The position numbers were made by a program, and so were the translations under genes. Positions 1 through 64,000 of a DNA stretch of 64,000 bases are shown one piece after another (the stretch's first letter is position 1; each line of letters starts with the position of its first letter). The notes under the pieces were generated by a model that was given only the letters and a program-made list of their open reading frames with translations, searched no databases and was not told where the DNA came from. This DNA is from Lunularia cruciata (Eukaryota > Streptophyta > Marchantiopsida > Lunulariales > Lunulariaceae), in contig OX419758.1 in NCBI GenBank assembly GCA_948567375.1, forward strand, positions 11,971,001-12,035,000, in the 5' to 3' direction.

Positions 1-1570
1 TGTACTTCCTTTGAATCTTGGGATGATGGAGTAGGAGTCAAGTTAGGCCAGATCTTGCTCATTAGCTTGGGCCGGACAGCGTGTTTTTACGGGCGCTCTG
101 ATGGAAGAAAATCAAAACTAAACAGAGATATCTAGGAAGCATTTAGGTGAATCAAGATTGAAGGAATTCCTTGATTTCCCTTATAATGACTAGAATTGGC
201 GACCGGGTGGAATAACAAGAAGGATAGGAAAATATGATCAAATCGTACAAGAATTAAGACATAAGAGGTAAAGTGGAGCTCTTGCCCAATAGTATCTGTA
301 TATAGTACCCTTTGATGGTGGTCCTCAGGTCCTTCGGCCCCTCGATACCTACCCAAAAATCGTCAACATAAGGGACGGACAGCATTGAACGAAGGGTGGC
401 TCTTAAGGATATACATTATCGGCATTTGTTATCAGTGAGAGGGAGGTAAGACAATGTGCAGTTTTCTGTGTAGAGTTAAGAACGGTTTTGAGCAACAGTA
501 TTCAATTTAGCGTATAAAACCATATGGAGCTCTCGCTAAAATACCACAGTTTAATTTAAGAGGGTTACTCTTATTGTAAGAATATGTATTGCCGATAGTT
601 GCTTAGAGTTTGCGACGCGTTTAAAGCTAGGGATTCAATTTAGCAAGTGTAACCATATGGAAGTCGTGCTATTCTACTGCAAGTGAAGAATGTTATGCTT
701 GTCGATAAGTGTATAATACATATTTTCGACTTTTTCATAGTGAGAGAAGTAACATGATATACAGTTTGTTGTATAGAAGTTTCAATTGATTTGAAAAGCG
801 AGGTTTAGTTAGGTATATTAAAATCCTACAGAAAGTTTCTTATGTACAATTATTTCATGCACTAAATTTCTAGTTGGTACGTGAAATTATCGCTTGTATT
901 TTAGCTCCATTCAGTAGGAATAATTTTCTGTCTTTTATACAGTATTGGAACGAATACCGTATTCGAACTAATGGGAAATAATTTTATGGGTTCATGTTCG
1001 GGCTCAATAATAATGAAATAATGTTCGGGGACTTAGTTTCAATTATTGGTCCCACGTGTGACTAATGCCAAAAATACCAATGTCGTCGACTTGCTTGACT
1101 TTTTTATTTCTTAGAACCTACGGGGTGTACCTAACCTACTGGCTAACACATGCGCCCCTAATATGTTTTGTAAGTGGCTGATAATCGATCTTCATGGATA
1201 ACTCTCTCCATCTATCAAGGAGAACCTGTTTTCACTGGTTGGTATTAATGAACTACATGGAAAACATTTAACAATACCTTAGAATTATGCGTACATAGTT
1301 TTATGTGGTACAGCCCATGGTCCGATGAATGAAAAACCTAGCACCCGGAAGGAAACGGATAGGAGAGCACCAGGAAAATAATTTAGTGCTTGTAAATGGT
1401 TAATTTCATAATTTAGAATCTTACTTTTCAATATTTCCATATACCTTTGTAAGGGACTAGATAAACTCGAGGTACAGCATTCTAAAAATAGCATAATTAT
1501 TTTGGTCGTTTTCAGAACTAATTATGGGGAGAGTTGACTCTACGAGCACTGGACAACAGAAGAAGCTGAA
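1..1570. other. Upstream non-coding block, partly duplicated
   Basis: I see no convincing gene here. A short block near 320-390 and the block from about 1030 onward recur upstream of the second terpene synthase copy (near 8780-8850 and from about 8925), so most of this is the 5' flank of a duplicated unit. The part from about 390 to 1030 has no counterpart in the second unit and holds loosely repeated AT-rich segments, such as two stretches starting ttcaatttagc followed by ccatatgga. Small ORFs on the minus strand are not conserved between the two units. Confidence 0.6.
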
Positions 1571-1576
1571 ACTAAC

Positions 1577-1582
1577 TATAAA
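1577..1582 (+). promoter_or_regulatory. TATA-box candidate of terpene synthase copy 1
   Basis: The motif tataaa lies 103 bp before the ATG at 1680. The same motif lies 103 bp before the ATG of copy 2 (9489-9494), in a conserved flank. Position and conservation fit a plant core promoter; the transcription start has not been seen. Confidence 0.45.
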
Positions 1583-1679
1583 GGCAACGGTGATATCTTT
1601 GGTGGTCAGTCCAGGCTAATTTGACGCTTCATCTCTTCTCCCTTAGATTTCACCTGGTACAACGGACGAGCACCTTATC

Positions 1680-3618
1680 ATGGCCACTGGGTTAGAACGC
1701 ATGTCCAACAATAGCTCGTATTTGGTTGCCTGCGAGAACGGTCACGAAATTGGAGACAAAGGCTCTCAAGGCGATGCCGTGAATAACCGAAAGTTTGAAA
1801 GGGTGTACAAACTTCCTAATTTCCACCATGTTTATACAAACCATGCGCGTCACCCTTTAAGTGCGCTGTACACAGATGAAGCTCACAAATTTTTGGTTTC
1901 CCATGGCGTCGATTCTCATCTTGGTCCAGATATGTGGAACAGTATCGTGAGAGCCAAGAGCCCTGAGCTTGTAAGTTTCATTTTTGTGGGCACAGATGCC
2001 ACAGAATTTCAATGGTTATGCAGATTCATGGGTTATATATTTGCCTTCGACACGAAGATGGACGAAAGTGAATACAAAGACAGTCCAGATAAATCTTGTG
2101 CAACAATTCTAGGTGTTACATTGGTACTCTTGTGGAACAACCCCGAAGATGAACGTCTTCGAGAACATCTGAGGCCACTTTATGAGTGCCTGACAACTGA
2201 AGAATCAAGAAATCTAGTGAAAGGCTTTCTTGAAGACCTCGACCACGCTAAAAACCACACCAAATCACGTAAGTTAAGTTCTCCATGTCTCGGATTACGA
2301 TAGTTTTTTCTTGAATCTATACAATACCATGTTTGATGCAGCTTATCTAGATCTCCGGATCTGTAGATTTAGAGAAGCTGCATCGAACATGATATTTATA
2401 ACAGTTGCAATCAGATTGAGATATTGTTCTTTGTTACGCAGCCCGTACATGCAGTTCTTTTCATTCGTCAGTTACGAACTCATGATGACATACTTCAATA
2501 GTTGAAACTTTGCGTGTTCCAGTTATGGAGATCAAGATGGTGCCACTAGCATCAGCATTCCGTGAGCTGTGGCTTGAATATAGCGAGGCCGTGCCTGCTG
2601 AATTCATCCAACGGGAAGCATACGTCATCCAAGATTACTATATGGGATGTGTTTTCGAGGCAATTAATCGCAAGGCAGGAACCAAAATCACGTCTACGGC
2701 TAACTATATCGTCCTCCGTAGACTGTCAGCATGCGTCTTGCCATACGTTGTAAGTCTAAGTAACTCTCCTTAGTCTAGTTACATTTATGCAATATTCTGG
2801 GTACTGCTCGTAGTCTTGGCTGTAACCATCCTCTACGTACATCGGTAGTCATTATTACATAGTCTGGTCAATCATTGAATGCACATATAATCTGATGAAT
2901 AATTATGATATAATATGAATGAATGAATAATTAGATCTAATTTCATACATTTAGATGAGAAGGTGCTCAGATAAAGTAAAATTTACAGGGTTTTAAGCAA
3001 GCGTTATTTACGTCAGTTATGTCTCCTCATCTACAGATATGTTCAGATATGCTCATAGCAAGAACCGAGCCGCCAATCTCTCACATTCCAAACAGTTTGT
3101 TCCACGGCCCAGAGATGCAGAGCCTCTTGTTGGCAATCTCCGACATTATTGGGTGGCATAATGACATTGTGTCATTTTCCAAGGTAAGATAACTCCTACA
3201 GGTGATGGTTATGTTCGGTTGAAATTCGAGTGATCATCATTTTCTGATGACAATGCATGGCTTGGCAGACTGGGATGTAACGAACCACTTAAAGAAGAAT
3301 GAGTACACTCATGTATGGGTTTATGCGGACTTTGTACAGGAAGTCTTACTTGCAGGAGATTTTCATAACTTAGTGAACGTGTTGTGCGAAGAACGGGGCT
3401 GTTCTTCATACACAGAAGCAGGCGTCATAGCCCTCCACCTTCTGCAGAACAGGATCGCTGAAATGGAGCTTGGTTATAAGTCAATTAAAGCTGTGGCTTC
3501 TCCTGAATATCACCCCGCAATCGACCGTTACATGAGTACTTGCAGAGACTGGATATCTGGAACACATCAGTGGCACCTCCTTTCTCCTCGGTACAACATC
3601 GCTGGAACTTCTATGTAG
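1680..3618 (+). CDS. Microbial terpene synthase-like (MTPSL) gene, copy 1, 4 exons
   Basis: Proposed exons are 1680-2268, 2523-2749, 3037-3183 and 3340-3618, all bounded by GT..AG introns (254, 287 and 156 bp) with consistent phases, giving about 413 aa. The product should be a class I terpene cyclase that ionises a prenyl diphosphate with Mg2+. Two metal motifs are visible. The first is an aspartate motif at residues 124-128, DTKMD followed by E, in the context FMGYIFAFD. The second is NDIVSFSKE at residues 314-322, which matches the NSE consensus NDxxSxxxE and is completed exactly across the exon 3/4 junction, supporting the splice model. The C-terminal WISGTHQWHLLSPRYN resembles the family's closing segment. 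No clear transit peptide is seen, so a cytosolic enzyme is likely. The first motif is odd: the second Asp of DDxxD is Thr. Product chemistry cannot be read from sequence. Conserved flanks and a second copy 7.9 kb away show local duplication. Confidence 0.85.
2328..2391. repeat. Short hairpin in intron 1 of terpene synthase copy 1
   Basis: Arms at 2328-2344 and 2375-2391 pair over 17 bp (catgtttgatgcagctt against aagctgcatcgaacatg) with one G-T pair, and the loop itself holds the palindrome agatc..gatct. The same arms recur in intron 1 of copy 2 at 10243-10305. It could be a tiny MITE remnant or a structured intron element. Confidence 0.5.
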
Positions 3619-4560
3619 AGTGTAAGCTTTTTGAATAGCGAGACGAACATGTGAAATCCTAACAAAGGAACAATCTACAGCAGTAGCCGGGATACGGGAC
3701 AATAAGTATTCTCGTGCTTTCATAGTGCATAGGGGTAAGACACGACTGTTAACAAACTCACTCGGTCTGTCTATAAAACATTGGTTATGGATTGAACTGC
3801 GGTGGATGAGTTAAAGGAATATACACCAATATTATATAATCGGCAAATTTGTACCCATGCTGAACTGTCAATTTTGAAGAGCTTTTTATAGACGTCAAAT
3901 AAAACGTGATGTATGATCATACTTATGCCTCGTTATCATACTGCTTGGACCCATCGCCGGTACTTCTATCTGGAATTCAGATTTGACGAGACTGTAGACC
4001 TGAACCATGACAATGGGAGATTTCAAATCAGATTTCTCCAACATCCTCAGCCGAAGCAAAGGGGAATTCGACACTGTCAGGTCTGCGAGTACCCTTGGAT
4101 ATACAGCACTAAATAAAGTCGACCATATCTCTATGCTGGACTAAAACCGAAGAATTTGATACGTATGATTTGTCTGCAGTCTCAAGGCAGGATTCAGATC
4201 TAGATATCTTAAAGAGTAGGTTCATAGCGCACGCTACAACACTCAGAGATTGCAAGACTGTCAAGATTTGGCGTCCCATTCTGCTGAGATCTTGCAGCAA
4301 CTCTAGGATCTCTGGGCCTTAGTTCCATCCCAAGCTTAAATGTCGAAAAGTAAGGAGACCATTTAGGTGGACTAGCTTCCGTCAATCTGCATGACAAATA
4401 CATAACGAAGAACAAAGGAAGAGGTAGGTTGCTAAGAGCTGCTCCCAGAAGATTATCGCCTTATTGCATTCAAGCACGCTATCCCTTGAGCGGGAGGTGA
4501 CCGCTGGAAAACACACCGGCCTCACGCTATGCCCTCCACACTATCCTTCATGGAAGATCA
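3619..4560. other. 3' flank of terpene synthase copy 1 (duplicated)
   Basis: This non-coding stretch is closely similar to 11609-12540 downstream of copy 2, with small indels. It is the 3' part of the segmental duplication. No independent gene is seen. Confidence 0.6.
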
Positions 4561-4874
4561 AGGCAGGGCATCAAAGTACAACATAGGGTCTGACTGCCTG
4601 CTCGATTAGACCTTTGTATTGGTTGGCAGAATCGGCACACAAAATATAGAATTGGAGAGAGAGCTCAAGTGATGGGCAATACTAGCACACAAAACATAGA
4701 ATTTGAAGGAACGCTCAAGGCAGGGCATCAAAGTACAACATAGGGTCTGACTGCCTGTTCGAGTAGACCTTTGTATAGGTTGGCAGAATCGGCACACAAA
4801 ATAGAGAATTGGAGAGAGAGCTCAAGTGATGGGCAATACTAGCACACAAAACATAGAATTTGAAGGAACGCTCA
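4561..4874. repeat. Two-copy tandem repeat, 157 bp period
   Basis: The unit starting aggcagggcatcaaagtaca at 4561 is repeated from 4718 with only a few changes. The period is 157 bp. No coding potential is evident. The second unit of the segmental duplication lacks it. Confidence 0.8.
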
Positions 4875-6600
4875 AGGGAGCTGCTTATATAGGGATTAAG
4901 TGGACTGATTATTGAAAAATAATTAATTTCTACCTAAGGATGTGTTGATTCTGAACTGGTGTGTGACTTCTTTTGAAGCATGATTGAGAACAACAGCTTA
5001 TCACCTACTTTCACACTATCAATTAAACCACCTACTTGCATAGCAAGGGTTCCAACGAACGGTTGAGTGGACCCCTTCCAGCCCTGGAGACATCTGCTGA
5101 TTTGGTGAATTTGCAACAATTGGGGGTTGGGATAAGCATCTTCTGGGGTCCCACTCCTAGTATGTGCAAGTAGGAGGTAGACACCTATGTTACCTTTTTT
5201 AACTTACACCCACAATTGTGGAGGTGTATCCATGTGGATTACCTTTGATTCCCAGGTCACACCCTTCTCTTATCCCAATAGAATACCCTACTTTGGGACT
5301 CTCCCATGGAAGACGCCCCACCAATGGTCCCCCCTTATGCCTCCTCCTCATGGAACAGACACTCAACACCCTCCCCCTACCTTGGACCCTCCTTCTACCC
5401 CTTCTACCCCTTCCACCCCGCCATCCCCATAGGATCATTTGAAGCTTCCTCCCACTTCTAGCGCTCCACCCACCCCTGTAGATCATTCTCCTCCAGCCAA
5501 GCCCTCAACATATCCTTATATCCCAACCCATCCACATCCCACATAGTCTTGCACAACATAGAGGGAAACTTTGTTGTTTGTGTATGCGGACAGAAGCCAC
5601 CGTTGTTCCTACCTCCTAACACTCGATCCATACTCCAGTCTTACCTCTACATCCTCCCCTCCCTCATACTCTTGGTTACACTCTTTGGTCTTATCTCTAC
5701 ATCCAACATTGTTCTGTGCACTTTGCTTAGCTACCAATCAGATCCCCTCAATGACTATATTTTTATGTGCTTTCTATGGGATTGAGACACCTCTATTGTA
5801 TATTGTATAGCCACCGCACTGCCGGAAGAGAGTTCTGACATTTGACATCAATGGAGTGCACAAAACAAGGGGATCCCCTAGGGGGCTCTCTTTGCCATAG
5901 CACATTATATGGCTTTATAGTCTTTCCCATCCATCTTGGATTCCACTCATATATTTGGAGGATGTCATGGGAGTGGTGTCTAGTTTCATACTTAGCTTAG
6001 AGGCCTTGGGTTTATGAGTCTAGACTCATGAATTCAAGGTCTTGAGCACTTGTATGGTCCTCATTCCCTTTGACTTCTCATCAAGATTCTAGTTCCCCAT
6101 TGGTCATTTGCAAGTTTTTGGTTCTCCTTTGGGACAAGAGGATTATTTTAGTTTTTTTATATCAGACACCTTAGTACATGCTACAACTCATGTTCAACTC
6201 CTCCCCAAGCAGGGGAATACCTTGGTGGCCTACTCATTCTTACTTGTTGTTACCTCCTTCTAACCTCATATTTTGCACAAACTTTCCCGCCTACAAAGGC
6301 ACTATTGCCACATCTATAGATGTTTGATAGTACTAACCACAATACTTCCTCCACACTATTAGGGCCATGGATGATCCCACCACTATTAGATGAGTGGTGT
6401 AGGTAGCAATTAACTCTCCCCATAGTCATGGGCAGATGTGGTCTCATAGAGCAAGAAGTCATAGCACCAACAACATATATCAGTGTTTGGGCTCTAGTAG
6501 TCCCTTGCTTAGTAGATAGGTTCCTACATAAGGGGCATCCATTCCTATTAGAACCTACCATGATGGTGGACTAATGTACTTAGAACTTCTAGGTATATCC
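4875..6600. other. Unassigned decayed sequence
   Basis: No gene is recognised. A pyrimidine-rich stretch at about 5300-5430 gives artificial proline-rich and glycine/arginine-rich ORFs on opposite strands. Scattered plus-strand fragments may belong to the same decayed LINE-like element whose tail is clearer at 6670-7020. Confidence 0.4.
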
Positions 6601-6669
6601 TCAATTGGCTAGAGACTTATTGCTAGGACATGCACGCTTGTCACTCCTTGAGTTTATTGATATTGTCTC

Positions 6670-7020
6670 TCTAGATGCTTGGAAGCTCCATGCGGATGTC
6701 AATGAGTGTATGCACACTCACTAGAATCCTCACAAATGCACCTCTACTTGACAAAGCTAGGATTCTTTCTTGCATGGGAAAGGCTCTCAAGCTTGGCTCC
6801 AGGCTTCACCTCTGGTTGATGACTTCTGGTTTACTTCCGATGAGTTTGCCACAACACTATGATTGAGGTTCGGTCTTCCGCATCCAGCTCTCATCGGCCT
6901 TCTGGCACCATGTATGTGTGGTTCCTCATATGATATGCAGGGGATACACTTTGTATATTGTGTAGTAGGTGAGGAACACACCAAAGTCCATGATGTCATT
7001 TGTGATGTTGTCTCTCAGTT
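6670..7020 (+). pseudogene. Remnant of LINE-like reverse transcriptase C-terminus
   Basis: Reading the plus strand across this stretch gives, with frame breaks, the order expected at the end of many non-LTR retrotransposon RTs: a short LRFGLPHPAL-like segment, a CMCG cysteine pair, an H..C pair (HFVYC), then KVHDVICDVV. Known LINE proteins share the arrangement RLGLP, CxCG, GxHxxxC, HxxxxD. The reading frame has stops, and no upstream RT core motif could be identified with confidence, so this is an ancient fragment. Confidence 0.4.
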
Positions 7021-8770
7021 CTTATGATCTACACATGCCAGGTTCAGATTGAGCAATGGTTGGACCTATCAAGATCACCTATTTGTCCGGTGCAAGCGGA
7101 TATCATTACTTTCACATATGGTGGTCAGTGCACCTTGCATGATGTAGTGATGATGAACCCTCAACTTGTGGAGTCATTGGCACAGGTGGGCATACAGGCA
7201 GGAGCAACGGTGACCATTGTCTCTAGGGGTAAGGAGTACCACTATACACTCCGTCCTTGGATACTTGTATCTCCCTAGCTATTGAGATTTTAGTGCACCT
7301 ACATCACCATTTCAACCGTTTTCTTATTCAAGTCAAGAAAAGGCAGCCAATGTTGCTAGTTCACTTGAACTCAAATAATTCTCTTCTCAAAATAATTCAA
7401 CAAAAGACATGTGCTCCCATCACTCCATGCTTCTTCTTGTAGAGTTGTTATGATCATTTGTTTACTCCAGCAGTATAACCGAAAGTAATACTGTATTCAG
7501 TGATGGAGTTATCTTACACAGTGTGCAACATTTCTAAAACCAATCCTGAAAAGTCTCAGAGTAGAGAAATCCGTTTCATTCATTTCGTAATCAGATGGAA
7601 GTTAAATATGCCAGAGAAATTAAAGTCGCCTTTGCGTGTCCGAATTCTTTTCCAGTCGAAAGAGGCAAGAGTACAACCATGTTCTATTTTATAAGCATGA
7701 AGGAATGAAAAATTAATAGAAATTCTTATCCATGGTCTGATCACATCATGAAACATTGACCAACAATTATGGTTAGAAATGTTTCTGGTCATAAGTCATG
7801 GCACTTGAAGCTAACAATGAGAAGTGGCACTTCATGTTTCTTAAGCACTTGATGTTTTCCTACGGCATTGAAATTACTGGTCTTTTGGGGTAGGCTCAAA
7901 ATGTCCCTATGTGGCCAGTAAACTATACGTCACGGCCTAACCATGCATAAATCACTCATATTCCAAGTCTATGAACTAGAGTGTGCTCTTGCTAGACCTT
8001 ATAATGGACCATAATGGACCCACATTGAAGATGAAATAGTATCCATATTCATACGTATTGCATTTGCATGTTGACTCAGATCTACTGTAGATTTTTGACT
8101 ATATTCCAGTCTATACTTGTACATATGTGGTTGTCGTTGTCTTCGCCATCTTTGAGTATTGAAACCTCAAAATATATGCTCGCTTGTGTTTATTTGCAGC
8201 AAGAGTTTATGCTTGATATGCGAACTTTCACCGAGATATATAAGACATAAGACTGTCATTCTAAGCCTGTGTTATCATCACCTAGTTCTGTCCCCATTTT
8301 GACAGTGTCCAAGGCCAAAAAAATTCGCTTTTAAAGCTAACTAGTTAGATTAGATTGACGTGATCAACATGATCTAAACACATGATCAACAAATTTTAGT
8401 CACATGTTTTACTGAAGAGATTTGCCCCACAGAAGACACTTCGCTATGAAAAGCTGAACATCTCTAAAGTCTGAGGAGAGAAACGTAGAATGTCTTTTCA
8501 TTTTTGGATCTGCCTTCGACCACTTCCCGACATCGTGCACAAGAATCTACCTCGGTTCTCAAATTCCAGGCATGTCGGTTTGAAAATCCACCGCAAATCT
8601 TGCCATGACACATTTTGGCTGTTTCACCTTTCGCAACCTTAGGTCGAGGCACAGCGACGGTCACTTTATCATGAAAGACATGATCCATTTACCTATTTTT
8701 GGGAAAGGATTGGATATTCTGGCTACCATCAAGACAAGAACCAGAGTAGATATTGAGATAGGTATCGAGG
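7021..8770. other. No recognised gene
   Basis: An 84-codon ORF at 7024-7278 continues just after the LINE-like remnant and may be its tail. The rest is AT-rich, with short unconserved ORFs only. I see no RNA gene or known repeat. Confidence 0.4.
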
Positions 8771-9488
8771 GACCGATTCCTCAGGTCCTTCGGCCCCTCA
8801 GTGCCTACTCAAAAATCGTCAACGTCAACATAGCGGACGGACAGCATTGTGGTGAGGGCAAGTATTTCTCTTAATCAGTCTCGAACGCATGTGACATAAT
8901 ATTATGAAATACTATTTTGTTTCAATTATTGTCCCCACGTGTGATTATTGCCAACAATGCCACAAACTTGCTCTCTCTGTGTTTGATTTCTCGCCGACTT
9001 GGTTGACTTTTTTATTTCTTAGAACCTACCGGTGTAACTAACCTACTGGCTAACACATGCGTCCCTAATAATCTTTTGTATTGTTTTGTATGGCTGACAA
9101 TCGATCTTCGTGGATAACTGTTTCCATCTATCAAGGAGAACCTGTTTTCACTGGTTGGTATTCCTTAACCTGGAAAACATTTAACGATACCTTAGAATTA
9201 TGTGTACATAGTTTTATGTGGTACAGCCCATGATCCGATGAATGAAAACCCTAGCACCCTGAAGGAAACGGATAGGAAGGGCATCATGAAAGTATTTAGT
9301 GCTTGTAAATGGTTATTTTCATGATTTAGAATTTTACCTTTCAATATTTACATATAGCTTTGTAAGGGACACGATAAACTCGAGGTACAGCATTCTAAAA
9401 AAAGCATAATTTTCTGTCCATTATAGAACTAATTTATGGAGGGAGTTGACTCTACGAGCACTGGACAACAGAAGAAGCTGAAACTAAC

Positions 9489-9494
9489 TATAAA
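9489..9494 (+). promoter_or_regulatory. TATA-box candidate of terpene synthase copy 2
   Basis: The motif tataaa lies 103 bp upstream of the ATG at 9592, matching copy 1 in sequence and spacing. The core promoter was therefore duplicated with the gene. Confidence 0.4.
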
Positions 9495-9591
9495 GGCAAC
9501 GGTGATATCTTTGGTGGTCAGTCCAGGCTAATTTGACGCTTCATCTCTTCTCCCTTAGATTTCACCTGGTACAACGGACGAGCACCTTATC

Positions 9592-11608
9592 ATGGCCACT
9601 GGGTTAGAACGCATGTCCAACAATAGCTCGTATTTGGTTGCCTGCGAGAACGGTCACGAAATTGGAGACAAAGGCTCTCAAGGCGATGCCGTGAGTAACC
9701 GAAAGTTTGAAAGGGTGTACAAACTTCCTGCTTTCCAGCATGTTTATACAAAGCATGCCCGTCACCCTTTAAGTGCACTGTACATAGATGAAGCTCACAA
9801 ATTTTTGGTTTCCCATGGCGTCGATTCTCAGCTTGGTCCAGATATGTGGAACAGTTTCGTGAGAGCCAACAGCCCTGAGCTTGTAAGTTTCATTTTTGTG
9901 GGCACAGATGCCACAGAATTTCAATGGTTATGCAGTGATTCATGGGTTATATATTTGCCTTCAACACGAAGATGGACGAAAGTGAATACAAGGACAATCC
10001 AGACAAATCTTGTGCAACAATTCTGGGCGTTACATTGGTACTCTTGTGGAACAATCCCGAAGATGAACGTCTTCGAGAACATCTGAGGCCACTTTATGAG
10101 TGCCTGACAACTGAAGAATCAAGAAATCTAGTGAAAGACTTTCTTGAAGACCTCGACCACGCTAAAAACCAGACCAAATCAGGTAAGTTAAATTCTCCAT
10201 TTCTTGGATTACAGTAGTTTTTTCTTGAATCCATACAATATCATGTTTGATGCAGCTTATCTAGACCACCCGATCAGTTGATTTAGAGAAGCTGCACCGA
10301 ACATGATATTTAGAACCTTGCCTCTCCTATTACGAATCGCGTTTGATCGACATGAACAAGATCCAACATCATTATAGTCAATCACATCTAAGCGTACAAC
10401 GCTGGATTCCTACAAGCCTATCCCAATTTTGTTCAGTTATAATCAGATTGAGATATTGTTCTTTGTTACACAGCCCGTACATGCAGTTCTTTTCATTCGT
10501 CAGTTACGAACTCATGACAACATACTTCAATGTTGAAACTTTGCGTGTTCCAGTTATGGAGGTCAAGATGGTGCCGCTAGCATCAGCATTCCGTGTAATA
10601 TGGCTTGAATATAGCGAGGCCGTGCCTGGTGAATTCATCCAACGGGAAGCATACGTCATCCAAGATTACTACATGGGATGTATTTTGGAGGCAAATAATC
10701 GCAAGGCAGGAAGCAAAGTCACGTCTACGGGCTAACTATATCGTCTTCCGTAGACTGACAGCATGTGTCTTGCCATTCGTTGTACGTCTAAGTAACTCTC
10801 CTCAGTCTAGTTACATTTATGCAATAATTCTGGGTACTGCTCGTAGTCTTGGCTGTAAGCATCCTCTATGTACGTCCGTAGTCATTATTACATTGTCTGG
10901 TTAATCCTTGGATGCACATATTAGATCTAATTTCATACACTTAGATGAGAAAGTGCTCAGATAAAGTAAAATTTACAGGGTTTTAAGCAAGCGCTATTTA
11001 CGTCAGTTATGTCTCCTCATCTACAGATATGTTCAGATATGCTGATAGCAAGAACCGAGCCGCCAATCTCTCACATTCCAAACAGTTTGTTCCACGGCCC
11101 AGAGATGCAGAACCTCTTGTTGGCAATCTCCGACATTATTGGGTGGCATAATGACATTTTGTCATTTTCCAAGGTAAAATAACTCATACAGGTGATGGTT
11201 ATGTTCAGTTGAAATTCGAGTGATCATCATTTTCTGATGACAATGTATGGCCTGATAGACTGGGATGCAATGAACAACTTAAAGGAGAATAAGTACACTC
11301 ATGTATGGGTTTATGCGGACTTTGTACAGGAAGTCTTACTTGCAGGAGATTTTCATAACTTAGTGAACGTGTTGTGCGAAGAACGGGACTGTTCTTCGTA
11401 CACAGAAGCAGGCGTCATAGCCCTCCAACTTCTGCAGAATAGGATCGCTGAAATGGAGCTTGGTTATAAGTCACTTAAGGCTGTGGCTTCTCCTGAATAT
11501 CACCCCGCAATCGACCGTTACTTGAGTACTTGCAGAGACTGGATATCTGGAACACATCCGTGGCACCTCCTTTCTCATCGGTACAACATCGCTGGAACTT
11601 CTATGTAG
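9592..11608 (+). pseudogene. Microbial terpene synthase-like gene, copy 2, frameshifted
   Basis: It is closely similar to copy 1 throughout. Exon-equivalent blocks are 9592-10182, 10554-10781, 11027-11173 and 11330-11608. Two indels break the frame relative to copy 1. Two extra bases just before the FMGYIFAF segment (near 9936-9940) shift exon 1, and one extra g near 10731 shifts exon 2. Together they are a multiple of three, but the stretch between contains stops, so no normal protein results unless splicing differs. The metal motifs survive as text in the other frames: DTKMD in the ORF at 9942-10217, and NDILSFSKE across exons 3 and 4. Splice donors have drifted (gtacgt after exon 2, gtaaaa after exon 3). 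A sequencing error at one indel cannot be excluded; both being errors is less likely. Confidence 0.75.
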
Positions 11609-12540
11609 AGTGTAAGCGAATAGCGAGACGAACATGTGAAATCCTAACAATGGAACAATCTACAGCAGTAGCCAGGATACCGGACAATAAGTATTCTCGT
11701 GCTTTCATAGTACATAGGGGTTAGATACGACTGTTAACAAACTCAGTCGGTCTGTCTATAAAACATTGGTTATGGATTTAACCGCGGTGGATGAGTTAAA
11801 GGAATATGCTCATACACCAATATTATATAATCTGCAAATTTGTACCTATGCTGAACTGTCAATTTTGAAGAGCGTTTTATAGACGTCAAATAAAACGTGA
11901 TGTATGATCATACTTATGCCTCGTTATCATACTACTTGGACCCATCGCCGGTACTTCTATCTGGAATTCAGATTTGACGGGACTGTACACCTGACAATGG
12001 GAGATTTCAAATCAGATTTCTCCAACATCTTCAGCCGAAGCAAAGGGGAATTCGACACTGTCAGCTCTGCGAGTACCCTTGCAGATAGAGCTCTCAATAA
12101 AGTCAACCATATCTCTATGAGGGACTAGAAAAGAAGAATTTCATACGCATGGTTTCTCTGCAGTCTCAAGGCAGGATTCAGATCTAGAGATCTTAAAGAG
12201 TAGGTTCATAGCGCACACTACAACACTCATAGATTGCAAGACAGTCTAGATTTGGCGTCTCATTTTACTGAGATCTTGCAGCAACTCTAGGATCTCTGGG
12301 CCTTAGTTCCATCCCAAGCTTAGATGTTGAAAAGTAAGGAGACCATTTAGGGTTGACTAGCTTCCAACAATCTGCATGACAAATATACAACGAAGAACAA
12401 AGGAAGAGATAGGTTGCTAAGAGCTGCTCCGATAAGATTATCACCTTATTGCATTCAAGCACCCTATCCCTTGACTGTACAAAGCGGGAGGTGACCTCGG
12501 CTAAACCCACCGGCCTCACGCAATGCCCTCCACGCATTCT

Positions 12541-12976
12541 TTATTGCGTTAAACCGCTTTGAAGGCCCTATGCTTCAACTGGGCGTGCTTTCTACGTGCT
12601 CTTAACGGGCTTTTTGGACAGCTTCAGCTCCACAATCTCAAACTCCCGCCTTAGTTAAAGGCAGCCGCTACACTGCGCAGATGGAAGTGAAGGTGCAAAA
12701 GCAACATAGTAAACTTAATCTTTCTGCACCTATAGGTTTTTGCGTAAATTTTCACAACATGGACTGATCTTCTAAAAGAAACCACTATTTCTTATTTGCT
12801 TGACCACGAAACAATGATTGAATTCCGCATATAAACATCATGAAACACAATTTTCATGTCTGAGCAAATTCCATAGTCAAACTATAGGGTACGTATAGGC
12901 TAGACCAAAATAGACATGTCATCCATACATCCAGCTAATCTAAAGGTGTAACTTGTTCACATGTCACCTATCTTTG
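12541..12976. other. No recognised gene
   Basis: This is the spacer between the terpene synthase duplication and retroelement A. It has only short unsupported ORFs. It ends in tacc (12977-12980), which is repeated directly after the far end of element A. Confidence 0.45.
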
Positions 12977-12980
12977 TACC

Positions 12981-13643
12981 TGTCGTGCGTATATACATCG
13001 CTACACAACATACATCGCTGTCAACATCATACACTATAAAAGCACAACTCACACATAAGTCATACATATACTCTAAAGTGCCACAATAATCAGATTGCTT
13101 AACACTTTAAACTCAACTCAACTCAGATCAGTACTTGATCTATCACTCTATAAACTGCCAACAACTGTGCACTGATTACAGTCAAGCCACACCCACTCAA
13201 GCATAGAGAATCCAAGTGACGCTCGCCGGCCTCTGTCCACCATAGCCAGGAACTCGAAGGCTCAACATCAGAGAAGTGAGCTCTCTGGAGCTCACTTCGA
13301 AACTATACCCCCTGGACTCGAGCTAGCCCTAAAACCCTAACGGTCCCGCTGACGGCACACTCGACGGTGCAAACGGTGCAAAGTGACGGTGGGCCCCACC
13401 GTGAAGTCAGTACCCCGAACACGAAATCTAACCATCGGAAAGTAGTCCTTGAGAAACTACTAGAATAACTCTAACTACCATCACTGGAACTCCAGTGTCC
13501 GAGCATCTAGATGCGGAACTACAAATGGCATGATAGCTGTCGTGCGTATATACATCGCTACACAACATACATCGCTGTCAACATCATACACTATAAAAGC
13601 ACAACTCACACATAAGTCATACATAGACTCTAAAGTGCCACAA
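12981..13643 (-). repeat. 3' terminal repeat region of element A, LTR bracketed by 108-bp repeats
   Basis: The core at 13088-13535 matches the 5' LTR (22478-22928). It is preceded and followed by a 108-bp direct repeat at 12980-13087 and 13537-13644 that differs at one base. The polypurine run abuts the inner repeat, and the target duplication tacc abuts the outer one, so by position the 3' terminal unit is repeat-LTR-repeat, while the 5' LTR has only the core. Core ends have decayed (TATCATGCC instead of TGTCACGCC). Confidence 0.65.
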
Positions 13644-13811
13644 TCGCCCCCCTAGCTGGCGGTTAGGTCCCTCTAACTCCAGATAGCCATCTACTCTAAG
13701 TATATGGTATACCCTCTAATGGGCAAAGATCAGGAGGCCGGGTGCTATGGAGCCCCATCGTTAGTCGCCTGTCTGCAATCTATACCATATAAAGAATGAA
13801 CTAGCTATAGG

Positions 13812-16800
13812 TCAAGTACATCTAGGACATAACCACTATCCTTGAGGAACCACCGTGAGGGGAGGAGTCATACATGCCATATGCCATCCTCTCGAACAGC
13901 TATCACACACTAACATAGTAGCAGCTCCACCAGAAGAGCCACATAACATACACCTCAAGCCTGCACGTACAAGTGCCAAGCTTGGGTCCATAGTACCATC
14001 AATGTTTGGAAGGTGGCATGGCGCACAATTGTGCACATGATCCTTCCAAACAACACCATCACGTCCTTCTAACACAAGGACTCCAGATGGCAAAACCTCG
14101 CACACTCTCAAGATAGTGCGGCCTGTAGAAACATCAAGTGTCATCGGTGCTGACTGCTGTAGATATACATAGTCACCTGGATGAAATTGACGGATCGAGG
14201 GTCTATAACCTCCTCCTCGAATGGTAGCATAGCGTAAAGTATCTCTATGTTGAGCAATCGCCAAGTTCTCAAAGGCCATCGGCATCACTCTCCGAAAGAT
14301 CTCTGCACGCTGAGAACATGCGCTCATCCATACATCGGGGTCATCCAAGTCCAAAACTACAGTAGCATCTCGATGAATGGCTGCAGGTAAATCTGGATCT
14401 CGTCCATAGAGTAGAAAGTATGGAGAGAAGGATGCTAAGGAGGCTTGCCGGCTGAACCGATAGCCCATGGCCAACCAAGGTAACTGGAGATCCCAATCTC
14501 CCAAGTGGCCTCTCTGCAAACCATACTTTTGCAATCCTCTCTTCACCGTCTGAACCACTCTCTCTGCTAAGCTATCTGCCTCAGGGTGATCTCGGGATGT
14601 AGTACGATGATCAATCAAAGCCTTGTCACATAAGACCTGAAACTCTCCCAAGAACTCTGTACCCTGATCAGTCAAAACCTCAGCTGGTGCACCAAAATGA
14701 CTAAGAACTCGATCCAGGAACGAGTAAGCTGTCCCTTCACTAGACTTGTCAGGAAGTGCCACCAACTCAATCCACTTGGAGAAGTGCTCCACCATCACCA
14801 AAACATACCGATGATGTCTCACAATCAGCGGTAAAGGTCTGGCAAAGTCCAAACTCCAACGGTAACCCAATCCCATGATAGGTAATGGGTGTAACTGTGG
14901 CGTAGGAGCATTGAATGATGCTCTAACTCGGTCACAAACCACACATCTGGCAACAAACTGCTGTACCTCGGTCTGCATACCGCGCCACCAATAATGACTC
15001 TGGAGTAAGCTATATGTATGCTTTACTCCAAAATGTCCTAGCTCCTCATGAGCATGACGGACCAACTGTGGTCTCTGTGATGGAAGTGGTACTACTCGCA
15101 CTCTACCATCCTCCCATACATGCAAAAGGTGTCTACCCTCCAATCTGAACCGTCTGGCTCGCTGAAGAACACGGTCTCTCTCCTTGGCCCCAATTGTGCC
15201 ACCCACAACACCAGTGCAAAGATAGTCCATCGATAAGACATCATCATGAATGCCTCGCTGGACTGTACCAATATCTTCACTCTCTGGATCTGTGACCTCA
15301 ATAACTCCTCCTGTATGCGCTAAGAGAGATACCACCAAAGTCTCTGCAAATATACACAGAAAGGCCGATGCATGCCAACCTGGCACCATCTCCTCATCTG
15401 TCTCACCATGCCAACGTGCTCCGGTCTGATCCTGCTGGCTGGGACATGGGTTTCTACTCAACCCATCTGCATCATGGTTCACCACTCCAGGTCTGTGAAC
15501 AACCGTGAAATCATACTCCTGTAAAATCAGAGCCCATCGTGCAAGCTTCCCTGAAAGCTTGTCGGACTCCATCAACCACTTCAGCGGCTGATGATCAGTG
15601 ATGAGAGTGAAGGGGTTACCAAATAGGTAACATCGGAAATGTGCTACTGCCCAAACTGCTGCCAAGCACTCTCCCTCATATGAACTATACTTCGCCTCCG
15701 CTGAATTGTTGGAGCGACTAGCATAGGCCACCACAAACTCCTTCTCCTCATCATCATGCTGGGTGAGCACCGCTCCAAGCCCCAACATACTCCAATCAGT
15801 GTGAACCTGAAATGGTCGACCCCTGATTGGTCTCCTCAAAATAGGAGCAGATGTCAACCTCTCCTTGAGCTCTACAAAAGCTCTCTCCTGCTCATCTCCC
15901 CAACACCACTCCTGTGTAAGCTTGGTCAGCTTCGTCAAGGCCTTGGCAATGGCACTAAATCCTCTAACATAGCGGCGATAGAAGTTCGCCAACCCAAGGA
16001 ATGCTCGCACTCTGCTCACATCCGTAGGCCGAGGAATACGTGCAATAGCCTCCACCTTGGTCTGCTGAACACCAAGTCCTCCGGGGTAGATAGTGTGACC
16101 CAAATACTCAACCTGCTTGTGGAAGAACCTACACTTCCCAAGATGTAGTTTGAGTCCATGAGATCTCAACCTCTCAAACACCTCCAACAACTGTCTCTCA
16201 TGCTCCTCCACAGTAGTGCTATAGACCAAAATGTCATCAATATAACACCGAGCAAAATCCAATCCAGCTAGGATCCTATCCATGACCCTCTGGAACTCAG
16301 CAGGAGCGTTCTTCAACCCAAATGGTAAGAACCTCCACTGATATAACACATCCTTGCCGTGAGGATCAATAGCCCAAAATGTTGTCTTGGACTTATCCTC
16401 CTCCTTGATCGGCAACTGATGATATCACGCTCGTAGATCCAAAGTACTGAAGACCTTTGCATGCCCAATCGCATCAAAAATCTCCTCCGGTGTAGGCATG
16501 GCATACCGATCAGCCCTGGTCTGTCGGTTGATAGGACGGTAATCTCCACACATCCGCCTATCTGTATAGTTGCCATGCATATCCTTCTTGGCTGGCATCA
16601 CTATCGCTGATGCATACTCTCCATGTGAAATCTCCACCAAACCAGCCTCAAAAAGGTCACTACTCCGGCTCTGAATCAATGTCCTCTCCATCTCACTATA
16701 TTGATAAGGACGTCGGAAAACAGGTGTGTCGCTAGTCAGCTCAATCCGTATACCAGGTCCCTTCAGAGCACCCAAATCCTTCATACTGAAGGCAAAACAA

Positions 16801-16817
16801 CTCGTGTGACTCCTCAA
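13812..16817 (-). pseudogene. Element A pol: reverse transcriptase, RNase H, integrase, PHD finger
   Basis: RT begins near 16817 and is cut by one TGA near 16424 (a GGA glycine codon expected in LRAGYHQL). The following 859-codon frame (16415-13836) has the RT segments FLPFGLKNAP and YIDDILVYS (catalytic YIDD, residues 58-61). RNase H follows (FQVHTDWS, YEGECLAAVWA, LITDHQPLKWL), then the integrase zinc site (HEELGHFGVKH with CVVC) and a DDE core (SLDFA, LTDQGTEF, AERVVQ). The end is a PHD finger: CMLC, CDSC, HMAC, then a TAG at 13836-13838, and in the same frame beyond it W-LCPRC, which supplies the last Cys pair and ends at a TGA near 13812. A single nonsense change thus truncates a C4HC3 PHD domain. 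No chromodomain is present at the usual place. Confidence 0.9.
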
Positions 16818-16925
16818 GAACCTCCAAACCCTCCGTCTTTCCTCTCCAGTAAGCTTGGGTCCAAGATCTGGCTCCCAAGTATCCTCTGTAACTGTAGTAG
16901 GAGTGGAAGACGTACTGACTGGCTG

Positions 16926-17237
16926 CTACACTGGGCCCTTGGGAGCAATAGTGTCATGCTCCCGACCACTAGAGGTCCCAACCTCTGTGTGAAAAACTCC
17001 CTCCACTCTGGCTGCAAGCTCCATACGTCCTCTGGCTGCATCCCATGTGGACCAAGGGTGTAATCCAAGTAGCCCACGCTCACCTGGATGGACTCCAAGT
17101 AGACCACTCTCCCTAGTAGCTATTGGATGTGTCCCAAGAATACCATGTCCACTCGGTCCATCGCCCCCAGCATGTGCTTGAATCGTCTTGATCGGCACAG
17201 GGCTCACAAGTGTCCGAGTGGTGATGCCTATTAAGCG
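16926..17237 (-). other. Element A linker between methyltransferase and RT, with in-frame TAG
   Basis: The linker has short glycine/histidine-rich repeats (GLLGVHP, GLLGLHP) and ends in a TAG at 16926-16928. The RT frame resumes in the same phase directly after it. Element B has the same TAG at the same site (63768-63770), so this stop predates both insertions or is functional. Confidence 0.7.
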
Positions 17238-18216
17238 CATCCTACGCTGCTCTGCCAAACCAAGGCTCACAATCCAGGTCAAACAGTTCAGGTCCATAGC
17301 CTGACCTAACACCTGACGCTTGGATGCCTCTGACACTGCTGGAACAGCGGTAATACCGGTGCGAAAACCCATCACCCGCTCTCTCTCATCAGCATTGGGC
17401 TCCACCAACTGCTATAATTGTGAGTCCCAAACAAGTCCAGGTCCTCCCTCTCGAAAAGCATGAGAGCCTGGGAAACTCATGAGTGTGGAAAATGCAGCTC
17501 TAGGCTGTCCAACTAGGTTCACCACTGCCATAGGTGACCTATCAGCCACTACCACTGTCTGAGACTGACGCCCAACATCCAAGATATCATCAACAAGGAT
17601 GTGGTCAAGTCGCTGAATCCCATCATAACTACGTTGTAGAACCTCTCTGGGTAAAAGGTTCGTCCACCAAAGACGAAGACGATGAGCCCGTGATCCCACT
17701 CTGGCTGCATCTAACAATACAGCAGGTCCCATCCATGAATGGACCTGATGTGTACTCGCCACCACTCTAGTGCGAGAATCACCCATCAATGGAACGTTCT
17801 CCAAAAGGTAAGCTGGAGAAACAGACTGATGAACCTGGAGATGTCGGTAGTATCCGTAACATCTCCCAAAACACACTAGAATGAGGATCCTGAAGACCCA
17901 AACCGCGGCCTGCACGTGTATGTCCCTGACATGGCCATCTAGAAATCACCAAGTGAATAGGCCCATGTCTCTCTAGGTCATGCGCCCCCAGTAAGGAAAT
18001 GTCTCCTGGTAAGGCCTTCTGGTAACCTCTGACTGCTGACATCGGTAATAACTCCGGATACCGATAGGCCAAGTGTGCCACATGATGTAGAGAGACTCGC
18101 CTAGCAGTCTCATCTCTCTCTACATACAAGTACCTCTATACTCGAATACCCGCCTGTAACACCGCAGCTAGTCCGGTGCTGATCCCACCAAACAACTCCA
18201 ATAGGCATATCCCCTC
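17238..18216 (-). pseudogene. C5-cytosine DNA methyltransferase domain of element A (DNMT3-like order)
   Basis: Motifs appear in canonical order. Motif I is LELFGGISTGL (SAM binding). The catalytic loop is WPCQG, with its Cys codon at 17929-17931. Motif VI is LLENV, motif VIII is SRAHRLRLWW. A target-recognition-sized spacer with LMSFPGSHAF follows, then the motif IX/X region RERVMGF..RQVLGQAMDLNCLTWI. Enzymes of this family transfer methyl from S-adenosylmethionine to cytosine C5. The order I-IV-VI-VIII-IX-X differs from the permuted DRM arrangement and fits DNMT3 better than DRM; the PCQG wording is also seen in other C5 MTases, so the subfamily is inference. Breaks are a TAG after motif I (18136), a one-base insertion near 17857 and a TAG at 17412. 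It lies between protease and RT in the element's polyprotein. Confidence 0.88.
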
Positions 18217-19780
18217 TACTGGGTACTGCCAAGCAATGAGTGTGGTATCCAGAGGTGTCAAAGCAATCGCCTCTGGAGGCTCATCCTCACACTCATCCCC
18301 TGATGGTACGAAGGCTCCACTCCAAGCCTGCTGCACCAACTGATCTGCATGTTGCTGCAATGCCTCCTCTGAACTCCACAATGGAACATCCAAGGTGGAT
18401 GGAACAATCCCACTCGTACTCCATAGCCGAGTGATCTCCTCTGGTACTGGAGTATCCTCTGCATGGACGTTCCCCTCCAACAAGTCACCAAGCCAAGTGA
18501 CTGCACCGCTGAAAGCCAAAACTGATGCTGCCATGGTCCCGGACTGTAGTGAGCCAAGACTGCCACTATTGAAGCGTACTGGTAGGCGACATACCCGTCC
18601 CTCACCAGACTGCCAACCAGGTCTATAAGAGGTTGTCTCTTCCCAATAGTCAATGCTAAAACCCATAGGGTATAACACTGCTCCCCCAACTAGCACATCA
18701 TAGGACTCAGCTATCGTTGCAATAGCCTGAGCTCTCACCACCGAGCTATCAGTCGGATGACCAGGCTGAACCTGGACAACAAGGTCTCCACGTGTGATGT
18801 ACTGTGTCAAACCACCACCTAGAGATATCTGGATCTGAAATGGACACCTCTCTACATCGGTCTTCCGTTACTCCAGACCAACAACTACAGCCTTCCCCAA
18901 CATAAGGGGCTGCGCACTAGAGTCTAACAAGACTCTCTGTGGTGTATAGACCTTCCCTGAAGGTCCCACTAAATGAAAGATCCCCCTCTGGTTATCCAAT
19001 AGGACAACACCAGGTGTAAACCACGCTCTCTCAAAGGCCGGTCTAGCTGGCAACTCCTCCAGTCTAGCCGCTGCTGCCTGCCATAAACCACTGGTCGCTG
19101 AACGGATCCCATGCTCCTCAACCAAGTCAGCTCCACTACCAACCACCTCTGCTCTAGTAGTAGGAACTGCACCATCCCTACTCTCACACAACGTGGCAGC
19201 CAACCGGAACACTAGGGCTGGGTCAACTCCCAATGTAAACATGTCATTGGCTGAAAATAAAGGATGCCGCATAATCAGCTGAGCCGCCCCCAACATCATG
19301 CTAGACTCAGTCTGTGTAGTAGCAGGTGGCTTACTAGCAGGTACTCCATCAGGTACTCCATCACCACCTACCACACCTGCACTGGGACGTCTAGGAACCA
19401 TGGATGTCGTCTGCAATGCCTCAGATAGCGTGAAAGACTGGGGAAGTCTGACCTGTCTCCCAACCTCTCCTCTCTGTGGGTCCAACTCCACTGATGCTCC
19501 TCTAGGCTCTGGAGCACGTACTGCACTCCTAGTCACTACCGCAGATGCATCCACCTGTGCTGCTCCGCACATGAAGTCCAAAGCATCTCTATCACCAGCA
19601 TATGAGGTGGAAGCCTCAGCACCCGAATCTGATCTCCTCTGAGCAATAGCCATACTAGCCAATCTCTGCTCCAACTGCTCAATCCGAGTAGCCATAGCTA
19701 TGTCAGAAGTAAGGGCAGGTACTGCACCCTTACTAGGTGTAGATCCTCTACCACCACCTCTACCACCTCGTCCTCCATGA
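18217..19780 (-). pseudogene. Element A protease and low-complexity linker
   Basis: A retropepsin-type site is recognisable at about 18930 as RVLLDSSAQPLMLG; element B has DSGA here, so the catalytic DSG has become DSS in A. The domain closes with YDVLVGGAVLYPMGF, like the ILLG flap-end motif of retropepsins. Upstream is a Gly/Arg-rich stretch (GGRGGRGGGRG) and a disordered Ser/Pro/Gly region. A TAA near 18868 interrupts the frame (TTA leucine in B). Downstream an acidic stretch (DECEDEPPEA) leads into the methyltransferase. Confidence 0.75.
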
Positions 19781-21022
19781 ACTGGAGCTCCTCTACTACC
19801 TGCCATAGCAGCCCTACCACTCCGTAACTCCGGGTGTAGGTCAAAACACCGGTCACTAGTATGACCAAATCTATGGCAGTGCTCATACTGCCTCTGTGCT
19901 GGCTGTGATGCACCAGAGGTATCAGGTCCGCTGCCCTGAGTACACTCTCTCCTATGGTGAGGTCCACCACAAGTCCAACAAGCAACACCACCACTCACTG
20001 GCTGCTGCTGACCCGAAAATGAGGGTAAGGGTCTAACTCCACTAGGCCCTCCACTCGCTCCATAGGATCTGGGCTGTCCACCCTGTCCTCAAAAACCAAC
20101 TGGGCGTGGTGCACTCTGCTGCACTCTGCTGCACTCTAGAAGAAGTCACAACCGTGGATGAGGTCTCCCTACCAAATCCAGATGCCACCACTCTCTCCTC
20201 CACCATGTTGAGCTCAATACGCTCAGCCAAACCAAAGACTACTGCCAAAGTGGGCGAAGTAGCCTGCAACAACGTAGCATCACGAACTCTACGTCGCAAC
20301 TCCCTATCCAGTATCTCATACCAAAACTGGACTGCCTGGGCCTCAGTAACTCCCTGAGTGAAACTGATCAGCCGCCTCATGCGAGTGTATGCCTCGTGTA
20401 GGCTCTCTCCAGCCTTCCGTTGGAACTCCTGCAAGCTCCTCAGCTTGTCAGTCCGCACTCCTTGGTAGTTCTGCCTCAAACATAGGAAGAACTCAACCAT
20501 GGGGTTAAACCCCGGTACCACACCACCTCCTGCAGTGGTACCTCCACTCGTAGTAGCACTATCTCCAGCTAGTGCACCTCCACTAGCTCCACCCACACTA
20601 CTCGAGCTAGAACTCGTAGGTACAGCCGATCTACTCCTGGCCACCGAGCCTGAAGTAATAGAGACATAGTGAGGAGACCAATACTGTCTCCATAACTCAA
20701 TCTCCTCCAAATGAGCTCTCTTGAACTCATGGTAATCGTCCATCGGTGAACCCTCCAAGTGCTGAAACAACCCCTTCCATGCCATGAAAGGTGTGAACAA
20801 AGTCGGGTTCCGCATCTGCTGCAGATCACACCAACTATTGAACTCCTGGATGAAGTCATCCAACTCAATGGTATCCACTGTACCAGAGTAACGCCTAGGG
20901 CCTTTGGAGGCCCCATAAATCTTGTCCATGTCCCACAACAACGGTGCGGACACACCAAGTGCACTCTCAACTGAATCAGCTCCTATGTCAAACTCCAACT
21001 CAGAGTCAATCTCCTCCCTCAC
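19781..21022 (-). pseudogene. Element A gag with two zinc knuckles
   Basis: The gag core includes LDDFIQEFNSWCDLQQ, FTPFMAWKGLFQHLEG and the capsid-like stretch KLRSLQEFQRKAGESLHEAYTRMRRL, typical of Ty3 retrotransposon gag. Two nucleic-acid-binding knuckles follow: CWTCGGPHHRREC (one residue short of the CCHC norm) and CEHCHRFGHTSDRC (canonical CCHC). A 10-bp duplication (agcagagtgc, near 20118-20139) shifts the frame before the knuckles, and a TGA follows where B has CGA. No ATG lies at the upstream end of the frame, so the start codon is unclear. Confidence 0.8.
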
Positions 21023-22477
21023 TGGGACCTAAGATACAGGCTGATACCGAGCACCACTCCGAGTAAACCCACTGCGTACTGCAGGGCTAACTCCTCTGGA
21101 ATCTCCAAAGAACTCCGTCGTGACCACGTAACTGCAACAGCAAACCCGAACCACCAACTGCAACCGCAAGTCGCAACCGCAAGTACCCCACCAAGTGCCA
21201 ACACCACCACGTGCCAACACCAACTAAACACCACCCACTAATGTAACTCTACCGAGATAACTACACTAGGGGAAGGGCAACCTGTAACCTGCCATCATAA
21301 CATGCACTCTCACGGTCTGCAGGTCATCAGTTCCTGCCTCACCGGAGAGAAACAAAGGTAGTCTGACTGGTCATCACTCCAGCCTCACCACCGAGAGCAC
21401 ACCAGAGCACCAACGCTCAAAAGTCAGGGCACCTCACACAAACGTGGTGCACAAACAGGAAGCAGAGAATGGAGGGGATCCAATCACAAGAAATCTAAAC
21501 GAAAACACTCCATCTCATAACACAACACGGGACTGACTCTGCCACCATTTGGCATTTGACATAAGAGTAGTTCGTATCTAAGTCCTAAGCTACCAGGATC
21601 ACCAAGAATGGGATCAAACTGCCTCTACTAGCCAAAGCTACATGTGTATAGATAACAGTGGCACAGTCACTATGACAACAAGTGAGGGTGGACCAGTTGG
21701 CTAGGGCACCAGTCTAGGAACAAGAGATCTAGGGGTCAAACCTTGTTGCGCACAATCTAGCAAGAAAGGCAGATTTTGCCAACCAATGACCAAGATCTAC
21801 ACTAAACTAGCTAGCCTCACGCCAGCAAGCTGGCTTGCTGGCCCTTCTAGGCCTTCGTAGCCTCTCATAGCCCACAGCCCTATGCCTCAAAGCGTCAAAG
21901 CCTCGAAGCCTCGAAACGCCGAAATTCAGCCAAATGAGGCCTTTCTTGTTGCCACTTCGAACCTCCTCCAAAATTGGCGAAACTTCTCCAAATCTGCAAA
22001 ACTCCTCCAAACTAGCGAAACTTCTCCAAATCTGGCCAAACAGCAAAACTCCTCCAATTCTGGCCCAAAATCTGACGTAAACCCTAAAGATGGATGTCCG
22101 CCAAATCCCCCGCTAACTTTCCACTCGAGCCAAATTGACAAAACGGGTTTTTCCAAATCACAATTTCATGAGAAGAGCTTTCCAACTCCACCTTCAATTT
22201 CACTTTCTGAGCCCAACTCGTAGCAAATTGGTCTTGCCTTCACCTCCTGAGCTCAAAATCACAACACTGCTCGAAAATTGCTCCTTCTTTGCTCAAAATT
22301 TAGCCAGCGCTTCCGCACACCGTCCGCCTAACTGCCAATTTTGCATCAACTACACGAGCTTCTGCACACTAGGGAAACATAGAACCTGAATCGAGCTACC
22401 ACGATCCACCGAGCTTGGAGATACCACCAACACTCAACGTTCTTGCACCCGATTTCCCCCTGACTTCACTTCTCTGA
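21023..22477 (-). other. Element A leader (5' UTR), with tRNA-like segment and short tandem repeats
   Basis: About 1.45 kb between the 5' LTR and gag. At 21686-21765 the plus strand reads like a tRNA or tRNA-derived SINE fragment, with a box-A-like tggaccagttgg and a box-B-like gggtcaaacc. At about 21960-22070 is a minisatellite of 17-20 bp units of the type cgaaacttctccaaa. Just inside the LTR the strand reads atcagagaagtg, a weak partial match to an initiator-Met primer site. Confidence 0.6.
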
Positions 22478-22928
22478 TGTAATCAGATTGCTTAACACTT
22501 TCAACTCAACTCAACTCAGATCAGTACTTGATCTGTCACTCTATAAACTGCCAACAACTGGGCACTGATTACAGTCAAGCCACACCCACTCAAGCATAGA
22601 GAATCCAGGTGACGCTCGCCGGCCTCTGTCCACCATAGCCAGGAACTCGAAGGCTCAACATCAAAGAAGTGAGCTCTCTGGAGCTCACTTCGAAACTATA
22701 CCCCCTGGACTCGAGCTAGCCCTGAAACCCTAACGGTCCCGCTGACGGCACACTCGACGGTGCAAACGGTGCAAAGTGACGGTGGGCCCCACCGTGAAGT
22801 CAATACCCCGAACACAAAATCTAACCATCGGAAAGTAGTCCTTGAGAAACTGCTAGAATAACTCTAACTACCATCACTGGAACTCTAGTGTCCGAGCATC
22901 TAGATGCGGAACTACAAATGGCGTGACA
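22478..22928 (-). repeat. 5' LTR of element A
   Basis: This is a 451-bp repeat that reads on the minus strand TGTCACGCC...CTGATTACA. It matches the 5' LTR of element B (57808-58257) and the core of A's 3' terminal region. The target duplication tacc follows at 22929-22932. Confidence 0.9.
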
Positions 22929-23130
22929 TACCTAATCCCATAGGGAAATTTCCATGGACTAGATTTCTTTTGACTATATAATAAAGAAAGTGCTTCTTTG
23001 GGATACCAAAGTTTGAAGGTGAAACTTGTGTTTTTTCTTATATGTTTCTCTACTATGCTATGCTCGGAATATTATAAAAACTTTTCATTTAACTTGGATT
23101 GCATTAAAAGAAAACGGTTGAAAATAACTT
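22929..23130. other. AT-rich flank between element A and relic F
   Basis: No gene is seen. It may be the left part of the 5' LTR of F, but no clear match to the 3' LTR of F was found before about 23130. Confidence 0.35.
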
Positions 23131-23639
23131 CTTGAGAAGATTCTCAAGATGCTCTCTATAAATATTAAAAAATAAACTCATGCAAGGTATTTAAAGTTTC
23201 ACACACTCAAGTGTCACAATATGATCTTCTACTCTCATATTCCTCTCATCAATCTTGGTCTTTTAGATTGATATTAGAGTAAAAATGAGATGGATAGAAT
23301 TTATGGACTACAAAATCTAGTTTTTCCAAACCATTGGAATTATTGTGTCCAAGTATTATTCAAGCATCATTTCATATAGTTCATCACCTCAAACTTTTGG
23401 GCAGAATTTTTTGAATATGTTCATCTTGTCTTAGGAACCCTTGGTACTTCCAATCATAACTTATGAAGATAAGGGGATGTGTTGCATCTATTTGTTAATA
23501 ATAGATAAATTAGTAATAATATGATAGAGTACTAGCCATGGCCCAAGGTTATCATTACTATGTAATAACAAATCAAACACCTTACTCAATTGTTGGATGA
23601 ACAACCCCATCAACGATAAAAGCACATAGAGAGAGCACC

Positions 23640-24800
23640 ATTTTGAGAAAGAGAAGAAAAAATCCAATTTCCAAAACCTAAGGTATTTGATGGAAAGAAT
23701 CTCTAGAGTGCAATGGAGAATTTTTTATTTGACTATGAAAATTATTTTGAGACTATGAATTTTCAAGATGAACGGAAATAAATTTTCTTATGTTTAAGCC
23801 AATTGGATGGAGTGGCAAAACTATGGTGGTAATTTTGAGTGGAGCAAACTGAATGAAAATATGTTTGTGCCAATCTTGACATGAGAAGAGTTCAAGGGTA
23901 TAATAATTGGACAATTCCAAGCAATAAATACCAGACGATTTGCATACAATAAGTTGATAAAGTTGGTTCTATAAGAAGCAACATGACACAATTCAAAATC
24001 ATCATTATGTAGATTCCAATATATTGGATGGTGAAGCTCTAGATTGATTCTTAAGTGACTTGAAGTCACAAACCAAATTGGAAATGTATCTGTGTGAGCC
24101 AAAACATTTAGAAGAAGCCATGTAGTTGGTTGAGCGATTTGATTCCTTGGTTGCAACAACTTGGTCTTGCCCTTGACCTTCAAAAAATCTACCAACACAC
24201 TACACATGAGTGGAGAAGCCAAAAATAATGGAGATTGATGCAATCTAATGGAGACCACTTGGTATAGAAAATCAAGAAGATTGCACAAAATAGTGGTTTC
24301 TTTTATTGTTGTCAGATTGGACATTCCATTGCTAAATGTCCATGTAAGAATGAGTGATCTTGACAAATTACCCAAATGCAATTTATGGAGCCGAATGATC
24401 AAGGAAATGATGAATCCTAGTAAGAGATTTTGAGCCACCTATTGGGAACTTGATTAGTTCCAATGGGATTGAAGGCTCAATGTAAGTTTGCTTCACTTGC
24501 AAGGTACAATATTTGATCGTGGTTGTAGGCTTTTGATTGATTTTGGAAGTTCAAAGAATTACATGGCTATACAATTAGGAAATGAATTAAGTATTTTTAT
24601 CAAGCCAATAATCAGAAATAGATTGATGATTGTGGATGGTAGAAAGGGTTTGGCATTCTCTACCTTACATCTCGTTATCTTCAAGATTGGGAATGAGTAT
24701 TTGGAGTGTATGAGGTTTGTAGTGGCACCTTTGGAGTATGATATTATTCTAGATCTACCTTAGCTTGAATATCATAAGGTTCAATTTGATTGGAGCTAAT
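23640..24800 (+). pseudogene. Element F gag, zinc knuckle and protease remnants
   Basis: With stops, the plus strand gives a gag segment (KVFDGKNL, FLFDYENYFETMNF, LDGVAKLWW near 23680-23830), a decayed knuckle near 24300 (FYCCQIGHSIAKC, first Cys replaced by Phe) and a retropepsin-like region at 24488-24763 (LLIDFGSSKNYMA, ending EYDIILDLPWLEYH across a stop). The catalytic DSG reads DFG. No full-length protein can be made. Confidence 0.7.
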
Positions 24801-24959
24801 GATAAATTCAAGTACAACACCAAGGTATGAAAATTTAATTAAGTTTGTTTGACACCATTGAGTAAGACACTTAAGAATAGTCAATCCTCAGAGGAGAATT
24901 TTATTGGGAAAGTAACCATAGAGTAAGCTCTAAATGAAGATAAGTCCCAAGAGGGGAAG

Positions 24960-27660
24960 TTTAGAAGTGAAGTAGCCATAGAGCAAGCTTTGGAGGAAAA
25001 TAAATCTATTTTTGATGTGTGGATCAAACTTATTGCATATGGAGGATCTGAGGAGCATCAAAAGTTTAATCAAGCAATGGTTGATCAAATAGTCCAAGAT
25101 TTTTTAGATATATTTCCAGAGGATCTGCCAAAGGGATTACCCTCCAATCATGGTATGCCCTTCAAGATTGAGTTTATGCCAAGAAGTACTCCAATGAGTA
25201 GACCAATCTATGAGCTCTCACCCAAGGAGTTGGATGAGCTCTAAACAACATTGACAAAGTTGTTGGAGAAAGATTTCATACAACATAGTATATCTCCTTG
25301 TGGTACTATTTTTTCCAAAGAAAGATGAAGATTTTTAGTTTACTTCTATATTGATTATCATGGCCTCAATAAACAAATAGTGAACAATGCATATCCTTTG
25401 CTTCAAATTGATGACTTGCTCAATCAATTGAGTGTGCATGATACTTCTCCAAGTTGGATCTCTGAAGTGGCTATTGACAAAGAAGATATACAAAGATTAC
25501 CTTTCAAACAAGGTATGGACATTTTGAGTGGAGAGTTCTCCCTTTTGGGCTCACTAACATTCTAGTAGTCTTCATGGCTCATATGCATTGGGTGTTATGG
25601 GTATTGGATTGGCTATGTAATGGTGTTCGTGGATGATATTTAAATTGATAACAAGATAAAAGTAGAACACACAAATCACATGCAAGAAGTCCTAAGACAA
25701 CTACATCAATGGAAGTTTTACAACAAAAAGTCAAAGTATATCTTGTGGCAAAAGAAGGTTACCTTCTTGGGGTCACAAGATCTCATCTAAGGGGATCCAG
25801 ATGGAAGAGGATAAAATCAAGGCCATTATTGATTGGCCTACTCCAAAGGATACTACAAAAGTATTAGCATTTAATGGATTGGCAAGTTTTTACTAATAAT
25901 CCATTCACTACTATGCTCATGTGGTGCACTATTGATCAACCTCTTGGGGAAGAACTCTAGCCATCAAGCACAAAGAAGCATTTGAGAAGCTAAAACATAT
26001 GAGGTCTTCAAGACTCATTCTTTGACCATATGATCCTCAACTACCTTGTGTGGTTGATTTTGATGCTTCTAACTTTATGATTGGAGTTTTGTTATAGTAA
26101 GAATTCTTAGATGGATTACATCCCATTGCCTTTATGTCTTGCCAAATAAATATAATAAAAAAGGAACTTCCCTACTCAAGATTAATAATAACTAGCAATG
26201 GTACATACCACAAAGGTATGGAGGCATTATCTATTGAGAGAACAAGTGATCATGCAAACTAATCACAAGCCCTTGTTGCAAACATTACCTTTGGAACACA
26301 TGAAGAGTTGAGATCATTAATGTGAGAAACAACTACAATTGTTTGACATCAAATTTGAGTATAAACTCAATTGGTTCCATGTCATTCCTTATGCCCTATC
26401 TCAATAACCTGATTTGAAGTCTCTTCCTCTCATCAAGATGGCAATTACTACGGTTTTAATCGACTCCAAAGTCCAAATCAAGTTTAGGTCAGCTTTAAAA
26501 CAAGCTCTCTTCTTTTGGATGGTACAAGTTTTTCTTGCAGCATGTGACAAGGAGTGAAACACCTTCTCCTTCAATGAAAGGCTTCTATTTTCTAAGAATC
26601 AGATCTTATGTTCAAGCCAAGGGTGACCTATGACTTGTGTGCCTCCAAGAAGCCCATGACTTACCAATCACTAATTACATGGGTGTGGACAAGACATTGG
26701 GTACCTTCAATGCCAATGGTGGTGGCCCAACATGGCACAAGATTTTCAAGAGTTTTTTTGATCTTGTGAGAGTTGCCAATGCAACAAGGCCAATAACCAA
26801 AACCAAGTGGACTCCTTCAACCACTCCCCATTCCATCTACTTGTTGGAAACATGTGAGCTTAGATCTTATCAAATCCTTGCCCAAGACAAAGCAAGGTCA
26901 CATAGCAATCACAATGTTTGTGGATAATTTTAAGAATCAAATCCATTGGCACCAACCTTTGATGTTGTAAATGCTCCACCATATTGATAAAGATCTACTT
27001 TGACAATGTCTTCAAGCATCATGGGATGTCTTGTGTACTCATCTTTGATTCATTGGAAAATTTTGGCAAACACTTGTACACATATTTGGTACTAAGCTTG
27101 CCTTGTTCACGGCCTATCATCCTCAAATTGATGGACAAACTAAACATATAAATTGCACCTTGGAGGATATGCTTTGTGCCTTTTTCAACATTCACCATAC
27201 CAATTAGCATGAATTGTTGAGTTTGTATACAATAATTCCAAACATCCAAGCATATGATTCTCTCCTTTCTTTCTTAATTTTGGCCAAGATCCACTTGTTC
27301 TAGATTCTCTTCTTGCTCCTCCTCCATCTCATGTCCCTCATATTTCCACCTTCTTGACTACCATGTTCCAATCCCTCTAACAAGCCAAATCTCATTTTCT
27401 TGTTGCTTAGAATCATCAAAAATAATATGCACACCACCATTGTTGTAATCTCACCTTTCAAATCAATGATACGGTTATGTTCTCCTCTACTAACCTACGC
27501 CTCCCACTTGATACCCAAGTACTTAAACTTACTCCTAATTGGATAGAACCCTTTGACATCACCCAAATGATTTCTCTTGTTGCTTATCGACTTGCCTTGT
27601 CTTGTCATATGTGCCTCTCCCCTATCTTTCATATTTCTAAGCACTTAACACTTAGTTAAA
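24960..27660 (+). pseudogene. Element F RT, RNase H and integrase remnants
   Basis: Fragments include the start of RT (IVQDFLDIFPEDLPKGLP, then RPIYELSPKELDEL at 24990-25244) and a PLLQIDDLLNQL segment at 25380. Further on are pieces of the thumb and connection region (tactccaaaggatactacaa), RNase H-like text, and an integrase zinc-site and core near 26650-27250, including a reading of AYHPQIDGQTK across a frame break. Many indels separate the pieces. Confidence 0.65.
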
Positions 27661-27676
27661 AAACTTTGTTCTTAAT

Positions 27677-28027
27677 TTGTCTTCTTTTTCCTTTTGTATC
27701 AAACCTCCATCTCCTTCCATCCCTATCAATGATCATGAGGAGTATGAAGTTGATTGTTTCTTTTCACGTTACCGCATTCAACAAGGCCGTCAACAACATA
27801 TAGAGTACAAAGTCCTTTGCCAAGGGTATCCCCTTCATGATGCCATTTGGGAGCCTCTTTCTCCTCTCCAAAATGCACAAATGGCCATTCAAGAGTTTGA
27901 AGTTTCAATGGTGATAAAAACGTCACCAACTATTAGTGGGAGAATATGTAACAATATGGAGTTTATTGATAAGTTAGTCAAGGCTAACAAAGTAGCAAAT
28001 AGGCCAATTAAGCCTAGAATATTTTAG
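27677..28027 (+). pseudogene. Element F C-terminal chromodomain
   Basis: The segment RIQQGRQQHIEYKVLCQGYPLHDAIWEPLSPLQNAQ matches the chromodomain carried at the integrase end of plant chromoviruses (key residues Y..K..GYP...WEP), although the residue normally Trp in KWKGYP is Cys. In related elements it binds methylated histone H3 and guides insertion. The integrase in front of it is broken. Confidence 0.75.
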
Positions 28028-28440
28028 AATTATGTAAGAAGCTCCTTGGTATCTTCCAAGTATTGAGTAACTCGTATACCAAGTGATGATTTCTAGGAGG
28101 AAGCTTGTTGGGAAGCTTCTTCCTAGACCCAAGTAGGTAGCTTCAAGAAGGAAGCTTCTAGTAAATTTCAATTAGCTTAGTTTGCATGCCAAGTAGGTGG
28201 CTTCTAGAAGGAAGTTTCTTTGTTAACTAGACTTGCACTCCAAGACAATAGCTTAAGAAAGCTTCTTGAGAAGCCTCTCAAGAGCCTTATATACTCCTAT
28301 AAATACCAAAGCTCATGCTAAGCATTCTGAGTTCTAATACTCAAGTGTCCCAATGTGATCTTTCATTCTCTTATTTCTCTCTTTGGTCTTGGTCTTTGTC
28401 TTTTACATATGTAGTTTAGAGATCAATATTGTCTCTATAG
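27945..28440 (+). repeat. 3' LTR of relic F
   Basis: It starts tgtaacaatatgg after a purine-rich run and carries a TATA-like tataaata near 28310. Its last 170 bp resemble 23130-23480. The right end is approximate, because sequence of another element begins at about 28448. Confidence 0.55.
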
Positions 28441-28447
28441 CTCAATC

Positions 28448-29950
28448 TCATCTAAGTGTACTCTTCTAAAGTCATGATAGTCATCCATTGGAGGATCTTC
28501 CAAGTGTTGAAACAACTTCTTCCATGCCATGAAGTGTGTGATTAAAGTCAATTTTCACATCTGTTGTACATCACATCAACTATCAAACTCTTGGATGAAG
28601 TCATTCAACTCAATGGTACCCACTATACCAAAATAGAACATAGGGCCTTTGGAGGCCCCATAAATCTTATCTCACAATAATGATATAAACACACCAAGTG
28701 CATTCTCCTCCCTCATTGTGACCTAAGATACAAGTTGATATCAAGTGCAAATTTGTGTGAATCTAATGCGTATTTCAAATGATATCTTCTTTGGAATCCC
28801 AAAAGAAAAAACTTTGTTATGACAATGTAACTCAAATTACAACAGTAACTATCATAAGTACCTCACCAAAGATCAACACCAAGTGCCACTACCAACTAAA
28901 CACCACTCACTAATGTAGCCCTAATTGTGATAACTACACTAAGGGAAAGTGAAACTTGTAACTTGCCATTGCGACACATACTTTGATAATCTATACATGA
29001 TCACTTCCTACCTCACTAGAGAGAAAAATAGGTAGTCTGATTGGTCATCAATCCAACTTCATTACCAAGAGTACACCAAAGCAATAATGCTCTAAAGTCA
29101 AGGTATCTCACACAAACAAGAAGTAAAGAATGAAGGAGGTCCAATCATATGAAATCTAAATAAAAATTTCCATCTCATAAATTAACATTAATTATACACC
29201 ATTTGATATTAACATAATAAGAGTGTTTACCTACTCTTAATCTACCAAGATCACCAAAGATGGGATCCAACTACATTCCTAGCCAAAACTTCATGTGTAT
29301 AGGTACCAATCAACCAAGCACTAGGACAGCAAGTGAAGGTGGATTAGTTGGTTGGAACACCAATCTAAGAACCAAGGATCAGGGGTTCAAACCTTGTTGT
29401 GCACAATCTGCACCAAATTGACCAACTATCTCAAATTGATTCAATTCAAATAAATTTGGTGCATGCTTCTACACACCATTTGCCTCATTGCCAAATCAAT
29501 ATCAACTTGCACAAGGCTTCTACACATTATCTCTCTTTAAGACTCTATGACCATGATCAAATGTACCAATGATCATTCAGACTTTAAGATACCACCAACA
29601 TCTTCAATTCTTGTACTAGATTCTTCTTACTCTCACTTCTTTGATAAAAACAGTTTATTCTTCCACTCAAATCACAATTTGAGCCTCTACAACTCTAGAT
29701 TGGTACATTCAGACTTTAAGATACCACCAACATCTTCAATTCTTGCACCAGATTTCTCCTTACTCTTACTTCTTTGATAAAACCAGTTTATTCTTCCACT
29801 CAAAATCAGAATTTGAACCCTCTCCAAATCTAGCCAAGCTCCAAATCTGGCCTCCAATACCCTTAGCTTTTGCATCCAGTTTCCTCCTATTCTCACTTCT
29901 TTGATGTAATCAGTTTATTCTTCCACTCAAATCACAATTTGAACCCTTTC
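28448..29950 (-). pseudogene. Third, decayed copy of the methyltransferase element's gag start and leader
   Basis: The plus strand here aligns by eye with 20700-22470 of element A: the gag start (catccattggaggatcttcc against catcggtgaaccctccaa), the gagtgcattctcctccctca region and the leader, including the tRNA-like segment at 29333-29410. The copy is strongly AT-shifted, many differences being C to T or G to A. No LTR or pol is joined to it. It shows that the family has been in this genome for a long time. Confidence 0.7.
29574..29925. repeat. Near-tandem repeat within the decayed leader
   Basis: The segment cattcagactttaagatacc at 29574 recurs at 29707 (133-bp spacing). A third, shorter match to the ttgatgtaatcagtttattc part ends near 29925. 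It is a local amplification inside the relic leader. Confidence 0.6.
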
Positions 29951-30049
29951 CAAATCTAACAACACTCTCAAAATTTGACCAAACTCCAAATCTGGCCAAG
30001 CTTCACCCAACTCTAGCCAACTCAAGCTGTGGTACCCACATTTTTTGTA

Positions 30050-30720
30050 TTTTTTTGAAATGGAGAAGAAAAAGTGTAAAGAGAAGTAGGATTGCGCCTG
30101 TATGGCCGAAGAAGGCAAAGAAAAGAGTCTTCGGGATGAAACCCAAGGTAACGTGGCTTTGTGGCATAAGGCAAAGTACTCGGACTTGCCCTATCAGCAT
30201 ACAACCCAAAGTAAGAAGTCTTTGTATCAGTGGGTGCTCAACCCAAGGCGAGGATAGTGTAAAAACTTTTCTTTGGGGTGAGAAATTCAAGAAGGGACCG
30301 TTCAAAAACCGGCGGTCATATGCATGAAGTACACTTGATAGTGGCAGGCGCATGCAAGAGGTGTGATTTCTCGGTAGAAACTCAAATTGAAGAGAGACAA
30401 AGAAGGCGCGACTCTTTAAAAATCGGGCTAACAACGAAGCAATGTCGAGCAATTTTCCTTCGCCATTGAGGAGTCATCCTGCAGGAGATCATAGGAAGGG
30501 AAGTAGAGTTGAAGACGCCCTGGTGTGTAGAGGAGAATTTGAGAGAGCTAACCCAAGAGATAGTGAGGAAGAAAGAAAGATGGGAGGAGGAAAGAAGAAC
30601 TCCTAATTTGCAATGAGAAATCATGCAATTCGGAGGTTAGATGTGATCGCAAGGATCAAAGTCTTGAGCCGACTTCGGTTCACATTCTTGGCATGAAACT
30701 GAAATGTTAGTTTTCCAAGA
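30050..30720 (+). other. Unassigned, possibly upstream part of the broken ORF below
   Basis: The base composition and short codon-like runs resemble the next feature, but I cannot follow a convincing frame. No known domain is seen. Confidence 0.3.
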
Positions 30721-30723
30721 TTC

Positions 30724-32818
30724 ATGACCAAGATAATCGAGAGTAAATGTCTCAATGGCCCCGAGGAAGAAAGGAAGAGAGGAAATCCGGCTCATTGGAC
30801 GGAGTTGGATTGGAGATTAGTACTCGGAAGAGAGGTAGGCGCGGAGCAAGGTGCCACGTTCTTGGGGAAGGGAGTGGTAGCCAAAGAACCCCAAGAAGTG
30901 AGAGATGCATTCTCTTCAAAGTGAACAAAGAATGGGTACAAAGTAGAGAGTTACAAGGATCCGGTCAAGAGAGGGATCGTGAGTGCTCTCATGGAAATCT
31001 AAAGCCGGAGAGAACGACTTATGCAATGAAGCACCAAGTGGTGTTCTTCCATAAGAAGTTTGTAGAAGAGCCAAGCAACTTGACGAGGTGCTTCCATGGG
31101 CAAACGAGGCAGATGGTGTGGAGTTTGCGGGATAAGTCACTTCCACATTACATTGTGTCGTTTGCAGCACATTTCCACCTTGGGTTGAATCTGCTCAAAG
31201 CGGCGGAGCGCAACAAAATGGTGTCGCATTTTCATCCCGACTTAAGAAAGGAGGTCGATGCGGAGGAGCAGTTGTACATTCTTTAGATCCAAAGAATGTA
31301 CTACTGCACTCTTCCCTGTCTGCACATAGTACTCATCACTACGTGCACATGGGGAAGAGTGCGTAGGTGGATGTAAGTACTCCAAAGTCAAAGAAGTGGA
31401 GTAGACAAGGAGAAGGCAAAGACGTCAAAGAAACAAGACCTCGGAAGACCAGAAGGGCAACCCCAAGGAAAAGTATGGTGGTAATCACGTCGTCAGAAGA
31501 GGACTCGAAGGGCAAAGCCGGGTGCAGGTCCAAAGAGTCGAAACGCAAGGAAGGACCCTAGCTCACACTACAGAGTGGAGATATGAGTAGTGATAGCAAT
31601 GAAGGTGGGGAGATGACATCAGTACCCACAGCAAAAGAAGAAGTCCGAGTGGAGCTCGAGGAAGAGAGTAATGCAAAGTTAGAAGATGAAGTGCCCAAGC
31701 ACGAGGAGAAGAAGATTACCATTTAGATAGGATTTTGGTCCAGGTGAAAGGTGAAGTGTGAAGCGGGTCCGAGCAAGGCAAGGGATGAGGAGAATGCCAA
31801 TTCAAAGAGTGAAGCATCCTTTCCGATACGACAATTGCAGAGGAGAAGGCGAGTATCAAGAGAAGAAGAGGTAAAGAAGGAGATCACTCCGCAAGTGGAA
31901 ATAGTCGCAAGTGATGGAGTGGAGTACCTGCGAGAAGTTATGTGTCCTCTATTGGTGAAATTGGAACACAAGAAGAAGGAGATGCAGTCAAAGTGTACGG
32001 AGGTGAAGACTGTATTGTAGGTATTAGCACGACTAGAAGAAGAGAACTTGGAGTTGATGAAAAGTATAATCCGAGGTGAGGAGGGAAGGGAAGTACTACG
32101 AGTGGATGCACGAGTGCAGAGTCAAGTGGTAGAAAACTTGAAGAGAGAAGCAAGGTATCGAGAGGAACTTGTGAAGCAGAGTGACATAGCAAAGGAAAGA
32201 CAAATTGCTGAATATGATATCTTGAAGTAGCAGTTTGCTGATTCAAGACTAGAAATTATCCATGCTATGGCAAGAGTAGCAAAGAAGGAACAAGAGCTCA
32301 ATAGGGTAATGGAGAGTGTGGAAGAGAAGAAGCAACTGTGGCAACAAGAGTTGACAGTGAGATATAGGGAAGAAGTGAGATTGCGAGAGTTACTTCATAA
32401 TCAAGAAGAGAAGATTGTACAGAAGGAGAAGGAAACTATGAAAGCCAAGTTCAAAGCAAAATTGGCAATGTACCGGGAGGATTGGCTTGCAGATCGGGAG
32501 CACGAGAGGAAGATGAGACTAGAGCCCTTGAAGGAGATCATAATCAGGATGAATGCAATGCTGAGTACAAAATCCAATGTGCGTATCGAGGAGACGAGGC
32601 TGCATGAGTTGAAGTTGTTGGTGCAGGAGACGAGGAGGAGACATGCAAAGGATACCAATTTGAACGCATTGTTGATTAGCCTCAGAACTCGTGTAAATAG
32701 GAAGATATTGGAGGTAGAAGGCAATATCACAATCAAATTAGACTTAGTAAAGTTGGAGAAAGATAAACTTTGGAAAGATGTTAGAGCAAAACCCAAAGTA
32801 GATGAAGTAGGAGTATAG
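30724..32818 (+). pseudogene. Broken ORF with charged coiled-coil C-terminal half
   Basis: The plus strand carries a decayed ORF of up to about 700 codons. The first part (30724-31286) reads with frame changes through KRGNPAHWTELDWRLVLG and TTYAMKHQVVFFHKKF, then AHFHLGLNLLKAAERNKM. The rest (31367-32818) stays mainly in one other frame with TAG/TGA stops and is rich in Lys, Glu and Arg with heptad-like spacing, e.g. VAKKEQELNRVMESVEEKK, so a long coiled coil is likely. I do not recognise the family. It lies just upstream of an LTR-like block, so it may be an extra 3' ORF of a Ty3 element; it could also be a captured host fragment. Confidence 0.5.
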
Positions 32819-33077
32819 ATGTCTTTAGAGTTACCATTGGAGACATTAGAGAAGAGTGGGTTGGGAGATAAGGGTTAGAAAGATTGCACACAAGTGAAAT
32901 TTCAGATCAGGAAAGAGAACTATTAGATTTGTTAGAAGATGTAGGAGGTGTGAAACCCGAGGATAGAGTAGTAGTGAGTGAAGTTACTTTGGGTTCGGGT
33001 TTGAAAGCCAAAGAAGAAGGAGACATCGGATCGGATTAGTAACCAATTTGAGATTTGAAAAGGTAGATATGAAGAGG

Positions 33078-33974
33078 TGCATTTTCATTTTGGATCTGCA
33101 GGTTTGTAGAGTTGTTAGGAAGAGGTACATTAGGAAGATAATTGTCGATTGCTTCACTATTTAAGAGTGGCATTCAAAGACTTCTTTTGTTGTTAAGTGC
33201 TCATAATTCTGAGAATAGAAAAAGTGAAGTGTTGTGAAGCAATACTCGCCGCTTGAGCTTGATTTTGAGTATCAACTTTATGTTTGTGTTTGTGAGTGTG
33301 TGGAGAATTTTGAAGTGCAAGTCAGAGTGTTTGTTGGATGTTGGATTCCACAGCCTTGATCTTCATTTTGTGTGTTTGATCCTAAGTGAAGTGCAATCAA
33401 AGCAATGCCTTGACAGATCTGAGAGGAATTGTAGTGTTGGTAGTATTCTACATTTGTGAGTGTAGTGTTTGTTGGATGTTGGATTTCGCAGCCTTGATCT
33501 TCATTCTATGTGTTTGATCCTGAGTGAAGTGCAATCGAAGCAATGCCTTGACAGATCTGAGAGGAATTGTAGTGTTGGTAGTATTCTACATTTGTGAGTG
33601 TAGTGTGAAGTTGATGTCAAGCAATTTTGATCAAGGAAGCTGTGCCTTCAGTGGAGGGTGGAACACAATTCTGAGGCGAAGTCATTTTAGAGTGAAGTGC
33701 CATTCTTGGGAGAGCCTGAATCATCACAATCAAGATTGTTTGGAAAGAATTGAAGTAGTTGTGATTAAGAAGTGTGAATTTGCAACAAGACTGCAAGTCA
33801 GTGCTTGTTACTCTCTTCTAGGTGTGGTTTCTACCTGAGAGATTAAAGACGCAACCAAGAAGAACTACATGTTACTATTTGACTTTATATTTAGACATTT
33901 CTGACTCGTATCTCTACGAGAACAAATTTTACTTACTTGATTACCGCAAAAGTAATATTTGCCGGGTTGTCACA
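33078..33974 (+). repeat. Candidate LTR before element E
   Basis: Starts tgcattttc after a purine-rich run (gaaaaggtagatatgaagagg) and ends ttgtcaca directly before a primer-binding-site-like ttggcgccgctgccgggga. Length would be about 897 bp. No second copy lies in the window, so the borders are tentative. Confidence 0.5.
33328..33603 (+). repeat. Two-copy tandem repeat inside the candidate LTR, 138 bp period
   Basis: The unit beginning tgtttgttggatgttgga at 33328 recurs at 33466 with few differences. It may duplicate LTR regulatory sequence. Confidence 0.85.
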
Positions 33975-34000
33975 TGATTTTTGGCGCCGCTGCCGGGGAT
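33975..34000 (+). other. Primer-binding-site candidate of element E
   Basis: The stretch ttggcgccgctgccgggga follows the LTR end by a few bases. This TGGCGCC-type sequence is common at the primer site of non-chromovirus plant Ty3 elements (Tat/Athila/Ogre type). Confidence 0.6.
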
Positions 34001-34053
34001 ACAAATCTTGGAAGTGGAAGAATACAAAGTCAAATTCAAAATTGGGTATCAAA

Positions 34054-37000
34054 GCAATATGAATGTCTGCATCGACAGAACAACGGGAAGAGAGAGTTCA
34101 AAGATGAGCATTGGAGTGTGAAGAAGACAAACGTCTGAAAGTTCCATCCACTTTTGATGAAACCAAACGAGAGGCGTTGGACTTTCAACTCCTTCACAAA
34201 GTGCAAGAAGCCTTGCGAGAACTTGACCACAAGAAACGTGAAGGTGGTTGGCAAGGCTACTTTGCAGCTCCTTCTTTGTCCAAGAAGAAGAAAGATTCAA
34301 GTGGCCAGACATATGCATTACGACCTAGTACACCGACTTCCCCTAGAGCTGTAAAGGAAGTCGCATCTTTAAAGAACTTTGTTCGAGAAAAGACAGCACA
34401 GACACCAATGGAAGAAGAGTGTCAACATCTTCTATGAACGATTCCTCAATTGTCCCAAAGGAATCTTGAAGAACACATCGAAGGTGTTGAGCCTGAGTCT
34501 TCCAACTGGGTTGAAGTCAACACCCTCATAGAAGAAATTGTCGAAGAAGACCCTACCTTGAGTTTGACAAATTGGAATCCCTGGGCTGACAACACGGCGT
34601 CAATTCCAACTAATTCCTTGGTTCCGTCAAGTTCAAATCTACCCCAGCTGATCCCAACACATCGAACAATGACTTTGTTGCCTGTCACCCATCATGCCTA
34701 TCAAAAGTATAAGGGGACAGAACAAAACAAAGACCTCAATGAATTCATCAAAGAATTCGAAGTCATCTCCTTTGCTAATAAGGAGCATGACTTGGCGGAT
34801 TGACTGCAAGTTTTCCCAAGTCTACTCCAAAAGAAAGCTCGGAGCTGTTACACCCATGTGACCCAGAAGGGGTTCGTACTGGCAGATTAGGTAGACTTGA
34901 GAAACAACTTTGTGGAATGATTCTGGGAGGTTAATTACGATACAAGTGTCTTTGCGGCACTCAATGATTTAGACCGAGGCAAGAAGGAGAAGTTAAGAGA
35001 CTACTGTGAGTGGTTCATGGCACTCTTGAACCGAGTTCCAAAGCAATCGGGGGTGGTGGGTTACTCCGATGCCCAAGCCATTACCTAGTTCCTGGGAGGA
35101 CTTTCACCAGAAATTTGAATCTCTACAAGGGAGAGGAATGTAACTTCCCTTGACAAGGTACTCAAACATGTCGCCCGCTACAAGGCAGCTCACTCTCACT
35201 CTGCCAGCAACCAAAGAAATCGGGAGAAGAAAGGCAAGAAGCCCAGAAGGAGAGCTTCTCGCAGTACATCCCCTTCTTTGGAGGAATCCTCCACATCTTT
35301 GAGCTCTTCTTCGGAATCCAAAGAAGAATCAAAGCCAGGATGAGTAAGAATACATGGGAGTAAGAAACCAGTGACTCCTCCAGCAAAGAGTGTACATAAG
35401 GCGGATACCAAGCTGGATGCCCTCATCAAGGAGTTTTTGGATTTTAAGATCCAGATGATTGGGGCTAAAGATAGAAGGAAGGCCACAACATTTGGTAGAT
35501 CAAATGTATGGTGCACTGCATGTGGCAAGTCGGGTCATGAAAACACGGAATGCAATACTCATAATGCATTCCTGGTGCAACAAATTGATTGGGTTCTGGG
35601 ATGGAACCAAGAAGAGGAAGAAGAGGCTGTGTACCAAACCCAAGAGGTACAGCCTCAGGCGAGCACATTGTATCAAGGTCCGAGGTACGGACCAAGGGAG
35701 TATAACCCCAATGCTCCTCCACAAAGACCACCAATGAGCAACCAAAATCGACCTTAGAATGTTGCACCCGGAGCATGCTTCAATTGCGGCTCGATGGGAC
35801 ATTGGTCTCCAAACTGTCCAGAGCCAAGAAGGCAAATCAGGTACATTCCCATGTGTGGAAATTGTAAAGGATCGGGCTATACGGGCAACCAATGCCCTCA
35901 CCCACCGAACTTGAAGCCGCTTGTAAAATATGTACAGACCCCCGCTGAGCATACAGCGATTCAGGCAAAGGGGGATACCAATGTAAATTGCATCATGCTT
36001 GAGGAGGAGAGACCTCAAGAAGGAAGTCCGGCCTTGGAAGGGGAATGGCCGGATCTTGAAATTTTGAAGGTTGAGACACGCGCAAGTAAGAAGAAGTGTG
36101 ATCCCAAAGAACTGAGTACGACCTCGTCATTTTCTAGAAAGGCAAAGAGATTGCACCCAAAGGCAATTCTTTTTGCCAAGGAGGAAAAGATCCTCTCTAA
36201 AGCCAAAGCTAAAGCCTTGCAGAAAGAACTTAAGGAGGCGCTACTCAGAACTCGGGAACTGAGTTTGGAGGAGGAGACAAAGACAAAGCCTCTCGTTTTT
36301 CTGGCGGACATCCAATCCGAAGTAAAGGGTCTGATTCAAGCCAAGGTGTGCCAACCCAAGGAACCTCGGGTTAAGGCCACTAGCAATCCCGTCATCATCT
36401 TAAAACGTCCTGAAGTCAAAATGGAACATGGAGAGACTTTGAACCCAAAGCCAAAGGCGAAGACAGTCAAATTGGGAGGAGTACCCCAATGCAATATTGA
36501 AGCGGATTTGGCAGCCACAAATGGCAACATTACATTCAAGCAATTGTGGGAAGACAATAAGTTCTACAAGAAGCAATTGAATTCGGCCCTTAAGAAGTTA
36601 AGGTCAATGTCAAATAAGGACCTGCCCGCTATTTATCATATTGAACAAGACGATCTGGGATCTCCCAAGGTTGATGCGGAGATTGCAGGGTGCATGATCA
36701 CATCGATACCCATTGATTCGGGTTCTGGTGTGAATGTCATGACCAAGGATATTGCAAATCGACTAGGGTATCATATGTTTGAGCCAACACCTCGAGTTTT
36801 GAAATTTGCAGACCAAACCAAGAGACGGCCTTTGGGCATGCTGTCAAACATTACCACAATCATTGGAGGGGGGCCTTTCAAGTTGAATTACATTATGTTG
36901 CGACCAATGACTAAGACTGGTTACCCTCTGTTGATTGGAAGACCTTGGTTGTACAATGCCCAAGTTGTGGTGGATTGGCATCAGCAGAAGTTACAATTCA

Positions 37001-37325
37001 AGGACATTTTGTCCAAAGATCAAAAGCTGGTGACTGTGAATTGGACGAAAGTTCCACATCTCAGGGAAACTAGTTCGTCAGAAGAGGAGGATGAATCCAA
37101 AGACTCATTGTCTTTGTCCTCAGACGAATTCAAAGACAAATTCCAAGTCAATTACTTGGAATGCTACGAGGTGGATGTTGAAGACAAAGATCCATATGAC
37201 CTCACCTCGAGTGAACCTGACTTGGAGGAAGGGGGTTTGATGGAAGCTCACCTTGGGTTAAGCCGAGTAAGCCATGTTGAAGGAGTCATCAACCCTGATG
37301 ACTGTCAAGATGTTGTTTTGACCCT
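34054..37325 (+). pseudogene. Element E gag and protease, one frame with eight nonsense stops
   Basis: A single reading frame runs through the region without a frameshift, broken only by TGA at 34435, 34801, 34918, 35116 and 35341 and TAG at 34888, 35086 and 35755. Domains in order: a gag helical region (NKDLNEFIKEFEVISFANKE, KLRDYCEWFMALLNRVP), a Ser-rich stretch, knuckles CTACGKSGHENTEC and CFNCGSMGHWSPNCP plus CGNCKGSGYTGNQCP, a Lys/Glu-rich linker, and a retropepsin (ITSIPIDSGSGVNVM, closing with YPLLIGRPWLYNAQ). Afterwards the frame passes at about 37326 into C-family sequence, so E has no RT of its own here. Confidence 0.8.
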
Positions 37326-37343
37326 AAGACTCCAAGGAAGAAG

Positions 37344-40300
37344 TTGGGGATGGAGGATTTCTTGATTTCAAAGCAACAATGGAACTACAATGTGTTGGAG
37401 GATGTTGGTAGTCACAAGGCTAACATCACAGTGGACCAATTGATTGCTTTGAACCCTACCTTGAGAAAGGAGCTTAGAGGTGGTTTGAGTTCTACAAGGA
37501 GCAAGAGGAAGAAGAAGGCAAAAGCTCTAGTATCAATGGGGGTGGTGGATGCCAAGCCAGCACCATGGGAGGCTTGTGAATATACCTCCAAGATTGATGT
37601 GAGAGTGAATGGTGATAACATCAAGGATGCACTTGTTGATGGAGGATCAACAGTGAATGCCATGTCAAAAAGGTTGATGAAGAAGTAGGGTATGATACTC
37701 TCAAGACCTTCATTATTTGTGGTGAGCATGGCAAACAAGTAACAAGTTTGACCAGTAGGGGTGATGGATAAAGTGGTAGTTTCAGTTATGGGAGTTTTGT
37801 AACACCCATTTGTGCATGTGTGTGGTATTGTGATATTTAGCTTGGTATTACAAGTACTTAAGAGATATTATTTATATAGAGATAAAGGATGGTTCTATAT
37901 TAGTCATGGTTAGCAAAAGTTAGTCAAAGCTAAGATAGACGGGACCTCACTTTAGAGGAAGTAGAAAAGATGAGCACCATTATTTTGGATTTTAGTGTGT
38001 TGACTTGGTATTATTCCTAAGTGTTTGGCTTTGAGGAAAGAGTTGAGAACTCTTGGGCCCACAAGCCTTTTTGTTTTGGATTCTTCTTTAGTCCAAGGAT
38101 AGCCCATGTGAAGGAATCCTTGACTTAGTAGTTGGGTCAAGATAAGACCACATGCTTGGGGGAATATGCCCATGTGAATGGATATTCCTTTCTACTTTTT
38201 GACTTTACTTGAATTTAAGTCTAAATAATTTAAGTCTAGTAATTTGAGTGACTCCAGTAATAAGTTAATTTGGTACGTAACTATTTCACAAGTATATAAA
38301 CAAAGGGTGAGGAAGTGCTCATCATCCTTTCATTTGCAACTATCTCTCTCTCATAGATTTCTCTAGTGAGTAATGTCTTGAATCTTGGAGTGTTAGCCTT
38401 GGAGGAGTATGATGGAGTTGGGGCTCCTTGCCTTCTTAGTCCATGGTGCGCTACTATAATAGCCATCAGAGGTTCATCCTGAGTGAGAGACAGGCCGGCT
38501 CACAGTTCAAAACTCATGACTTTCCAAGTCTTGAAGGATTCAAGCTATGACTTACTTCTTGGGAGGCCATGGTTAAGAGCAGCACGCACAACTGATCGAT
38601 GGCACAAAGGGTACTTGAGGATGAGGCCATCAAACCATAGAGTCACAGTTCATGTGACTAACACCACCAACACTTCATATTTAGATACACCATCTTTGAT
38701 TATTGGGAATCAGATTCTGAAAAAGGAGCTTCAGGTGTGGACACAAGCATAGAAGAGGAGACTTCCATGAAGGAGGATGAATCTGAATCAGATTTAGATA
38801 TGTATCCTTTGTGTGCTATGGATTTTGCACCTAAGCCAAAGGTTTTGAAGGACCCAGATAAATCACCATTGACACTTGAGGAGGTAGAGAGAAGGTTAGC
38901 TACCCTCAAGTATGGCCCAAATGTTACCAAGGAGGAGAAAGTGAGATTTGAGGAGATTTTCCGCAAGTTCATCCATGTTTTTGCTTTCAGTTACAAGGAT
39001 TTGAAGGAAGTCACCTTGGAGGAGCACAAGATAGAGGTGGAATCACATGCAAGACCAATCCGCCAAAAGCAACATTGCATTAAGCCGCCAATATCTTTGG
39101 TTGTGAAGGAGGAGATTGATAAGCTCAAGGAGGCTGGATTTATCTTTGAGGTAGAGAATTAAGAATGGGTGTCTCCAATTATCATTATGAAAAAAAGAAT
39201 GGCAAGTTTTGGGTATGTGTGGATTACACGAAGCTCGATGTTGTTACCAAGAAGAACTACTACCCATTGCCATTCGTTGATGAGATCTTGGAGGAGGTTG
39301 CAGGTCATGAGAGGTATAGTTTTGGAGATGGTTATAGTGGATATAACCAAATCAAGATTGCACTAGAGCATCAATTACTCACCATGTTCACCACACCTTG
39401 GGGAACTTATGCTTTCAAGGTCATGCCTTTTGGGCTTTGCAATTCTCTACCCACATTCCAATGGTTCATGAACAAGGTATTTGAACCTTTCATTGGGAAA
39501 TTTGTGAGAGACTTCATTGATGACTTTTGTGTCTATGGGAGCAAGGATGAGCACTTTGAGCACCTAATTAAGCTCTTGCAATGCTTGGATGAGGCCAATG
39601 CATCACTTAACGCAGAGAAGTGGATTTTTGGATGTGAACAAGGTCTACTTTTAGGGCACATCATCTCCAAGGGCGGAATAGCCGTTGATCTTGAGAAGGT
39701 GAGGAAAATCTCAGACCTTCCATTCCCTTCAAGCTTGACAAAGTTACGCCAATTCTTGGGGATGGTTGGATACTATAAGAGGTTCATCTTCTCATTTCTC
39801 AACAAGGCTTATGCATTGACCATCTACATAAAGAAGGGTGTAGATTACATGGTGATTTTGGAGTACAAGGAGGCTCTCAAAGCTTTTGAGGAGTTAAAGC
39901 AATCCTTTGTTGTAGCTCCAATTCTTGCTTAACCTGATTGGAGTAAGCCTTTCATCCTCTACAATAATCCTTCTAATGTAGCTATAGGATGTACTCTTAG
40001 TCAATAAGACCAAGATGGGCATGATCATCCAATAGCTTATGCTAGTAGGCAGATGGTTTCAGTAGAAAAGAACAACTTTGTCACGGAGAGAGAAGGGTTG
40101 GCAGTGATCTTTGGTCTCAAGAAGTTTAGACACTACTTGATTGGAGGGAAAGCCACCATTGTCATAGATCACAAGGCTTTGAAGTACGTCTTCCACAAGC
40201 CTAATGTTGAAGGGAGACTAGTAAGGCGGATGATACTCTTGTCTGAGTATGACTACACCATTGAGGATAGGCCAAGAAAGAAACATGCAAATACTGATTT

Positions 40301-41670
40301 GTTATCAAGAGCCTATGATCATGATGGAGATGAGCCAATGGATGATTCCTTCCCGGATGAGGAGCTCATAACAATCTCAGTCACTCAAGAGGTTCCAATG
40401 GAGTACAAGGAGATTGTGGATTTTGTGACAAGAGGTAACTATCCAGAAGGGATTCATGTTAGGGAGAGGAAGGCCCTTGCAGCAAGATCTAGACCTTACA
40501 CAATGGTGGAGGATATTCTTTTTCACCAAGGAGCAGATGGTCTACTTCAAAGAGCAGTGGGTAAGGAAGAGTCTAACCTACTCATAAAGGAGTTTCATGG
40601 AGGTTTAGTATGTGGAGGACACTTTGCAAGAAAGGTGATTGCTTTCAAGATTCTAGATGTAGGTTACCATTGGAGAGGGATTTTCAAGGATTGTCTTGAT
40701 TATTGCAAAACTTGTCATGTTTGTCAAGCTTTTGATAGAAGGTCTACATCCATTCCACCACTTAGATCAATTCCATTGCTAGGACCTTTTGAGAAGTGGG
40801 GAATTGATTTTGTAGGTCCTCTCAATAGAACCCGAAAGGAACAATCGGTACATTGTGGTAGTTACTGATTACCTTACCAAGTGGGTTGAGGCTAGACCAT
40901 TGAGGGACAAGAATGAAGATGAAGTGGGTAGATTTCTTTATGAACGCATTATCACTAGGTTTGGATGCCCTTTGGAGTTGGTTTCTGATAGAGGAGGAGA
41001 GTTCACAAGAAGCATTACTACAGCCATGCTGCGACATTTCTCTATCACACATAGAGTAACTACATCCTATAAGCCAAATTCCAATGGCTTGGCAGAGAGA
41101 ACCAATCAGACCTTGTGCATGATGTTGGCGAAAGATGCAGAAATGGAGGGGGCTAAACATCATTGGGACAAGAGAATTCATGCAGTTTTGTGGGAGTATA
41201 GGACAACCATGAAAACTTTCACCGGATATTCTCCATTTCAATTGGTGTATGGTATTGAGTCTACCTTACCTATTCACTTTGATCTTCCTACCTTCCAAAG
41301 CATTCATAGGAGATTGAAGAAAGCACAAGGAGGTGATGCAGAGAAGTCAATGAAGGATCAACTCATGGACTTGGAAGAGGCAAGAGCAGTTGCTATGGTT
41401 CGAGTGGAGCAAGCCCAAAGGAAACAAAAGGAGAGCTATGAAAAGAGGCAAGGCAAAAAGAAGGTGGAGCCTTTCAAAGAAGGTGATTGGGTAATTTTGT
41501 TTGATTCCATTTGATTCAAGAGAGTGCAAAAGAAGTTTTTGCCTAAGTACTTTGGACCTTTCATAGTGGAGATGGTGTGGAGCAATTACACCTATGATCT
41601 CAAGGAGTTGGGAGGAAGACACTTTCATAGGATTAACCATGATAAGTTGAAGATGTATCATAGAAGGTAG
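37344..41670 (+). pseudogene. C1 protease, RT, RNase H and integrase remnants
   Basis: Excluding the inserted LTR, the pieces are 37344-37797 (protease start, DALVDGGSTVNAM), 38505-39162, 39165-39932 (RT with MPFGLCNSLPTFQ and FIDDFCVYG), 40053-40868 (RNase H end and integrase zinc site, CKTCHVCQAF) and 40855-41670 (integrase core, LVSDRGGEF, GLAERTNQ). Stops and small indels separate them, for example TAA near 39160 and 39930. Compared with C2 and C3 it has many more changes and is older. Confidence 0.8.
37798..38504 (+). repeat. Solo LTR of the C family inside C1
   Basis: A 707-bp LTR reading tgtaacaccc...ggccggctcaca interrupts the C1 protease sequence, with gttt before and gttc after as a 4-bp target duplication that has since changed at one base. 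No internal region accompanies it, so it is a recombined solo LTR. Confidence 0.85.
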
Positions 41671-41720
41671 AGAGACTTTCACTTTGAGGACAAAGTGAAA
41701 ACTTAGTCCGGGGGTAAATG

Positions 41721-42459
41721 TGTAATACTCCAAGGAGAAGAGAAGAGAGAAAACACAGATTGCACTCTCAAACATTCAATGCCCCAAGGGAGCACCTTCT
41801 CTTTATTATATAGACAAAGAGGATCTCCTCCAAGGAAGCTCCACCATAGGATTAGGGACACAGATAGGTGACATGTTAGCAAGCTCCACCCTTGGATTAC
41901 TTACTTGGATGGGTGACATGTCTGGTCTAGGTCCTATCTGGTTGGTCAAACAAGCTTTGACCGGAGGGAATCTTTTAGGGAATCCTCCTGTAGGAATCTC
42001 AGAATCACATGAGTAAGGTACCATTGGAAAGCTCTTGACAAGACAAAGCAGGGGGGAGGGAAGCCCAACCTTTCCTTTATTAGGGGGGGAATCTGCACAT
42101 TTTCGAGGCCTAATTCATCCGTTTAGGCCTCCGAAATTGCCTTCAAAGATTTCAGGCATATTTTGGTTCCTACTCTATTAGTAGAAGTCCCCTTTTGGTG
42201 ATACCTCTTTCTGATCTGTTTAGTCCATCATGTGTAACATCCTTCCAGATGTTACCAAACCAATTCTCACCTTTAAATCATATGTCTAGCTATTGGTTCT
42301 AAGGTTCTCAAGTCTATTCCGATTTCTGCCCTATTAGTAGAAGTACTCTTTTGGTGATACTTCTATCTGATCTATTTTGACCATCATGTATAACATCATT
42401 CCAGATGTTACCAAACCGAATTTCACATCTAGATCATATGGCTAACCCTTGGTATTACA
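41721..42459 (-). repeat. 3' LTR of D
   Basis: About 739 bp. On the plus strand it begins tgtaatactccaagg and ends ccttggtattaca, an imperfect terminal inverted repeat with TG..CA ends. The polypurine run lies directly outside at 42462-42476. An internal near-repeat (gtagaag..ctcttttggtgatac, 42180 and 42330) is visible. Confidence 0.7.
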
Positions 42460-42472
42460 GACCTCCCTCCTT

Positions 42473-43928
42473 TTAAGACGCAACGTCCTCGTTGTGCAAT
42501 TGTTGCTCAAATGCTTGCACCAATACCGGTGCATGTGCCAAATTGGCTGCGGGTTCCCAGGTTGCTTCATAGAGGGGGTAGCCTTTCCATTGTACTAGAT
42601 ATTCCACCCGCGGATGGCGAGTACCACGGATGTGCTTTTGGAGAATCCGCTCCACTTCATATTCCTATGTGCCATCAATGAGTGTCGGACAAGGTCGAAT
42701 GTCTTGTGTGGAAGGACCTTGGCCTGATCGGGAAGCATATCTGCGTAGTAGGGAGACATGGAACACTGGATGGATCTTCATGTATGGTGGTAGCTCAAGG
42801 TGATAGGCCACAGCGCCGATGCGACAAAGAATCAAGAAAGGCCCAATAAAACGAGGTCTGAGCTTACGAGATCCAACTAATGTGAGGTTGGTTGTTGATA
42901 GCCACACTTGATCCCCAACATTGAACTCCATGTGCCGATGGTGTGCATCAGCATACTGCTTTTGTCAAGTTTGTGCAATTTGTAACTTGTACTTAGCGCT
43001 CTCCACACCTTGTTGGATTCTAGAAACAAATGTGTTGACTGCATCAACCTTGGTAGTCACTGGACGGATCTTTATCAAGCTAGAAGGTGTGAAGGGATGC
43101 TCACCATACATGAGGAAGAACGGAGTGACCTGAGTGGACGCATTCACTGAATTGTTGTAAGCAAATTCCACCAACAGTAATAGGATGTCCCACCTCTCTT
43201 GCTCTTCAAAGGTGAAGCCGCGTAACATGTCTTCAATCGTGCGATTAGCCCTCTTTGTTTGGCCATCTGTTTGTGGGTGGTAAGCTGTGGACATGGCCAA
43301 CTTGGTTTTGAAGAAACCAAAGAGTGTTTGCCAAAACAAACTGGTGAATTGGGCGCCTCTATTGGTGATGAGTACTCTAGACAAGCCATGGTGAGCAAAG
43401 ACTGCATCTAGTCTGCATCTAGCAAAGAAAGCATACTCACTTGTTCCCAACGTTGGGTAGGAGTGGGGAGAGGTTGAAGGAGCCCTGCAAGAGCTTGATT
43501 AGAAGCTTTGTTCTGTTGACAAAGTAGGCAGCTAAGCACATAGTCCATCACGTCGTTGCTCATCTTGGGCCAATAGTAATGGCGCTTGACTGCATCCAAG
43601 GTCTTGTCCACTCCGACATGAGCTACAATGGCCGAATCATGACATTCCGCTAGAATGGTGGTGCGTAATTTTGGGACATTTGGGATCCATAATCTGCCAT
43701 CCCGAAAGGTGAGTCCTTGGGTGCTGGTTACACATTTGGACGATTGCGCTTCGACAATCTATGGATCAGTTTTTGTAGCAACTAGAATCTCTTGCCAGAA
43801 TTCAGGGTTAATCTTAACCTCTGCCACCAAGTTGTTGGCCATTGGCATGCGGGTGAACGCATCTGCAAGTTGCTTCTTACCTTCCACGTAGGTGATTGTC
43901 ATATTGAAGCGTTGTCGCCACTCTGCCC
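42473..43928 (-). pseudogene. D: RNase H end, integrase and chromodomain
   Basis: Reading down the minus strand: RNase H tail (GKKQLADAFTRMP), integrase zinc site (RHYYWPKM, CLLCQQNKA), core with AMSTAYHPQTDGQTKRANR, a GDQVWLSTTNL segment and a chromodomain at 42655-42473 (VEYLVQWKGYPLYEATWEP). Two features kill the integrase: the region with the first catalytic Asp is missing near 43410-43450, where RWEQVS runs into unrelated sequence, and the second Asp site reads LITNRGAQF, Asn for Asp. The chromodomain is intact as text. Confidence 0.85.
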
Positions 43929-44620
43929 TATGAGCCGGCCTGTCTCTCACTCAGGATGAACCTCTGATGGCTATTATGGTACCGCACCATGGACTAAGAA
44001 GGCAAGGAACCCCAACTCCATCATACTCCTCCAAGGCTAACACTCCAAGACTCAAGACATTGCTCACTAGAGAACTCTATGAGAGAGAGATAGTTGCAAA
44101 TGAAAGGATGATGAGTACCTCCTCACCCCTTGTTTATATACTTGTGAAATAGTTACGTACCAAAGTTACTAATTACCGTAGTAACTCAAGTTACTAGACT
44201 AAAAGTCAAGTAAAGTCAAAAAGTAGAAAGGAATATCCATTCACATGGGCATATTCCCCTAAGCATGTGGTCTTATCTTGACCCAACCACTAAGTCAAGG
44301 ATTCCTTCACATGGGCTATCCTTGGACTAAAGAAGAATCCAAAACAAAAAGGCTTGCGGGCCCAAGAGTTCTCAACTCTTTCCTCAAAGCCAAACACCTA
44401 GGAATAATACCAAGTCAACACACTAAAATCCAAAATAGTGGTGCTCATCTTTTCTACTTCCACTAAAGTAAGGTCCCATCTATCTTAGCTATGACTAACT
44501 TTAGCTAACCATGACTAATATAGAACCATCCTTTATCTCTATATAAATAATATCTCTTAAGTACTTGTAATACGAAGCTAAATATCACAATACCACACAC
44601 ATGCACAAATGGGTGTTACA
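43929..44620 (-). repeat. 3' LTR of C2
   Basis: 692 bp, minus strand TGTAACACCC...GGCTCATA, the last bases altered from CACA by one change. Contains a TATA-like tatataaa region near 44540 on the plus strand. Matches 51071-51762 with about five differences. Confidence 0.9.
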
Positions 44621-44668
44621 TTTACCCCTGGACTAAGTTTTCACTTTGTCCTCAAAGTGAAGGTCTCT

Positions 44669-46000
44669 CTACCTTCTATGGTACATCTTCAAGTTATCAT
44701 GGTTAATCCTATCAAAGTGTCTTCCTCCTAACTCCTTGAGATCAAAGGTGTAATTGCCCCACACCTTCTCCACTATGAAAGGTCCAAAGTACTTAGGCAA
44801 AAACTTCTTTTGCACTCTCTTGAATTGAATGGAATCAAACAACATTACCCAATCACCTTCCTTGAAAGGCTCCACCTTCTTCTTGCCTTGCCTCTTGTCA
44901 TAGCTCTCCTTTTGTTTCCTTTGGGCTTGCTCCACTCGAACCATAGCAACTGCTCTTGCCTCTTCCAACTCCATGAGTTGATCCTTCTTTGACTTCTCTG
45001 CATCACCTCCTTGTGCTTTCTTCAATCTCCTATGAATGCTTTAGAAGGTAGGAAGATCAAAGTGAATAGGTAAGGTAGACTCAATACCATACACCAATTG
45101 AAATGGAGAATATCCAGTGGAAGTTTTCATGGTTGTCCTATATTCCCACAAAACTGCATGAATCCTCTTGTCCCAATGATGTTTAGCCCCCTCCATTTCT
45201 GCATCTTTGGCCAACATCATGCACAAGGTCTGATTGGTTTTCTCTGCCAAGCCATTGGAATTTGGCTTATAGGATGTAGTTACTCTATGTGTGATAGAGA
45301 AATGTCGTAGCATGGCTGTAGTAATGCTTCTTGTAAACTCTCCTCCTCTATCAGAAACCAACTCCAAAGGGCATCCAAACCTAGTGATAATGCGTTCATA
45401 AAGAAATCTACCCACTTCATCTTCATTCTTGTCCCTCAATGGTCTAGCCTCAACCCACTTGGTAAGGTTATCAGTAACTACCATAATGTACCAATTGTTC
45501 CCTGGGGTTCTATTGAGAGGACCTACAAAATCAATTCCCCACTTCTCAAAAGGTCCTAGCAATGGAATTGATCTAAGTGGTAGAGTGGATGTAGACTTTC
45601 TAGCAAAAGCTTGACAAACATGACAAGTTTTGCAATAATCAAGATAATCCTTGAAAATCCCTCTCCAATGGTAACCTGCATCTAGAATCTTGAAAGCAGT
45701 CACCTTTCATGCAAAGTGTCCTCCACATACTAAACCTTCATGAAACTCCTTTATGAGTAGGATAGACTCTTCCTTACCCACTGCTCTTCGAAGTAGACCA
45801 TCTGCTCCTTTGTGAAAAAGAATATCCTCCACCATTGTGTAAGGTCTAGATCTTGCTGCAAGGGTCTTCCTCTCCCTAGCATGCATTCCTTCTGGATAGT
45901 TACCTCTTGTCACAAAATCCACAATCTCCTTGTACTCCATTGGAACCTCTTGAGTGACTGAGATTGTCATGAGCTCCTCATCCGGGAAGGAATCATCCAC
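44669..46000 (-). pseudogene. C2 integrase
   Basis: Follows RNase H after a one-base loss near 46035. Zinc site: GGHF at the start and CKTCHVCQAF. Core: GIDFVGP, LVSDRGGEF, GLAEKTNQ (the D, D, E residues). The C-terminal part (KKFLPKYFGPFIVEKVWGNY) ends KMYHRR at 44669 with no chromodomain. Stops at about 45705 (AGA to TGA, in ARKV) and 45040 (CAA to TAA) separate the pieces. C3 has sense codons at both places. Confidence 0.85.
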
Positions 46001-49000
46001 TGGCTCATCTCCATCATGATCATAGGCTCTAGATAAAAATCAGCATTTGCATGTTTCTTTCCTGGCCTATCTTCAATGGTGTAGTCATACTCAGACAAGA
46101 GTATCATCCACCTTGCTAGTCTCCCTTCAACATAAGGCTTGTTGAAGATGTACTTCAAAGCCTTGTGATCCGTGACAATGGTGGCTTTCCCTCCAATCAA
46201 GTAGTGTCTAAACTTCTTGAGACCAAAGATCACTGCCAACCCTTCTCTCTCCGTGACAAAGTAGTTCTTCTCTGCTGAAACCATCTGCCTACTAGCATAA
46301 GCTATTGGATGATCATGCCCATCTTGGTCTAATTGACTAAGAGTGCATCCTATAGCTACATTAGAAGCATCAATGTAGAGGATGAAAGGTTTACTCCAAT
46401 CAGGTTTAGCAAGAATTGGAGCTACAACAAGGGATTGCTTGAGCTCCTCAAAAGCTTTGAGAGCCTCCTTGTCTTCCAAAATCACCATGTAATCTACACC
46501 CTTCTTCATGTAGATGGTCAATGCATAAGCCTTGTTGGAAAATGAGAAGATGAACCTCCTATAGTACCCAACCATCCCCAAGAATTGGCGTAACTTTGTC
46601 AAGCTTGAAGGGAATGGAAGGTCTGAGATTTTCCTCACCTTCTCAAGATCAACTGCTATTCCATCCTTGGAGATGATATGCCCCAAAAGTAGACCTTCTT
46701 CACATCCAAAAATGCACTTCTTTGGGTTCAGTGATGCATTTGCCTCATCCAAGCGTTGCAAGACTTTGATTAGGTGCTCAAAGTGCTCCTCCTTGCTCCC
46801 ATAGACACAAAAGTCATCAATGAAATCTCTCACAAATTTCCCAATGAAAGGTTCAAATACCTTGTTCATGAACCGTTGGAATGTGGCTAGAGCATTGCAA
46901 AGCCCAAAAGGCATGACCTTGAAAGCGTAAGTTCCCCAAGGTGTGGTGAATGTGTTGAGTTGTTGATGCTCTGGTGCAATCTTGATTTGGTTATATCCAC
47001 TATAACCATCTCCAAAACTGTACCTCTCATGACCTGCAACCTCCTCCAAGATCTCATCAATGAATGGCAATGGGTAGTAGTCCTTCTTGGTAACAGCATT
47101 GAGCTTCTTGTAATCCACACATACCCGAAGCTTGCCATTTTTTTTCTTCACAATGACAATTGGAGACACCCATTCTGAATTCTCCACCTCAAAGATAAAT
47201 CCAGCCTCCTTGAGCTTATCAATCTCCTCCTTCACAACCAAAGATATTGGTGGGCTAATGTGACGTTGCTTTTGGCGAACTGGTCTTGCATGTGACTCCA
47301 CCTCTATCTTGTGCTCCTCCAAGGTGACTTCCTTCAAATCCTTGTAACTAAAAGCAAACACATGGATGAACTTGCGGAAAATCTCCTCAAATCTCACCTT
47401 CTCTTCCTTGGTAACATTTGGGCCATACTTGAGGGTAGATAACCTTCTCTCTACCTCCTCAAGTGTCAATGGTGATTTATCTAGGTCCTTCAAAACCTCT
47501 GGCTTAGGTGCAAAATCCATAGCACACAAAGGATACACATCTGAATCAGATTCAGATTCATCCTCCTCCATGGAAGTCTCCTCTTCCATGCTTGTGTCCA
47601 CACCTGAAGCTCCTTCTTCAGAATCTGATTCCCAATAATCAGAAGATGGGGTATCTGAATGTGAAGTGTTGGTGGTGTTAGTCACAGGAACAGTGACTCT
47701 ATGGTTTGATGGCCCAATCCTCAAGTACCCTTTGTGCCATCGATCAGTTGTGCGTGCTGCTCTCAACCATGGCCTCCCAAGAAGTAAGTCATAGCTTGAA
47801 TCCTTCAAGACTTGGAAAGTCATGAGATTTTGAACTCCCATAACTGAAACTACCATCTTATCCATCACCCCTACTGGTCGAACTTGTTGCTTGTTTGCCA
47901 TGCTCACCACAAATGTTGAAGCTCTTGAGGGTATCATACCCAACTTCTTCATCAACCTTTCTGACATGGCATTCACTGCTGATCCTCCATCAACCAATGC
48001 ATCCTTGATGTTGTGACCATTCACTCTCACATCAATCTTGGAGGCATATTCACAAGCCTCCCATGGTGCTGGCTTGGCATCCACCACCCCCATTGATACT
48101 GGAACTTTTGCCTTCTTCTTCTTCTTGCTCCTTGTAGAACTCAAATCACCTCTAAGCTCCTTTCTCAAGGTAGGGTTCAAAGCAATTAATTGGCCCACTG
48201 TGATGTTAGCCTTGTGACTACCAACATCCTCCAACACATTGTAGTTCCATTGTTGCTTTGAGATCAAGAAGTCCTCCATCCCCAACTTCTTCCTTGGAGT
48301 CTTTTTTGTTGATGGTGTTGAGGTGCGAGTGCTCCTAGTTGACATAGGAGTATCCTTGCTTGAAGTAAATCCTTGAGAAGAGTGAACATCCTCTGCAAAA
48401 CGAGCTCTCTTCTTCTCTTGTGCCAAAAGCTCCAAATTAAGACCCTTGGAGTTTGAGCACTCTCCCTTCTCATACTTGCTCTCAACCACATCTATGGATG
48501 CTATCCCCTTACCTTTGTTGGGATTAGGAGCCACTTGGGTTTCACTACCTCCCTCTTTCCTTCTATTGGCTCTCTCATAACCCCTTCCTCCATGGTAAGT
48601 GGAATTTGGGCAATTCCTTTGGATATGGCCTCTTCCTCCACAACCAAAACAATTTCTATCATTGAAATTGTTGGCTGGTTGGCCTCCTCTATATGGATAG
48701 TTTCCATAACTCCTAGGCCCTCTCCCTACATTCTGATCCACCTCTCTCTTCTCCCATAGTTGCACCACATTGATCTTGAGATCCGCAAGTTGTTCTGTGA
48801 TGGTTTGGAATGGATCTTTTGGTGGAGGTGCAAGAACTGGAGCAACTACTACTTGTGGTGCAACCGTTGTCACCAAAGTATCAGAAATTCCACCATACTT
48901 GTAGCCTTGAGGAGGATGCACAACCTCCTTCACCACCAAATCACTCTCATCCCCTTCCAAACTCTCCTCCATACGAATTGCGATCTTGATAGCTTCAACC

Positions 49001-49413
49001 TTGGAAGAAGGTTTCTCATATCTCACCTTGCTTCTAATTTGTGGTCTCAATCCTCCCACAAAATTCTTGGTGAGCATGGCCCCTATGCCAATCATTATAG
49101 TTTCCACATCATCCCCACCCTTCCTAAACACTATGCGAAATCTGGACTCCAACTTTTCCACTCTTTCCACATAGACCCTCACTTTCTCTCCATCTCCTTG
49201 CTTGAGAAATGTAACCTCACTCATCAATCTCTCATAACTCTCATCAGGAAGAAAGTTCTCAATGAGTGCTGAAGTCAAAGTCTCCCAAGACTCCTCTTCC
49301 CCCTCTCTCCTCTCTCCTCTCTCTCTTTTGGTATTCTGACTCATACCATGTAAGTGCTGCATCCTCAAAGAAATCTGGTAATAATGAGGCCCACTCATTC
49401 TTCCTCCTCTCAT
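45967..49413 (-). pseudogene. C2 gag-protease-RT-RNase H polyprotein
   Basis: 1148 codons open. Order: gag C-terminal half (SYERLMSEVTFLKQGDGEKV, FVGGLRPQIRSKVRYEKPSS), knuckle CFGCGGRGHIQRNC, linker, retropepsin (DALVDGGSAVNAM, closing SYDLLLGRPWLRAA), acidic Ser/Glu stretch, RT (MPFGLCNALATF, FIDDFCVYG), RNase H (ILYIDASNVAIG, EREGLAVIFGLK, ATIVTDHKALKY). After HANAD a one-base deletion shifts the frame (C3 retains HANADLLSRAY). The 5' end is also frame-shifted relative to the gag start at 49501, within a GA-rich run. The protease triad reads DGG rather than DSG, as in C1 and C3. Confidence 0.88.
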
Positions 49414-49501
49414 TGTTTCCTATGCAAGCTCTCTTGAAGTCTCTCACAAAGGCCTCCACATCTTCTCCATCCTTGCCAAAGAAAACCGGAAGTTTCCCCA
49501 T
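49259..49501 (-). pseudogene. C2 gag N-terminus
   Basis: Begins MGKLPVFFGKDGEDVEAFVR and runs through FKRACIGNNERRKNEWASLL and DAALTWYE, a typical Ty3 gag start. The frame is lost in a gagaga-type run near 49290-49340 where the main polyprotein frame takes over, so one slippage-type indel separates the two. The ATG at 49501 is the probable gag start. Confidence 0.8.
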
Positions 49502-49736
49502 CTTAACCCCTCACTATCTTTCTTTTCTCTCAATTTTCTTTTTCTCTTTTCTTTTCTCTCACTCTATTACTAATAGAGTATATACATGACTAACACCATC
49601 TGAGAATAATCCACTCTAGGGAACACAAAAGGTTCAGGTTACTCCAAGATTTCTATAGCAACATCAAATCCTAGAGTGCATATTAATCTAACTCTCATGG
49701 ATAGTTTATCCATAAGTTGAAAGATTATCTCCATCA

Positions 49737-50210
49737 CTAATCTTGAGAACTAGCTGATGAAGGTGGTAGTATTTCTGTAGCTGTACTAAGACTCTCTCCA
49801 AGATCCTTCACCAAAGTTTCCAAAAGTGCTTTTACTCCACTACACTCATGTCCTTTTGGAAGTCCTTCAACTCCACAAACCTCACACAACTCCTTGGTCT
49901 TAGATCTTCTCCCTCCCAATCTTGGTGAAGAAGGTCCAACATGCAAACCCAAGTCAAGTAAGCCTCTCCTTTCCCTCAATCTCTTGCTCTCAAAGGTCAA
50001 TGGACATGAACTTGCCTTATGTCCCTTCTCTCCACATAGAAAGCACTTAGACTCACTCTTTCCTCCAAGTGGTGTAGGTTTTTGGATCCTCTCAACACTC
50101 TCTTCAAATTATATTGTAAACTCTCTTTTCCTCAAATCCACCCCTACAATCACCTCAAACCCTTGGGGAACCTTGCATAATCTCAATTTCCACTCTTGAT
50201 GACCCTCCAT
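49737..50210 (-). pseudogene. Extra leader ORF of C2 with zinc-binding motifs
   Basis: A 158-codon frame lies between the 5' LTR and gag, starting at an ATG (50210) and broken by one TAA at codon 34 (50109-50111). It contains a canonical CCHC knuckle, CFLCGEKGHKASSC, and a second Cys/His cluster, CEVCGVEGLPKGHEC, then a helix-prone end (ALLETLVKDLGESLSTA). Such a nucleic-acid-binding ORF before gag is not a standard part of Ty3 elements. The role is unknown. Confidence 0.65.
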
Positions 50211-50858
50211 GTTCCCAAAGATGAATCTAAACACTCAAACATGCTTTTTGTTGATCTCAAACTTCTCATGCATGAGATCTCCACTCTACAGAATTGACCC
50301 TTCCTCACAATGTCACTCAAATCTCCCAACCAATATGTCACAATCCTCTGAAATTTTCCACACTTGATCACAACTCCAGGGCGTCCCTCCTTGCAAAATT
50401 TCAGATCTTTTCATCGAGCCATTTGGCCTAGACACCTTTCTATTTAGCACCCATATTTCAGATTTGGTCTGAAAACCACCCCCCTCACTTCAAAACCTTA
50501 TAACGCCCTGCACAAAAACGATCTGTCTGTAATTTTTGTGGCAGCAGGTAGGATACAATGCACGAAATTTTCTTGAAAATTTTCAGGAGAATTCACTGAA
50601 AATTGAAGAAATGGCAGACTCTGTACAATTTTCCAGAGAGCATGCAGTTGCGGGAGCACTTTACCCTATCAACTTTCAAAAATTCTAGCCCAGTGCGCAT
50701 AGAAGCTCTCCCAATAATTTCAAGTGTGCTAACTGAAAGATAACCCAAGCTATCATGTGTAGAAATCTCAAGTCCAGATCTCAAACTTGAGATTTTGCCC
50801 AAAATCACCTTAATCCCCAAAATCTGTAATCCACCTCACACAATCTCTCCAATTCCTC

Positions 50859-51029
50859 TCATGTGTACAAGATGTACAAAATCACCTCAAAGACATCATA
50901 ATGAACTACAGGGTATACAAATGGATCTTGGTTCTCTAACATAAGTTCAGCCCTCTCCTCTCCTAATGTTCTCTCCAAATGAGCTCTCATAGCCTCCTTC
51001 TGCCTAATGTAGAATTGGACGCGGAACAT
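50859..51029 (-). CDS. Small leader ORF of C2 (57 codons)
   Basis: Starts at an ATG shortly after the primer-site region and reads MFRVQFYIRQKEAMRAHLER, then GEERAELMLENQDPF, ending at a TGA. Composition looks protein-like, and codons stay plausible for a few residues past the stop. I do not recognise it; it may be a decayed or regulatory leader peptide. Confidence 0.3.
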   Translation of the reverse strand: MFRVQFYIRQKEAMRAHLERTLGEERAELMLENQDPFVYPVVHYDVFEVILYILYT

Positions 51030-51070
51030 TATCTTGCCTTCTAGAGAGGTCCCGGCAACGGAATCTGCCC

Positions 51071-51762
51071 TGTGAGCCGGCCTGTCTCTCACTCAGGATG
51101 AACCTCTGATGGCTATTATGGTACCGCACCATGGACTAAGAAGGCAAGGAACCCAAACTCCATCATACTCCTCCAAGGCTAACACTCCAAGACTCAAGAC
51201 ATTGCTCACTAGAGAACTCTATGAGAGAGAGATAGTTGCAAATGAAAGGATGATGAGTACCTCCTCACCCCTTGTTTATATACTTGTGAAATAGTTACGT
51301 ACCAAAGTTACTAATTACCGTAGTAACTCAAGTTACTAGACTAAAAGTCAAGTAAAGTCAAAAAGTAGAAAGGAATATCCATTCACATGGGCATATTCCC
51401 CTAAGCATGTGGTCTTATCTTGACCCAACCACTAAGTCAAGGATTCCTTCACATGGGCTATCCTTGGACTAAAGAAGAATCCAAAACAAAAAGGCTTGCG
51501 GGCCCAAGAGTTCTCAACTCTTTCCTCAAAGCCAAACACCTAGGAATAATACCAAGTCAACACACTAAAATCCAAAATAGTGGTGCTCATCTTTTCTACT
51601 TCCACTAAAGTAAGGTCCCATCTATCTTAGCTATGACTAACTTTAGCTAACCATGACTAATATAGAACCATCCTTTATCTCTATATAAATAATATCTCTT
51701 AAGTACTTGTAATACCAAGCTAAATATCACAATACCACACACATGCACAAACGTGTGTTACA
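51071..51762 (-). repeat. 5' LTR of C2
   Basis: 692 bp, ends TG..CA, near-identical to 43929-44620. Right flank gccc (51763-51766) repeats the base string left of the 3' LTR. Confidence 0.9.
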
Positions 51763-51766
51763 GCCC

Positions 51767-53203
51767 ACCAAATTTGGCGATGAGATAGATCCTTTTGCGT
51801 CTCGAGATAGACTAGAGGTTTGTAGTCTGTCTCTACTACAAATGCCTTCTCGCCCAAGTAGTGCTTCCAATGCTTGGTTGCTATAACGATGGCCAGCTCT
51901 TCTTGTTTTGTGGTGTGGTAGTTGCGCTCTGCCGGTAACAACTTTCGAGAGAAATATGCAATTGGATGCCATCCGTCATGCCACTCTTGTTGTAGGACTG
52001 CTCCTATTGCTACGCCTGATGCATCTGTAGCCAACTTGATTGGACGTTTTGGGTCATACCACATCAAGATTGGTGCATGTAGCAAGGCAGCCTTCAATTC
52101 TTGAAAGGCCAACTCTTGTGCAGTTCCCCACGTCCACTTCTTCCCCTTGCCAAGTAGTGCCATTAAAGGTTGTGCAACCTTGGAGAAGTCCTTGACAAAT
52201 CTATGATAGAATCCCGTCAACCCCAAGAAGCTCTTAAGTTGAGTCTGATCTTCTGGGGCACTCCATTTTTGAATGACCTCTTTTTTATCTATCAATACTT
52301 GAATGCCCTTTGCACTTACTCTATGTCCTAAGTAGTCTACTTTAGACTTGCCAAACTCACACTTTGAGATTTTGGCGTACAATTGATTCTGTCTTAGAAT
52401 CTGGAGGACCTCTCATAGATGTTGTTTGTGTTCTGTCATCGTGCTACTATATACTAAAATATCATCCAAGAAGACGATAACAGACTTATCCAAGTATGGA
52501 TGAAATATGTCATTCATTAGACTCATGAAAGTGGCAGGCGCATTGGTGAGGCCAAAAGGCATCACAAGATACTCAAAGTGGCCATACCTGGTTCGAAAGG
52601 CAGTTTTGTACACATCCTCCTCTGCAATTCGGATTTGATTGTAACCGCTCCGCAAGTCCAGTTTGGTGAAGTATCTCACTCCATGGAGTTGATCAAATAG
52701 GTCATCCATGCGAGGTAAGGGGTATTTGTTCTTCATTGTTTGCTGATTTAGACCCCGATAGTCAATGCACATGCGCATTGTACCATCCTTCTTCTTCACA
52801 AACAAGACAAGGGCCCCATATGGCGATACGCTAGGTTGGATGAACCCTTTCTGTAGCATCTCCTCAATTTGAGTCTTACACTCCTCCAACTCATGAGGTG
52901 ATAGACGATATGGGGCCTTACAAGGAGGTGTCTTCCCCGGGAGTGTCTCAATTTTGTGATCTACTCGCCTTTTAGGTGGTAATCCTAAGGGTAGATCATC
53001 AAGAAAGACATCTTGGAACTCATCCACCACATCTTTCAATTTCTCAAGAATTTGTCCAGCGAGTTGTGCACTCTGGACTTCTCTTATTAGACCCATAAAA
53101 CATCTATCGGTCTTACAGACAGTTGTCGTCCCTATGACATATAGAGGCAGTTTCTGCCTGTGTGATTTTTCTTTAACCCCGATGATTGACCATTGGTGGG
53201 TTC
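51767..53203 (-). pseudogene. D: protease end, reverse transcriptase and RNase H start
   Basis: Minus strand: [13 protein letters not shown] (protease/RT linker), [11 protein letters not shown]-like [16 protein letters not shown] with [12 protein letters not shown] and [12 protein letters not shown], one TGA at about 52413 where CGA is expected (KQHL*EVLQILR), CEFGKSKVDYLGH, and RNase H with LATDASGVAIGAVLQ and ELAIVIATKHWKHYL. Text ends at LSHRQIWWA where C2 is inserted. Apart from the one stop, the RT is well preserved. Confidence 0.85.
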
Positions 53204-53867
53204 TGTGAGCCGGCCTGTCTCTCACTCAGGATGAACCTCTGATGGCTATTATGGTACCGTACCATGGACTAAGAAGGCAAGGAACCCAAACTCCATCATA
53301 CTCCTCCAAGGCTAACACTCCAAGACTCAAGACATTGCTCACTAGAGAACTCTATGAGAGAGAGATAGTTGCAAATGAAAGGATGATGAATACCTCTTCA
53401 CCCCTTGTTTATATACTTGTCAAATAGTAACGTACCAAAGTTACTAATTACCGTAGTAACTCAAGTTATTAGGCTAAAAGTCAAGTAAAGTCAAAAAGTA
53501 GAAAGGAATATCCATTCACATGGACATATTCCACTAGCATGTGATCCTATCTTGACCCAACCACTAAGTCAAGGATTCCTTCACATGGGCTATCCTTGGA
53601 CTATAGAAGAATCCAAAACAAAAAGGCTTGCGGGCCCAAGAGTTCTCAACTCTTTCCTCAAAGCCAAGCACCTAGGAATAATACCAAGTCAACACACTAG
53701 AATCCAAAATAGTGGTGCTCATCTTTTCTACCTCCTCTAAAGTAAGGTCCCTTCTATCTTAGCTATGACTAACTCTAGCTAATCATGACTAATTTTGAAC
53801 CATCCCTTATCTCTAAATATCAAGCTAAATATCACAATACCACACACATGCACAAATGGGTGTTACA
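53204..53867 (-). repeat. 3' LTR of C3
   Basis: About 664 bp, minus strand tgtaacaccc...ggctcaca, with a short internal deletion (text near atatcaagct at 53818) relative to the LTRs of C2. It is more diverged than the C2 LTR pair. Confidence 0.88.
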
Positions 53868-53915
53868 TTTACCCCCAAACTAAGTTTTCACTTTGTCCTC
53901 AAAGTGAAGGTTTCT

Positions 53916-56900
53916 CTACCTTCTACGGTACATCTTCACCTTATCATGGTTAATCCTATCAAAGTGTCTTCCTCCCAACTCCTTGAGATCATAGGTGTAA
54001 TTGCCCCACACCTTCTCTACTATGAAAGGTCCAAAGTACTTAGGCAAAAACTTCTTTTGCACTCTCTTGAATCGAATGGAGTCAAACAACATTACCCAAT
54101 CACCTTCCTTGAAAGGCTCCACCTTCTTCTTGCATTGCCTCTTGTCATAGCTCTCCTTTTGTTTCCTTTGGGCTTGCTCCACTCGAACCATAGCAACTGC
54201 TCTTGCCTCTTCCAACTCCATGAGTTGATCCTTCCTTGACTTCTCTGCATCACTCCCTTGTGCTTTCTTCAATCTCCTATGAATGCTTTGGAAGGTAGGA
54301 AGATCAAAGTGAATAGGTAAGGAAGACTCAATACCATACACCAATTGAAATGGAGAATATCTGGTGGAAGTCTTCATGGTTGTCCTATACTCCCACAAAA
54401 CTGCATGAATCCTCTTGTCCCAATGATGTTTAGCCCCCTCCATTTCTGCATCTTTGGCCAACATCATGCACAAGGTCTGATTGGTTTTCTCTGCCAAGCC
54501 ATTGGAATTTGGCTTATAGGATGTAGTTACTCTATGTGTGATAGAGAAATGTCGTAGCATGGCTGTAGTAATGCTTCCTGTAAACTCTCCTCCTCTATCA
54601 GAAACCAACTCCAAAGGGCATCCAAACCTAGTGATAATGCGTTCATAAAGAAATCTACCCACTTCATCTTCATTCTTGTCCCTCAATGGTCTACCTCAAC
54701 CCACTTGGTAAGGTACTTAGTAACTACCACAATGTACCGATTGTTCCTTGGGGTTCTATTGAGAGGTCCTACAAAATCAATTCCCCACTTCTCAAAAGGT
54801 CCTAGCAATGGAATTGATCTAAGTGGCGGAGTGGATGTAAACTTTCTAGCAAAAGCTTGACAAACATGACAAGTTTTGCAATAATCAAGACAATCCTTGA
54901 AATTCCGTCTCCAATGGTAACCTGCATCTAGAATCTTGAAAGCAGTCACCTTTCTTGCAAAGTGTCCTCCACATACTAAACCTTCATGAAACTCCTTTAT
55001 GAGTAGGATAGACTCTTCCTTACCCACTGCTCTTTGAAGTAGACCATCTTCTCCTTGGTGAAAAAGAATATCCTCCACCATTGTGTAAGGTCTAGATCTT
55101 GCTCCAAGGGCCTTCCTCTCCCTAGCATGCATCCCTTCTGGATAGTTACCTCTTGTCACAAAATCCACAATCTCCTTGTACTCCATTGGAATCTCTTGAG
55201 TGACTGAGATTGTCATGAGCTCCTCATCCGGGAAGGAATCATCTACTGGCTCATCTCCATCATGATCATAGGCTCTAGATAACAAATCAGCATTTGCATG
55301 TTTCTTTCCTGGCCTATCCTCAATTGTGTAGTCATACTCAGACAAGAGTATCATCCACCTTGCTAGTCTCCCTTCAACATTAGGCTTGTTGAAGATGTAC
55401 TTCAAAGCCTTGTGATCCGTGACAATTGTGGCTTTCCCTCCAATCAAGTAGTGTCTAAACTTCTTGAGACCAAAGATCATTGCCAACCCTTCTCTCTCTG
55501 CTGAAACCATCTGCCTACTAGCATAAGCTATTGGATGATCATGCCCATCTTGGTCTAATTGACTAAGAGTGCATCCTATAGCTACATTAGAAGCATCAAT
55601 GTAGAGGATGAAAGGCTTACTCCAATCAGGTTTAGCAAGAATTGGAGCTACAACAAGGGATTGCTTGAGCTCCTCAAAAGCTTTGAGAGCCTCCTTGTCT
55701 TCCAAAATCACCATGTAATCTACACCCTTCTTCATGTAGATGGTCAATACATAAGCCTTGTTGGAAAATGAGAAGATGAACCTCCTATAGTACCCAACCA
55801 TTCCCAAGAATTGGCGTAACTTTGTCAAGCTTGAAGGGAATGGAAGGTCTGAGATTTTCCTCACCTTCTCAGGATCAACTGCTATTCCATCCTTGGAGAT
55901 GATGTGCCCCAAAAGTAGACCTTCTTCACATCCAAAAATGCACTTCTCTGGGTTCAGTGATGCATTTGCCTCATCCAAGCGTTGCAAGACTTTGATTAGG
56001 TGCTCAAAGTGCTCCTCCTTGCTCCCATAGACACAAAAGTCATCAATGAAATCTCTCACAAATTTCCCAATGAAAGGTTCAAATACCTTGTTCATGAACC
56101 GTTGGAATGTGGCTGGAGCATTGCAAAGCCCAAAAGGCATGACCTTGAAAGCGTAAGTTCCCCAAGGTGTGGTGAATGTGGTGAGTTGTTGATGCTCTGG
56201 TGCAATCTTGATTTGGTTATATCCACTATAACCATCTCCTAAACTGTACCTCTCATGACCTGCAACCTCCTCCAAGATCTCATCAATGAATGGCAATGGG
56301 TAGTAGTTCTTCTTAGTAACAACATTGAGCTTCTTGTAATCCACACATACCCGAAGCTTGCCATTCTTTTTCTTCACAATGACAATTGGAGACACCCATT
56401 TTGAATTCTCCATCTCAAAGATAAATCCAGCCTCCTTGAGCTTATCAATCTCCTCCTTCACAACCAAAGATATTGGTGGGTTAATGCGACGTTGCTTTTG
56501 GCGGATTGGTCTTGCATGTGACTCCACCTCTATCTTGTGCTCCTCCAAGGTGACTTCCTTCAAATCCTTGTAACTAAAAGCAAACACATGGATGAACTTG
56601 CGGAAAATCTCCTCAAATCTCACCTTCTCCTACTTGGTAACATTTGGGCCATACTTGAGGGTAGATAACCTTCTCTCTACCTCCTCAAGTGTCAATGGTG
56701 ATTTATCTAGGTCCTTCAAAACCTCAGGCTTAGGTGAAAAATCCATAGCACACAAAGGATACACATCTGAATCAGATTCAGATTCATCCTCCTCCGTGGA
56801 AGTCTCCTCTTCCATGCTTGTGTCCACACCTGAAGCTCCTTCTTCAGAATCTGATTCCCAATAATCAAAAGATGGGGTATCTGAATGTGAAGTGTTGGTG

Positions 56901-57370
56901 GTGTTAGTCACAGGAACAGTGACTCTATGGTTTGATGGCCCAATCCTCAAGTACCCTTTGTGCCATCGATCAGTTGTGCGTGCTGCTCTCAACCATGGCC
57001 TCCCAAGAAGTAAGTCATAGCTTGAACCCTTCAAGACTTGGAAAGTCATGAGATTTTGAACTCCCATAATTGAAACTACCACCTTATCCATCACCCCTAC
57101 TGGTTGAACTTGTTGCTTGTTTGCCATGCTCACCACAAATGTTGAAGCTCTTGAGGGTATCATACCCAACTTCTTCATCAACCTTTCTGACATGGCATTC
57201 ACTGCTGATCCTCCATGAACCAATGCATCCTTGATGTTGTGACCATTCACTCTCACATCAATCTTGGAGGCATATTCACAAGCCTCCCATGGTGTTGGCT
57301 TGGCATCCACCACCCCCATTGATACTGGAACTTTTGCCTTCTTCTTCTTCTTGCTCCTTGTAGAACTCAA
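53916..57370 (-). pseudogene. C3 protease, RT, RNase H and integrase
   Basis: Protease region 57370-56630 (DALVHGGSAVNAM: the catalytic Asp is now His), stop TAG at about 56627. Then a 646-codon frame (56623-54683) with RT (MPFGLCNAPATF, FIDDFCVYG), RNase H and the integrase zinc site. A 21-bp in-frame loss removes seven residues before EREGLA in RNase H. A one-base deletion near 54686 (in KWVEARPL) shifts into 54686-53916, which holds LVSDRGGEF and GLAEKTNQ and ends KMYRRR. Confidence 0.88.
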
Positions 57371-57764
57371 AAGGAATATCCATTCACATGGGCATATTCC
57401 CCTAAGCATGTGGTCTTATCTTGACCCAACCACTAAGTCAAGGATTCCTTCAGAGGGGCTATCCTTGGACTAAAGAAGAATCCAAAACAAAAAGGCTTGC
57501 GGGCCCAAGAGTTCTCAACTCTTTCCTCAAAGCCAAACACCTAGGAATAATACCAAGTCAACACACTAAAATCCAAAATAGTGGTGCTCATCTTTTCTAC
57601 TTCCTCTAAAGTAAAGTCCCATCTATCTTAGCTATGACTAACTTTAGCTAACCATGACTAATATAGAACCATCCTTTATCTCTATATAAATAATATCTCT
57701 TAAGTACTTGTAATATCAAGCTAAATATCACAATACCACATATATGCACAAATGGGTGTTACAG
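57371..57764 (-). repeat. Partial 5' LTR of C3
   Basis: Matches the LTR part from aaggaatatccattcacatg to the tgttaca end. The rest of the LTR was removed with the adjacent leader and gag. Confidence 0.85.
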
Positions 57765-57807
57765 TTCTCACTACTTTCTTCCTCCAATCCACTATTGGGT
57801 TGTACTG

Positions 57808-58257
57808 TGTCACGCCATTTGTAGTTCCGCATCTAGATGCTTGGACACTGGAGTTCCAGTGATGGTAGTTAGAGTTATTCTAGCTGTTTCTCAGGGACTA
57901 CTTTCCGACGGTTAGATTTTGTGTTCAGGGTACTGACTTCACGGTGGGGCCCACCGTCACTTTGCACCGTTTGCACCGTCGAGTGTGCCGTCAGCGGGAC
58001 CGTTAGGGTTTCAGGGCTAGCTCGAGTCCAGGGGGTATAGTTTCGAAGTGAGCTCCAGAGAGCTCACTTCTCTGATGTTGAGCCTTCGAGTTCCTTGCTA
58101 TGGTGGACAGAGGCCGGCGAGCGTCACCTGGATTCTCTATGCTTGAGTGGGTGTGGCTTGACTGTAATCAGTGTCCAGTTGTTGGCAGTTTATAGAGTCA
58201 CAGATCAAGTACTGATCTGAGTTGAGTTGAGTTGAAGTGTTAAGCAATCTGATTACA
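57808..58257 (+). repeat. 5' LTR of element B
   Basis: 450 bp, TGTCACGCC...CTGATTACA, highly similar to 22478-22928. It is followed by tcagagaagtg, as in A. The 108-bp side repeats seen at A's 3' end are absent here. Confidence 0.92.
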
Positions 58258-59537
58258 TCAGAGAAGTGAAGTCAAGGGGAAATCGGGTGCAGGAACGTTG
58301 AGTGTTGGTGGTATCTCCAAGCTCGGTGGATCGTGGTAGCTCGATTCAGGTTCTGTGTTTCCCTAGTGTGCAGAAGCTCGTGTAGTTGATGCAAATTTGG
58401 CAGTTAGGCGGACGGTTTGCGGAAGCGCAAGCCAAATTTCGAGCAAAGAAGGAGCAATTTTTGAGCAATGTTGTGATTTTGAGCTCAAGAGGTGAAGGCA
58501 GGACCAATTTGCTGCGAGTTGGGCTCAGAAAGTGAAATTGAAGGTGGAGTTGGAAAGCTCTTCTCATGAAATTTTGATTTGGAAAAACCCGTTTTGTCAA
58601 TTTGGCTCGAGTGGAAAGTTAGCGGGGGATTTGGCGGACATCCATCTTTAGGGTTTACGTCAGATTTTGGTCAGATTTTGGGCCAGAATTGGAGGAGTTT
58701 CGCTGTTTGGCCAAATTTGGAGAAGTTTCGCTAGTTTGGAGGAGTTTTGCAGATTTGGAGAAGTTTTGCCAATTTTGGAGGAGGTTTGAAGTGGCAACAA
58801 GAAAGGCATCATTTGGCTGAATTTCGGCGTTTCGAGGCATAGGGCTGTGGGCTATGAGAGGCTATGAAGGCCTAGAAGGGCCAGCAAGCCAGCTTGCTGG
58901 CGTGAGGCTAGCTAGTTTAGTGTAGATCTTGGTCATTGGTTGGCAAAATCTGCCTTTCTTGCTAGATTGTGCGCAACAGGATTTGACCCCTAGATCTCTT
59001 GTTCCTAGACTGGTGCCCTAGCCAACTGGTCCACCCTCACTTGTTGTCATAGTGACTGTGCCACTGTTATCTATACACATGTAACTTTGGCTAGGAGAGG
59101 CAGTTTGATCCCATTCTTGGTGATCCTGGTAGCTTAGGACTTAGATACGAACTACTCTTATGTCAAATGCCAAATGGTGGCAGAGTCAGTCCCGTGTTGT
59201 GTTATGAGATGGAGGGTTTTCGTTTAGATTTCTTGTGATTGGATCCCCTCCATTCTCTGCTTCCTGTTTGTGCACCACGTTTGTGTGAGGTGCCTTGACT
59301 TTTGAGCGTTGGGGCTCTGGTGTGCTCTCGGTGGTGAGGCTGGAGTGATGACCAGTCAGACTACCTTTGTTTCTCTCCGGTGAGGCAGGAAGTGATGACC
59401 TGCAGACCGTGAGAGTGCGTGTTATGATGGCAGGTTACAGGTTGCCCTTCCCCTAGTGTAGTTATCTCGGTTAGAGTTACATTAGTGGGTGGTGTCTAGT
59501 TGGTGTTGGCACTTGGTGGGGCACTTGCAGTTGCGAC
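58258..59537 (+). other. Leader of element B
   Basis: About 1.28 kb without a convincing ORF. It has the tRNA-like segment in antisense at about 58965-59045 and the gga-gaa-gttt minisatellite at about 58690-58790, both shared with A. Confidence 0.7.
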
Positions 59538-60896
59538 TTGCGGTTGCAGTTGGTGGTTCGGGTTTGCTATTGTAGTTACGTGGTCACGACGGAGTTCTTT
59601 GGAGATTCTAGAGGAGTTAGCCCTGCAGTACGCAGTGGGTTTACTCGGAGTGGTGCTCGGTATCAGCCTGTATCTCAGGTTCTAGTGAGGGAGGAGATTG
59701 ACTCTGAGTTGGAGTTTGACACAGGAGCTGATTCAGTTGAGAGTGCACTTGGTGTGTCCGCACCGTTGTTGTGGGACATGGACGAGATTTATGGGGCCTC
59801 CAAAGGCCCTAGGCGTTACTCTGGTACAGTGGGTACCATTGAGTTGGATGACTTCATCCAGGAGTTTGATAGTTGGTGTGATTTGCAACAGATGCGGATC
59901 CCGACTTTGTTCACACCCTTCATGGCATGGAAGGGGTTGTTTCAGCACTTGGAGGGTCCACCGATGGACGACTACCATGAGTTCAGGAGAGCTCATTTGG
60001 AGGAGATTGAGTTATGGAGACAGTATTGGTCTCCACACTATGTCTCCATCACTTCAGGTTCGGTGGCCAGGAGTAGGTTGGCTGTACCTACGAGTTCTAG
60101 CTCGAGTAGTGTTGGTGGAGCTAGTGGAGGTGCACTAGCTGGAGATAGTGCTACTACGAGTGGAGGTACCGCTGCAGGAGGTGGTGTGGTACCGGGGTTT
60201 AACCCCATGGTGGAGTTCTTCCTATGTTTGAGGCAGAACTACCAGGGAGTGCGGACTGACAAGCTAAGGAGCTTGCAGGAGTTCCAGCGGAAGGATGGAG
60301 AGAGCCTACACGAGGCATACACTCGCATGAGGCGGCTGATCAGTTTCACTCAGGGAGTTACTGAGGCCCAGGCAGTCCAGTTTTGGTATGGGATACTGGA
60401 CAGGGAGTTGCGACGTAGAGTTCGTGATGCTACGTTGTTGCAGGCTACTTCGCCCACTTTGGCAGTAGTCTTTGGTTTGGCTGAGCGTATTGAGCTCAAC
60501 ATGGTGGAGGAGAGAGTGGTGACATCTGGATTTGGTAGGGAGACCTCATCCACGGTTGTGACTTCTTCTAGAGTGCAGCAGAGTGCACCACGCCCAGTTG
60601 GTTTTCGAGGACAGGGTGGACAGCCCAGATCCTATGGAGCGAGTGGAGGGCCTAGTGGAGTTAGACCCTTACCATCATTTTTGGGTCAGCAGCAGCCAAT
60701 GAGTGGTGGTGTTGCTTGTTGGACTTGTGGTGGACCTCACCATAGGAGAGAGTGTACTCAGGGCAGCGGACCTGATACCTCTGGTGCATCACAGCCAGCA
60801 TAGAGGCAGTGTGAGCACTGCCATAGATTTGGTCATACTAGTGACCGGTGTTTTGACCTACACCCGGAGTTACGGAGTGGTAGGGCTGCTATGACA
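59538..60896 (+). pseudogene. Element B gag with two zinc knuckles
   Basis: Gag core as in A (LDDFIQEFDSWCDLQQ, MAWKGLFQHLEG, SLHEAYTRMRRLISF). Knuckles CWTCGGPHHRREC and CEHCHRFGHTSDRC are separated by a TAG at 60801 where A has CAG. Otherwise the frame is open. The frame begins without an ATG (the upstream triplets are TTG/GTG); the first ATG in frame is near 59779, within the conserved part, so the true start may be lost, spliced or non-AUG. Confidence 0.85.
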
Positions 60897-62480
60897 GGTA
60901 GTAGAGGAGCTCCAGTTCATGGAGGACGAGGTGGTAGAGGTGGTGGTAGAGGATCTACACCTAGTAGGGGTGCAGTACCTGCCCTTACTTCAAACACAAC
61001 TATGGCTACTCGGATTGAGCAGTTGGAGCAGAGATTGGCTAGTATGGCTATTGCTCATAGGAGATCAGATTCTGGTGCTGAGGCTTCCACCTCATATGCT
61101 GGTGATAGAGATGCTTTGGACTTCATGTGCGGAGCAGCACAGGTGGATGCATCTGCAGCAGTGACTAGGAGTGCAGTACGTGCTCCAGAGCCTAGAGGAG
61201 CATCAGTGGAGTTGGACCCACAGAGAGGAGAGGTTGGGAGACAGGTCAGACTTCCCCAGTCTTTCACGCTATCTGAGGCATTGCAGACGACATCCATGGT
61301 TCCTAGACGTCCCAGTGCAGGTGTGGTAGGTGGTGATGGAGTACCTGATGGAGTACCTACTAGTCAGCCACCTGCTACTACACAGACTGAGTCTAGCATG
61401 ATGTTGGGGGCGGCTCAGCTGATTATGCGGCATCCTTTATTTTCAGCCAGTGATATGTTTACATTGGGAGTGGACCCAGCCCCAGTGTTCCGGTTGGCTG
61501 CCACGTTGTGTGAGAGTAGGGATGGTGCAATTCCTACTACTAGAGCAGAGGTGGTTGGTAGTGGAGCTGACTTGGTTGAGGAGCATGGGATCCGTTCAGC
61601 GACCAGTGGTTTATGGCAGGCAGCAGCGGCTAGACTGGAGGAGTTGCCAGCTAGACCGGCCTTTGAGAGAGCGCGGTTTACACCTGGTGTTATCCTATTG
61701 GATAACCAGAGGGGGATCTTTCGTTTGGTAGGACCTTCAGGGAAGGTCTATACACCACAAAGAGTCTTGTTAGACTCTGGTGCGCAGCCCCTTATGTTGG
61801 GGAAGGCTGCAGTTGTTGGTCTGGAGTTACGGAAGACCGATGTGGAGAGGTGTCCATTTCAGATCCAGACATCTCTTGGTGGTGGTTCGACACAGTACAT
61901 CACACGTGGAGAGCTTGTTGTCCAGGTTCAGCCTGGTCATCTGACTGATAGCTTGATGGTGAGAGCTCAGGCTATTGCGACGATAGTTGAGTCCTATGAT
62001 GTGCTAGTTGGGGGAGCAGTGTTATACCCTATGGGTTTCAGTATTGACTATTGGGAGGAGAAAGCCTCTTATAGACCTGGTTGGCAGTCTGGTGAGGGAC
62101 GGGTATGTCACCTACCAGTACGCTTTAGTAGTGGCAGTCTTGGCTCACTACAGTCCGGGACCATGGCAGCATCAGTTTTGGCTTTCAGCGGTGCAGTTAC
62201 TTGGCCTGGTGACTTGTTGGAGGGGAACGCCCATGCAGAGGATACTCCAGTACCAGAGGAGATCACTCGGCTATGGAGTACGAGTGGGATTGTTCCATCC
62301 ACCTTGGATGTTCCATTGTGGAGTTCAGAGGAGGCATTGCAGCAGCATGCAGATCAGTTGGTGCAGCAGGCTTGGAGTGGAGCCTTCATACCATCAGGGG
62401 ATGAATGTGAGGATGAGCCTCCAGAGGCGATTGCTTTGACACCTCTGGATACCACACTCATTGCTTGGCAGTATCCAGTA
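60897..62480 (+). CDS. Element B protease region (part of polyprotein frame)
   Basis: Open frame following gag. Gly/Arg-rich stretch (GGRGGRGGGRG), a disordered Ser/Pro/Ala region, then a retropepsin with an intact DSG site (RVLLDSGAQPLMLGKAAV) and a closing YDVLVGGAVLYPMGF. An extension of about 120 residues with WSSEEALQQHADQLVQQAW and acidic DECEDEPPEA links it to the methyltransferase. In retroelements the protease acts as a dimer to cut the polyprotein. No stop falls in this part, but the surrounding frame is broken. Confidence 0.8.
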
Positions 62481-63461
62481 GAGGGGATATGTCTATTAGA
62501 GTTGTTTGGTGGGATCAGCACCGGACTAGCTGCGGTGTTACAGGCGGGTATCCGAGTACAGAGGTACTTGTATGTAGAGAGAGATGAGACTGCTAGGCGA
62601 GTCTCTCTACATCATGTGGCACACTTGGCCTATCGGTATCCGGAGTAATTACCGATGTCAGCAGTCAGAGGTTACCAGAAGGCCTTACCAGGAGACATTT
62701 CCTTACTGGGGGCGCATGACCTAGAGAGACATGGGCCTATTCACTTGGTGATTTCTGGATGGCCATGTCAGGGACATACACGTGCGGGCCGCGGTTTGGG
62801 TCTTCAGGATCCTCGTTCTGGTGTGTTTTGGGAGATGTTACGGATACTACGACATCTCCAGGTTCATCAGTCTATTTCTCCAGCTTACCTTTTGGAGAAC
62901 GTTCTATTGATGGGTGATTCTCGCACTAGAGTGGTGGCGAGTACACATCAGGTCCATTCTTGGATGGGACCTGCTGTATTGTTAGATGCAGCCAGAGTGG
63001 GATCACGGGCTCATCGTCTTCGTCTTTGGTGGACAAACCTCTTACCCAGAGAGGTTCTACAGCGTGCTTATGATGGGATTCAGTGACTGGACCACATTCT
63101 TGTTGATGATATCTTGGATGTTGGGCGTCAGTCTCAGACAGTGGTAGTGGCTGATAGGTCACCCATGGCAGTGGTGAACCTAGTTGGACAGCCTAGAGCT
63201 GCATTTCCCACACTCATGAGTTTCCCAGGCTCTCATGCTTTTTGAGAGGGAGGACCTGGACTTGTTTGGGACTCACAGTTACAACAGTTGGTGGAGCCCA
63301 ATGCTGATGAGAGAGAGCGGGCGATGGGTTTTCGCACCGGTATTACCGCTGTTCCAGCAATGTCAGAGGCATCCAGGCATCAGGTGTTAGGTCAAGCTAT
63401 GGACCTGAACTGTTTGACCTGGATTGTGAGCCTTGGTTTGGCAGAGCAGCGTAGGATGCGC
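62481..63461 (+). pseudogene. C5-cytosine DNA methyltransferase domain of element B (DNMT3-like order)
   Basis: About 327 codons. Motif I is LLELFGGISTGL. The catalytic loop is GWPCQG (Cys codon 62766-62768). Motif VI is LLENV (GAG at 62895), motif VIII is SRAHRLRLWW at about 63004-63033, followed by a spacer with LMSFPGSHAF, and a motif IX/X region RERAMGF..HQVLGQAMDLNCLTWI. All catalytic elements are present as text. Four stops lie inside (62646, 63084, 63243 and, just after the domain, 63516). A shares the same layout, so the domain belongs to the family and is not a chance insertion in one copy. Expected activity is SAM-dependent cytosine methylation; whether it acts on element cDNA, RNA-DNA hybrids or host chromatin is unknown. 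Confidence 0.9.
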
Positions 63462-64000
63462 TTGATAGGCATCACCACTCGGACACTTGTGAGCCCTGTG
63501 CCTATCGAGACGATTTAGGCACATGCTGGGGGCGATGGACCGAGTGGACATGGTATTCTTGGGACACATCCAGTAGCTACTAAGGAGAGTGGTCTACTTG
63601 GAGTCCATCCAGGTGAGCGTGGGCTACTTGGATTACACCCTTGGTCCACATGGGATGCAGCCAGAGGACGTATGGAGCTTGCAGCCAGAGTGGAGGGAGT
63701 TTTTCACACAGAGGTTGGGACCTCTAGTGGTCGGGAGCATGACACCATTGCTCCCAAGGGCCCAGTGTAGCAGCCAGTCAGTACGTCTTCCACTCCTACT
63801 ACAGTTACATAGGATACTTCGGAGCCAGATCTTGGACCCAAGCTTACTGGAGAGGAAAGACGGAGGGTTTGGAGGTTCTTGAGGAGTCACACGAGTTGTT
63901 TTGCCTTCAGTATGAAGGATTTGGGTGCTCTGAAGGGACCTGGTATACGGATTGAGCTGACTAGCGACACACCTATTTTCTGACGTCCTTATCGATATAG
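63462..64000 (+). pseudogene. Element B linker and start of RT
   Basis: The linker has GLLGVHP and GLLGLHP repeats as in A, then TAG at 63768 (shared with A), TAG at 63810 (GAG in A) and the RT start (SCFAFSMKDLGALKGPGIRI) with a TGA at 63981 where A has CGA. The window ends inside RT. Confidence 0.85.

Follow-up and report, generated by a model that had tools for sequence, protein, structure and literature searches.

A predicted DNMT3-type cytosine methyltransferase ahead of a readthrough-type stop in a land-plant Ty3 retrotransposon family

Hosts commonly silence transposons by cytosine methylation. Among the closest described systems in which a retrotransposon itself carries a methyltransferase (MT) is KnitGypsy-Dnmt3 of Klebsormidium nitens, an element with Gypsy domains and a DIRS-type repeat structure (de Mendoza et al. 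2018, PMC5890265). Its MT gave no methylation in yeast, a test that its authors call inconclusive, and the same authors treat K. nitens as a separate acquisition; the SymbioDIRS MT of Symbiodinium produced CG methylation in yeast (PMC5890265). A further paper, citing that of 2018, also places some DNMT3 members inside retrotransposons in streptophytes and dinoflagellates (PMC12344493). According to the accessible text of the 2018 paper, a DNMT3 inside a Ty3 polyprotein is a kind of element already published (PMC5890265). Within the open PMC listings, no paper was found on a bryophyte branch of DNMT-bearing Ty3 elements or on a PHD finger carried by one of them, and split repeats combined with a DDE integrase were found nowhere beyond the legend in the accessible part of the 2018 paper (PMC5890265).

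The window analysed here, a stretch of 64,000 nucleotides from Lunularia cruciata, holds two copies of such an element, A and B. They share 96.1% identity across 6,245 aligned bases and are oppositely oriented, with about 35 kb between them. Their features are as follows.

57808 to past the window's right end, plus strand: copy B, whole element
57808..58255, plus strand: A1, left terminal repeat of copy B, beginning TGTCACGCC
60717..60851, plus strand: two Gag zinc knuckles of copy B, CWTCGGPHHRREC and CEHCHRFGHTSDRC, motifs found by eye
60801-60803, plus strand: gag stop separating the two zinc knuckles of copy B
61767..62039, plus strand: aspartic-protease-like stretch of copy B, LLDSGAQ ... 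YPMGF, motif found by eye
62481..63461, plus strand: predicted DNMT3-type MT domain of copy B (motifs, Pfam, DNMT3A match)
62646 (TAA), 63084 (TGA) and 63243 (TGA), plus strand: in-frame stops in the MT of copy B
63768..63776, plus strand: TAG CAG CCA stop at the MT-RT boundary of copy B
22928-12981, minus strand: copy A, whole element
22929..22932, minus strand: target-site duplication GGTA, left of copy A
22480..22928, minus strand: A1, left terminal repeat of copy A
17238..18216, minus strand: MT domain of copy A, the same domain as in copy B
18136-18138 and 17412-17414, minus strand: stops in the MT of copy A, which also has a frameshift near 17847
16920..16928, minus strand: TAG CAG CCA stop of copy A, at the same place as in copy B
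15513..16925, minus strand: reverse transcriptase (RT) and RNase H of copy A (Pfam RVT_1, RT_RNaseH), with an in-frame stop at 16425-16427
14583..15080, minus strand: integrase zinc-binding and rve (DDE) domains of copy A (Pfam)
13854..13952, minus strand: C-terminal PHD finger of copy A, a stop preceding its last zinc ligands
13646..13653, minus strand: polypurine-like tract AGGGGGGC of copy A, directly before B1
13538..13644, minus strand: B1 repeat of copy A
13087..13535, minus strand: A2 repeat of copy A, after the 2-nt spacer GC, with 11 mismatches in 447 against A1
12981..13087, minus strand: B2 repeat, right terminus of copy A (...CGACA), with 1 mismatch in 108 against B1
12977..12980, minus strand: target-site duplication GGTA, right of copy A

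The element order reads Gag-PR-MT-[UAG]-RT-RH-IN-PHD, as predicted from these motif and Pfam assignments. A Pfam protease (PR) match was absent from copy B's ORF, and Asp_protease stayed below the cut-off in P0131 and in L017, a relative described below. Both copies are broken. The MT of copy B shares its reading frame with gag, protease and the start of RT; the single frame through gag, protease and RT that had been ascribed to this copy thus holds as far as the start of RT, interrupted by the three MT stops and the one in gag. Elsewhere in the window there is a direct duplication on the plus strand (1522-4307 and 9434-12291, spaced by about 7.9 kb, with blocks 92-98% identical), inside which lies an uncharacterised ORF (1647-2303 / 9559-10086), the first without a Pfam match. 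Another Ty3 family is present in several copies (35758-41721, plus; 43922-49419 and 53197-57669, minus), and no MT was seen in its two scanned ORFs (35758-37362 and 45967-49419).

In the translation of copy B, LFGGISTG, WPCQG, LLENV, SRAHRLR and VLGQAMDLNCLTWI follow one another in this order at 62481-63461 (plus strand) and the same domain recurs in copy A, in agreement with the preliminary description, which had named these motifs in both. Searched with X in place of its stops, the copy B domain matches PF00145 at E 1.8e-7 (31.3 bits, cut-off 22); the proposed search with the DNA_methylase model thus gave a significant match, and not the absence of one that would have spoken against the assignment. 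The MT of L017 matches the same model at E 6.8e-12. L017 is a 9,285-base contig filed under the cyanobacterial assembly AVDCRST_MAG81, whose two ends carry an identical stretch of 127 bases, and is probably a repeated eukaryote element that was assembled as a circle, a eukaryotic contamination of a cyanobacterial bin. The best solved relative of the domain is human DNMT3A (1.9e-12 by sequence, 2.5e-26 by profile), and 188 database proteins match the copy B MT out of 8000 candidates scored (best E 3.5e-170), a similarity that by these scores is beyond chance. An AlphaFold model of the L017 MT domain reached a pLDDT of 87 and a pTM of 0.88, and when it was compared with PDB folds the best 50 of 187 matches (E 0.001 or less) were all DNMT3 entries. 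The window family and the bryophyte rows both show the motif order I-IV-VI-VIII-X, without the DRM-type rearrangement. Copies A and B are accordingly best described as carrying a predicted DNMT3-type cytosine methyltransferase, encoded between protease and RT, and the claim of a Ty3 family with a complete enzyme at that position is borne out by Pfam PF00145, the DNMT3A match and the PDB folds.

To place these two copies in their family, the host assembly (566 Mb) was searched with PF00145, and 123 matches were scored out of 2,161 first-look candidates. Inspection of 64 of them (60 sampled plus L019-L022) identified 60 as copies of this element and four as something else; the 60 sampled copies came from a list ordered by quality of the MT match. 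A 24-base pattern spanning the MT-RT stop, in which any triplet was allowed at the codon itself, has 615 exact matches genome-wide and its reversed control has zero, and the B1-NN-A2 repeat junction has 669 exact genome-wide matches. The host genome contains hundreds of copies of the element.

At the homologous site, 58 of 60 sampled copies carry a stop and 54 of 60 the sequence UAG-CARYYA, and since copies of one family share recent ancestry these are not 58 independent observations, the independent one being L017. In the first sample every one of the 40 copies had the stop, in the reading frame of the MT end (TAG + CARYYA in 37/40); it was present in 18/20 of the second (TAG + CARYYA in 17/20), which was counted without a frame check and in which 5 of the 18 distances from MT end to stop imply a small frameshifting indel. 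The codon is TAG in 57 of the 58 copies and TAA in one; at 100 of the 615 pattern matches it is TAG 97 times, TAA twice and GAG once. In L017 an open Gag-PR-MT frame is followed by TAG CAA TCA and then by RT-RH-IN-PHD, directly onward in the same frame. Fourteen database Gag-PR-MT proteins (1252-1451 aa) terminate beyond the MT and show no RT match; in six, the alignment extends to the final residue of the L017 frame. Not every relative has the stop: in K. nitens P0207, in P0144 and in others, MT and RT are continuous. UAG-CARYYA is, in the accessible part of the source, the type I readthrough signal of tobamoviruses (PMC5382211), and the features by which tobamovirus-type readthrough is recognised at the sequence level, UAG plus CARYYA with an open frame beyond, are found here. 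We infer that UAG-CARYYA may act as a leaky, readthrough-type stop in this family. The preliminary description was silent on this stop, on the split direct repeats with their 4-bp target duplications and on the PHD finger.

We propose, with a probability of roughly 0.7, that the window family belongs, as a land-plant branch, to an old Ty3 lineage of the green algae and plants that includes KnitGypsy-Dnmt3, and that its MT is a particle protein methylating the element's own DNA. Most ribosomes would halt at the UAG and release Gag-PR-MT and a few would read through into the full polyprotein, making the MT an abundant particle protein at the Gag level rather than a rare Pol enzyme. Because it is placed with Gag and protease before the leaky-type stop, the MT would be packed in quantity, and its natural substrate would therefore be the element's own new DNA. 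It may methylate the new double-stranded element DNA in, or on leaving, the particle. The insert would then enter the chromosome pre-marked, and would be tolerated like any ordinary stretch of methylated DNA. The PHD finger, judging from the domain itself, may steer the integrase to histone-H3-marked chromatin, and the integrase would open a circle at the joined-ends site B1-GC-A2.

Decay of the inserted copies bears on where the enzyme might act. Across host copies, C>T changes occur in 191 of 2,520 CG site-copies (7.6%), 247 of 4,760 CHG site-copies (5.2%) and 144 of 12,670 CHH site-copies, with other changes at 238 of 38,325. The high CG and CHG decay is as expected in a plant that methylates both contexts and fits ordinary host silencing; it also argues against a simple shield, in that inserted copies still decay like ordinary methylated transposons. 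The same methylation-type decay could be taken to favour an MT that acts in trans, methylating host chromatin or integrated copies and so tempering the element or altering local silencing. However, ordinary host maintenance methylation would, to our general knowledge, yield CG and CHG decay anyway, and the position of the MT on the Gag side of the readthrough-type stop points to a role in the particle. Action in trans is an option discussed in the accessible part of de Mendoza et al. (PMC5890265), and we regard it as unlikely compared with a particle protein directed at the element's own DNA.

The lineage is broad. The protein searches each scored about 8,000 candidates: relatives in Calypogeia, Sphagnum, Marchantia and Riccia appear among 120 of the 188 proteins listed for the MT, the L017 protein matched 34 proteins, and K. 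nitens, Closterium, Haematococcus and Astrephomene appear among 120 of the 1,938 listed for RT-IN-PHD. Relatives also occur in metagenomes, and among named organisms the liverwort Calypogeia fissa has the closest RT (79%). When 119 new RT-IN-PHD proteins were scanned with a family profile, the MT lay before RT in 10, including K. nitens P0207 and Closterium P0240, and between RNase H and integrase (RH-MT-IN) in 46, including Astrephomene P0264, which Pfam had missed. None was visible by this profile in the other 63, which include the Haematococcus protein and one more from K. nitens; these 63 are not counted as lacking it, since many start at RT and a stop before RT may split the polyprotein.

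In the MT trees the RH-MT-IN order forms one clade nested among MT-RT rows (SH-aLRT 98 in the quick tree, 98/97 in the careful one), a clade that also holds a few rows of unknown order. The RT tree gives the corresponding clade a support of 99, with five of its 41 rows lacking a visible MT. A single branch separates all retrotransposon MTs from the cellular DNMT3/DRM and phage rows (97 quick, 92/72 careful); the cellular genes are represented by three rows, and the root was placed by choice at the phage rows, which form their own side of a branch. The quick tree kept 77 of the 135 MT matches (out of 210) that were long enough, with short domains and near-copies omitted; the careful tree has 55 rows and excludes long branches as well as half of the RH-MT-IN rows. 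P0207 and L017 are collinear (35% over PR-MT, 47% over RT-IN), and in both MT and RT trees P0207 lies nearer the RH-MT-IN rows than the bryophyte rows, within one wider clade; P0237, a K. nitens protein without a visible MT, falls with the bryophytes in the RT tree.

Because the RH-MT-IN clade nests inside the MT-RT order, the simplest reading of these trees would be one capture of a DNMT3-like domain and then one relocation, in which the domain left its place ahead of RT for one between RNase H and integrase. Alternatively, the bryophyte, K. nitens and algal RH-MT-IN elements may have taken up their MTs independently from DNMT3-like genes. This would agree with the two insertion points, the 92/72 support of the single retrotransposon-MT clade, the position of P0207 in both trees, where the algal RH-MT-IN rows are closer to it than the bryophyte rows are, and the count of K. 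nitens as its own acquisition in the accessible part of the published paper (PMC5890265). We consider such repeated capture quite unlikely, given that the RH-MT-IN rows form one clade within MT-RT rows in both the MT and the RT tree and that K. nitens is collinear over PR-MT-RT-IN. By the collinearity and the tree positions of P0207, the window element is probably a relative of KnitGypsy-Dnmt3 within one lineage, and not its closest kin. The suggestion that this was a further case beside the charophyte one stands as regards a land-plant family; its independence was not borne out, P0207 being collinear and within the one wider clade. Nor does a recent capture from this host's own DNMT3 agree with the trees, in which the retrotransposon MTs form a separate clade. 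The host's own DNMT3-like gene (L019) and its DRM gene (L020) were identified by eye from motifs. A recent viral origin of the MT was rejected after an IMG/VR scan gave 16 relatives at 27-53% identity, and a recent bacterial one after a scan of GTDB contigs in which, among the matches listed, L017 stood at 50% and one bacterial locus at 33%.

Conservation of the active site was considered next to the possibility that the DNMT fold serves RNA, or is a nucleic-acid-binding or structural part of Gag, and is not a DNA methylase. Among 148 aligned rows the catalytic Cys is present in 136 of the 140 having a letter at that position, and the Glu of ENV in 138 of 144 rows of the relatives alignment. 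Motif IV reads ECQ or ECK, not PCQ, in 34 of 141 aligned relatives (P0144, P0150, P0153, P0196 and 30 others), and 29 of these 34 rows have the RH-MT-IN order; relatives with Glu-Cys in motif IV are perhaps inactive enzymes. A role other than DNA methylation could draw on these substitutions and on the K. nitens enzyme, which lacked activity in yeast in the accessible account (PMC5890265). However, the window family and the bryophyte rows retain PCQ, ENV and RxR, and the catalytic site of the host's own DNMT3-like gene likewise reads PCQ (PCN in human DNMT3A). For the window family we therefore think such a role improbable, and keep to a DNA methylase.

The UAG might also be the plain end of Gag-PR-MT, with RT made by splicing or internal entry and without readthrough. 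The Marchantia gene model P0143 could be cited for this, as it passes the site with a joint that differs from that of P0140. Against it, RT continues in the same frame immediately after the stop, and the next six bases fit CARYYA in two lineages whose synonymous sites are saturated. We give this reading as little credence as the preceding one, and retain a stop that is probably leaky.

As regards the integrity of the MT, the genome search for intact copies returned an MT frame uninterrupted over 365 codons in 12 of 51 ungapped rows (50 sampled copies and copy B), with copies A and B themselves both broken. Shared variants within the family are mostly C>T/G>A (122/139), and because of this the comparison of private with shared variants was restricted to the remaining changes. 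With 35 rows, private variants were N87:S22 and shared ones N7:S10 (p 0.0017), and the shifted frames gave p 1.0 (+1) and 0.51 (+2). With 47 rows, the figures were N78:S25 and N9:S11 (p 0.013), and p 1.0 in both shifted frames. Copy B is among the rows of these tests, and an identity cut of 0.93 dropped two of 37 rows from the first and four of 51 from the second. An earlier version with all variants gave p 0.0037, but frame +1 also reached p 0.044, and pairwise dN/dS within the family (0.41 vs 0.47 in the frame +1 control) showed no separation and is uninformative. L017 compared with each of nine uninterrupted host copies has 51-52% amino-acid identity, and identities at codon positions 1/2/3 of about 0.60/0.70/0.37; at four-fold sites identity is 0.25-0.28, the chance level, indicating saturation. 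On the strength of the within-family variant test and the L017 comparison, the MT domain appears to have been under purifying selection while the element was active. That A and B are an accidental chimera, decayed and functionless copies of one capture event, would suit the broken state of both, but is very improbable when many copies and many species carry the domain, in two domain orders, with synonymous sites saturated and the selection frame-specific.

The ends of the element have an unusual arrangement. Copy A is laid out as TG..A1 - coding - B1 - GC - A2 - B2..CA, with GGTA on both outer sides. Target duplications of 4 bp were found in all six copies with both ends seen, namely copy A and five of ten fetched copies, whose perfect duplications outside A1 and B2 are ACTT, TCTT, CCTA, AATA and CCTT; in the remaining five of the ten, one end was truncated or beyond the stretch taken. 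On the 3' side, ten of ten sampled copies have B-A, and nine have a second B, whole or in part. The same repeat junction is contained in L017 (ACGACAGCTGTCACG). In one locus (L074, 1128-2501) a second B-NN-A-B array stands about 90 bases past the first B2, as if from an adjoining second insertion or an end product. No primer-binding site could be recognised with confidence. The polypurine tract is located before B1 and not before A2, and hence the ends set by reverse transcription and those used by the integrase appear to be offset. A tyrosine recombinase was not among the Pfam matches of the scanned ORFs, which include an rve integrase instead. The B1-GC-A2 junction reads as two joined integrase ends and suggests insertion from a circle opened there. 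The full chain, in which a Ty3 lineage delivers a DNMT3 at Gag level via a leaky stop and a pre-methylated two-repeat circle is opened by a DDE integrase at the palindromic site ACGACA-GC-TGTCACG, where B1 meets A2, with a 4-bp duplication, is possible but doubtful as a whole. Split direct repeats together with a DDE integrase and target duplications raise the question of whether the integrase of a Ty3-type element can act on circular DNA, contrary to the standard view of retroviruses.

An old, abundant lineage that carries the methylating enzyme itself would reverse the usual relation between host and transposon, and this can be tested. Relatives in Marchantia and Sphagnum make the lineage accessible in well-studied bryophytes, and this family should be borne in mind wherever a bryophyte gene catalogue contains additional DNA methyltransferases.

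To conclude, we compare the family with known systems. Cellular DNMT3 has its fold and motifs in common with the element MT; cellular DNMT3/DRM genes come without RT, whereas the element MT groups in a clade of its own and lacks the rearrangement of DRM. Elements of the DIRS/Ngaro type likewise have split direct repeats, and to our knowledge make no target duplication; DIRS uses a tyrosine recombinase, whereas the window family has an rve integrase and 4-bp target duplications. SymbioDIRS-Dnmt3 and SymbioLINE-Dnmt are also retrotransposon-encoded DNMTs, the former with the same A-coding-B-A-B repeats (PMC5890265). The Symbiodinium elements are, by the available description on which this comparison is made, DIRS with a tyrosine recombinase or LINEs, in contrast to the DDE integrase of the window family. 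KnitGypsy-Dnmt3, of which P0207 is presumably a representative, completes the comparison. As far as the accessible text and, for the repeats, a figure legend describe it, KnitGypsy-Dnmt3 has a Ty3/Gypsy Pol with a DNMT3-type domain, A-coding-B-A-B repeats and an MT under purifying selection, as the window family appears to have, and the order PR-MT-RT-RH-IN of the window family fits this lineage. The window family differs in its UAG-CARYYA stop at the MT-RT boundary, where P0207 is continuous, and in its land-plant host, its hundreds of copies and its demonstrated 4-bp target duplications.
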